Part shown: piece by piece, positions 1 through 32,943 of the stretch
Layout: each line of letters begins with the position of its first letter
Position numbering within the stretch: position 1 is the first letter of the stretch
Origin: a virus
Virus record (IMG/VR): IMGVR_UViG_3300022540_000418
Location: 1-32,943 of that record
DNA: 32,943 nt
Reading direction: 5' to 3' (one strand)
Made by a program: the position numbers and the translations under genes
Notes under the pieces: generated by a model
Seen by the model: the letters and a program-made list of their open reading frames with translations, nothing else
The model's database searches: none
Told to the model about the DNA's origin: nothing

Positions 1-55
1 AAAAAGACTTGAACTGGTCCTGGCTCAGCAGCATCATGGTATTGACTTCGCGCAT
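1..55. repeat. Terminal direct repeat, left copy (contig circularity)
   Basis: These 55 bases are identical to 32889-32943. The repeat lies inside the tape-measure reading frame, and joining the two copies restores one uninterrupted ORF. A repeat of exactly 55 bp is what a de Bruijn assembler using k=55 leaves on a circular contig, so I read it as an assembly overlap and not a biological terminal repeat. It implies a circular or circularly permuted genome of about 32,888 bp. Confidence 0.95.
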
Positions 56-256
56 CGCGCCATCGAAGTCACTAGCCATCTTCAACGAAGCCCCACCAAT
101 AGCAAGACTGGCGCCTATCAAAGCAGCGCCCGCTATCTTCATCCTTCGGGCGGTTTTGTCAGAAAAACCCTGAACTGAAGTGCCCGCGCTTTTCAACCCC
201 TTATTGAGGCCCGACACGTCGGCGCCGATCTTAACTATAAGGTCCGCTTTCGCCAT
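1..256 (-). CDS. Tape measure protein, N-terminal part (continues at 32943)
   Basis: The ATG at 256 follows an AAGGGTG ribosome site and opens a frame that runs off position 1. Through the 55-bp overlap it continues in frame as the ORF that starts at 32943. This part adds 67 residues, giving a full protein of about 602 aa. The N-terminus (MAKADLIVKIGADVSGLNKG) is typical of TP901-type tape measures and is followed by a short hydrophobic stretch (IAGAALIGASLAIGGA). The upstream chaperone gene stops at 266, as expected for the standard chaperone-then-tape-measure order. The start is certain in frame; only the split across the contig end is artificial. Confidence 0.93.
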   Translation of the reverse strand, partial: MAKADLIVKIGADVSGLNKGLKSAGTSVQGFSDKTARRMKIAGAALIGASLAIGGASLKMASDFDGAMREVNTMMLLSQDQFKSF

Positions 257-265
257 AATTCACCC

Positions 266-811
266 TTATTCACCACTTAATGCCTTAGCGACACTGGTGG
301 CTACTGCTGTCAGGTTCCCGATATCGACCAGTTCGCCGATTTTATCGGGGGTGATCTTGGGGTAGCCCCTGTGCAGCAAAATGTAGAGCGTCTTGCGTAA
401 TGAGCTTGCCTGTTTGCTTTGTAACTGGTTACTGATTTCTTCAAGGCCACAGCCAAACTCGTCCTCGAGGTCAGCTAACACATTGAGGTTCAGGACGGGC
501 AATTGGTATTCCTGCCCGTCCCCCAACATGACCGTCTGCCCCTCGGGCTTCTTTGCTAAGTTGCCTTTAGTCATATCCCTCCTTTTTGGCGGTTCCCCGA
601 TGATATCCTCGGGCTTATAGCGCCTGGTGCGGCTGCTCGCCAGGGTACACACGACGAGAGCCGCATTGTGGGCGCGTTCGTATGCTTCGACCGACCGCAA
701 GTATTGAAATTCCTCAGCTAATGCGCGCAAATACCAAAACGGCTGACTACGAACATATTCCAAGGTCCAGCCCGTTTCGCGGATAATCAGCGCGATTAGC
801 TCATTTGTCAT
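266..811 (-). CDS. Tail assembly chaperone, single-frame two-domain protein
   Basis: 181 aa between the tail-tube and tape-measure genes, the place of the tail assembly chaperones (lambda G/GT type). Residues 1-79 (TGWTLEYVRSQPFWYLRALA, then KPEDIIGEPPKR) look like the downstream chaperone ORF of siphophages. Residues 80-181 (a short beta part, then LEDEFGCGLEEI and a helical tail) look like the upstream chaperone ORF. The two usually come in the opposite order, joined by a -1 frameshift. Here they share one frame, and an internal ATG at 574 has a strong AAAAAGGAGGGAT site, so a separate 102-aa C-terminal product (574..266) is likely. The start at 811 overlaps the tail-tube stop as ATGA. The domain assignment is from pattern memory only. 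Confidence 0.72.
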   Translation of the reverse strand: MTNELIALIIRETGWTLEYVRSQPFWYLRALAEEFQYLRSVEAYERAHNAALVVCTLASSRTRRYKPEDIIGEPPKRRDMTKGNLAKKPEGQTVMLGDGQEYQLPVLNLNVLADLEDEFGCGLEEISNQLQSKQASSLRKTLYILLHRGYPKITPDKIGELVDIGNLTAVATSVAKALSGE

Positions 812-1173
812 GCGGTCGCAACGGTCAAAGTGCCCTTGCCGACGAAGTCATAGGAATACTCGATAAGCCCGTCCACGGCGACGCTATCATGGACGCCGGT
901 AACAAAGGCACTCCCAGTCCAACTCTGCCCCGTAGTCGTGGATTCCTGCAATACCAGGGCGACCGCCGTGAAAGGCGTTATCGGTGTGCCATCTTTGGGC
1001 CCGCGGAATGAGCCGCCCCAGTCTGTCGGCCCCATAACCGGGTGAGGCAGCTGGCCATCGTCAAAGCCCCGGCCGTCCAGGACCGTAACAGTATAGTCCA
1101 GCGTCCATTCTCGGATTCCCGTTTGCGCGACTGTGCCAATCTGCACTTCGCCGCCATAACCTGCTAGTCTCAT
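808..1173 (-). CDS. Major tail (tube) protein
   Basis: 121 aa, compact and beta-rich, with the small-tube-protein pattern MRLAGYGGEVQIG, then IREWTLDYTVTV, and near the end a G.G.LTVAT strand. It would form the hexameric rings of the tail tube around the tape measure. It lies directly upstream of the chaperone gene (4-bp ATGA overlap) and downstream of the tail-terminator gene, the standard siphovirus order. It is short compared with lambda gpV, close to the minimal tube fold, with no added Ig domain. The start ATG at 1173 follows an ACGGAGGTATT ribosome site. Confidence 0.8.
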   Translation of the reverse strand: MRLAGYGGEVQIGTVAQTGIREWTLDYTVTVLDGRGFDDGQLPHPVMGPTDWGGSFRGPKDGTPITPFTAVALVLQESTTTGQSWTGSAFVTGVHDSVAVDGLIEYSYDFVGKGTLTVATA

Positions 1174-1191
1174 AGTAATACCTCCGTGTTT

Positions 1192-1374
1192 TTATTTGTC
1201 AGGAATGACCGCCAGGTATTTTCTATCTGACGGCGGATAATTGCCATGGAAGCCCGCTTCGGCATTCTCGACCTTTTTGATTGCCTGTTTCATAGCGTCT
1301 TCCTGGCTTTTAGCGTCCTTTATCTCGACTTCCACCAACCCCACCGTGATATAAACGTGAACCTGATAGTCCAT
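1192..1374 (-). CDS. Small conserved-looking protein, unknown function
   Basis: 60 aa starting with MDYQVHVYITVGLVEVEIKD, then a helix with KKVENAEAGF and a C-terminal strand. I chose the ATG at 1374 because AAGGAGGTCATT sits directly upstream; a longer in-frame start at 1422 would overlap the tail-terminator gene and has no such site. The beta-alpha-beta make-up resembles small proteins that modify an amino-acid or peptide backbone interface, but I do not recognise a family. It sits between the tail terminator and the tube protein, so it is expressed with the tail genes. Confidence 0.7.
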   Translation of the reverse strand: MDYQVHVYITVGLVEVEIKDAKSQEDAMKQAIKKVENAEAGFHGNYPPSDRKYLAVIPDK

Positions 1375-1384
1375 AATGACCTCC

Positions 1385-1798
1385 TTAATCGGCCCATACC
1401 TGGGTTGCAAATTCGGTAGCAAGGTAAAGCACGCCCCCCCAGGCCAGGCTCGACAGCCCTAGATTGAGATTGACCTTACAATCCTCCGCGCTGCCATCTA
1501 AGGTTCTATCGCCTTGGATAGCCGCGACGACCGATTTCTCCCCGGAAGGCGCCAAGTAGGGCAGCATTTTCGAAATCGCCGAGGGCGTATCCTGCTTGCT
1601 AAATAGCAATATGACGCGGAAATTGTAGTCAGCGTCGGTCGTGCTGAGAGTTGTGGTGTAAGCGGTTTCACCGGGCAATATGAGCGCGGCGGGAAACTGA
1701 TTGATACTGTCGGGTAAGTCCTTCAGGGCAAAAACCCGTAACCCCTTTATCGTTTTGAGCCTGATAGCCAGACCATCGCCGATTTCTAACATTCCCAT
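1385..1798 (-). CDS. Putative tail terminator protein
   Basis: 137 aa (MGMLEIGDGLAIRLKTIKGL...). The pattern of an N-terminal helix, a stretch around FPAALILPGETAYTTT and strands YNFRVILLFSKQ matches the small tail-terminator/minor tail proteins (gpU type) that cap the tail tube and join it to the head. The position between the HK97 gp10-like gene and the tail tube supports this. The start overlaps the upstream stop as TAATG. Sequence conservation in this family is weak, so context carries most of the call. Confidence 0.68.
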   Translation of the reverse strand: MGMLEIGDGLAIRLKTIKGLRVFALKDLPDSINQFPAALILPGETAYTTTLSTTDADYNFRVILLFSKQDTPSAISKMLPYLAPSGEKSVVAAIQGDRTLDGSAEDCKVNLNLGLSSLAWGGVLYLATEFATQVWAD

Positions 1799-2193
1799 TA
1801 CTCGAACCTCACTTTGATACCGCGAGCCAGTTCGCCCAGGAATTGACCCATCTTATTCTGTAGCTGCTCTAAGGCGTAAGTGAAAGGCCCTTTCCCCAGT
1901 ATTCTAGCAGACGAGCCCCTTTCGACGTGCCGGGCTTCCATCTTGGAGGTGCCATATTCGACAAAAGGCGCATACTTCACATTGGTAAATACCTCTCCGC
2001 TCTGCGGCTCTACCTTCGCAGAAATACTAGAGCGCAACCGCGTTTTATCAACTGGCGTGGCAGCCATTACAGTTGCCTGAAACCACATCGTAATCTTGCG
2101 TATCGAGGTAGATACGGGTTTTTTGAAATTGCCCTTATCAAGTTTACCCAATAGCGCCGCCTTACCCAATAATTGGAAGCTGAATCCTGTCAT
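1798..2193 (-). CDS. HK97 gp10-like head-closure / tail-completion protein
   Basis: 131 aa. The motif ATPVDKTRLRSSI, followed by YAPFVEYGTSKMEARH, is characteristic of the HK97-gp10 family, found between the head-tail connector and tail terminator in siphoviruses. The C-terminal helix (LEQLQNKMGQFLGELARG) is also usual. Length is normal. The start overlaps the connector stop as ATGA, and the stop overlaps the next start as TAATG, so translation of the connector genes is coupled. Confidence 0.87.
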   Translation of the reverse strand: MTGFSFQLLGKAALLGKLDKGNFKKPVSTSIRKITMWFQATVMAATPVDKTRLRSSISAKVEPQSGEVFTNVKYAPFVEYGTSKMEARHVERGSSARILGKGPFTYALEQLQNKMGQFLGELARGIKVRFE

Positions 2194-3005
2194 ACGTATT
2201 GCTGCCTTCTATAAGGGGCGACCAATTCCTTTACGTCTGGATCGATACCCTTACTCGTTATCACCTGGCCCGTTTCGGGCGAGCCGACGACATCCTGGTA
2301 AGCCGAATCCTTACGCTTCCAAGCCCGCATGGCCATAATCAAGACGGCCTGGGTGATATCTGCGGGGTAATCATAAACCGATACGGCGTCGTCCTCGGAA
2401 TGGGTTGCCGCCGTGGTCCCATTGACGGGCCTTTTGACGTATAGCTTGTTCTGAACCACGTCCTCGACGAACATCTGTTCACTGCCGACCCGCACGGTTT
2501 GCCCGACCTTGACAAGCGCCCCTGAATCAACCTCAAATTCCGTTTCAGAGGCCCCCAGGGAGCCCGCCAGGGCCGTTTTCTCGGTGAAGGGTGTGGCACA
2601 GTCCGCGAAACCAAAAATCCCCACGATTTCGACGCCTTGGGGCTGTCCTGGGGCAAAACTAGCGTAATTTCCGTTGGAATTCGCCATGAGAAGGATTTTT
2701 GGGTAACTGTTCAGCGGGTAAAGGTGATAGTCCGTAGCGTCCATTGTAACCTCGTAAGTGCCGTCCCCGTCGAAGTCACATTTGAGCGTCGTTATGGACA
2801 AGATATCGTCGGGTAACCACAACTGCCTGTGGCCCCCCGCGAAATACCTGGTTCCCTCATAGCAATAGAAGTAGCGACCTGTCAGCTTTATCTGCTCGAC
2901 TTGGCGGCTGGCCGCCGTGAGAAGGCGCAGCAATTGAGTATTCTCCTGGGCCGTCGTAACGTCCAATAAAGCTTTCAGGTCATCTAATGTCGCATATACA
3001 TTCAT
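2190..3005 (-). CDS. Head-tail connector (gp6-like adaptor), enlarged
   Basis: 271 aa. The N-terminus (YATLDDLKALLDVTTAQENTQL, shortened here; then LLTAASRQVEQI) is the helical start of gp6-like connectors. The end (AVLIMAMRAWKRKDSAYQDV) is the usual C-terminal helix, followed by IDPDVKELVAPYRR. Between them are about 150 residues of beta-rich sequence with a strand pattern around LGASETEFEVDSGALVKVGQ and VRVGSEQMFVEDV. That makes the protein more than twice the length of a minimal connector (about 100 aa). It would sit below the portal and link the head to the tail. Start ATG 3005 overlaps the upstream stop. Confidence 0.8.
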   Translation of the reverse strand: MNVYATLDDLKALLDVTTAQENTQLLRLLTAASRQVEQIKLTGRYFYCYEGTRYFAGGHRQLWLPDDILSITTLKCDFDGDGTYEVTMDATDYHLYPLNSYPKILLMANSNGNYASFAPGQPQGVEIVGIFGFADCATPFTEKTALAGSLGASETEFEVDSGALVKVGQTVRVGSEQMFVEDVVQNKLYVKRPVNGTTAATHSEDDAVSVYDYPADITQAVLIMAMRAWKRKDSAYQDVVGSPETGQVITSKGIDPDVKELVAPYRRQQYV

Positions 3006-3316
3006 GGCGCCTCTTTGACCTCCACGCTATAGTTTTCTGTGGTTTCCCTCGCGCCTGACTTGGTAGCGCGCACACTGACGAGGTATTCGCCCGCGTTTAT
3101 GAAGTCATTCTCCACGACGAGATATTTCCAGGTGCCTTCGGTAGCAATCACAACGTCAGCACTAGCAGACACTAGCGGGTGGCCCCAATTGCCCATTTCC
3201 CAGGCGTTGAAGGTTAGCGTATAGCCTGTCAGGTTGAATACGCTACCGTCGGCGTTGGTTATTACACCTTGCAGATAGAAGCCATAGTCGCTTCTCTGAA
3301 TAGTCAAATCAGCCAT
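3002..3316 (-). CDS. Ig-like baseplate/fibre-associated protein (BppU-N-like)
   Basis: 104 aa, all beta. The sequence DYGFYLQGVITNADGSVFNL, TGYTLTFNAWEMG, then GTWKYLVVENDFINAGEYLV and SVEVKEAP fits the immunoglobulin-like domain known from N-termini of lactococcal baseplate proteins and common as a stand-alone phage protein. The likely role is to attach or cap a fibre, since it directly follows a repeat-fibre gene (8-bp overlap) and precedes the connector. The family resemblance is from memory, not a search. Confidence 0.65.
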   Translation of the reverse strand: MADLTIQRSDYGFYLQGVITNADGSVFNLTGYTLTFNAWEMGNWGHPLVSASADVVIATEGTWKYLVVENDFINAGEYLVSVRATKSGARETTENYSVEVKEAP

Positions 3317-4199
3317 TTTGCTTCACCTTCATATTCAAAGTTCGGTCCGCTATCGCGGCCGTCAATTCCCGGTCGGGCAAGCTCAGATTGAGGGTGTAGT
3401 AAGTCATTTTCGTTATACCGATGGTTACGCACAATGCCGCCCTGGTTGTCGTCTGACTGGCAAGGACTAGGGCAATGAGGGTATTGAGGGTAAGCGCGGC
3501 CCTCGTGGCCGTTAGCGACCTTAAGACAAGCTCGATCGGCGCCGCAATCGTTAGCTCTAATGCCGCGCGGCTTTCCGTCAGGGACCTTAACTGTAACGCG
3601 GTAATGACAGCGAGGGCCAGAGCTGCCCGGGTATCGCTTAACGACCTACCTGCCAGGGTTATTTGACTGACCAGCGCTAACGCGGCCCTTGTATCGGTGA
3701 CCGCCCTCAGCGCCAGGCCGATCATCGTTTCCAGGACGACGCTGGCCCGCGTGTCGGTGACGGACCGGCACGCCAGCAGCGGCACAACTGCTATAACTAA
3801 GCCGGCTCGTGTATCGGTGAAGGTCCGCAAAACGACGGCGATTCCAGTAGCAAGACCGACCGCGGTCCTGGTATCGGTTAGGGATTTCAGTTGTAATTCG
3901 GTTGCCGCTGTAACTGAAATCGTTATGGTTACTCTTGTGTCAGTAAAGGATCGCAGCGCAACCGCAACTTCCGCCGTAAGAGCCAATGCAGCCCTTGTAT
4001 CTGTTGAAGACCTGAGAGTTAATCCTACGCTCGAATCAAGCGTTATATCTGCGCGGCTATCACTACTACTGCGTAAATCTAATGTTACTAAGACAAGCTG
4101 GCTGCCTCTTCCGAATTCTGTAAGATAGATAACACAAGCCCGCCCGAATTCAGTTATGGCTTCGGTCGCTATTCTGCCATGCTCAGTGATTTGCACCAT
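3309..4199 (-). CDS. Repeat-built fibre/adhesin protein 2 (RSxTDTRAAL repeats)
   Basis: 296 aa. Residues 1-42 carry three TE(H/F)GR motifs. Residues 43 to about 264 are ten complete repeats plus a shortened one; eight are 20 residues and two are 22. The consensus is RSxTDTRAALxLxxxIxLxL, a polar turn followed by alternating hydrophobics, as expected for beta-solenoid or beta-prism fibres. Residues 265-296 are a tail (TLNLSLPDRELTAAIADRTL) shared with the protein at 5652..7355, so the two are paralogs. No enzymatic motif. It is likely a virion-surface fibre or adhesin. The ATG at 4199 starts next to a weak AGGTGATTT site. I know no named family for this repeat. Confidence 0.75.
   Translation of the reverse strand: MVQITEHGRIATEAITEFGRACVIYLTEFGRGSQLVLVTLDLRSSSDSRADITLDSSVGLTLRSSTDTRAALALTAEVAVALRSFTDTRVTITISVTAATELQLKSLTDTRTAVGLATGIAVVLRTFTDTRAGLVIAVVPLLACRSVTDTRASVVLETMIGLALRAVTDTRAALALVSQITLAGRSLSDTRAALALAVITALQLRSLTESRAALELTIAAPIELVLRSLTATRAALTLNTLIALVLASQTTTRAALCVTIGITKMTYYTLNLSLPDRELTAAIADRTLNMKVKQNG
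3408..4073 (-). repeat. Coding tandem repeats, 60/66-bp units (protein 2)
   Basis: About eleven diverged in-frame repeats encode the RSxTDTRAAL units. In the plus-strand text they show as recurring words such as gtatcggt and gcggcccttgt every 60 or 66 bases. The DNA copies differ a lot while the protein pattern is kept, so the array is old and under selection, not a recent slippage product. Confidence 0.85.
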
Positions 4200-4229
4200 A
4201 AATCACCTATTCATCTAATTTGTGATTGT

Positions 4230-4553
4230 TTAGGGCTTTTCTGCTTCAGCCTGTCTCTCCGCAGCAGATTGAATAACTGCTCTCTTAACAATCTCCTTCT
4301 TGATGTTTTCGGGTAACTCTTTGACCGAGGTTAAGACTATCCCTTGGTTACTGAGATAATCACGGAGCAGTTGCTTGTCCGCTAGTGACAAGATTGTATG
4401 AGTCTTGTCCTCCAAGGCTCGTTTGCATATCTCATCACCACACTGCCTTCCCTTATTGAAGATGGCATTGTTAGCCCAGATGTCAAGGTCAACTATATCC
4501 CACTCCATTGCCTTCTCGACTTCATCATCTATTTCTATATTAAAGGTTTTCAT
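4230..4553 (-). CDS. Small acidic helical protein, unknown function
   Basis: 107 aa. It begins MKTFNIEIDDEVEKAMEWDI, continues with FNKGRQCGDEICKRALEDKT and LSLADKQLLRDYLSNQGI, and ends in a Lys/Glu helix. It is soluble and mostly helical with no catalytic motif I recognise. It lies between the C1q-like spike and the second repeat protein, so it may be a chaperone or assembly factor for those fibres; that is inference from position only. The start follows AGGAGGAGACATG. Confidence 0.65.
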   Translation of the reverse strand: MKTFNIEIDDEVEKAMEWDIVDLDIWANNAIFNKGRQCGDEICKRALEDKTHTILSLADKQLLRDYLSNQGIVLTSVKELPENIKKEIVKRAVIQSAAERQAEAEKP

Positions 4554-4561
4554 GTCTCCTC

Positions 4562-5344
4562 CTATGCTATCTTTACGACTGTTAAATTAGCTTGTAACTG
4601 CCCAGCATCAAGGTCGGCATCAGCCCCAAAGTTGTGGTAGATTTTTGCCTCGATATAATCTGAGGCTGACATCGATACAAGGGCTATTGGGAAGGATGTT
4701 ATACCACTAGCTATAGAAGTATGCCGTTCATCCTTCGCAATAGTAGACCCATTTAGGGCGATATAAATAACAACTTTCTTGTCTGCAACAACCGTGGCAT
4801 CAGTTATCCTGCCACACGCAAAGATATAATATTTACCAGCTTCAGTAGCAGTAAACCTAGAATGAAATAGGTCATAAGTTTCCGTATCCACCATAATATC
4901 GGCATCGAGAGTCAACTCCCCACTATCAACGAAAGCAGTTACGGTAGCGTATGTGTTATCAGTTTTATTCCAGATTTCTGCCCCCACATCAGAGGCAGCA
5001 AATCCGCCATTAGCATCGTGTAGTTTAGCAAATTCAGTAGCATCGGCTGTCCCCGACTTAACGGTAGTATTAAACTCATTCTGTATATCAAAGGCTTCTG
5101 CATCGTATTTTAGCTTTGTTACTGTACCAGTTTTTACAACTTGGTCTACTGTGTTAAGATATGCCCTTGCACCTGATTGTTTCGCTAGTGTAAGAACTCC
5201 AATAGCACTGAGCTTGAAAGCCTCAACTCCTGCCGCATCCATCCTGACTATATCTTCGTCAGCCGATTCCTCAACCTGAATCTTAGTATCCCCGTCGGCA
5301 TCCTGAATGAGCGTATCCTTGTCCTTATATGGTGTCCTAATCAT
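4562..5344 (-). CDS. Tail spike / receptor-binding protein with C1q-like domain
   Basis: 260 aa. Residues 1 to about 90 are a short-strand beta-structured stalk (DADGDTKIQVEESADEDIVR, MDAAGVEAFKLSAIGVLTLA) seen at the base of many viral spikes. The C-terminal 130 residues (FTATEAGKYYIFACGRITDA, VVIYIALNGSTIAKDERHTS, SASDYIEAKIYHNF) match the jelly-roll pattern of C1q/TNF-like phage receptor-binding domains. The probable role is trimeric binding to the host surface. It is followed by the acidic helical gene and preceded by a small beta-protein gene with a 1-bp gap. Confidence 0.78.
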   Translation of the reverse strand: MIRTPYKDKDTLIQDADGDTKIQVEESADEDIVRMDAAGVEAFKLSAIGVLTLAKQSGARAYLNTVDQVVKTGTVTKLKYDAEAFDIQNEFNTTVKSGTADATEFAKLHDANGGFAASDVGAEIWNKTDNTYATVTAFVDSGELTLDADIMVDTETYDLFHSRFTATEAGKYYIFACGRITDATVVADKKVVIYIALNGSTIAKDERHTSIASGITSFPIALVSMSASDYIEAKIYHNFGADADLDAGQLQANLTVVKIA

Positions 5345-5345
5345 G

Positions 5346-5642
5346 TCATGTCACCTTCGTATAGACGCCATCATAGGCTATCAGCTTTGTTGCTCCTGCT
5401 ACATTCTTGACGCGAATCCTGTCTGTGTTCGTTACATGGAAGGCATACATAGCCAAACAGCCTGCGCCAATTTCAGAATGAAAGAGTAGGTTATTAGTGC
5501 CATCATAACGATAAACTTCTATATCGTCTTCGTGATAGATATTATGAATAACCGCCTCATGTCCTGCGGCTGGCTGAATATCGCAGAAAGCATCATCAGC
5601 CACACTTTCAATGTCCGTGAATTTATCTAATACATCTGCCAT
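5346..5642 (-). CDS. Small beta-rich structural protein, probably fibre-associated
   Basis: 98 aa. It starts MADVLDKFTDIESVADDAFC and continues with beta strands around AVIHNIYHEDDIEVYRYDG and a C-terminal NTDRIRVKNVAGATKLIAYD block. Small proteins of this shape are common next to phage spikes, where they act as connectors or decorations. No enzymatic residues stand out. The strong CAATAGGAGGATAACATG start region supports expression. The function is inferred from context. Confidence 0.68.
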   Translation of the reverse strand: MADVLDKFTDIESVADDAFCDIQPAAGHEAVIHNIYHEDDIEVYRYDGTNNLLFHSEIGAGCLAMYAFHVTNTDRIRVKNVAGATKLIAYDGVYTKVT

Positions 5643-5651
5643 GTTATCCTC

Positions 5652-7355
5652 CTATTGCTGACTGCCCCGCATAGCCATAGTTAATTGCCTGTCATGCAGC
5701 TCCATATTGAGCGTTTGCTGCCTCATGGCTGTTGTTAAGGCTAATGCTGCTCTAGTGCTTGTCTGACAGAGCAGAGCGAGAGTGATCAAGGTATTCAACT
5801 GGATTGCTGCTCTCGTTGTCGAGGCGCTGCGACATTGTATCTCTGTAATTAGAGATATTGTCAGAATAATTGCAGCGCGTGTCGAAGTGCTAGAGCGCAT
5901 TTCCAGCGAAATAGCTGCCAGCAGAGCTAAACTTGCCCTTGTATCTGTTGAAGACCTACATTCCAAGTAGGTGATTTCAGTAACTTGTATCTCTAACGCG
6001 GCTCGCGTATCGGTTTGGCTTCTCAGAGCCAAGCTGACTAATGTATCGAGAATCAAGGCGGCTCGCGTATCAGTTGAAGACCGACACGCGATTTCTGTTA
6101 TTGCTGTTACTGTTATTGTCAGTCGTGCGGCGGTATCGGTAGAAGAACGCAGATGTAATCCAATTCCTGTCGCTAGAGTTAAATCGGCTCGCGTATCGGT
6201 TGCGGAACGTAGCTCTAATTCGGTTACTTCGGCTACCGTCAGCGTGATTGCCGCCCGGGTATCGGAAGACGAGCGAAGCTCAATAGACACACCCACGCCA
6301 AGGCTTATATCGGCTCTGGTATTAGAAACAGCCCTGCCAGCTATGGCGATTGCGACACTTATCGTTAAGCGCGCGTCAGTATCACTAGAAGAACGAAGAC
6401 GCAGAGTAATGCCAGTGTCTAGTGCCAGTCTTGCGTCAGTGTCGGTGCTAGAGCGCAGTTCAAGCTCGGTAGGTGCAGCACCGTCTCCTGTGCCATAGAG
6501 GGAGAGCCCCCAACCTGCGGCAAGAGTAAAATCTCCCGTATCTTCAGGGTCGCAGTAATCGCCGACGATGGAATAACTTCCACTGTAGCCGCTGTTATCA
6601 GCGTCTACGTTAAGGATTTTATTATTGGATTCGTCAAGCCCAATGAATTCCCCAGCGGTGATGCTAAGAGTTAACCCTGTAAATTGTTGTAATATGTCAT
6701 CATCTACTTCCCCAACTGATTCGGCGTCATGGCAAGTAAAGTTACCAGAACCATTATCCGTGAAAGTGCCTATTCGGCAATTATTTCCGTTTTGTGCGGT
6801 GTCGAACCAGGCTTCGACGGTATCAATAGTTCCCGTATCGTTAGCGGCATTGTTATAGTTAATGTGTGTGTCATATCTTAAAGCAGCATTTGCCGCTCTA
6901 TCCTCCGCCGCCAACCCAACGTCAATCGTGCCACCCTTGCCTATGTGAAGGTCAATGCCGTCGGCAACGTGAGTTATACCAATATCAAACTCTGAAAGCC
7001 TACCGAGTAGGTCTTGCAGCCTGTTCGTATTCTTGTTTTTGTCTCTAGTGTCGCCAGCTACAAAGCGGTGCCTGACCTGTCCCTCTTGGAATGGCACTTT
7101 CTTCCATTCGCCTATGAAGGGAAGGTCGTTATCCCAGCAATGCTGATGAAAGGCGTAGAAATAGCGGAGACAACGTGTAATGTCTGCTAGGATTTCAGCG
7201 TCGGAAGCACTATGTAAGGGGTGTATGAAATGAACATGGAAAGGCTTATGTCCTTGATAATGCGGCTCACGAGGCGACAGAAAGAGGTCGAGGCGTAGCT
7301 TTATTCTATCCTTGCGTATTTCGCAGCCTGACGCGTTCAGCTTGGCATAGGGCAT
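5652..7355 (-). CDS. Repeat-built fibre/adhesin protein 1 (RSxTDTRAAL repeats)
   Basis: 567 aa in three parts. Residues 1 to about 130 are a His/Arg-rich head (KPFHVHFIHPLHSASDAEIL). Residues 130-300 are a beta-rich domain, with VEAWFDTAQNGNNC and DFTLAAGWGLSLYG, resembling lectin or carbohydrate-binding folds. Residues 301 to about 544 are eleven repeats plus a short one, RSSTDTRAALxLxxxIxLxL. The last eight complete repeats strictly alternate 22 and 20 residues. The C-terminal tail (TLNMELHDRQLTMAMRGS) matches the shorter protein at 3309..4199. Ser/Thr-rich turns at each repeat could be sites for glycosylation. It is probably a host-binding fibre. Start ATG 7355. Confidence 0.75.
   Translation of the reverse strand: MPYAKLNASGCEIRKDRIKLRLDLFLSPREPHYQGHKPFHVHFIHPLHSASDAEILADITRCLRYFYAFHQHCWDNDLPFIGEWKKVPFQEGQVRHRFVAGDTRDKNKNTNRLQDLLGRLSEFDIGITHVADGIDLHIGKGGTIDVGLAAEDRAANAALRYDTHINYNNAANDTGTIDTVEAWFDTAQNGNNCRIGTFTDNGSGNFTCHDAESVGEVDDDILQQFTGLTLSITAGEFIGLDESNNKILNVDADNSGYSGSYSIVGDYCDPEDTGDFTLAAGWGLSLYGTGDGAAPTELELRSSTDTDARLALDTGITLRLRSSSDTDARLTISVAIAIAGRAVSNTRADISLGVGVSIELRSSSDTRAAITLTVAEVTELELRSATDTRADLTLATGIGLHLRSSTDTAARLTITVTAITEIACRSSTDTRAALILDTLVSLALRSQTDTRAALEIQVTEITYLECRSSTDTRASLALLAAISLEMRSSTSTRAAIILTISLITEIQCRSASTTRAAIQLNTLITLALLCQTSTRAALALTTAMRQQTLNMELHDRQLTMAMRGSQQ
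5724..6455 (-). repeat. Coding tandem repeats, 60/66-bp units (protein 1)
   Basis: Twelve units in frame. Spacing between successive RSxTDT motifs is 20, 20, 20, 22, 20, 22, 20, 22, 20, 22, 20 residues. The alternation gives a 42-residue (126-bp) super-unit, which points to growth by doubling of a two-repeat block. The same repeat type occurs 1.6 kb downstream in protein 2. Confidence 0.87.
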
Positions 7356-7390
7356 TCAAGTCCTCCCAAGAAGGCGACTTATGATGAAGG

Positions 7391-7795
7391 TTAGCCGGTG
7401 GCAAAGACAGCTATTGCAACTTCGAGGTCGCTTATTGCGACCGTTACACCGTCTGACCCTGTGGTTTTTGAAGTCTCAATGGTCGCGATATATAGCTCAT
7501 TGCCCGCAGTTGTCGCATCCCAGACTGTGAAATGCGTTATCTCCTGCGCCGAATCAATCTCTGTTCCCGCCCACTCTACCGCAGCAGTATTCTTAGAGAT
7601 TTGCTCCGTCGCAGTAGTCGAGGCAACCGCAGTTCCCATCGTAGCGGGCTTTCGGGCAATATCGGCTGTGCCGACCAGTGCTTCGTTTGCTGTGCCAGCG
7701 TTACCCGGGTCGCCCGTGTGCAGCATTAGATGTGGAGTTCCACCTTGCAGGTCCGCATCTAGCTTCGCATTAGCGTTCACATATCCCATTGCCAT
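7391..7795 (-). CDS. Putative tail-fibre / virion structural protein (HTGDPG type)
   Basis: 134 aa, low in charge and rich in Ala/Thr. The signature LHTGDPGNAGTANE, followed by IARKPATMG and THFTVWDATTAGNELYIATI, belongs to a common phage structural protein type found next to fibre genes. It is probably exposed on the virion. It starts at ATG 7795 behind AACAGGAGGTAACAA; the zinc-ribbon gene stops four bases before this start. The exact virion position is not known. Confidence 0.68.
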   Translation of the reverse strand: MAMGYVNANAKLDADLQGGTPHLMLHTGDPGNAGTANEALVGTADIARKPATMGTAVASTTATEQISKNTAAVEWAGTEIDSAQEITHFTVWDATTAGNELYIATIETSKTTGSDGVTVAISDLEVAIAVFATG

Positions 7796-7798
7796 TTG

Positions 7799-7960
7799 TT
7801 ACCTCCTGTTTGTCCAGCCGCATATCGGGCAAGACAATTCCTTATTCTTGTTTTCCTTTAATCCAGTATAACAGCATTCCGGGCATTCAGTGATGGTCGT
7901 TTCTGCCTCGGCGGCTTTTCGGTTTTCGTCTATCATGTCCTTTAGTTGCTGCCATGTCAT
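7799..7960 (-). CDS. Small zinc-ribbon protein (53 aa)
   Basis: A short ORF. It begins MTWQQLKDMIDENRKAAEAE, a helix, and then carries two Cys pairs: ECPECCY and SCPICGW, the knuckles of a zinc ribbon. Helix-plus-CxxC proteins of this size often lie downstream of capsid genes in siphophages, with unknown function. The start ATG 7960 follows AGGATGGTGAACT, and its stop is just before the AGGAGG-led start of the next gene, so the spacing supports translation. A different-frame ORF over the same bases (8084..7887) is a shadow. Confidence 0.75.
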   Translation of the reverse strand: MTWQQLKDMIDENRKAAEAETTITECPECCYTGLKENKNKELSCPICGWTNRR

Positions 7961-7990
7961 AGTTCACCATCCTATTCCGCGGCGGCTCTT

Positions 7991-8779
7991 TTAACTCTCG
8001 GTGCACGCGTCGCACTTTGGTAGTTCGTGTCCGCGGCCTTCTTTGTGCCTTTGCTGATATTCCTGGTGCTCGCTCGTCGTCCATATTTCCTCGATTGTCT
8101 GTGTATTCAGGTCCCCGAACTTTATATCACCAAACGGGTCAAAACAGCAAAGGCATACCACGCCGGTATAGAGAACTGTCATTTGGTTGATGGCCCGCGG
8201 GCATTGGGTCCACCGCCGCCGTTCGTAAGGATATTGAAGGCCCGCCCAGGATTGATACCGAATAGCCGACCCGCCCGATTCTATGAACGCGGTTATTTCA
8301 TCCTGGCTGATTTCGGGGTAGGCGACCATTGTGGCCCGATACTTTAGCCCGAGCCTGTCCATCAATTTGAAAGCCTGGACCACAGTCCAATAGTCCTTCA
8401 GCCCCATAACCTTTTCCCGCGTTTCGGGGCTCATCCCATTCAAAGAGACACTGAGCCGCAATTTGGGAATAGCCGCCAATTGGTGCACCAGGTCCGAAGT
8501 CAAGAAGCTGCCATTGGTATAGACCTCAATTTCCACACCGGGCAATCTAGCCCGCGCCAATTTCAGCCTGTCCATGAAGTCCTTATCCATGAACGGCTCT
8601 CCGGTCAACATGGGGTGAAACTGGCCCAAATTCGGCAAGCGGCTCGCTTCGTCGATTATCTTTTCGTATAAACCCTGAGCCATGAAGCCCTTCTCTGTGA
8701 ATTGGTGCTGGGGGCAAAAGACACACTTCCCGTTACAATGATTCGTCGTTTCGACCTGTAAATATAGCAGGTCCTTCAC
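7991..8779 (-). CDS. Radical SAM / SPASM domain enzyme
   Basis: 262 aa. The radical SAM cluster motif is C15-x3-C19-x2-C22 in NHCNGKCVFCPQH, with the usual GEP motif (MLTGEPFMDKDF). The C-terminus is a SPASM-type region: VVCLCCFDPFGDIKFGDLN, then the classic TIEEIW helix and C256/C259 near the end. Known family members cleave SAM at an Fe-S cluster to modify peptides or sugars. The GTG start overlaps the stop of the methyltransferase-glycosyltransferase gene (GTGA), so the two are co-translated. Finding it among virion genes is unusual; its substrate is unknown and may be a virion protein or a host glycan. Confidence 0.87.
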   Translation of the reverse strand: MKDLLYLQVETTNHCNGKCVFCPQHQFTEKGFMAQGLYEKIIDEASRLPNLGQFHPMLTGEPFMDKDFMDRLKLARARLPGVEIEVYTNGSFLTSDLVHQLAAIPKLRLSVSLNGMSPETREKVMGLKDYWTVVQAFKLMDRLGLKYRATMVAYPEISQDEITAFIESGGSAIRYQSWAGLQYPYERRRWTQCPRAINQMTVLYTGVVCLCCFDPFGDIKFGDLNTQTIEEIWTTSEHQEYQQRHKEGRGHELPKCDACTES

Positions 8780-10176
8780 CCCGGCTCACCATACGGATAG
8801 GGGTGGATTTTATCGTTGTTCTGCTGTTTAACGGTTATGAAGTGTAGGAAATGCTCAGGCCCGACCAGGCCCTTCGCTTTGTGCCCCGAAATGACGCCGG
8901 GGTCCACGAATATTTTAAAGCCCGCCGCCTGGACCTTGCGGCAAAAGTAGAAATCTTCGCCGACAAAAGTTCCAGGATTGTATTCGAACCACGGGGGCTC
9001 GATAGCGTCTAATACTCTGCGATGGACCAAAAGGCACCCCGCGCCAACGCCGTCGCACTCTATCAAGTCTTCCTTGGTCGAGGGGAGTATAACGGCTTCG
9101 CCGCCGCGCAGGTGGTCCTTATTTTTGCGGAGGAATTGCGCCAGCGGATTGACCACGGGTGAGTAGTAATGCGCATCCTTTTCCTCTTTGGCATTCCCCT
9201 GGTAGGCATACACGTAGCAATGCGGGTATGGCACGCCAGGGCTTTTGAAATAGAGGCCCGATATCACCGGTAAGTCCCAGCTTAGTAATTTCGTCAAGGT
9301 TTGCGGGGCGAAAGTCTGATCCGCGTCCATGAAGAATAGCCAGTCCTTTTCTAGCTCTCTGATGATCTGATTCCGTGCCACGTCGGCGGGCCGATTGCTG
9401 ATCTTTGTCAGCTTGAGCCCGCTAGGCTTTTCCAGGCCGATGAACGAATAGAACCATTCGTCAGGGATTTGCCCCAGGCAGGGAACGCCCACATGAACCC
9501 CGTGGCTGTCCCCACCTTTGACCAGGTCCCCGTTCGGCCTTTCTATGAGGTTCACGTCCAGCGCCATCTTCGTGAAATACTCGGAATGGTCGAAGTGCAT
9601 CGGGAATATCTCTTGCTGCCCGAAATTCGACCGATGATAGACGAACCCCTTATCCCTCAGACACCGGGCGAGCTCTTTGAGAAGCCCCGGTAGGGCGTCT
9701 TTGTGGACGTGCTCGAAGAAGTCATTGGCCACGACGATATCGATGTCCCTGACGCCTTTTAACATCGAAATGGTGTCAATTCCCAGACCGCGGTCGGCAA
9801 ACCGCATTTCCGCGAAAGCTCTCAGGCGCGGGTTTATGTCGTAATAGATAACGTGGTTGCCCGCGTAGGCCAGTTGAATACATAGCGTTCCCAGGCCCGC
9901 GCCGATCTCCAATACCCTTCGGTTTCGATAGGATAGTAGGGGTGCATTCCAAGACTGATAGAGGGGACTTTCGCAGTTCCAGGGTATCAATTCATACAGG
10001 TAGAAATCCCCCTGGTCGCGGTAGAAGCGGGCTACTTCCGTTGCCGTCTTCGGGGCCGCCTTTTCCCAGCGCTCAGCGGCTTGTGTTACGTTATACGCCC
10101 GCACGTCCTTTAGAACCTCATTGTAAGTCTGGTTCAGGAATCGCGCTAATTCCCTGACAGTATGTTCGAAGCTCAC
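8776..10176 (-). CDS. Methyltransferase-glycosyltransferase fusion
   Basis: 466 aa. Residues about 100-200 are a class I SAM methyltransferase: motif I EIGAGLGTLCIQLAYAG, the acidic end of strand 2 (YYDINPR) and motif IV VVANDFFEHV. Residues about 225-466 are a GT-A-like glycosyltransferase: NRPADVARNQII, the metal-binding DADQTF, DGVGAGCLLVHRRVLDAI and VGEDFYFCRKVQAAGFKIFV. Both sugar transfer and methylation are likely; methyl-capped glycans are a plausible product. The GTG start follows AAGGAGGGTAAAG just downstream of a large stem-loop. The stop overlaps the radical SAM start. Confidence 0.87.
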   Translation of the reverse strand: MSFEHTVRELARFLNQTYNEVLKDVRAYNVTQAAERWEKAAPKTATEVARFYRDQGDFYLYELIPWNCESPLYQSWNAPLLSYRNRRVLEIGAGLGTLCIQLAYAGNHVIYYDINPRLRAFAEMRFADRGLGIDTISMLKGVRDIDIVVANDFFEHVHKDALPGLLKELARCLRDKGFVYHRSNFGQQEIFPMHFDHSEYFTKMALDVNLIERPNGDLVKGGDSHGVHVGVPCLGQIPDEWFYSFIGLEKPSGLKLTKISNRPADVARNQIIRELEKDWLFFMDADQTFAPQTLTKLLSWDLPVISGLYFKSPGVPYPHCYVYAYQGNAKEEKDAHYYSPVVNPLAQFLRKNKDHLRGGEAVILPSTKEDLIECDGVGAGCLLVHRRVLDAIEPPWFEYNPGTFVGEDFYFCRKVQAAGFKIFVDPGVISGHKAKGLVGPEHFLHFITVKQQNNDKIHPYPYGEPG

Positions 10177-10193
10177 CTTTACCCTCCTTTTTA

Positions 10194-10233
10194 TGGGGCT
10201 AGGGGGTAGGAGGGTTTAACCCACCTAGCCCCA
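10194..10233 (-). other. Large stem-loop before the methyltransferase-glycosyltransferase gene
   Basis: A perfect 10-bp inverted repeat (TGGGGCTAGG / CCTAGCCCCA) encloses a second small hairpin (GGGT-TTA-ACCC). It lies 18 bases upstream of the GTG start, immediately before its ribosome site. No U-run follows on either strand, so it is not a classic terminator. It may control translation, protect an RNA end or mark the edge of an inserted cassette. Confidence 0.6.
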
Positions 10234-10282
10234 CTAACTCCCCGAATAACGCTGCGAATGCCTCGCTCGCAACGGTAATCGG

Positions 10283-10684
10283 CTACTGGCTGACGGCGCC
10301 GTATCGCGGGTTGAAACGCGCGTTGATAGCCGCGAACATATTGCCCGTCCCTGCTGCTGGCGTCAATTCCATTCTCAGGTAGCGATAGCCGTCGCTCATC
10401 TCGTCGGCGCTGACCTCTACCACCTCGATTTGATTCGTGGTGGCACTCGCGATAGTTTTCGTTGCCAGGAAGGTGGTCGAAAACTGCGTCGAAGTCGTGC
10501 CTTCGGCGATTACCGCGGTGACCGCACCGAGCCACTGAGTAGCCCCCGATACCGTGATAACGCCCGCGAAGTTGTGATACTTCGCCATGTCCACGGCCTG
10601 ACCATTAACGGCCTGAGCCGTTCGATAGGTCGTGGGAACGGGAATACCGTCATCTACCTTTATGTTTTCGTCAAATACGTGCAT
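10283..10684 (-). CDS. Putative head decoration / capsid-associated protein
   Basis: 133 aa, neutral and beta-rich (MHVFDENIKVDDGIPVPTTY, FAGVITVSGATQWLGAVTAV, YRYLRMELTPAAGTGNMFAA). It resembles small structural proteins encoded right after HK97-type capsid genes, which often decorate or cement the capsid. No enzymatic motif. Start ATG 10684 follows CAGGAGATTTACT. The role is inferred from composition and position. Confidence 0.65.
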   Translation of the reverse strand: MHVFDENIKVDDGIPVPTTYRTAQAVNGQAVDMAKYHNFAGVITVSGATQWLGAVTAVIAEGTTSTQFSTTFLATKTIASATTNQIEVVEVSADEMSDGYRYLRMELTPAAGTGNMFAAINARFNPRYGAVSQ

Positions 10685-10702
10685 AGTAAATCTCCTGACG
10701 CT

Positions 10703-10837
10703 TTATTTAGAAAACGGGTCGTCGGCCCATTCCCTCTTACTCGTTACGCGTGCTGGCTCGGTAAGCCCCCAACTGAATTGACTACAACGACAGGGATTGT
10801 AGCCACATACCATGCAAACTCCTGCCATTTGTATCAC
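10703..10837 (-). CDS. Tiny Cys-rich protein after the capsid gene (44 aa)
   Basis: A short frame fills the space between the capsid and decoration genes. From the GTG at 10837 it reads MIQMAGVCMVCGYNPCRC (18 residues), then SQFSWG and a charged end (SKREWADDPFSK). Four cysteines in CMVC and CRC could bind zinc. AAAGGGGGTGAT sits at a good distance before the GTG; an ATG at 10828 is the alternative start. The frame and ribosome site make it credible, but I do not know the family. Confidence 0.55.
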   Translation of the reverse strand: MIQMAGVCMVCGYNPCRCSQFSWGLTEPARVTSKREWADDPFSK

Positions 10838-10862
10838 ATCACCCCCTTTGGCCTATTTCCGG

Positions 10863-11978
10863 TTATGACGTGGTGGACGCCAGACACACGTAAGGCGACT
10901 GCGTAGAACCACGCTTGGGCGTGAACGCCGTGTCCTGCAACGGCTGCCCGTCCACGCGCTTAACGAACCGCCAGGTTGTCTCGTCGGTGTTGAAGCGGTA
11001 TTCCACGCTGCGGTCGATCTTCAGGCCCTTGCGGTCCCCGATAACGTATTTATCGAGGTCATAGAGCCCGATATCGCCGACGCTGCCAAGGGCGGCCTGG
11101 TGCTCGGTGAAGTATAGCGGAATGCCGAATAGGCCCGTCGGGACCCGCTGCCCCGCGATCATTGCCCACGTTAGGACCGTGCTCCCCAAGTTCATCAGGT
11201 AAGGCAGAATGCCCTTATTCCCGACCCAGACCGTCGAGCGCCCATAGAGGTCGCCCTGGAACCGAGCCATGACATCCCCCAGGTCGGTCAACGCTACCTG
11301 GCTCACGGTGGCACGGAAGGGCGTTATCAGGGCCCCGCTGTTCATAATGCCTAGCGGCTGCCCTACCCCATTGCCCTGCCAGAAGGCTTCTTCCTCAAAC
11401 CAAGTGATCGAATCACCGAATAGCTTGATTAGGAGCGCTTCCAGCGCGATCGCGGCGTCCTCTAGCAACTCGTCGGACGCGAAGGTGAAGCCGATTAGCT
11501 TTTTGGCTATCAGCTTGATATTGCCGAACGTCGGCTGGCTGAGCGTCTTGGTCCCAGCTTGCTCCGTCCAGTAAGCGATGACGCCCCCGTGAACACTAGA
11601 GCTATGGGAAGTGTCCTTTACGGTCGGGTAGTTCAGCGTATCGCTGGTCATGGGCATTTTACGGGCCAGGGGCCGCACAATAGCCGTCTCCAGGGCCACT
11701 TGCTCGATACCCGCCGCCCATTGTTCGGGCACGAGGAAGCCGCCTTCCGAATCCACGTTTGAACTCAGCGCCTTCAGGCGGCCGTCGTCGGGGGCCATTC
11801 GGTTTTTGTGATGGTCATTGACAGCCCTGAGCCATTCGCCGAAACTCTTGAACTGGTTCACATCTTCGGCTGGGGGATTATCGCCCCCAGGGGGAAAGTG
11901 CCTATCCGTGAGCTTCAGCGCCTCTACGGCTTTTTCGGCGGCTTGCCTTGCTAATTCCTTGATTTCTTCTTCGCTCAT
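10863..11978 (-). CDS. Major capsid protein, HK97 fold
   Basis: 371 aa. Residues 1 to about 75 are a helical, charged scaffold-like segment (EEEIKELARQAAEKAVEAL), which the protease usually removes. The capsid body starts near GGFLVPEQWAAGIEQVALET and continues with MTSDTLNYPTVKD, a typical HK97 strand order, and AFWQGNGVGQPLGIMNSGAL. The C-terminal P-domain strand is around KYVIGDRKGLKIDRSVEYRF. It builds the icosahedral shell. It lies directly downstream of the protease, as in HK97, with a 6-base gap and an ACGGAGGTAAATCAAT ribosome site. Confidence 0.93.
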   Translation of the reverse strand: MSEEEIKELARQAAEKAVEALKLTDRHFPPGGDNPPAEDVNQFKSFGEWLRAVNDHHKNRMAPDDGRLKALSSNVDSEGGFLVPEQWAAGIEQVALETAIVRPLARKMPMTSDTLNYPTVKDTSHSSSVHGGVIAYWTEQAGTKTLSQPTFGNIKLIAKKLIGFTFASDELLEDAAIALEALLIKLFGDSITWFEEEAFWQGNGVGQPLGIMNSGALITPFRATVSQVALTDLGDVMARFQGDLYGRSTVWVGNKGILPYLMNLGSTVLTWAMIAGQRVPTGLFGIPLYFTEHQAALGSVGDIGLYDLDKYVIGDRKGLKIDRSVEYRFNTDETTWRFVKRVDGQPLQDTAFTPKRGSTQSPYVCLASTTS

Positions 11979-11984
11979 ATTGAT

Positions 11985-13682
11985 TTACCTCCGTAGTTTT
12001 CCTTTTGCCTGTTCAATCGCTGCGCTGAGAGCATTGGTGATAATGTCGCGAATTTCTTCACGCGTCAGCGCCTTCTCAGGCTCGTCGGTGTGCTCGGCCG
12101 AATCTAGGACACCCTGGGCCAGGCTTTTGATTTCCTCTAGCCGTTCCCGATTGACCCGATTCAGCACAGCGCCGATTTTCTCGGCTATATCAACAGGGAT
12201 GTCGTTCCCTGCGTCACGCATTAATTCAGCTTGTTGGAAGATGATACGAATTATATTCCAGGCCTGTTCTATAGTATGTCGGCTTAACCCTACCTTAGCT
12301 ATAGCATCAAATAGGTATGCCATTTCATCTGCTATTGCCGCCTGTGAAATCTCTCTCTCCCGGGGCAATTCCTTCTCAGGAATGCCGCCCAGGGCCTTCC
12401 AGGGTGGCTCTTTGTCAAATTCCTCATAATGCTTGGCTAGGTGGGCCTTCGCGCCGGTCTGTTCAGCCTCCGTTGCGTCTATGCCACCTCTAGCTCCCAT
12501 GAGAACCGCCCCCGCGGCGGCGACACCTGCCCAGACTACGGCGTGCTTATCGCTGGCTAAGTGATGGGGCAATTTGTAGGACCCTTTGAGTTCGGTATCG
12601 CCCTGGACGATGGTGCACATGACTTTGAGGTCGTCCACTTCAGCACTGGCTACCTCGCGGCCCGCGTTCCATTCCACATCTGTGCCCGCCTTTGGCGTGC
12701 CGTTTGGATGTGCTGATTCGTAAGAGATTGCAGCCTTGGAATCATTGCTTGAAATTGCTCTGCCAGGGCCAGGCCGGTCAACCCGCCGCATTTCCCCACC
12801 ACACTCAGGACATTTCAAGTCAACACAATGTTCCTCAGTTTCAAGGGTATGACCACAAACAATACACTCGCACGTATAAGATTGCTTGTCTGCTACGCTC
12901 GCCTCTGTCGCCACCTCAAAGGTGCCATCATAGTCCTTACAATGGGTCCGCGCCTCGGCGGCCGTCCATGTTTCCTTGTTGTAGCGATAAGCCTGGTCGG
13001 TCATCGTATCTTCATCCTCTAGGCGCCCCATGATAACCGAATACTTTTTGCCATCGTGCGTTCGCTCGCTGCGCCTGAAGCTGCCTTCCTGGAAGTCGTC
13101 AGGGTCGCGGAGCCGACACGCGTGTTCGTTGGGATAGGGACGCAATACAACCGTCGGGACGACTTCCATAAACGGCGCGATATCGCTGATAATGCCCTTC
13201 GCCTTTGCTTCGGCCAGGGCCTCGGGATTCGCCGGCACAGGGCAGCCCGAAAGCTCTAGTAGCTCTTGCTGAAGGTAACGCGTCGGCTGATGGGAAAACC
13301 AATTATCGTCTTCGTCCTCTTTGGTTTCGATCGGTTCGCTCTTAATCGGTATAAAGCCGACCGACGTGGCCCGAATGAAGCCACCCTTGTAGAGCTGATA
13401 GACGGTGTCCGCAAACTCGTATTCGTGGCGCTCGGCAAACTGGACGTGGAAGCGTAGCTGGCCGTCCTTCGCCCATACCTCTATAGCCTTCCCGACGGGC
13501 GGGTCGGTATAATTATGGGCCCACATAAATACGGGGTTCTTCTTGTAGTTGGCCAGCTTCCAGCCCTTGGCCATGATGATATCGCCCTCGCGGTCCTGGG
13601 ATTCCGTGGACCCGACGAATTCGAGGACCCGCGGCGATACCTCTTTGACTTCAAAGGGTAGTATTTTGACTATCTTTTCCAT
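11985..13682 (-). CDS. Prohead protease with extra zinc-ribbon and C-terminal domains
   Basis: 565 aa, about three times a simple HK97 protease. Residues 1 to about 165 are the protease: H56 in MWAHNYTDPP and S107 in RATSVGFIP are the expected catalytic pair, followed by ELSGCPVPANPEAL. Residues about 190-260 are an accessory module (FRRSERTHDGKKYSVIMGRL). Residues 271-294 hold a zinc ribbon (C273/C276 and C291/C294). Residues about 330-430 are another module (YKLPHHLASDKHAVVWAGVA), and the rest is helical, scaffold-like. It probably cleaves the capsid N-terminal arm and may also serve as the scaffold. Confidence 0.85.
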   Translation of the reverse strand: MEKIVKILPFEVKEVSPRVLEFVGSTESQDREGDIIMAKGWKLANYKKNPVFMWAHNYTDPPVGKAIEVWAKDGQLRFHVQFAERHEYEFADTVYQLYKGGFIRATSVGFIPIKSEPIETKEDEDDNWFSHQPTRYLQQELLELSGCPVPANPEALAEAKAKGIISDIAPFMEVVPTVVLRPYPNEHACRLRDPDDFQEGSFRRSERTHDGKKYSVIMGRLEDEDTMTDQAYRYNKETWTAAEARTHCKDYDGTFEVATEASVADKQSYTCECIVCGHTLETEEHCVDLKCPECGGEMRRVDRPGPGRAISSNDSKAAISYESAHPNGTPKAGTDVEWNAGREVASAEVDDLKVMCTIVQGDTELKGSYKLPHHLASDKHAVVWAGVAAAGAVLMGARGGIDATEAEQTGAKAHLAKHYEEFDKEPPWKALGGIPEKELPREREISQAAIADEMAYLFDAIAKVGLSRHTIEQAWNIIRIIFQQAELMRDAGNDIPVDIAEKIGAVLNRVNRERLEEIKSLAQGVLDSAEHTDEPEKALTREEIRDIITNALSAAIEQAKGKLRR

Positions 13683-13691
13683 ATAGACCTC

Positions 13692-15581
13692 CTATATTAT
13701 GGGTAGAAAGACACAGCGACATTGGGGGTGAAGCGGGATCATTCCGTGCGTCTCCTTCACCGCATATTCTCTTCCATGTAAGGGCGCGCAAATATCACAA
13801 GTGCGGCCGTCCTCAGCTGTGTAGAATTCGGCCGTTTCGACGCCCGCGGTTTCATAGCCCCGTAGATTCCCCTCTACGGACGCGGCTATCGTTTCGGTCC
13901 TGGCCACCATTTGCGCCCTGACCTTGTTAGCCTGACCGTAATATTCCACGACGCGATTGGTCAGATTCGGAATCGATTCGCCCGCCTCGAATCCTTCTAC
14001 CAGAGTGGCCCGCAATTGCTTTATCGTCGTGCCGTTTAGCAGTTTCGCCAATTCCAGCGACCGGGTTGCCAGCCATAAACGAGCCCGTTCATCGACTTGC
14101 TTACTATCTTGGTGCGGCATCTGCGGCGTAAGCAAGTCCAGGCCGTCCTGATAATGGCGCTCGAATACCCTGGTCAGGATCGGCAGCATTGCTTTGTCGA
14201 ATATGTTGCGCGCCTCCAATTCGTCGAATAGCGCGTCGTGAGGGTTGTCGCCGGCCCGCAGCCGCCTTATGACTTCCTTTTCCTGGTCGCCCCATAGCTT
14301 CTTCAATTCGCTCACAAACCACCGTTCTTCGGCTTCCGTCTTGGCCGCAAAAGCCCTCCAGAAGGCCGTTTTGCCGTCGCTGCTAAGGCTTTTCACGATC
14401 GGCCTAAGACTTCCCTTGGCAGGGACCTCGACAACCGAAAACGGAAGGAGAAAACTGCCCTCAGCTTTGACGTCTAGGCCGATCTCCTGGCGCGCTTCTT
14501 CGCGGGTGATAATACCCGCTTCGAAGTCCTTACGGTTCTGCTCGCGGTTCGTTTTGACATCTGCGGGCACAGGGTCCGCGAAGGCAAACTCGATACCATC
14601 ATCGTATAACGGGCATAGTTGCTCGTTCAGCGCTTCCCGTAGTCTTTGGAGGGCGGGCCTGATGGTATATTTGGCAAAGATATATTCGTCCGCCTCGGCC
14701 CTGGCCCGGGACCCAACTTCGCTGGCCCCTATCAGGGATTCGGGAATATGGTAAGCCGCCAGTATGAGCTTCTTTGACGCGTTTCGTAGGCCCGCGAAGT
14801 CCATATCCTTAGCGCTCATGGCGACGGTATTCGCTTTGGCGCCGCCCCAGAGGAAGCCAGGCTTATAGGCATTGCGCCAACCCTCGTGAACCTCCGTGAA
14901 TTCGTCGCGTATTCGCTGGCGTTCGTCCTTACCAGGTAATTCGGGGAATTCCAAGAATAGCCGCGGGGTCGCATCATTATAGAATAGCTTGTTTTGATAT
15001 TTGGCCGCGTGTATCTCCGAATCCAGGTCCGTCGCTATCGCCTTCGCAGCGCCGATTCCTCTATAAGGATTCGCGGGGTTCGGGTTGAATATGTGGATTA
15101 CTTCGGGAATTTCCAGCCTGACCTTCGTATTGCCGCGTTCGTATTCGTAGTGCGAAATGTATTTCTCGGCCGACGGGATTATCTTCATATAAGACGGCGG
15201 GGCCGCCCACATTTCCCCGGGGATCCCCAGGCCGTTCCTTTGCAGGACTATAAAGGCTTCCCCAACCAATTCGATGTAGGTTTCTACCAGTAACAGGAAT
15301 TGATAGCGGGTCTGGAAGGGATTCACGTGATCCCATAATTCGATTAGCGGGTGTTCCTCGATTTCCTCGTATTCACCCTTCTTGCGCTTCTCATATAAGG
15401 TCCATTCCGAAGCGGCGACCGCGTTGGCGATCAGCGAAACGGCACCGAATAACCAGCCGATCTCACCGTAGGCATTGAGATAAGCCTGGTAGTTCCAGCC
15501 TGGCGGGATAGCCAGTTCGGTAAACCCGCTACCGCCTAACCGATAGCCGAGCAGTCGCCGCAATGTTTCCTTTACAGCCAT
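13692..15581 (-). CDS. Portal protein fused to a MuF-like head morphogenesis domain
   Basis: 629 aa. Residues 1 to about 390 are an HK97-type portal: WLFGAVSLIANAVAASEWTL, NPANPYRGIGAAKAI, KKLILAAYHIPESLIG and FEAGIITREEARQEIGLD. The C-terminal ~200 residues are a Mu gpF-like domain, with ARTETIAASVEGNLRGYE, TAEDGRTCDICAPLHGREYA and the ending HPQCRCVFLPI. Elsewhere these are usually two adjacent genes. The portal forms the DNA channel at the head vertex, and MuF proteins are packaged with it. It lies 7 bases downstream of the terminase. Confidence 0.92.
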   Translation of the reverse strand: MAVKETLRRLLGYRLGGSGFTELAIPPGWNYQAYLNAYGEIGWLFGAVSLIANAVAASEWTLYEKRKKGEYEEIEEHPLIELWDHVNPFQTRYQFLLLVETYIELVGEAFIVLQRNGLGIPGEMWAAPPSYMKIIPSAEKYISHYEYERGNTKVRLEIPEVIHIFNPNPANPYRGIGAAKAIATDLDSEIHAAKYQNKLFYNDATPRLFLEFPELPGKDERQRIRDEFTEVHEGWRNAYKPGFLWGGAKANTVAMSAKDMDFAGLRNASKKLILAAYHIPESLIGASEVGSRARAEADEYIFAKYTIRPALQRLREALNEQLCPLYDDGIEFAFADPVPADVKTNREQNRKDFEAGIITREEARQEIGLDVKAEGSFLLPFSVVEVPAKGSLRPIVKSLSSDGKTAFWRAFAAKTEAEERWFVSELKKLWGDQEKEVIRRLRAGDNPHDALFDELEARNIFDKAMLPILTRVFERHYQDGLDLLTPQMPHQDSKQVDERARLWLATRSLELAKLLNGTTIKQLRATLVEGFEAGESIPNLTNRVVEYYGQANKVRAQMVARTETIAASVEGNLRGYETAGVETAEFYTAEDGRTCDICAPLHGREYAVKETHGMIPLHPQCRCVFLPII

Positions 15582-15588
15582 GAACCTC

Positions 15589-16806
15589 CTATACGTCGAA
15601 AGCGTAACCGTGGTATTCCAGCTTCCCCATTATGGCATACCGCCGCTCATCCATAAGGTGCGAAAAGGTGTGGGTCGTTTTCTCGGTCAGTTTGCCGTCC
15701 TTATCGGGTATGTATCGGTAGTTACGCTGTTCCTTAATCCCGTTCAGCGAATCCTTGGTCCAGTATTGTTTGTATTGCCTGACCTTTTGGTGCCCAAATT
15801 CCACGCTGCCAGGGCCCTTCGGCGCGGGCTTGATATTGAAGCCGTAACGCTTGATTTCTTCTATAGATTTGGGTTCGGCAGCGTCGGCCCAGATTTCAGC
15901 CTGGGCCTTTTCGACGCCAAGCTCTATCAGCCGTTGCGCTATCATATCGTTTGTCAGGCCCTTCTCGTAGATCAATTCCTGGGAATGTAGCTCGTCGTCT
16001 ATAATAACGTGTCGGGCGCAAGCCGTAACGTCGGTCGAAAAGCCAAAGTCCAGCCCGTAGAAAACGTCGCCCCGGGGCAATTCGCCTATCTGTTCAAAGT
16101 CAGGATAGACCAAGCCCTCGACCTTGCCTGTCCTACCCTCGATGTAGATATTGGCCCAGTTCGGGTCGCGCTCTCCTGCCTTGAGGATCGTGCGGATTTC
16201 CTCTGGAGTCACTACCTCTAATGCATCCCGGTATGTCGAGTGTATGTAGCCATTCTCCGGCTGCCCTATCCAATTCTCATGCGCCCAGAACTCAGCAACG
16301 GGATTCCAATCGCAGAAGGTGAATAGCCGAGTGCGTACATCGAGTCCCCGAGCTGCCTCCCACGACACGTTGTTAGCCTCATTGATAAATAGGATATCGC
16401 GCCGTGGCCCTCTTACCTTGTCTGCTTCATCCGCCCCGAAGAACTCTATCGCTCCCTTGCCGAAGGTATAAAGATGCTCAGTCTTGTTATACCGAAAGTT
16501 ATTATCCTGGGGCTCATTCAGTATAGTAAAGAAATCCCTTATTGCCCCCTTCTTCAGATGCGGCAGGGTTTCGCTCACTACCGATATCAGTAGCGGCACT
16601 TGGGTGTTCTGAGCAATCAATATGAGGATCTGCAGAATGGACCAGGTTTTGCTGGCATCAGTTCCACCCTCGTTTAGTGCCCTGCGAAATCCGCCTAGGT
16701 AGGCCTTGAGGTTATCACGATAAACCGATGTGAGAGACCAGCGTACCACCCTTGATGATTCGGAGGGTGAGCTGCTTTGTTTCGTCATCCTTGGCGGTGA
16801 TTTCAT
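15589..16806 (-). CDS. terL: Terminase large subunit
   Basis: Up to 405 aa, of the PBSX-like type. The ATPase has a Walker A-like GGTDASKT (residues about 47-54; related terminases carry SSKT) and Walker B DILFINEA (137-144). The nuclease half begins near YGLDFGFSTDVTACARHV, with an acidic pair in AEIWADAAEPKSIEEI. It cuts and pumps DNA into the prohead. The ORF overlaps the small-subunit gene by 92 bases; the true start may be later (GTG in frame near 16749, or ATG 16788), because no clean ribosome site stands before 16806. Confidence 0.92.
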   Translation of the reverse strand: MKSPPRMTKQSSSPSESSRVVRWSLTSVYRDNLKAYLGGFRRALNEGGTDASKTWSILQILILIAQNTQVPLLISVVSETLPHLKKGAIRDFFTILNEPQDNNFRYNKTEHLYTFGKGAIEFFGADEADKVRGPRRDILFINEANNVSWEAARGLDVRTRLFTFCDWNPVAEFWAHENWIGQPENGYIHSTYRDALEVVTPEEIRTILKAGERDPNWANIYIEGRTGKVEGLVYPDFEQIGELPRGDVFYGLDFGFSTDVTACARHVIIDDELHSQELIYEKGLTNDMIAQRLIELGVEKAQAEIWADAAEPKSIEEIKRYGFNIKPAPKGPGSVEFGHQKVRQYKQYWTKDSLNGIKEQRNYRYIPDKDGKLTEKTTHTFSHLMDERRYAIMGKLEYHGYAFDV

Positions 16807-17146
16807 ACTTTATCGGCTCTCCCCCTATGCCGCTGACTTCAGCCCTCTCAATATAACCCCGGTGCTTGGCCTGAGTCTTGAGGTAAAAGATGATGGCGGT
16901 ATTGTCGCCGCCTTTGATGTTCTGATATAGCTTGCTCTCGGCGAAGTCTATCATGTGCTCTCTAGCTTGAATCGAGGCTTGCTTGACCGACTCGAAGTCG
17001 TTCATATAGCGCATGATAGTGCCATAGCTTACTCCTGCGGCCGGAGCCGCCAATGTCAGCAAGCCCTGAAATTTATGGATAGCACCGATTATCCGCTCTG
17101 CCGTGCGCTCTCTTTTTTTAGTTATACCATTTGTGTTATTTGCCAT
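16715..17146 (-). CDS. terS: Terminase small subunit
   Basis: 143 aa. The N-terminal half is basic and has a helix-turn-helix-like stretch (LLTLAAPAAGVSYGTIMRYM) for binding packaging DNA. The middle is helical (QAREHMIDFAESKLYQNIKG) for oligomer formation, followed by FYLKTQAKHRGYIER, typical of small terminases. It precedes the large subunit, the usual order. The start follows GGCGGAGAAGCTAA. Confidence 0.85.
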   Translation of the reverse strand: MANNTNGITKKRERTAERIIGAIHKFQGLLTLAAPAAGVSYGTIMRYMNDFESVKQASIQAREHMIDFAESKLYQNIKGGDNTAIIFYLKTQAKHRGYIERAEVSGIGGEPIKYEITAKDDETKQLTLRIIKGGTLVSHIGLS

Positions 17147-17235
17147 TTAGCTTCTCCGCCTTTTGCCCTGTGAAGTTTTGCCATCTCTGAATGATGACAT
17201 CATTTTTATAGAGCTTTAATTCTTGGACGCAGACA

Positions 17236-17328
17236 TTACCCCCCTTTTCTATTCAGCGCATTGCGATGTTCCCGATTCTCTTTCCGTTTCTGCTTAGCGT
17301 GCTGTCTTCGCTTTACCTTACTGCTCAC
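17236..17328 (-). CDS. Tiny basic peptide (30 aa)
   Basis: A GTG at 17328 behind GCGGGGGACGA opens a 30-residue frame, SSKVKRRQHAKQKRKENR then EHRNALNRKGG. About half of the residues are Lys or Arg, so it could bind nucleic acid. It overlaps the end of the upstream membrane-protein gene. It is short and I do not know a family, so it may be spurious. Confidence 0.35.
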   Translation of the reverse strand: MSSKVKRRQHAKQKRKENREHRNALNRKGG

Positions 17329-17569
17329 TCGTCCCCCGCTTACCACGTAGCAGTTTCACGATTCCGACACCGAATATCACCAGACAGACAAAGCCGATAA
17401 CACGCCCGAATACGTAATAATGGTGCTCATGCAGCAACGCCTTCAACAATTCGCCTTCAAGGCCATGCCGCGCCCTCCAAAAACAGAATACCTCGCCAAA
17501 CCCTTCCACAAAGGCGTGCCATTCCTGGTAAGTGTTCATAAATTCACGGATATTCGCCCATTTGAACAT
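17318..17569 (-). CDS. Small single-pass membrane protein
   Basis: 83 aa. Residues 1-50 are soluble and aromatic (TYQEWHAFVEGFGEVFCFW). Residues about 55-73 form one transmembrane helix (VIGFVCLVIFGVGIVKLL), and the end is basic (RGKRGTSEQ), which would stay in the cytoplasm. It follows the putative lysin gene by three bases. It could be a spanin-like or antiholin-like part of a lysis cassette, but no motif proves that. Confidence 0.6.
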   Translation of the reverse strand: MFKWANIREFMNTYQEWHAFVEGFGEVFCFWRARHGLEGELLKALLHEHHYYVFGRVIGFVCLVIFGVGIVKLLRGKRGTSEQ

Positions 17570-17572
17570 CGC

Positions 17573-18052
17573 TCACCCGCATAGCAGGTCGAGCCGCCAA
17601 TAATCGTGCGGCAGCCCGACCTTGTCATTCTGTGGCTCTATCGTCTTCACTTCCCCATCCTTGTAATACGTTCCCAGCGCGTGCCCCGCCCGCCCGACCT
17701 CCAGCGCCCACGATACCCATAGGATAAATATGGGCATAGCCGCAAAGTCGCGGTCCTGATGTAGCGCCCCGTGCAAGCGAAATTCGAAGTCATCACAATC
17801 AAAGTCGGGGTGCTGATAACGTTCCAGGTTCGTCTCGTCGCGTTCCAGAAATGCAAATAGGCGCTGTTCATCCTGGTCGGTCATAGCCCGATAAGTCGCG
17901 TCGGCGAAGCGGAATATGCCGCCGACGGACAGCAACGTCGCAATATCTGATAGGACCACGCGCCAGGGCGGAATGTGAAAAGCCTTGATGTAAGCCCGCT
18001 TGATTTCCTGATAGGTGAGATCGCCCCTGTTTCGCCGTCTGAATTGTATCAT
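17573..18052 (-). CDS. Papain-like / transglutaminase-like protein, possible lysin
   Basis: 159 aa. The pattern DFDCDDFEFRLHGAL (C86), AGHALGTYYKDGEVK (H124) and TIEPQND (E139, Q141) matches a Cys-His-Glu/Gln arrangement seen in phage proteins with a papain-like fold, related to the C-terminal domain of the MOA lectin. It might cleave peptides or cell-wall crosslinks, or bind a surface. No signal peptide. The start ATG 18052 overlaps the upstream membrane-protein stop as ATGA; a longer in-frame ORF to 18214 lies over that gene and is unlikely. The lysin role is inferred from the two membrane proteins on either side. Confidence 0.6.
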   Translation of the reverse strand: MIQFRRRNRGDLTYQEIKRAYIKAFHIPPWRVVLSDIATLLSVGGIFRFADATYRAMTDQDEQRLFAFLERDETNLERYQHPDFDCDDFEFRLHGALHQDRDFAAMPIFILWVSWALEVGRAGHALGTYYKDGEVKTIEPQNDKVGLPHDYWRLDLLCG

Positions 18053-18330
18053 TTTGCCACCTTGTTGATTATGTCCTGGGCCGCCCAGCCGTGGAGGAAA
18101 GCCGCCGAGAAGGCATAACCGCTGGGTATTTGAAAACTCGGCAATATCAGCATGGTCGCTATGATGGAAACGAATACAGCGAAGATGAGTGTCCACACAT
18201 ACCGCCCTTCCCATCGCACCTGTTCGCCGACTTTCACCGCGGCGGCTTTCTTCCTGAAGAACGGCAACATAGCGCGGGAAAAACAGCCGAGAAATATGCC
18301 GATTGCCGCTATCACTTCGATTTCTGTCAT
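18049..18330 (-). CDS. Two-helix membrane protein, holin-like
   Basis: 93 aa. Transmembrane helix 1 is about residues 3-25 (EVIAAIGIFLGCFSRAMLPF). A basic loop (RKKAAAVKVGEQVRWEGR) follows, and helix 2 is about residues 45-65 (YVWTLIFAVFVSIIATMLIL). The end is amphipathic (AFLHGWAAQDIINKVAK). Proteins like this often stand just upstream of phage terminase genes. It could be a holin or another membrane factor. It is the first gene after the terminator block, with TTAAGGGGGGAAC before its ATG. Confidence 0.72.
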   Translation of the reverse strand: MTEIEVIAAIGIFLGCFSRAMLPFFRKKAAAVKVGEQVRWEGRYVWTLIFAVFVSIIATMLILPSFQIPSGYAFSAAFLHGWAAQDIINKVAK

Positions 18331-18344
18331 GTTCCCCCCTTAAT

Positions 18345-18369
18345 AGAAAAAGGCGCTGATTAGGCGCCT
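18345..18369 (-). terminator. Intrinsic terminator ending the early operon
   Basis: Read on the minus strand, AGGCGC-CTAATCA-GCGCCT is a 6-bp stem with a 7-base loop, followed by TTTTTCTATT. It lies between the last early gene (ending 18471) and the first late gene (starting 18330). The stem is short, so read-through is likely. Confidence 0.7.
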
Positions 18370-18394
18370 CCTCCTAAAGCTGTGAATCCAGCCC

Positions 18395-18434
18395 TTGGCA
18401 AAGCCAAAAAAGGATTTAGGGCGTAGCCCGCCCA
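18395..18434 (-). other. Two further hairpins in the operon boundary
   Basis: Minus strand: GGGCG-GGCTA-CGCCC (18433-18419), then TAAATCC and six T, then TTGGC-TTT-GCCAA (18407-18395). The first is terminator-like, but its T-run starts seven bases after the stem. With the terminator at 18345-18369 they make a block of three hairpins between operons. Confidence 0.5.
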
Positions 18435-18445
18435 TTCAGAATATA

Positions 18446-18474
18446 AGGTTATCAGCCATAATTGAGCTTGTCAA
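18446..18474 (-). promoter_or_regulatory. Candidate late promoter
   Basis: A perfect TTGACA (18474-18469) overlaps the stop codon of the gene ending at 18471. At 17-base spacing the -10 box is only TAACCT. A better TATATT lies at 18445-18440, but the spacing would be 23. The -35 shares ACTTGACA with the strong early promoter. Transcripts from here would have to cross the hairpin block, so an antiterminator may be needed. Confidence 0.35.
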
Positions 18475-18926
18475 GTGGTCGAAAGAACGACCTTTATATC
18501 GCTTTTCCGTCGATATTCCCTGTCCTTCCGCCATACCCCGAATCCCCGCGTTTTGCGGCTCGGGCCCGCGACATAATACAGCGCGCTTTTGGCGTCGTCG
18601 CTCAGGTATAGCATCTTCTCCCGCTTGTAGGATTCCTCGACGAGTAAGCGCCCGCGCCAGCCCGTGCCAGCCAGGCGGGCGTCTATTTCAGCGATCACTA
18701 CGGCCGCCTTCACGAAGGCCGCTTCGCTTCTGACTACGCGGTGATGGGCCTCGGGATCCGCGGTCGCATCGGCGGTCGGCCATTCCCCCGCGTGGAAATA
18801 GAATTCGTATTTCAATATCCAAAAGATCTGCTGCGGGCACCAGCGGATCTCATGGTAGCCATACCAGTCGTGCCCTGGACACCCCCGCCAGTCCTGGCAT
18901 TCCCCACACTCGCTGATGTTAGCCAT
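18471..18926 (-). CDS. Cys-containing protein, unknown function
   Basis: 151 aa. The N-terminus is Cys-rich (CGECQDWRGCPGHDWYGYHE, then IRWCPQQIFWILKY) and could bind zinc. The middle is helical with HHRVVRSEAAFVKAAVVIAE, and the end is basic (RKTRGFGVWRKDREYRRKSD). It could bind DNA or regulate late genes, since it is the last gene before the operon boundary; that is only inference. It overlaps the upstream gene by 8 bases. Confidence 0.65.
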   Translation of the reverse strand: MANISECGECQDWRGCPGHDWYGYHEIRWCPQQIFWILKYEFYFHAGEWPTADATADPEAHHRVVRSEAAFVKAAVVIAEIDARLAGTGWRGRLLVEESYKREKMLYLSDDAKSALYYVAGPSRKTRGFGVWRKDREYRRKSDIKVVLSTT

Positions 18927-19161
18927 CGCTAGCTCTTTTCCTTTTTTGCCAGGCTTCTAGGAACATATTGATTTTGGGCCAGTGCCAATCACGGAGCCGC
19001 ACGGCGTGTTGGATCGACAAACCGAAGAACCGCACGAAGGCGTATTTATCGCGCCGTTCCTCGGCCGATTGACACAGGTTCACGAATTTGCTTAAGGGAT
19101 TGCCCGACGGGCTCAGCATACGACAGCGCTCGTAGGTTTTCCCGTTCGGTCCTTTAGCCAT
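18919..19161 (-). CDS. Small basic protein, unknown function
   Basis: 80 aa, very basic (MAKGPNGKTYERCRMLSPSG, ERRDKYAFVRFFGLSIQHAV, KINMFLEAWQKRKRASDG). No domain I recognise. It overlaps the NinG-like gene by 8 bases at its start and the Cys-containing gene by 8 at its end, so it is an integral part of the operon. It may bind nucleic acid. Confidence 0.62.
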   Translation of the reverse strand: MAKGPNGKTYERCRMLSPSGNPLSKFVNLCQSAEERRDKYAFVRFFGLSIQHAVRLRDWHWPKINMFLEAWQKRKRASDG

Positions 19162-19582
19162 TCTCTAGCTTCTCCAGTTTCCATTTGTATAACTCTTTCA
19201 GGTCGATGTAGTCCTGGCGCTTGTATTGCCGCACTTCCTGATCCAGGCGCTCTAGTTCCTCGTCGGCACCCTCGCCGTAAAGCCGTATGATCTGGCGCCG
19301 ATATTCCAGCGTATTGCCTTTGAGGTTTATATTACAGTTATAACATTGGGCGTGGGTCCCCTTTTCGGAAAATAGCATGGCGTTATGGCGGCCTGGTATG
19401 AAATGGCCCGCCTGTAATACCTTCATGTGGTAGCGCTTACCGCAAGTGATACAGAGCGCCCATTGGCGCGTGCCCGTGGTTCTGATACAGTCGGCGGTCC
19501 TGACGTAAAGGCTGAACGCGTCCCAGGCGTCACCTTTGAGCTTGCCTAGGGGCCGCGCCTTAGCCTTTTTGAGCGCTTTCAT
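19154..19582 (-). CDS. ninG: NinG/Rap-like Holliday-junction nuclease
   Basis: 142 aa. A zinc site CITCGKRYHM (C43/C46), then LQAGHFIPGRHNAMLF (H59) and AQCYNCNINLKGN (C79/C82) match lambda NinG. Rap/NinG cuts branched DNA in phage recombination. Length is shorter than lambda NinG (about 200 aa), missing an N-terminal extension. The start overlaps the upstream stop as ATGA. It fits with the nuclease and annealing genes further up the operon. Confidence 0.87.
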   Translation of the reverse strand: MKALKKAKARPLGKLKGDAWDAFSLYVRTADCIRTTGTRQWALCITCGKRYHMKVLQAGHFIPGRHNAMLFSEKGTHAQCYNCNINLKGNTLEYRRQIIRLYGEGADEELERLDQEVRQYKRQDYIDLKELYKWKLEKLENG

Positions 19583-19779
19583 TCGTCGCCCCCTTCTGTT
19601 TCGCTAGGCAACTTGTCTAAGGCTTCATAGCTAAGTATGAAAGGCTTTTGCCTTGTTCGGTCTATTGCTTCCAATGCCTCGATGCCTAGCTGCTGAGCCT
19701 GGTTGATTCCCGCAAAGGAAGGATTCCCTTTCCGTCTAACATCATCCGCTAGCAGTTTGATTGCTTCCTGTAGTCTCAT
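19579..19779 (-). CDS. Small-family protein, copy A (LGIEAL family)
   Basis: 66 aa. It starts MRLQEAIKLLADDVRRKG and contains QQLGIEALEAIDRTRQKP and KLPSETEGG. It shares the layout (L.EAI..L, a middle, LGIEAL, then LP.E) with two other genes, at 20236..20415 and 25994..26185. Helical, soluble, function unknown. ATG 19779 overlaps the upstream stop as ATGA and has AAAGGATTGGGAAT before it; a longer frame to 19944 only overlaps its neighbour. Confidence 0.75.
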   Translation of the reverse strand: MRLQEAIKLLADDVRRKGNPSFAGINQAQQLGIEALEAIDRTRQKPFILSYEALDKLPSETEGGDE

Positions 19780-20201
19780 ATTCCCAATCCTTTCTGCAAC
19801 GCGGCTCGCGTCTCGTTGAAGTATTGCAGCTTGACATGGTATTGGTAGCCCGCGGAATACGGCGGGTTCAGTATGCCTAATTCGGGTATCATCGCGAAGG
19901 GGATTTCGAGTATTTGGTTCGTATCGGTGAATTCTAGCCGCCACCAGGAAACGGGCTCGTGCAGCAACCTTTGATAGACGTCATACTCGATCCCCTTCGA
20001 ATTTAGCGACCTGAATAGGTGCCTTTTCGTCGTGCGCTGGACGAAATAGCCGTCTCGTATTGCGCCGATAGCCTGGCCCTCTACGAATACCCAGTTCTCG
20101 CGGTCCTTAGCGGCCACGATTACCTCTAAGGGCTCGCGATCGTCGGCGGGGTTTTCGCCCTCAATATGGGCGTCTAGCTCTTTTTTGTCGATTTGATTCA
20201 T
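19776..20201 (-). CDS. Protein of unknown function (141 aa)
   Basis: It begins MNQIDKKELDAHIEGENPAD, has a beta-rich middle (NWVFVEGQAIGAIRDGYFVQ) and ends YHVKLQYFNETRAALQKG. Soluble, no catalytic motif I know. The start follows AAGGAGGGATAAG, 16 bases downstream of a repeated hairpin element. It is coupled to the small-family gene downstream. Confidence 0.68.
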   Translation of the reverse strand: MNQIDKKELDAHIEGENPADDREPLEVIVAAKDRENWVFVEGQAIGAIRDGYFVQRTTKRHLFRSLNSKGIEYDVYQRLLHEPVSWWRLEFTDTNQILEIPFAMIPELGILNPPYSAGYQYHVKLQYFNETRAALQKGLGI

Positions 20202-20215
20202 CTTATCCCTCCTTT

Positions 20216-20233
20216 CATTCTCAAAGGAATGTC
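20216..20233 (-). repeat. Repeated hairpin element, copy 1
   Basis: CATTCTCAAAGGAATGTC, read on the plus strand, is identical to 24321-24338. CATTC and GAATG pair into a 5-bp hairpin. In both copies a CCTCCTTTC stretch (the ribosome site of the downstream minus-strand gene) is next to it, so the element sits just upstream of that site. Confidence 0.75.
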
Positions 20234-20235
20234 AG

Positions 20236-20415
20236 CTACTCCTTAGTCTCGCCTGGTAACAGCGGTGGCTTCTCAGCCCTCGAGAATACACGCACAGCCT
20301 TGACGTGCCTTAGAGCCTCGATGCCTAGCTGAATCTCCCTATCTATTGTTCTAATTCTTGCAGTAGGATGTTGTTGCCCTGCTTTTAATCCTTTTATAGC
20401 TTTCTCAAGTGTCAT
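20236..20415 (-). CDS. Small-family protein, copy B (LGIEAL family)
   Basis: 59 aa. MTLEKAIKGLKAGQQHPTAR, then REIQLGIEALRHVKAVRVFS and KPPLLPGETKE, the same layout as copies A and C. The ATG at 20415 follows GGAAAGGAGGAAT. A longer reading frame to 20589 overlaps the DnaD-like gene and lacks such a site. Function unknown. Confidence 0.75.
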   Translation of the reverse strand: MTLEKAIKGLKAGQQHPTARIRTIDREIQLGIEALRHVKAVRVFSRAEKPPLLPGETKE

Positions 20416-20468
20416 ATTCCTCCTTTCCGCGCCTCTGCTTAGTTTCGCTCCCGTGACCAAAGCTGGCA

Positions 20469-21206
20469 CTATCTTCGGACACTCTTGCCGTACTTGCCGT
20501 GGATAAACTTGTCCGGGTCCGCCCGGGCCTTCGTCCCACTCCTCCCGTATCGCTTCCAGTTCTTCAATATGCCCGCGATGTAGGACCATGACGGTTTATC
20601 TTGCTTGACCGCTTCCTTGATGGCATCGACGACCCAGGGGGCAGAGAACATCTTGACGGCTAGATCGATCTCGGTCTCCATAGCCTCAGTAGGTTCTCCG
20701 ATGTTGTTGCGGTAGACCTCTGAGGGGTCTAAATCGGTACTTTTATTGACCTCATTTGATAAACAACTACTACCTTCTTCTTCTACTTCTTCTTCTACTT
20801 CTTCTTTAACTTGTTCTTTATCTTCTGAGGGACATGATCCAGAGTTAGTCCTGATTAGATCCTGCGGAACAGGGGGGATTTGCGATGCAGATTCCCTAGA
20901 TTTATGCAAACCTATTTGATGTTTCTCGAAACTTTGCATCGCCAAAAACTCATTTCCATCAACAAAGTAGCGCAGAATTAAGTTATAATGTTCCAACTCT
21001 TTCAGATATTTCTCGATTTTCCGCGCCGGCATGGAGCGCCGGGGAAAGACTATCGACTTGACTGTTAGCGCATCGCCATACATTCTGCCCTCGCAGTCTA
21101 GGTGAGGGATCAGCCAGGTGAACAGAAGGCGCGCCGTATCATCCGAGAGCGCGTTCACCTTCTCGTCCAGGCTTATGACCTTGCTTAGCATCCGTCCTCT
21201 AGCCAT
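20469..21206 (-). CDS. DnaD-like replication protein
   Basis: 245 aa from ATG 21206. The N-terminal ~100 residues are a winged-helix initiator-type domain (RMLSKVISLDEKVNALSDDT, FTWLIPHLDCEGRM, FPRRSMPARKIEKYLKELEH). A Glu-rich linker (EEVEEEVEEEG) follows. The C-terminal domain, with WVVDAIKEAVKQDKPSWSYI then AGILKNWKRYG, has the DnaD/DnaB-2 signature. It probably loads the host helicase at the phage origin. I prefer the start at 21206: AAGGGGG is upstream, and a small membrane-protein gene ends at 21220. Confidence 0.8.
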   Translation of the reverse strand: MARGRMLSKVISLDEKVNALSDDTARLLFTWLIPHLDCEGRMYGDALTVKSIVFPRRSMPARKIEKYLKELEHYNLILRYFVDGNEFLAMQSFEKHQIGLHKSRESASQIPPVPQDLIRTNSGSCPSEDKEQVKEEVEEEVEEEGSSCLSNEVNKSTDLDPSEVYRNNIGEPTEAMETEIDLAVKMFSAPWVVDAIKEAVKQDKPSWSYIAGILKNWKRYGRSGTKARADPDKFIHGKYGKSVRR

Positions 21207-21219
21207 TTTACGAACCCCC

Positions 21220-21387
21220 TTAGCCCATGCTACTACTTCCAGAATTAGGGTCAAAGTGCATAGCCAGTAGCAAACACCCTATGCCCCCAAACAGACAGAG
21301 AAGTATTGCCCACGCTCGACAACTAAACGCAGCCGGTAGCAATCCGCTAAAGAATACAACTGACACGAAGTAGAGAAAACTAGCCAT
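21220..21387 (-). CDS. Small two-helix membrane protein (55 aa)
   Basis: A short frame between the radical SAM and DnaD-like genes: MASFLYFVSVVFFSGLLPAA forms one transmembrane helix, and WAILLCLFGGIGCLLLAM a second. The end is polar (HFDPNSGSSSMG). Start ATG 21387 follows AGAGGTGAGA and overlaps the radical SAM stop by 8 bases (ATGGCTAG). Function unknown; possibly a membrane anchor. Confidence 0.68.
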   Translation of the reverse strand: MASFLYFVSVVFFSGLLPAAFSCRAWAILLCLFGGIGCLLLAMHFDPNSGSSSMG

Positions 21388-22192
21388 TCTCACCTCTCAT
21401 AACTGCCTTCATCCGTGCAGGTCTTGTCCAGATCTTGCTCAGCTTGCGCCACTCTTTCGAGTAGTGAATGTATCTGTCCGGTGGCTGATACAGCATGGCA
21501 AACGGCTCGAAGCCCAAATGCCAGACATCGCGCAGCCTTTCCTCAGCCTCACTTATGGACTCGTTCCTGAAACAGAGCAGCACAAAGCAGCGTAGTTGGT
21601 CCCTGCGGAAGCCGTCCAAGTAATGCCTTGCGAGTCTTAATGGCGTAAGCGCCTCTTTGGTATCGCACGCTAAGAACATGCGCTTGACCCTCAGCGACCT
21701 CAGATCATCGGCTATGCTAGTCGTGATGAGCCTTGCATCCAGCCCACCACTCAGTATGATCTGATGCTGTGAGCGCAGCATGTCAAAGACCTGGGCAATA
21801 TGCGCCCTGCTGCACTGAAGTAGGTTGTTGTCTATGATGTTATTGCCGGGATGAATCTCGACCTCCCTCAGCTTACCTTCGCGCTCAGGGACTAAGCACC
21901 AGGGACATTGATTGTTGCATCCCCGGCTGGTGATCGTGACTCCCTGTTTGACATACATGCCAGGAGTGAACTCGTCAGCCTGGCTTCCAAAGGCAGCACC
22001 ACCTAGCTGCACAAGGTAGTAGTGCTGCGCCCATGCCTCAGCTAAGCGCCTCGCCTCGGTTATGTCCCAGGTAAAGCTACAAGAGACATGCACCTTGCGC
22101 GCCAGTGGACGAAACATAGGGGGATCACCCACAAACGCATAGTCGTCCGTTGGAGTCATGTTCGTCCTTCTAGGAAAGACTCTTATCATCAC
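21380..22192 (-). CDS. Radical SAM protein (early region)
   Basis: 270 aa. TSRGCNNQCPWCLVPEREGK has the C92-x3-C96-x2-C99 motif; LSGGLDARLITTSIADDL and LFLACDTKEALTPL-like segments are further SAM-barrel features. The N-terminus MIRVFPRRTNMTPTDDYAFV is the typical opening of a phage-carried family. The substrate is unknown; relatives have been compared with tRNA-modifying enzymes. Start 22192 overlaps the upstream gene by 23 bases; AGAAGGATT lies before it. No SPASM domain. Confidence 0.82.
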   Translation of the reverse strand: MMIRVFPRRTNMTPTDDYAFVGDPPMFRPLARKVHVSCSFTWDITEARRLAEAWAQHYYLVQLGGAAFGSQADEFTPGMYVKQGVTITSRGCNNQCPWCLVPEREGKLREVEIHPGNNIIDNNLLQCSRAHIAQVFDMLRSQHQIILSGGLDARLITTSIADDLRSLRVKRMFLACDTKEALTPLRLARHYLDGFRRDQLRCFVLLCFRNESISEAEERLRDVWHLGFEPFAMLYQPPDRYIHYSKEWRKLSKIWTRPARMKAVMRGENG

Positions 22193-22391
22193 GTCTAATC
22201 CTTCTCCATAGCGCCCTGAGAGCGTGCAGAAAGCCCGAAAGCACCCCGGTCTGTGTCTTTCCCCTCATCGGTGGCTGGACTGCGGTTTCTGCTATGCCCA
22301 TCTTCGACCTCATGCGGTGCTGAGACTTCCGGTTGAGATCACCAGGCTTGCGCCCGGATCTCTCCATCATGCGCCTCTGCACCCTAGACAT
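22170..22391 (-). CDS. Small basic protein, unknown function (73 aa)
   Basis: It starts MSRVQRRMMERSGRKPGDLN and ends FLHALRALWRRIRRDDKSL. About a quarter of the residues are Arg or Lys, with a C-terminal amphipathic helix. ATG 22391 follows GGTGGAGA and overlaps the stop of the upstream gene. It could bind nucleic acid. No family recognised. Confidence 0.62.
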   Translation of the reverse strand: MSRVQRRMMERSGRKPGDLNRKSQHRMRSKMGIAETAVQPPMRGKTQTGVLSGFLHALRALWRRIRRDDKSLS

Positions 22392-22797
22392 TCTCCACCA
22401 TCCTTTTGCGTGAACGCGCAGCAGGGTCCATTCCCAAGTCCGAGGGGAAAGATACAGGAGAGCGCTCCACAACCTGACCAGCGCGCCCTAAAGCCTGATT
22501 GATGCGCTTCTGACTGCGACACTTGCTCGCTTCCCTGCACTCTATTCCCAGCAGCCGGGCCGTGCGGTAGTTCTCTTTGGCTCGCGCTCGTATAGCCGGG
22601 TAGCTTGGTAGCTCGGTTGCCTTTCGATGCTGAATCTCCGGCTCCGGCTCAGGGTCTTTGCTGCGCACCCCTTGTCGCTGCCGGAAGAGCCGGCACTTGT
22701 CGTTGTCACACAGGTAGATGTAGTAGCATCGGTTAAAGTCGCTCTCCATCAGTGGCTTCTCGCACCAGGAGCATAGGCTAGTCGGTGTCAAACTCAC
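22384..22797 (-). CDS. Zinc-finger-like protein, unknown function
   Basis: 137 aa from a GTG at 22797 that overlaps the upstream stop as GTGA, with CAGGAGTGGCAA as ribosome site. It reads VSLTPTSLCSWCEKPLMESD, then YYIYLCDNDKCRLFRQRQG: two Cys pairs (CSWC, CDNDKC) that can hold zinc. The rest is helical and basic (RARAKENYRTARLLGIECRE). A longer frame to 22872 is less likely. Confidence 0.68.
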   Translation of the reverse strand: MSLTPTSLCSWCEKPLMESDFNRCYYIYLCDNDKCRLFRQRQGVRSKDPEPEPEIQHRKATELPSYPAIRARAKENYRTARLLGIECREASKCRSQKRINQALGRAGQVVERSPVSFPSDLGMDPAARSRKRMVENV

Positions 22798-23393
22798 TTG
22801 CCACTCCTGAATGTATAAACCCACACCCACGGATTGCTCTCCCAAGGATACTTCGGGTTGATGGAGTCCCACAGAATTTGATACCAGCCAATCCTCGCTT
22901 GACGAGATATTAGTAGTTGCTTTTCGTCTCTACCTTCAGGAATAGCACCAAGGGGATAACCTTCAGCCACACAATCCTCTGGCGTGATCTCCTGCAATCT
23001 CTCAGCCTTCACACCTTCAATGACGATAAAGTGTCGAGCAGCCCATTCGGGCATAAACATTGGATTAACTGTATCTCTTTCCCATCGCCACGAAGCCCTA
23101 CCAAATTGATCATATTTTTCATCAATAGCCATACGAGAAACACCCGTAAGGTCTGTTAGATAAGTAACATAATCACAGGGCATACTTGGGTCATTGCGTT
23201 TTCGCCTTAACCCCTCTTTGATATAGACAGTCTCGCCTACTCGGTAGCGACTATTCGGCACATCTAAAAATGCAGCATGGTTTGGCGTGCTGGGAGCTAC
23301 TAAAGGCTGTGGCTTAATCACCCTTCTTGTCTGTGTCTTTCTACCCTCAACGATAGCCTGTATCATGTCGGGCTTGAATAGTATTCCTTTCAT
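22794..23393 (-). CDS. ASCH/PUA-like phage protein
   Basis: 199 aa. MKGILFKPDMIQAIVEGRKT then QTRRVIKPQPLVAPS is the standard start of the ASCH-type (PUA-like beta barrel) phage proteins, and YRVGETVYIKEGLRR is the second conserved strand. It ends WDSINPKYPWESNPWVWVYT, the closing barrel motif. It probably binds RNA or nucleotides. ATG 23393 overlaps the DUF5131 stop as ATGA; GGGGGTGAA is upstream. Confidence 0.82.
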   Translation of the reverse strand: MKGILFKPDMIQAIVEGRKTQTRRVIKPQPLVAPSTPNHAAFLDVPNSRYRVGETVYIKEGLRRKRNDPSMPCDYVTYLTDLTGVSRMAIDEKYDQFGRASWRWERDTVNPMFMPEWAARHFIVIEGVKAERLQEITPEDCVAEGYPLGAIPEGRDEKQLLISRQARIGWYQILWDSINPKYPWESNPWVWVYTFRSGK

Positions 23394-24301
23394 TTCACCC
23401 CCTTTGGCATCTCCTGTCTCAGCCGACAATCTTTATAAAATAGACCTTCAAGTGTCCCTTTACCCGCAATTAGGGGAACAAGGTTTTCCTTCAGGAACAC
23501 CGGTATCCCTGCCTTGTCCGCAGCCTCAACTATCTCGCGCACCCACTCGATTTTAGGCTGCGCTGTCCACTTGTTGCCCCATGCCATTGTTCTAAGGTCA
23601 GGACAGTTGCCCCACTGCCGAAGCATCTGCATTTCCTGATAAGAGCCAGTGCAAGCGCCGATGATGAGCCAGTTGATGCCAGCAGATTTCATAAAAGCAC
23701 CTGTGTTTCTAATTCTCTCTAATAATGGTTCAAAACTAATATATTTTACCTTTGCTTCAATGTTCGCTAGTTCCGCAACGGCTTCAACATAAGACAGCTC
23801 AGTCGTAGCCGTAACGCCGACCCAACAGTTCTCCGGGAAGGGACTCCACTTGATAAGGTTCTGAGGCTGCTTGGTCAAGAGGTAGAAGCGGTGCTGGCGT
23901 GATAGCTCGGCCGTCAATAGTATCTGCTGAGTCCAATGCTCAGGTATTCCAATGCCGAATAAATCACCCATATCGCAAACGAATATCCCCTTACTTTGTT
24001 TGTTGTCTCTTGGTTCGTATAGCCTCTCTTCCCAAAAGCGTGGGTAGAAGGGGTCGAAAGAGGCTCTTAACTCGCCATCAAACCCACCACCGCCAGCTTC
24101 AAAGGGCAAAGGTGCGATGCTCTTATTCCCCAAATACCTCTGCTTCAGTCGCCCGTGGGCTAATTTCCAAGCGTAACAGGGAAATAGTCCACCTAAGCAT
24201 AAGCCCTCCGGAGTGCAGTTGTTGCAGCCAGACATCGGATTGGAGGTATAGCCCTGGCTGCCGTCAGGATTCTTTACCCATTCGATTCTCGTAGCGTTGA
24301 T
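23390..24301 (-). CDS. DUF5131 / Gp37-Gp68 family protein, apparent AUC start
   Basis: The family pattern runs from TRIEWVKNPDGSQGYTSNPM through SGCNNCTPEGLCLGGLFPC to CYAWKLAHGRLK, with later GVFVCDMGDLFG-like and WLIIGACTGSYQEM segments; the Cys-rich start suggests a radical SAM-type Fe-S site. A standard ATG exists only at 24235, where no ribosome site is seen and the conserved IEW...NP opening would be lost. An AAAGGAGGTAAGAA site stands before an ATC at 24301, and a TAA two codons upstream closes the frame. I therefore propose initiation on AUC, giving 303 aa. Alternatively a base is wrong or the first codon changed. Confidence 0.75.
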   Translation of the reverse strand: MNATRIEWVKNPDGSQGYTSNPMSGCNNCTPEGLCLGGLFPCYAWKLAHGRLKQRYLGNKSIAPLPFEAGGGGFDGELRASFDPFYPRFWEERLYEPRDNKQSKGIFVCDMGDLFGIGIPEHWTQQILLTAELSRQHRFYLLTKQPQNLIKWSPFPENCWVGVTATTELSYVEAVAELANIEAKVKYISFEPLLERIRNTGAFMKSAGINWLIIGACTGSYQEMQMLRQWGNCPDLRTMAWGNKWTAQPKIEWVREIVEAADKAGIPVFLKENLVPLIAGKGTLEGLFYKDCRLRQEMPKGVK

Positions 24302-24320
24302 TTCTTACCTCCTTTCTGTC

Positions 24321-24338
24321 CATTCTCAAAGGAATGTC
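24321..24338 (-). repeat. Repeated hairpin element, copy 2
   Basis: Identical over 18 bases to 20216-20233. Here it includes the stop codon of the DUF2283 gene and lies just upstream of the ribosome site of the DUF5131 gene. CATTC/GAATG can pair as a 5-bp stem with a 6-base loop. Confidence 0.75.
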
Positions 24339-24586
24339 TTGATGCCGTTTTTCTCCAGTAACTCTTTTAGTTCGGCTTGATATGGCAAGCCATTCAAGTC
24401 AACACCGCTTCCAACATAGAGAAGTTCAATACCCTGTACAACACCAGTCTCGCCGTAATCAACAAATCTGGACTCGTCAATCTCTGTGCTATGGTGGTGC
24501 CTCACATCGTTTATAAGGACATAAACTGCGTCGGCATTACGGTCATACTTGAATTGCATTTTCCTCACACTCTCTGGAATGTTCAT
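24326..24586 (-). CDS. DUF2283 family protein
   Basis: 86 aa. KMQFKYDRNADAVYVLINDV, then DESRFVDYGETGVVQGIELL, is the DUF2283 pattern (short beta-rich proteins, biochemical role unknown). The C-terminal ~20 residues end KNGIKTFL. Start ATG 24586 overlaps the upstream stop as TAATG. Usual length. Confidence 0.87.
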   Translation of the reverse strand: MNIPESVRKMQFKYDRNADAVYVLINDVRHHHSTEIDESRFVDYGETGVVQGIELLYVGSGVDLNGLPYQAELKELLEKNGIKTFL

Positions 24587-24810
24587 TATTTCTTCAGGGC
24601 AAGGGCTACTTTGACCAGCATTTCACCCTTGCCTTGCCTGAGCCACCATACCTCCTGCTGACAGTTGTATGGCATATCGGTGTCAGCACCATTCCTAGAC
24701 TCAGGCTTGTGCTGGCTCGGTCTGCCCACCCAATTAGGTGTTCCCCTGCACGCCCAAATATTATGACCGACTACGACAGGACACCAGCACACTGGCTCAA
24801 TCCCCCACAT
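24586..24810 (-). CDS. Small Trp/Cys-rich protein, unknown function
   Basis: 74 aa. MWGIEPVCWCPVVVGHNIWA then CRGTPNWVGRPSQHKPESRN. Three cysteines in the first 21 residues and several tryptophans suggest metal or RNA binding, but I know no family. It is coupled to DUF2283 by TAATG. A GAGGT lies 12 bases upstream of the ATG, a weak ribosome site. Confidence 0.58.
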   Translation of the reverse strand: MWGIEPVCWCPVVVGHNIWACRGTPNWVGRPSQHKPESRNGADTDMPYNCQQEVWWLRQGKGEMLVKVALALKK

Positions 24811-24972
24811 TTCAGTTGATACCTCACAGGATACGTTTAACTTAGCCTCGTGAGTTTAGCCAGCCTTTTGCCCGCCAGTAGCGCCTAGCCTAGCACTTGA
24901 GCCTCGGCATCTTTTCTGCTACTTCTCCCTAGGCTTTCCCCTCTTACGGCATGAGGTTTGTGGCTTCTGTTG
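24811..24972 (-). ncRNA. Possible structured RNA in a 162-base non-coding stretch
   Basis: No gene on either strand. On the minus strand, 24935-24929 (AGCCTAG) can pair with 24893-24887 (CTAGGCT) for 7 bp, and 24923-24918 (AGTAGC) with 24882-24877 (GCTACT) for 6 bp. The two pairs cross, so they form a pseudoknot or two alternative helices. A second TAGGC copy allows the first pairing to slip. It might be a leader control element for the downstream genes or an independent RNA. No named class fits by eye. Confidence 0.3.
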
Positions 24973-25071
24973 TTAAGGTTCTCCCTGTAGCGGGGCGGGG
25001 GGCTCACCACTCCCCCCGCCAGCTACGAAAAAGGAGGTGAAAATGAAAAGACCGTCAGTATTCGTGTTCAT
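24973..25071 (-). CDS. Tiny ORF after the nuclease gene (32 aa)
   Basis: ATG 25071 overlaps the nuclease stop as ATGA, the usual linkage in this genome. It reads MNTNTDGLFIFTSFFVAGGG then SGEPPAPLQGEP: a short hydrophobic middle, Gly/Pro end. Its DNA also holds a very stable hairpin. It could be a real micro-protein or a non-coding spacer. Confidence 0.3.
   Translation of the reverse strand: MNTNTDGLFIFTSFFVAGGGSGEPPAPLQGEP
24987..25026. other. Very stable GC hairpin
   Basis: GTAGC (24987-24991) pairs with GCTAC (25022-25026), and GGCGGGGGG (24994-25002) with CCCCCCGCC (25012-25020), loop CTCACCACT; the two helices are separated by a small internal loop. Fourteen pairs in all. No U-run follows on either strand, so it does not look like an intrinsic terminator. 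It may block translation or an exonuclease. Confidence 0.7.
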
Positions 25072-25997
25072 ACCTTGAGAATGTCCTTGCGCCAGCTTTT
25101 GTTGATCACCTTGTATGGCTCTTTGACATCTGCCGGCACTGGGTATGATGCTCGCTCGACCCACTTGCCTTGGATGAACCAGTCGCCTATCAGGATCTTG
25201 TCCTTGCCCTCGACCAGTTTGTTGATCCTCTCGTTCACTTCGTCGTAGCGCTTCGCTCCCGGCTTCAATGTCATATACTCGCTGACGAGTTCGAGTAGCT
25301 CAGTATTGTCGCTGATGTCCACTTCCGTGCCGATCCTCTCCGGCAGACAGATATGCTCAAAGCCACAGCCCCGGCAGATGTCCTCGTTATAGGGCATCGG
25401 ATCAGGTAGTGTGCCGTCAGTCACATGCTTGTTAATCGCCTCTGCCTTCTGCACGAGCGACTCAGCGAAGTCATAGTCGAGCTTCATCCAGATTTCCTTT
25501 AGCTCCCCGGTGGACTTGTTCTTGAAGAGGAACAGACCCTCTTCCTTGCCGTCCATCAGTAAGTAGAGGGTCAACTGCGCCGGATACTTCCGCATGTAGT
25601 GGTATTTGTGGCGCAGCATGTCCTCGATGCTATTGATGGACTGGAAGGGATGAGGCGCAGCCGACTTGATCTCTGTCGGATACGCCGTCCCATCTATCTG
25701 TAGCTTACAATCTATCTTGCCAGTGATTTGATACTTGGCCCAGGCAAACGAGCGCTGCTGTTCAACTATCGTAAAGCCCGCCTCTCTTAAATCCTGTTCT
25801 ACCAGGTCCTCGACCATTCTCCCCATATCGAAAATCATCTGGAGCCGGGCATTGTGAAGTGTCTTTTCCTGCCACCGTGTACGGTTAAGCACAAGGTATC
25901 GCATACAGGCATGTCCTAGTTCCGAAGCGCGGTTAGCGTTCACCGGGTATTGCCGAATCTTCCGTTGTTTCGCTTCCAGTATCTTCTCAACTATCAT
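25068..25997 (-). CDS. Cas4/RecB-like exonuclease (PD-(D/E)XK)
   Basis: 309 aa. A Cas4-type iron-sulphur nuclease: C31 near the start and C208, C211, C217 (DICRGCGFEHICLPER) frame the nuclease core. D96 (GKIDCKL), E109 and K111 (TEIKS) are the PD-(D/E)XK residues, and Q141-x3-Y145 (AQLTLYL) is the RecB-family QxxxY helix. It would resect DNA ends for phage recombination with the neighbouring putative annealing protein. Start ATG 25997 overlaps the upstream stop as ATGA. Such nucleases occur in many phages without CRISPR, and none is seen here. Confidence 0.9.
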   Translation of the reverse strand: MIVEKILEAKQRKIRQYPVNANRASELGHACMRYLVLNRTRWQEKTLHNARLQMIFDMGRMVEDLVEQDLREAGFTIVEQQRSFAWAKYQITGKIDCKLQIDGTAYPTEIKSAAPHPFQSINSIEDMLRHKYHYMRKYPAQLTLYLLMDGKEEGLFLFKNKSTGELKEIWMKLDYDFAESLVQKAEAINKHVTDGTLPDPMPYNEDICRGCGFEHICLPERIGTEVDISDNTELLELVSEYMTLKPGAKRYDEVNERINKLVEGKDKILIGDWFIQGKWVERASYPVPADVKEPYKVINKSWRKDILKV

Positions 25998-26185
25998 TCG
26001 TCCTTCACCTCGCTTGGTAGCAAGCCAGCCAAGACTGTTTGACTTATATCTCTTGCTTTCCGTATCCGTGTCAGGGCTTGGATACCTAGCTTCAGAGCCT
26101 CTAGGAACTCATCTGTAGATGCAAAGTCGCTCTCCATTTTGTAAGTGAGTAGTATCCTAATCCCTTCCTCTAGTGTTAGTTTCAT
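25994..26185 (-). CDS. Small-family protein, copy C (LGIEAL family)
   Basis: 63 aa. MKLTLEEGIRILLTYKMESD, then FLEALKLGIQALTRIRKARD and GLLPSEVKDE; the same layout as copies A and B more than 5 kb downstream. It overlaps the upstream gene and the nuclease gene as ATGA at both ends. Helical, function unknown. Confidence 0.75.
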   Translation of the reverse strand: MKLTLEEGIRILLTYKMESDFASTDEFLEALKLGIQALTRIRKARDISQTVLAGLLPSEVKDE

Positions 26186-26454
26186 TCCGTCACCTCTCCG
26201 TCATAGCTTGGACAGGTCTGGCATATTCGGCCAGACCTTCCAGCCAGCACTCCCACCAAGTCAAGCCCTCTGTATTCCGCACTGCGCCCACGCTGCGGAA
26301 ACCAGTAGCCAGCTTTACAATGCACCCTCTCGCCCACAGCCCTTGCGTTCATGCAGTCATAGGTCAGTCGGCGCTTCTGCCGTGCCTTGATCCGCGATGC
26401 AGTCAAGTCCGATGATACTGGCTCTGTGAATAATGCGCCTGTCGTATCCTTCAT
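26182..26454 (-). CDS. Small Cys-containing protein, unknown function
   Basis: 90 aa. RIKARQKRRLTYDCMNARAV, GERVHCKAGYWFPQRGRSAE and SGRICQTCPSYDGE: four cysteines (C34, C46, C78, C81) could bind zinc. A basic N-terminal half. Coupled by ATGA to both neighbours. No family recognised. Confidence 0.68.
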   Translation of the reverse strand: MKDTTGALFTEPVSSDLTASRIKARQKRRLTYDCMNARAVGERVHCKAGYWFPQRGRSAEYRGLDLVGVLAGRSGRICQTCPSYDGEVTE

Positions 26455-27320
26455 GCCTCACCTTCCTCTGGCGCTTGACCCTGAGCCTCTTTCTGTAACG
26501 CCTCGATCACCTTTGAGGCTTGTCCTTTGGTGAGCTTGCCCATTGATGTCGGGATGTCTTTCAGCCCCAGAATCTTTGCCACCTTCTCATGCTTCTCTAT
26601 CTCACCCTCGATACCGAGTCGTTCCTTCAGCACGGCATGAATAGCTTTGATCTGTGGCTCTGTCGCCGGCGCATCGGGCTGTGCAGGATAGGCAGCGCCC
26701 TGTGTCTGTGGCTTGCTACCAGTCTGCCCGGATGCTGGCTTGGCATAGGATACTGAGGCAACAGCGCCCTGCTTGACACTCGCATATTGCTCGACATCTT
26801 GCCATGTCAGGTTACGAAGTCCAAGCAAGGTAGAGATACCTCTACCCAACAGGTTTGTGTAGGCAGCCTTCATAACATTACCCTTGTCAATCTCTGAGGC
26901 TGGCAGTTGCACGCCCTTAGCTTTGGCAAAGAACGGATCTTTGCTAGAGCGAGTCCCGACCTCAGATATGACAGCCCCACCTAAAGCAAACTCCCCGGTA
27001 TATCTGATGAGGTAGTGTCCGCCCCCTAGATCTTCCTCGACTGGCGGATTGACGCGCCAGGACACTCCCAACCACCGCGCTATCTTCTGTGACCCCGATG
27101 CTTGGAGATATGGCTTGCCACCCTCATTCACCCAATCCTGGGGATTGGTGCGACTTAAGCTGCCCTTCCAGATCTTCTCAAAGGCAGCTAGGCGCTCGTC
27201 TGCTTGCGCTGCTATAGCAACAAGGTTAGTGTCAGCTATAGCAGCCAGGCTCAACTCAAAGGGACTTCCACCCTCTGATTGAGACTCTTGTTCGATTAGT
27301 TCAGTTCCTTTGTCTTTCAT
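26451..27320 (-). CDS. Putative recombination (annealing-type) protein
   Basis: 289 aa. The core has NPQDWVNEGGKPYLQASGSQ, KIARWLGVSWRVN, TGEFALGGAVISEVGTRSSK and GNVMKAAYTNLLGRGISTLL then GLRNLTWQDVEQYA. A Gln/Ala/Pro-rich linker leads to a C-terminal domain (TEPQIKAIHAVLKERLGIEG). Proteins like this are common beside phage Cas4-like nucleases, which suggests a DNA annealing or binding partner, but I cannot place it in RecT, Erf or Rad52 by eye. Start ATG 27320 overlaps the zinc-ribbon gene's stop. Confidence 0.6.
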   Translation of the reverse strand: MKDKGTELIEQESQSEGGSPFELSLAAIADTNLVAIAAQADERLAAFEKIWKGSLSRTNPQDWVNEGGKPYLQASGSQKIARWLGVSWRVNPPVEEDLGGGHYLIRYTGEFALGGAVISEVGTRSSKDPFFAKAKGVQLPASEIDKGNVMKAAYTNLLGRGISTLLGLRNLTWQDVEQYASVKQGAVASVSYAKPASGQTGSKPQTQGAAYPAQPDAPATEPQIKAIHAVLKERLGIEGEIEKHEKVAKILGLKDIPTSMGKLTKGQASKVIEALQKEAQGQAPEEGEA

Positions 27321-27463
27321 AGTTGTCTCCCTTCTTGTTCCTTCGTTGAAACGACTTTCAAATCCTCATGCCCACAGCTCGGGCATATCTGCTCCTCCTG
27401 CTGCACCCGGTTCATGTCGGTTTCGTGGAACCGGGCGAAGCACACTTGGCACTCGTAATTCAT
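27317..27463 (-). CDS. Small zinc-ribbon protein (48 aa)
   Basis: A short frame: MNYECQVCFARFHETDMNRV then EEQICPSCGHEDLKVVS. Two CxxC pairs make a rubredoxin/zinc-ribbon knuckle. ATG 27463 follows AAAGGGGGCAGTG, and its stop overlaps the next gene's start as ATGA. It overlaps the membrane ORF at 27366..27566 by 98 bases in another frame. The paired cysteines and the ATGA linkage favour it. Confidence 0.68.
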   Translation of the reverse strand: MNYECQVCFARFHETDMNRVQQEEQICPSCGHEDLKVVSTKEQEGRQL

Positions 27464-27566
27464 CACTGCCCCCTTTCTTGGATTCAACTATCGCGTATAA
27501 GCACCACAAGCCCATGACCAGGATGCCTATACCTATCCCTGCCACTATATACCTAATTGCTTCCAT
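27366..27566 (-). CDS. Small membrane protein overlapping the zinc ribbon
   Basis: 66 aa. MEAIRYIVAGIGIGILVMGL then WCLYAIVESKKGG is a convincing N-terminal transmembrane helix with a basic stop. The last third is read out of frame with the zinc-ribbon gene and is Arg/Pro-rich, so it is the less likely part. GAGGTCATAAGAA precedes the ATG. Either the true protein is this long or a frameshift links the two. Confidence 0.5.
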   Translation of the reverse strand: MEAIRYIVAGIGIGILVMGLWCLYAIVESKKGGSDELRVPSVLRPVPRNRHEPGAAGGADMPELWA

Positions 27567-27584
27567 TTCTTATGACCTCTCTTG

Positions 27585-27788
27585 CTAGTTCCTGTATTTG
27601 CCGGCCTCAACTTCCTTGAGGATATTGTCAATCGTCACCCCTGTTTGGGAGAACCGGGCAATCACCTTCCCGTCTTTGACAAGTTCGAGAATGTGGTCGT
27701 CGGGCGCCCTCACCGAGAAGCCCTGTCCGATTGCCTCCGGGCTGAGGATTGACTCATACCCCTTTTGAGTGGTAGAATTACTTTGCAT
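27585..27788 (-). CDS. Small protein, unknown function (67 aa)
   Basis: It reads MQSNSTTQKGYESILSPEAI, GQGFSVRAPDDHILELVKDG then KVIARFSQTGVTIDNILKEV. A compact beta-beta-helix order. ATG 27788 follows AAGGGGGAAATAA, a good site. It overlaps the Cys protein at 27710..27901 by 79 bases. No family recognised. Confidence 0.68.
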   Translation of the reverse strand: MQSNSTTQKGYESILSPEAIGQGFSVRAPDDHILELVKDGKVIARFSQTGVTIDNILKEVEAGKYRN

Positions 27789-27901
27789 TTATTTCCCCCT
27801 TCGGACTGGTTAGCGCCAGTCCTTTCCTTTTTTATCAGCTCGTCTTGCCGGCAGAGCCGGCAGGTTTCAGGCAGTGGCCAATTGCATTTCGTGCAGTCCA
27901 T
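27710..27901 (-). CDS. Small CxxC protein (63 aa)
   Basis: MDCTKCNWPLPETCRLCRQD then ELIKKERTGANQSEGGNK. Two CxxC pairs in the first 17 residues form a zinc knuckle. The last 26 residues overlap the next gene and are less certain. AGAGGGATAACCAA precedes the ATG at 27901, inside the end of the HTH gene. Probably a regulatory or RNA-binding micro-protein. Confidence 0.55.
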   Translation of the reverse strand: MDCTKCNWPLPETCRLCRQDELIKKERTGANQSEGGNKCKVILPLKRGMSQSSARRQSDRASR

Positions 27902-27905
27902 TTGG

Positions 27906-28040
27906 TTATCCCTCTTTGATTATATTCGCTATCTGAGTATGCGAGAGCTTGAACATGCGCCCGAGTTTCCGCAGACTCATACCGCGCCCCCGGTAGCGCA
28001 CGATATTATCGTTCCGTTTCTGTATCCGCCTTGTTGTCAC
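27906..28040 (-). CDS. Very small HTH DNA-binding protein (44 aa)
   Basis: From a GTG at 28040 behind GTAGAGGTCAA it reads TTRRIQKRNDNIVRYRGR, then GMSLRKLGRMFKLSHTQIAN and IIKEG. The second block has the helix-turn-helix spacing (SLRKLGRMF-KLS-HTQIANIIK) seen in resolvase and sigma-like HTH proteins. A bare HTH of this size could be a regulator for the nearby early promoter, about 540 bases away. Easily missed because it is short. Confidence 0.72.
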   Translation of the reverse strand: MTTRRIQKRNDNIVRYRGRGMSLRKLGRMFKLSHTQIANIIKEG

Positions 28041-28075
28041 TTGACCTCTACTCTTTCAGTTTTCACGCTATCTCT

Positions 28076-28213
28076 TCAGTATTTGCTACAGGAAGAGTAG
28101 AACCAAGCCTTCTGATATACACTACCTGCTAGATTGTATGTTTGATAAACCTCGTGCAATACCTGTAATGTATTCCTCTGGCAATGTGGGTAATAATCAA
28201 CTCTGAGTTTCAC
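28076..28213 (-). CDS. Small protein with possible GTG start (45 aa)
   Basis: From GTG 28213 it reads KLRVDYYPHCQRNTLQVLHE then VYQTYNLAGSVYQKAWFYSS. GGAG sits about ten bases upstream. It overlaps the end of the first early gene by 17 bases. An ATG-started longer frame on this strand (to 28462) lies wholly over that gene and is not convincing. No motif known. Confidence 0.4.
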   Translation of the reverse strand: MKLRVDYYPHCQRNTLQVLHEVYQTYNLAGSVYQKAWFYSSCSKY

Positions 28214-28535
28214 TATAACGCTTCTCCTCTTCCTCGCTAGCAATAAGATAAGCCTGATACTCCCTTTCATTATCACAGTCACATTCATAACGAAGATATG
28301 ATGCGTCATCCCACCATTTAAGCCTCGGTTCTGGTGAGGGGATGAAGGGTATGTGGTCATTAAAGCACTCCTCACAGTGCCAGCGATGACTAATCCAGAA
28401 CCTACCGCATGAACATTCGATCTTCCAGTTCTCCCCTGATCTCCGATTGACAACCATCTCATGTAGTTGCTTCTCTCGCAGATTGGTGAACGTCTCGCTG
28501 AAGTGATTGAGTTCGCCTATCTCTTCTGATTGCAT
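28197..28535 (-). CDS. First early gene: Cys-rich protein, unknown function
   Basis: 112 aa from ATG 28535 (an ATG at 28547 is in frame). MQSEEIGELNHFSETFTNLR, then KIECSCGRFWISHRWHCEEC and YLRYECDCDNEREYQAYLIA. CSC, CEEC and CDC are zinc-knuckle material. GGAGACCGAA stands well before 28535. It is 34 bases downstream of the proposed transcription start, the first gene of the early operon. It may regulate transcription or take over a host function. Confidence 0.7.
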   Translation of the reverse strand: MQSEEIGELNHFSETFTNLREKQLHEMVVNRRSGENWKIECSCGRFWISHRWHCEECFNDHIPFIPSPEPRLKWWDDASYLRYECDCDNEREYQAYLIASEEEEKRYSETQS

Positions 28536-28565
28536 TTCGGTCTCCATTCTTTCATTCTCAGGCCT

Positions 28566-28610
28566 AGGGACTTATACTTTACAACACCTTTACACCTCTG
28601 TCAAGTCCCT
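28566..28610. promoter_or_regulatory. Inverted repeat flanking the early promoter (possible operator)
   Basis: AGGGACTT (28566-28573) and AAGTCCCT (28603-28610) are perfect 8-bp inverted repeats 29 bases apart. The right copy overlaps the -35 box by two bases; the left one covers the expected transcription start. A dimeric regulator bound at both could shut the promoter. Confidence 0.6.
28576..28604 (-). promoter_or_regulatory. Early promoter
   Basis: TTGACA (28604-28599), a perfect sigma-70 -35 box, is followed after 17 bases by TAAAGT (28581-28576), which keeps four of the six -10 positions. The transcription start would be near 28569, leaving a short leader before the first early gene. 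It is the best promoter I see in the window. Confidence 0.75.
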
Positions 28611-28615
28611 GATTT

Positions 28616-28675
28616 AGCTACGGCTTAGCTATAAATCCCATTCGTTCAGCTATGGCAAAAAGATTTTCTCAGCTA
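28616..28675. repeat. Phased AGCTA repeats upstream of the early promoter
   Basis: AGCTA occurs at 28616, 28627, 28648 and 28671: steps of 11, 21 and 23 bases, close to one or two helical turns. The first two are part of an imperfect palindrome (GATTTAGCTA / TAGCTATAAATC). The array lies just upstream of the -35 box in an AT-rich stretch, fit for an activator, a repressor or iterons of an origin. Confidence 0.6.
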
Positions 28676-28682
28676 CAAAATG

Positions 28683-28710
28683 AAAAAGACCCCCGGCCTT
28701 TTAGCCGAGG
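28683..28710 (-). terminator. Intrinsic terminator ending the late operon
   Basis: On the minus strand, CCTCGGC-TAAAAG-GCCGGGG is a 7-bp stem (one T-G wobble) with a 6-base loop, followed by GTCTTTTT. It lies between the last tail/lysis gene and the early promoter, so it isolates the two operons. Confidence 0.8.
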
Positions 28711-28834
28711 TTATCAATGGCAGTTACCAGAGACCTATGCAAAACTAGCCTGAAATTAAGTGAGCTAATGGAAAGACACAGGCGGGTCGGGAAAATGGCC
28801 GCCCGGGGCCGCAAAACGGCAAATTAACGGAATT

Positions 28835-28855
28835 CTAGCGGCGACCGCCGCCTAG
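28835..28855 (-). other. Stem-loop over the stop codon of the last late gene
   Basis: CTAGCGGC / GCCGCCTAG pair as an 8-bp stem with one bulged base and a 4-base loop, and cover the stop codon at 28852-28854. No U-run follows, so alone it would not terminate well; it may protect the mRNA end. Nothing else is evident between it and the terminator. Confidence 0.5.
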
Positions 28856-29112
28856 TCGCTGCCGTTTTTCCGCTTCAGCCATATCGTCAATTCAATCAAG
28901 GCTTCTCGGACTTTGCCGAACGCCTCTGTTTGGTTGCGGCAATCTCGACTGTAATCGCTCAATACGTTAGTCAGCCTGTCTTCATTGAATTTCCTGTCTT
29001 CTGACTGGCTGCGCTCGCTGGATTTGCGGTCCTGACGATAGATCAGAAACATGATAACAGCTAGCACACCGGCAATCCCGCCGATTTGACCAGCAAATTC
29101 CAATAAAGTCAT
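28852..29112 (-). CDS. Holin-like membrane protein
   Basis: 86 aa. One transmembrane helix at about residues 5-24 (FAGQIGGIAGVLAVIMFLIY), then a charged, helical, coiled-coil-like region (DRKSSERSQSEDRKF; QTEAFGKVREALIELTIWLK). The shape, one N-terminal helix and a cytoplasmic coil, recalls XhlA-type proteins. It is the last gene of the late operon, a usual place for lysis genes. No endolysin is adjacent. Start follows AGGAGATTCTT. Confidence 0.6.
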   Translation of the reverse strand: MTLLEFAGQIGGIAGVLAVIMFLIYRQDRKSSERSQSEDRKFNEDRLTNVLSDYSRDCRNQTEAFGKVREALIELTIWLKRKNGSD

Positions 29113-29128
29113 AAGAATCTCCTCCCTA

Positions 29129-29344
29129 TCATTTCTTGAACCTTTTAACGAAATTGCGGAATCGCTCGATGCCTAGAGCTACCAGTCCAACGCAGAGAGC
29201 AATTTCGATTATCAAGATGGGCTTGATAGGCTCATACAGCGTAATATCACCATATAGTGCCATGCAGATTAAGATGAACAGACAGAAACCACCGCAACCG
29301 AGCAAGAATGCGTAACTGAGAATCTCTTTAATCACATTTCTCAT
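29129..29344 (-). CDS. Two-helix membrane protein
   Basis: 71 aa from ATG 29344, which overlaps the upstream stop as ATGA. MRNVIKEILSYAFLLGCGGF then CLFILICMALYG is the first transmembrane helix, and IEIALCVGLVALGIERF the second; the end is basic (VKRFKK). With the next gene it may form a holin pair. An in-frame ATG at 29356 is less likely. Confidence 0.68.
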   Translation of the reverse strand: MRNVIKEILSYAFLLGCGGFCLFILICMALYGDITLYEPIKPILIIEIALCVGLVALGIERFRNFVKRFKK

Positions 29345-29760
29345 AGTAAATCCCATTCGTGCCAGAACCGTAATGTCGCCGTGCCAAATGACTCCTCCAC
29401 TTCATAATACCAGCTCGGAGGGATAACAAAGGTGAAAGCCCATGTTAGCCCAGCATTACCAGCGCTCGTTTGCACATAACCTACCTCCGTTGTAGGTGGA
29501 GTGCCACTATGAATCAATGCCCTAACTTTCGTGGTGACAGCGGTCGAGAAACTTACCATTGCTATGCGAATTTTAGTGTTATTTTGATAGATACTGTCTA
29601 TAGCCCTACTGCCTGAGACTGGATTCGAGGAACAGTCATCCAGCTTATCAGTCTGTGTTTTCAGATACTCCAAGCTACCAGCGGCACCAAGATAACTGTT
29701 CCATTGGGCGGCCGTGATGAGGTCGCCTGTGCTTCGGGTTACTCCTGCCGACCATGCCAT
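29341..29760 (-). CDS. Tail-tip / fibre protein
   Basis: 139 aa. MAWSAGVTRSTGDLITAAQW then NSYLGAAGSLEYLKTQTDKL is the typical opening of virion-surface proteins downstream of the minor tail protein. The C-terminal half is beta-rich (TWAFTFVIPPSWYYEVEES), as in small receptor-binding heads. Likely exposed at the tail tip. TAATG overlap with the upstream gene. Confidence 0.7.
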   Translation of the reverse strand: MAWSAGVTRSTGDLITAAQWNSYLGAAGSLEYLKTQTDKLDDCSSNPVSGSRAIDSIYQNNTKIRIAMVSFSTAVTTKVRALIHSGTPPTTEVGYVQTSAGNAGLTWAFTFVIPPSWYYEVEESFGTATLRFWHEWDLL

Positions 29761-30143
29761 TATAGAAGTTCCTCCTTGTGTGCTTCGTTTTCACGGCGAA
29801 GCTGAGCCACGGTTTCGTCCCGATACCAATTTCTATTCGGCACGGGCCTTTTGCTTAGCAAGTCCTCGATTTGCTTTCGGGCCTTCGGGAAAACCACGTT
29901 TCGATACCGGTGCTTATGGTTGCCATTCCAGCACGATTGGCACATGAATATACCCTCCTCCCATACCTTTTCGGCCCCGCCGCATTCACACTTGGCAATC
30001 CAGCGGCCGTGATTGACCTCAGCCATGAGCTCGCCATCGGCCGTTCCCGGGTTCAATATCGCATAGCTGGCCAGCAGAGGCGCGACTACGCTTAGTCGAT
30101 ACTGTTCCCAGGTCATATTGAAGTAAGTATTTGCCGTTATCAT
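29760..30143 (-). CDS. Zinc-finger protein of the tail gene cluster
   Basis: 127 aa from ATG 30143, behind AGGAGAGGAC. The centre has CECGGAEKVWEEGIFMCQSC (four cysteines), then WNGNHKHRYRNVVFPKARKQ and a C-terminal NRNWYRDETVAQLRRENEAH. This Cys-ribbon protein is frequent between minor tail genes in siphophages; function unknown. A longer in-frame start at 30245 lies within the upstream gene and is unlikely. Confidence 0.75.
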   Translation of the reverse strand: MITANTYFNMTWEQYRLSVVAPLLASYAILNPGTADGELMAEVNHGRWIAKCECGGAEKVWEEGIFMCQSCWNGNHKHRYRNVVFPKARKQIEDLLSKRPVPNRNWYRDETVAQLRRENEAHKEELL

Positions 30144-30151
30144 GTCCTCTC

Positions 30152-31336
30152 CTAATAGCAGAGGCGGGTCTTTTCGCCCAATTCTCCCTGACCCGCAACG
30201 CCCAGCGCCCAATACTGCATACCGTGGACGCTGCTTAGCTGCCAAATGGTTTCCCAGGTATATTTGACTAAATCTATCCTGTGCCTAACGCCCTCAATGT
30301 AATAATCTTCGTCCAAGTCCGCTTCGTTTCGCCGTAGCGTGATACGGTCGCTGATCTCACGTCCTAAGACTTGCGGCCATAAGTCGGCCGGGTGGCTTTC
30401 GGGCACTATCCGCAGCGAGCGCGTCCGAAAGAACGGGTCTTTGTAGCGTGTTAGCAAAAAATCGGCCTGGTCTTTGGCTTCCGCGTCGGTCGGCACCAAT
30501 AACCCGGTTTCAGAATGAGAGCGCTTGCCGTATGCGGTTTGGCTAGCGCCATCGCTGGCCAATTGTTGGATGCCGCCTTCGCGCTTCATTCTTACATCGT
30601 TATAGATTTGACTGGCCCCATACCTAGGGTTTAAGCCATGATAGGGTTTCTCGCCCGTATCGTCACCAAAGGTCGCCTGGCTAGTCAAGTGTGCGCCCTT
30701 CAAGCGGTGATGGCGATCCTCTAATTGCACGTCCCCGTCCCCCGCGATGTAGATAATACCGTGTTCGCTTTTCTGCACGGTCCCCAGATGTTCCCAGGCA
30801 TTCACGCTCTCCAAGGCTCCCGAAGCTATCATCAGGCTTTGCCCCGCGTCTAAATCTCGGGCACCGGCGGGCCAGCCGAAATGGTCCAGGACGTTGCCGA
30901 CGCGGATGCCGCTAAGTTCCTGGGCGTAACCCGCGTGGTTTAGCTCATATCGGGCGATATTGGCAGCTAAATCGGTGCATTGGGGTTGCACAATCGGGAA
31001 GAGGCCGCCTTTTTGGTCTATCCAGGCGGGATTCCAGTCCTCGATGAACCCCGTGAAAAGGTGATAGGTGACGGCAGAATAGACAGCGTAAATGTTGATC
31101 CGCTTATTTGGCAAGACATTCGGGTAGTAAGAGCCCCCTGTGTTATTTGGCCAATAATCCCCGTGCCGGTTATTCAGTTCCAAGTCGGCAATACCGGCTT
31201 CCATACGGTTCAATTCATGCTGCCGGCCGCGCTTTATCGTTATGCTGCGGAGGTCACTTGTGACAGCAGTCCAGCTTGGCGCCGCGGCCATCGGGTCGCT
31301 GGCAAAGGCTATGCGTAACGTCAAAGTCGGCCACAT
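30152..31336 (-). CDS. Minor tail protein (tail tip / distal tail)
   Basis: 394 aa. The opening (WPTLTLRIAFASDPMAAAPS, then WTAVTSDLRSITIKRGRQHE and LNRMEAGIADLELNNRHGDY) and the middle (ITYHLFTGFIEDWNPAW-like pattern, QKSEHGIIYIAGDGDVQLED) match minor tail proteins that follow the tape measure and build the tail tip. The end has ILGREISDRITLRRNE-like and YYIEGVRHRIDLVKYTWETI strands. TAATG overlap with the tape measure. Confidence 0.82.
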   Translation of the reverse strand: MWPTLTLRIAFASDPMAAAPSWTAVTSDLRSITIKRGRQHELNRMEAGIADLELNNRHGDYWPNNTGGSYYPNVLPNKRINIYAVYSAVTYHLFTGFIEDWNPAWIDQKGGLFPIVQPQCTDLAANIARYELNHAGYAQELSGIRVGNVLDHFGWPAGARDLDAGQSLMIASGALESVNAWEHLGTVQKSEHGIIYIAGDGDVQLEDRHHRLKGAHLTSQATFGDDTGEKPYHGLNPRYGASQIYNDVRMKREGGIQQLASDGASQTAYGKRSHSETGLLVPTDAEAKDQADFLLTRYKDPFFRTRSLRIVPESHPADLWPQVLGREISDRITLRRNEADLDEDYYIEGVRHRIDLVKYTWETIWQLSSVHGMQYWALGVAGQGELGEKTRLCY

Positions 31337-32943
31337 TATAACTCCAATACGGCATTATAGCGTTTCCTAGTCAGCAATTGCTCGTAGATGATATCGGCAA
31401 GCTCGCGCTCAGTTTTGACGCTACCATAGACGGTAACGTTGACCGTATCGCCGCCCAGGCCCGCCTGGCTCAGCGGGATAACCGCTTCGGGTCCCCGTTC
31501 GCCGATGATGGCCGCCGTCGGGCCCGTGACGACGCCGCCATGCTGCAGCTTGGTAGAAAACTCAGGAAATTTCCAGCCAATCTCACCGATGTTCACGCCA
31601 GGCAGTTTATTGATAAGCCGAATGACCCAATTCAGGCCCTCTATGACGCCATTCACGACAATCCGAATAGGCGTAAGAACAGCGTCAATCACCTGCCAGA
31701 ATACCGATTTTATCCCGTCAACAAGCCTTCCGAAGAAGTTCGCTATGCCCCTGAATACGCCCATAATGAAATTGCCGACCGCCTGAAATGCGGCCTTGAC
31801 CTTATCGAAGTTTTTTATGAGCGCAATTATGCCAATAACGAGCCCGGCTATGGCTAGAATGATGAGGCCGATAGGATTCGCTGACATCGCCACATTATGC
31901 GCCCATTGCGCGACTGTCGCCGCTATAGTTATGCCCTTTAGTATGCCAATCAATGCGACTATCTTGGGCAGCACAATCAGCATAACGCCCAGCACGGCCG
32001 CCCCCGCCAAAAGCGCAACAGTGAGCTTTGGGTGTTTTTCAATCCAGGCACCAACCTTTTCTATAATAGGTGTTAGCGATTCCATCAGTTTTGACAGTAT
32101 GGGCAGAAGGGCGGTCCCGATCGTGATAGCAATATCCTGGAATTGTGCCTTTATCTTAGCGAATTTGCGGGCGGTCGTTTCCTCCATCTGGTCGAAGGCA
32201 TCCGTGGCCGCACCGGCGGCGCCAGCCATAGCGTCCAGATCGTCCTGGAAAGTCCGAGCATTATCGCCAGTGAGAGCCAATACAGCCTGTAAACCCTCGA
32301 CAGACCCGAACATCTTGCCTAGCATTTCATTGGAGCCACCCGATGCTTCAGTCAGGGCATCCAGTGCTCCCGCTAGCCCCCTTTCGGCAATAAGGGCATC
32401 ACCAGAGGCATAGCCTAGATCTTCGATTGCTGCCTTCATTTGGTCGGTTGGCTTAATCATGGCCTGAATTGCCTGTCTTAACTGTGTCGTCGCCACTCTA
32501 GTAGGCACACCCTGCTTTGTCATTGTAGCTAGAGCGGCCGAGACTTCTTCGAATTTGACTCCTACCGCAGCCGCCATTGGAGCCACTTGAAATAGTGATG
32601 CCGACAATTCCTCGAAAGTTGTCTTGCCGCCCTTGACCGTAGTGAACATTATATCGGCTACCTTTTGAGCCGAGCTCACCGGTATCTTGAACGCATTAAG
32701 AACTGTGGTAAGTCCGTCCACAGCGGTTATCGTGTCTGTAACGCCGCCAATAGCGGCCTTAGTTGCTATCTTCAGAAAGTCCACGACATTCTCTTTGGGA
32801 ATACCAGCAGAAATTGCCTGATAGAGTGCCTTGGCCGAATCGGTCGCGCTGACCCCTAATTCCCGGGCTACAGTCTGAATCTCTTTTGAAAAAGACTTGA
32901 ACTGGTCCTGGCTCAGCAGCATCATGGTATTGACTTCGCGCAT
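31336..32943 (-). CDS. Tape measure protein, main part (continues from 256..1)
   Basis: 535 aa here, 602 aa with the 67 residues encoded at 256..56. The front has the TP901-type core (GVSATDSAKALYQAISAGIP, KFEEVSAALATMTKQGVPTR). Two hydrophobic segments (LTVALLAGAAVLGVMLIVLP and NPIGLIILAIAGLVIGIIAL) may form the membrane-pore part used in DNA entry. The end is the usual TP-AAIIGERGPEAVIPLSQA motif. At about 1.5 angstrom per residue the tail would be near 90 nm. The M at 32943 is internal, not the start. Confidence 0.93.
   Translation of the reverse strand: MREVNTMMLLSQDQFKSFSKEIQTVARELGVSATDSAKALYQAISAGIPKENVVDFLKIATKAAIGGVTDTITAVDGLTTVLNAFKIPVSSAQKVADIMFTTVKGGKTTFEELSASLFQVAPMAAAVGVKFEEVSAALATMTKQGVPTRVATTQLRQAIQAMIKPTDQMKAAIEDLGYASGDALIAERGLAGALDALTEASGGSNEMLGKMFGSVEGLQAVLALTGDNARTFQDDLDAMAGAAGAATDAFDQMEETTARKFAKIKAQFQDIAITIGTALLPILSKLMESLTPIIEKVGAWIEKHPKLTVALLAGAAVLGVMLIVLPKIVALIGILKGITIAATVAQWAHNVAMSANPIGLIILAIAGLVIGIIALIKNFDKVKAAFQAVGNFIMGVFRGIANFFGRLVDGIKSVFWQVIDAVLTPIRIVVNGVIEGLNWVIRLINKLPGVNIGEIGWKFPEFSTKLQHGGVVTGPTAAIIGERGPEAVIPLSQAGLGGDTVNVTVYGSVKTERELADIIYEQLLTRKRYNAVLEL
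32889..32943. repeat. Terminal direct repeat, right copy (contig circularity)
   Basis: Identical to bases 1-55; see the left copy. The identity is exact over all 55 bases, and the reading frame of the tape measure continues across it. Confidence 0.95.

Follow-up and report, generated by a model that had tools for sequence, protein, structure and literature searches.

What are the two tandem-repeat proteins, A and B, whose genes follow the capsid gene and precede the head-tail adaptor gene of this virus, and what might they do in the virion? The window, i.e. the whole stretch of DNA analysed here, is a 32,943-base record of siphophage type from an uncultured bacterial virus. Its two ends (1–55 and 32889–32943) carry the same 55 bases as a direct repeat, and the reading frame of the tape measure appears to run on across the end junction; the record is thus probably a complete genome, circular or terminally redundant. 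On the minus strand, the genes follow the order terminase, portal, protease, major head protein, methyltransferase/glycosyltransferase-like protein, radical-SAM/SPASM protein, gp80-like protein, A, three small genes, B, BppU_N-like protein, head-tail adaptor, HK97-gp10-like protein, tail assembly protein and tape measure, which places A and B in a neighbourhood of structural genes. Elsewhere in the record, a CTT triplet/12-base tandem repeat lies at 20774–20826 within an open reading frame (20469–21254, minus strand). The features of the locus are as follows.

10863–11978, minus strand: major head protein (phrog_10, E=7.4e-47)
7391–7795, minus strand: gp80-like head/fibre protein, directly before A (Pfam and PHROGs)
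5652–7355, minus strand: A, repeat protein of 567 aa (ORF call and repeat analysis)
6483–6938, minus strand: N-terminal domain of A, residues 140–291 (phmmer E=1.7e-34 to contig L020)
5721–6464, minus strand: repeat array of A, residues 298–545, 12 units of 20/22 residues
5655–5714, minus strand: C-terminal tail of A, residues 548–567 (E=3e-4 against a profile of other tails)
4562–5344, minus strand: 260 aa protein between A and B (weak BclA C-terminal-like Pfam match, E=0.0021, below cut-off)
3309–4199, minus strand: B, repeat protein of 296 aa (ORF call and repeat analysis)
3411–4082, minus strand: repeat array of B, residues 40–263, 11 units
3312–3410, minus strand: C-terminal tail of B, residues 264–296, common to RS-type and GxGTL-type relatives
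3002–3316, minus strand: BppU_N-like small protein of 104 aa (E=0.037 for the member in the window, below cut-off)
2190–3005, minus strand: head-tail adaptor, 271 aa (phrog_442, E=2.8e-15)

The positions, strand and sizes of the two repeat proteins are as the first-pass annotation had them, and their proposed likeness is confirmed by 47% identity across 282 aligned columns. About 11 repeats had been expected in each protein, which is correct for B but one short for A. Successive units are spaced by 20, 20, 20, 22, 20, 22, 20, 22, 20, 22 and 20 residues in A, and by 20, 20, 22, 20, 20, 20, 20, 20, 22 and 20 residues in B. Strict alternation of 22 and 20 residues, noted earlier, therefore holds for the last eight spacings (nine units) of A but not for B. 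Compared with 500 shuffles, self-similarity is far above chance in both proteins (A, lag 42, z=16.8; B, lag 20, z=12.7).

Consistent with the earlier remark that no named repeat family with this pattern is known, Pfam yielded no family at its cut-off for A, B or the related proteins of contigs L003, L008 and L017, only weak unrelated matches. NCBIfam gave nothing for A and B (E≤0.1) or for L008, and PDB sequences gave nothing at E≤1 for A alone or for a profile of the arrays. In PHROGs, which has no curated cut-offs, nothing was found at E≤0.1 for A, L003, L008 and L017, and the best match of B (0.33) was unrelated. No match was obtained with A against isolate phages and plasmids, or in protein searches with L008 and with the head-tail adaptor. 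Using tblastn in isolate phages, we found one weak match for L020, two for L022, both outside its array, and none for L026. Among the papers listed by searches of the PMC library, no title or abstract opening describes the RS-type repeat. A first scan for relatives with patterns of A was empty because these came from stretches present only in A. By contrast, a DNA pattern of two adjacent units detected 14 stretches, including L003 and L008; the other 12 were rejected by eye as unrelated, most of them being simple repeats or frames of very short length. Looser and 22-spaced patterns added no relatives and found none in genome contigs, where the adaptor search was likewise negative, and L008 as a query recovered only itself. 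The relatives considered below are IMG/VR contigs retrieved by DNA patterns that span two units and by the protein sequence of the adaptor.

At the adaptor locus of these relatives, arrays of several wordings are found. RS-type arrays are present in L003 (9 units), L008 (22) and L017 (8). L018, L019 and L020 have a GxGTL-type array that repeats every 20 residues, with sporadic steps of 22 (L018 and L020 together hold 61 units; L019 is left out of the count), L022 a VTASR-type array with a period of 20 (30 units), and L026 and L032 a VGxGAV-type array with a period of 19, sometimes 21 (17 units). Steps of +2 occur in both GxGTL and VGxGAV arrays. Of the 23 contigs submitted to the lag test, two start inside the adaptor gene, leaving 21 with upstream sequence. 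A protein with tandem repeats of 17–23 residues is encoded one small gene before the adaptor, ending about 290–320 bases before it, in 11 of these; among 165 other plus-strand frames with at least 150 codons, one qualifies. The thresholds (lag score 0.6, z 6) were set after several arrays had already been seen. As L019/L020 and L026/L027/L029 are near-identical, only about 8 of the 11 positives are distinct; the other 10 contigs are negative in this test. The different wordings with near-equal unit length at the same locus suggest a common rod design, the wording of which is swapped between viruses. The genes for the methyltransferase/glycosyltransferase-like and radical-SAM/SPASM proteins, which come after the major head gene and before the fibre genes (7991–10176, minus strand), are both found in L017 in conserved order, and L018 retains the radical-SAM end; their products might modify the virion surface.

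The relatives also clarify the length of the unit. In a lag test of the individual proteins, the best lag is 42 in A; it is 20 in B, L003, L008, L018 and L020 and 19 in L026 and L032, and lag 60 is slightly above lag 20 in L017 and L022. Since lag 20 is best or nearly best in B and most relatives, each unit is a rung of roughly 20 residues, to which 2 may be added, and the 42-residue unit proposed earlier applies to A only, in which the strict 22/20 alternation is a local feature. The RS-type set comprises 62 units in five proteins, and 46 of its 57 spacings are 20, nine are 22, one is 21 and one 23. These units were found with motif-seeded profiles and lean towards those motifs; the lag test of the individual proteins is independent of the profiles. 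The last two repeats are position-specific in the five proteins (same-position identity of 0.51 for both, versus 0.40 and 0.42 to other positions) and thus look like a capping end.

A profile of four tails (B, L003, L008 and L017, with A excluded) searched against 4017 frames recovered L019 (1.4e-8), L020 (2e-8), L018 (4.3e-6) and A (3.2e-4), and nothing else beyond its own members below 0.9, confirming the common C-terminal tail noted at first pass. Moreover, homology links the N-terminal domain of A with the N-terminal part of L020, at 43% identity in 173 aligned columns, although the L020 array is of GxGTL type. Thus, in A and L020 the same end modules flank differently worded arrays. Domains of adhesion type occur in L022, which has a LamG-like domain (E=4.9e-17) and a BNR match below cut-off. 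Weak fn3 matches, also below cut-off, are present in L020 (3–2681) and L018 (847–4947); by eye, a fibronectin-III-like domain seems in both to carry the outer domain beside the array as an insert, and the inserts differ. The start of the BppU_N-like gene overlaps the end of B by 8 bases, so the last residues of the B tail may be partly held by DNA signals; the A tail is not placed at such an overlap.

Where, then, would these proteins act? BppU_N matches are found in five of the six members of the 104 aa protein group (best E=4e-5), while the small gene beside the VTASR and VGxGAV arrays (L022, L026 and L032) has no detectable homology to the BppU_N-like gene of the window. Since the tail and the genes that follow it (BppU_N-like in the closest relatives, and the adaptor) are constant, the C-terminus is most likely the anchor. 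With roughly even confidence, we propose that A and B are virion appendage proteins, each with a variable N-terminal part, a beta-solenoid stalk and a conserved short C-terminal tail; the tail would hold the fibre close to the head-tail junction, while the N-terminus would point outward, where it could serve in host binding. Different phages would retain the length of the rung and exchange its wording and the outer domains, such as the LamG-like domain of L022. A lesser but tangible possibility is that gene order is misleading and that A and B are located at the tail tip or baseplate, or on the capsid surface. Indeed, baseplates are known to contain BppU_N domains, as described in PMC6669499, and A follows a gp80-like head/fibre gene. 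However, these locations sit poorly with the position of the repeat gene, which in 11 contigs is separated from the adaptor by one small gene and lies well ahead of the tape-measure gene and the genes after it (e.g. in L003).

In the 62 RS-type units, odd positions (2.94 bits, mean hydropathy 1.86) differ from even ones (1.63 bits, −0.97), and permutation supports this alternation in both conservation (p=4.6e-4) and hydropathy (p=1.7e-3). GxGTL units alternate in conservation (p=0.004) and weakly in hydropathy (p=0.04), VTASR units display only a slight odd-position excess and VGxGAV units no in/out alternation. As 55 of the 57 RS-type spacings are 20 or 22, insertions nearly always preserve the in/out order. 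The AF2 model of A residues 296–567 from a shallow, six-row alignment has mostly two strands of 6–8 residues per unit; its pLDDT is 65 and its pTM 0.60, and the five models range from pLDDT 51.9 to 65.2. Foldseek gave no significant match to the PDB (best E 0.16 and 1.3) or to viral models, where several uncharacterised viral proteins had a probability of 0.97–0.99 with E above 0.01. In VIA-align comparisons with 65 Foldseek-ranked PDB chains, CsgA (8c50_A) ranked first (Z 21.6, rmsd 8.8 Å, 271/272 residues), followed from Z 13.7 downward mostly by beta-solenoids, with leucine-rich-repeat proteins at low Z. Collectively, the in/out alternation, the two modeled strands per unit and the mostly solenoid matches make a regular beta-solenoid the best-supported and a likely fold, with moderate confidence; the beta-solenoid, one of two folds suggested at first pass, is thus retained, but its 42-residue two-rung period is not general. 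Such a stalk would be a two-strand solenoid with one 20-residue rung per repeat, in which positions 19, 1, 3, 5 and 9, 11, 13, 15 would face inward, turns would lie near 6–7 and 16–17, and a +2 insertion would preserve the in/out order of the rung.

Phage fibres are commonly trimeric, and a homotrimer (beta-prism or triple beta-spiral) with sheets shared between chains would also be compatible with the in/out alternation, which suits any beta fibre, and with the only moderate confidence of the monomer AF2 model. Nevertheless, a single chain already suffices in the model for two strands per unit, and most matches of this model are solenoids of one chain, so that the trimer is the less likely alternative. 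Less plausible still are antiparallel up/down meanders of long strands, in which the 20/22 alternation would reflect two kinds of strand. They would account for the alternation in A, and the single-sequence AF2 model of the whole protein does differ from the alignment-based one in having longer strands, of ~17 and then 12+6 residues per 42, with block pLDDT up to 82; however, B and the relatives show no alternation, and the model was altered once an alignment was supplied.

The age of the repeats was estimated from codons. Between units of A, protein and DNA identity are both 0.46, and 44–46% protein identity is kept between repeat copies. Where residues are identical, the codon is identical in 159 of 581 cases among A units (0.27 versus 0.26 expected from codon usage), 120 of 464 among B units (0.26 versus 0.25) and 281 of 1132 between A and B (0.25 versus 0.25). 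With synonymous codons as different as chance and protein identity retained, the arrays are, judging by their coding sequence, old and kept by selection on the protein. Recent tandem duplication by replication slippage, without structural meaning, was rejected as highly improbable: the units do stand in tandem and A shows lag-42 similarity, but the copies share only 46% DNA identity, their same-residue codons are no closer than codon usage predicts and Tandem Repeats Finder reports no array at A or B.

A broader and more tentative proposal is that uncultured siphophages carry a neck-attached adhesive appendage built on a curli-like two-strand solenoid with a rung of 20, sometimes 22, residues, in which whole arrays are swapped between the same N- and C-terminal modules and rung length rather than sequence is conserved. 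If so, the stalk would follow a simple design rule of constant rung length, free wording and +2 bulges, the four wordings would provide a natural test set on possibly one scaffold, and phage appendages would be linked to the curli-type solenoid, with use in the design of rigid protein rods.

Among known systems, CsgA resembles the predicted model of A, in which each repeat likewise supplies two short beta strands to a stacked solenoid. Curlin repeats are 23 ± 5 residues long according to PMC10192328, a length similar to, though above, the 20 residues found here. The same paper gives the motif N-x-psi-x-psi-x-Q for each strand; it is absent from the RS-type unit profile, in which the inward residues are I, L, L, S and T, A, L, L, with no N or Q ladder. 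Furthermore, identity to CsgA is 7% at an rmsd of 8.8 Å, and A and B are surrounded by phage structural genes rather than a curli operon. Pfam scans of 20 proteins, ten from the surroundings of A and B and ten from elsewhere along the record, had no csg match (csgG, csgE, csgF), the confident matches in these 20 proteins being to phage structural, nuclease, methyltransferase and radical-SAM families. Phage tailspike beta-helices are represented among the VIA-align matches by the P22 tailspike (8u1o, Z 13.6), but there is no sequence match, and the rung of A and B is shorter and highly regular, with a repeated motif.

The third comparison is with the neck passage structure (NPS) of lactococcal siphophages, in which, as described in PMC6669499, fibres bearing carbohydrate-binding modules are mounted on a ring of BppU_N type. 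In that account, BppU_N is in the same chain as a predicted coiled-coil stalk, whereas A and B have no Pfam match to BppU_N within their chains and would combine a beta-repeat stalk with a separate BppU_N-like gene. Gene location differs as well, since the NPS of TP901-1 is ORF51, after BppL (PMC4493119). Like the NPS (PMC6669499), A and B would be modular fibres that can exchange their outer domains and are linked, at the collar between head and tail, to a beta-sandwich of BppU_N type.

Follow-up and report, generated by a model that had tools for sequence, protein, structure and literature searches.

Methyltransferase-glycosyltransferase fusion and twitch radical SAM genes between capsid and head-fiber genes of a phage: a candidate virion-decoration cassette

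Gene order and domain content of the cassette

The window analyzed here is a single stretch of 32,943 nucleotides and constitutes the virus record IMGVR_UViG_3300022540_000418. It carries a 55-bp direct terminal repeat, and its tape-measure gene spans the ends of the record; on this basis, the window is apparently a complete genome of ~32.9 kb that was assembled as a circle. The head genes lie on the minus strand in the order terminase (15589-16806), portal (13692-15581), prohead protease (11985-13682), major capsid protein (10863-11978), a 133-aa small head protein (DEC; 10283-10684), a hairpin (10194-10233), a methyltransferase-glycosyltransferase fusion (MT-GT; 8776-10176), a radical SAM gene (rSAM; 7991-8779), a zinc ribbon gene (7799-7960), and a gene for a gp80-like head-fiber protein ("fiber I"; 7391-7795). 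Genes for repeat proteins and the head-tail genes come after the fiber gene. The portal gene was named from its position, its PHROG-type relatives, and a match in the related loci. The major capsid protein was recognized by PF05065 (1.3e-42) and phrog_10 and the gp80-like protein by PF23140 (1.3e-17) and phrog_240, a head protein family; with these two as neighbors, the cassette lies inside the virion (head) module, as the initial annotation had placed it. The same annotation called the gene immediately upstream capsid associated. The position of DEC agrees with this description, but all of its PHROG matches (5707 and 28483) are to families of unknown function.

MT-GT (466 aa, GTG start) was assigned from Pfam and PHROG matches, an AlphaFold model, fold matches, and invariant motifs. 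The methyltransferase (MT) half (approximately residues 38 to 222) matched Methyltransf_23 over residues 84 to 182 (2.8e-11), and the GT-A half (approximately residues 226 to 466) matched Glycos_transf_2 (PF00535) at residues 265 to 299 with a value (4.4e-5) barely over the gathering score; nine of nine orthologous GT halves matched the same family. The AlphaFold model was of medium confidence (pLDDT 81, pTM 0.67). Its MT half aligned with ChlM (Z 17.4; rmsd 2.5 to 2.9 over ~171 residues with VIA-align), and a Foldseek search against viral structures returned GT-A glycosyltransferases for the GT half. PDB fold searches with the complete model gave a list filled by MT-half matches, and the PDB sequence matches of the GT half were weak. 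Together with the Pfam and ChlM matches, a Rossmann fold and a conserved glycine-rich SAM loop (E90-x-G92-x-G94-x-G96) mark the MT half as a class I SAM methyltransferase. The GT half has the features of a GT-A, GT2-like enzyme, namely, PF00535 over its gathering score, a DxD metal motif, and similarity to viral GT-A structures. Within it, D284-x-D286, G406-E407-D408, and H432 were invariant in 11 MT-GT orthologs, a pattern that we take to be the one expected of an active metal-dependent GT-A enzyme. Pfam and the model thus bear out the fusion originally proposed, with a methyltransferase joined to a GT-A-like half. No membrane segment was found in MT-GT or rSAM (highest 19-residue hydropathy, 1.35). 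In one relative (L008), a second methyltransferase domain is inserted within the fusion.

rSAM (262 aa, GTG start) matched Radical_SAM (PF04055; 3e-19) and SPASM (PF13186; 1.9e-12) in Pfam. Its CX3CX2C motif (C15/C19/C22) is invariant, and its AlphaFold model (pLDDT 87), which comprises a SAM barrel and a twitch domain, matches partial TIM/SAM barrels, as is characteristic of the radical SAM superfamily. The best fold match was BtrN (Z 23.6; rmsd 2.5 over 229 residues); further matches were SuiB (Z 20.8) and anSME (Z 18.9), both of which act on proteins or peptides. Four cysteines (C193, C212, C256, and C259) align with the twitch ligand region of BtrN and are kept in the full-length orthologs. 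A SPASM domain has two auxiliary clusters and a seven-cysteine motif, CX9-15GX4C-CX2CX5CX3C-C (PMC6231123). rSAM ends three residues past the CX2C at 256 to 259, with the second half of the motif missing, and a full SPASM domain was rejected. The earlier designation as a radical SAM/SPASM enzyme therefore stands for the radical SAM part, with the SAM barrel visible in the model, but the auxiliary domain is a twitch: judged from its sequence, rSAM is a twitch enzyme with four cysteines for one putative auxiliary-cluster site. rSAM also does not conform to RiPP maturases; its barrel begins at residue 6, and the N-terminal peptide-recognition domain (RRE) of SkfB, CteB, and SuiB is absent. Within the SPASM/twitch subfamily, function is not predictable from fold or from sequence clusters (PMC6231123).

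The stop codon of MT-GT and the start codon of rSAM share 4 bp, read directly as GTGA at 8776-8779, exactly as initially described. Overlapping or abutting codons also were present at this junction in relatives (ATGA in L002 and L005, GTGA in L011, and TAATG in L007), consistent with translational coupling. The zinc ribbon protein (53 aa; CPECC...CPIC) has weak family matches. Orthologs lie beside the cassette in four loci (L002, L005, L008, and L023), which indicates that the small gene noted next to the cassette is real. A RiPP system whose precursor would be the 53-aa protein was considered and rejected, since this protein is a zinc ribbon and rSAM has no RRE.

The slot after the capsid genes in related phages

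Relatives were collected by scanning viral contigs with proteins and profiles, and their loci are designated by L numbers. The MT-GT orthologs are 46 to 74% identical, and the usual gene order among relatives is capsid, DEC, MT-GT. Eleven contigs, the window included, were informative in that they contained a full MT-GT gene plus sequence past it. rSAM comes after MT-GT in eight of these (the window, L002, L004, L005, L007, L010, L011, and L023), and the gene pair was found beside capsid genes in relatives, which the initial annotation had named as a check. Two small genes lie between MT-GT and rSAM in L004, and two extra GT genes flank the cassette in L010. By eye, one of the small genes of L004 is nucleotidyltransferase-like; it has no Pfam match. 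MT-GT occurs without rSAM in the other three contigs (L006, L012, and L013), so the radical step is dispensable, and an rSAM of the window clade without MT-GT was not seen in phage contigs reaching far enough. Together with L094, in which the whole cassette is exchanged (see below), this one-sided pattern agrees with the linked gain and loss expected of a functional unit in the initial annotation. The MT-GT genes of L006 and L013 are separated from the capsid gene and surrounded by tail or other structural genes. A relative with the reversed domain order, the MT being at the C terminus, was found between capsid/protease and head-tail genes in L014 to L016, L018, and L019; no Pfam support for a GT was obtained for the N-terminal half in the one that was checked (L016).

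Relatives of the capsid protein served as the control for the slot. Among those with at least 50% identity and downstream sequence, MT-GT follows DEC in all but L094, where the slot is occupied by a GDP-mannose 4,6-dehydratase (Pfam, 1.6e-123) and a GT4-MT fusion. At 38 to 43% capsid identity, a GT4 gene follows DEC in L095, L100 (partial), L103 to L105, and L107 to L109. L116 to L119 likewise have a GT4 gene, with a DEC-like gene visible in L116, the one that was read out. The closest members of the DEC family always had MT-GT sequence downstream (10 of the 10 contigs found). Where capsid relatives had no DEC match and at least 5 kb of downstream sequence, a GT of the detected families was found within 5 kb in 4 of 34, a count that is a description and not a test, since only profiled GT families are detectable and the contigs are mutually related. 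No GT of the profiled families was detected in L098, L099, and L101, each of which has a weak DEC match and the same head-gene family. Judged by gene content, the slot after DEC is a glycosyltransferase/sugar slot across the wider lineage. The window shares GT genes in the capsid module with phage virion-glycosylation systems, as the comparison with Pound below illustrates.

The stem-loop reported ahead of the cassette was found, with 13-nt arms (10194-10206 and 10221-10233) that are 92% complementary. Such a spaced repeat was expected 0.00 times in shuffled sequence, and RNA folding of the intergenic region gave a z of -3.8. A strong hairpin is present at the same position in relatives, between DEC and the next GT gene, including L094 and most of the GT4 loci. 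As it precedes GT genes other than MT-GT, the hairpin is associated with the close of the capsid-DEC block and not with MT-GT. Two candidate roles were rejected. An intrinsic terminator is contradicted by the lack of a U-tract and by the absence of the hairpin from the list of a terminator scan, and pairing between its loop and the MT-GT Shine-Dalgarno sequence as a covarying switch was too weak (on average, 7.3 own pairs versus 6.6 cross pairs). Our guess is that it balances expression of the capsid genes against that of the enzymes.

Predicted function and its recurrence in other phages

We propose that the cassette decorates the virion, with the GT transferring a sugar, the MT methylating it, and rSAM oxidizing or rearranging it by radical chemistry; to this prediction of target and reaction we give somewhat better than even chances. 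On late expression, the GT-A domain would use a nucleotide-sugar donor to glycosylate an exposed residue of a head protein, the candidate acceptors being the capsid, DEC, and the head fiber. The fused MT would O-methylate the transferred sugar. At one of the sugar carbons, rSAM would catalyze a two-electron oxidation or a rearrangement, comparable to the action of BtrN on an aminocyclitol, with its auxiliary cluster accepting the electron; the zinc ribbon may act as a small partner. The resulting particle would bear a coat of an unusual sugar, methylated and radical modified, that may serve in shielding, stability, or adsorption. We infer the sugar, the target protein, the order of the reactions, and the purpose. 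The position between capsid and fiber genes, the sugar slot, the extra GTs of L010, the recurrence described below, the parallel with mycobacteriophage Pound, the BtrN-like fold, and the lack of a membrane segment speak for virion decoration; the displacement of MT-GT from the capsid gene in L006 and L013, the modest GT statistics, the three relatives with MT-GT and no rSAM, the strong fold matches to the peptide- or protein-acting anSME and SuiB in a subfamily where fold is a poor guide to reaction, and the three loci without a detected GT (L098, L099, and L101) speak against it.

By analogy, a sugar rather than a bare peptide is favored as the substrate of rSAM, on account of the BtrN-like fold, the missing RRE, and the constant company of GT and MT. 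Were the virion modified but with rSAM acting, like anSME, on a protein side chain, it would either create the site of attachment or add a further modification. A head protein is the immediate neighbor and the fold matches to anSME and SuiB are strong; BtrN, however, scores ~3 Z units above both, the peptide-recognition domain is absent, and the loci with MT-GT and no rSAM imply that rSAM is unneeded for the attachment site there. We regard this variant as unlikely.

The initial annotation had left the target as either a virion protein or a host envelope glycan, and the virion is the better supported of the two, given the slot itself, the cassettes that replace this one, and the parallel in mycobacteriophages. 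Modification of the O-antigen by phages is classical, and enzymes that altered an envelope glycan during infection could, for example, block superinfection. Phage GTs often have been interpreted in this way, as in the pelagimyophage host-recognition region, which contains rSAM cassettes together with GTs read as O-antigen modifiers (PMC7029224). Here, however, neither MT-GT nor rSAM has a membrane segment, and no GtrA/GtrB-like gene or flippase, as in a gtr-type system, was recognized among the window proteins scanned. The cassette also is embedded in the head operon, and other sugar cassettes take the same slot, as in Pound. An envelope target accordingly has a low probability in our estimate. 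Hypermodification of phage DNA is very improbable. According to work cited in PMC12619734, phage GTs can glycosylate DNA, but no hydroxymethylase or TET-like base-activating enzyme was recognized among the window proteins scanned (part of the genes, many without a family), and the cassette lies in the head module, apart from the replication genes.

About four further architectures also place GT, MT, and rSAM genes together next to structural genes; the rSAM subfamilies differ, and 4-bp overlaps are frequent. rSAM is followed by a GT-Methyltransf_24 fusion in L024 and L025, with a P22-type coat gene adjoining in L025. In L116 to L118, a GT-Methyltransf_24 fusion overlaps the next gene, an rSAM (ATGA in L116), 3 to 4 kb past the capsid genes. 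L197 has genes for a P22-type coat protein, a small protein, and GT-like, Methyltransf_24, and rSAM-like proteins with 4-bp overlaps, and in L205 terminase-like and portal-like genes flank GT-like, MT, and rSAM-like genes; the Radical_SAM scores of these two loci (1.8e-4 and 1.4e-6, respectively) are under the curated cutoff, and their GT matches are weak. The cultured cyanophage DSL-LC02 (OR032571) carries a GT gene, so annotated by the depositors and without a Pfam match, and then an FkbM-MT/radical SAM/SPASM fusion, adjoined by collagen-like and tail-fiber genes. Among annotated phages, only three weak matches to the window rSAM were found, and none to the rSAM-like protein of L197.

The nearest cellular rSAMs were in Dehalococcoidia/Chloroflexota metagenome-assembled genomes (41 to 44% identity), and such an rSAM was present in 8 of 294 Dehalococcoidia-class genomes. 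No bacterial relatives of MT-GT were found in a scan of genome contigs; the MT half alone had matches of ~30% identity in 4 of the 294 genomes. Dehalococcoidia as the host was suggested by the rSAM kinship but was not confirmed, capsid relatives there reaching only 39% identity. In a phylogenetic tree, the L024/L025 rSAM groups with an archaeal sequence, outside the clade (98/98) that unites the window and Dehalococcoidia rSAMs, which makes at least two recruitments of rSAM likely. We suggest, at slightly less than even odds, that several phage lineages independently joined an rSAM to a GT-MT pair beside capsid or fiber genes and that their particles bear a radical-altered sugar or sugar-amino-acid linkage.

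This recurrence bears on whether the cassette is a chance neighborhood, with two unrelated accessory genes at an insertion-tolerant site after the capsid gene. Accessory genes do gather at capsid-adjacent sites, most of the cases come from one phage clade, and three MT-GT relatives lack rSAM. Against this, the coupled junction is kept in diverged relatives, GT, MT, and rSAM are combined again elsewhere in different domain orders and with rSAMs of different subfamilies, and a methyltransferase gene likewise lies immediately ahead of the nearest cellular rSAMs that were read out (L168, L169, and L174). Chance association therefore seems a poor explanation to us.

Virion glycosylation is known experimentally from few phages, mainly mycobacteriophages. 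If virion decoration is the correct reading, it would be far more common in uncultured phages, would be encoded at a predictable genome slot, and would involve oxygen-sensitive radical enzymes, which were not linked to virus particles in the literature searched. A capsid gene followed by GT, MT, and rSAM genes would then be a simple marker for such phages and a source of new sugar-modifying enzymes, with a testable prediction on the head proteins.

Comparison with known systems

A full-text literature search found no described virion system with GT, MT, and rSAM, and no description of a radical SAM enzyme in a virion-glycosylation locus was found in the literature searched. The initial claim that such a unit is not a described system thus holds for the rSAM component and its recurrence but not for the rest, since capsid-side islands of GT and MT genes and virion glycosylation are known in mycobacteriophages. 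Phage enzymes are reported to glycosylate the capsid and tail tube in Che8, Corndog, and Myrna (Freeman et al. 2023, as cited in PMC12363180 and PMC11600133), the latter paper dealing with the GTs and O-methyltransferase of cluster O. Virion modification is demonstrated for these mycobacteriophages, whereas the phage of the window is known from its genes alone. In the cultured mycobacteriophage Pound (MW132714), the interval flanked by the major capsid and head-tail adaptor genes holds, in this order, genes for a GT, a protein annotated as a kinase, an MT, a run of three GTs, a UDP-glucose dehydrogenase, and one more GT. This island of GT, MT, and sugar genes fills the same slot as the window cassette, and its first GT is distantly related to the window GT (22.5%). 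Unlike the window, with its fusion and rSAM, Pound has separate MT and GT genes and no rSAM among the annotated island genes.

BtrN (PDB 4m7t), the twitch radical SAM dehydrogenase of butirosin biosynthesis, shares its size and its partial barrel plus twitch with the window rSAM. The four auxiliary-cluster cysteines align, but identity is only ~21%, and the window enzyme, unlike BtrN, is encoded in a phage operon with a GT and an MT; the likeness is one of fold only. In the Dehalococcoidia chromosomes, a Methyltransf_24 gene directly precedes rSAM as its neighbor; the pair includes no GT, and its surroundings have no capsid genes. Cyanophage DSL-LC02 differs from the window in that its MT is of the FkbM type and is fused to rSAM and in that its genes lie in a fiber rather than a head region. 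Like the window, this cultured phage has GT, MT, and radical SAM/SPASM domains together next to structural genes.

Hairpin and Shine-Dalgarno sequence of the fusion gene

The loop of the hairpin that lies between the small head gene and the methyltransferase-glycosyltransferase fusion gene, ACCCUCCU, is complementary to the Shine-Dalgarno sequence of the fusion gene, AGGAGGGU (window 10177-10233, minus strand). Complementarity of 7 to 10 nt between these two elements was found again in most relatives, but the control for it was only weakly positive.

Candidate substrates

Two Ser/Thr-rich proteins with repeats like 'LRSSTDTRAALTLxxxI' are encoded on the minus strand at 5652-7355 and 3309-4199, and both are possible substrates for glycosylation. 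Searches of Pfam and PHROG with the 5652-7355 protein returned no match. On viral contig L013, the fusion gene is followed directly by a repeat protein, which differs from these two.

Genome ends and additional radical SAM genes

The record is a circular assembly, because positions 1-55 and 32889-32943 form an exact 55-bp terminal repeat; its unique length is approximately 32,888 bp. Besides the radical SAM gene of the cassette, this 33-kb genome carries two radical-SAM-like genes (21380-22192 and 23390-24235, both minus strand), one matching phrog_9298 (radical SAM domain protein) and the other DUF5131/'radical SAM mobile pair protein A'.

Variants in phages and a chromosomal trio

In viral contig L008 (5170-6741), the fusion protein has an extra methyltransferase domain between its methyltransferase and glycosyltransferase halves. 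The portal, protease, capsid, and fusion reading frames of contig L009 all are split, most likely through sequencing errors rather than real breaks. In many of the relatives that are more distant (L095-L109, L116-L119), a tandem pair of capsid-like proteins precedes the slot occupied by a GT4 glycosyltransferase gene. Dehalococcoidia chromosomes (loci L168, L169, and L174) carry a conserved trio comprised of a 330- to 360-amino-acid protein (no match in a Pfam search of the L169 copy), a Methyltransf_24 gene, and a radical SAM gene, the product of which is 41 to 44% identical to the phage radical SAM protein.
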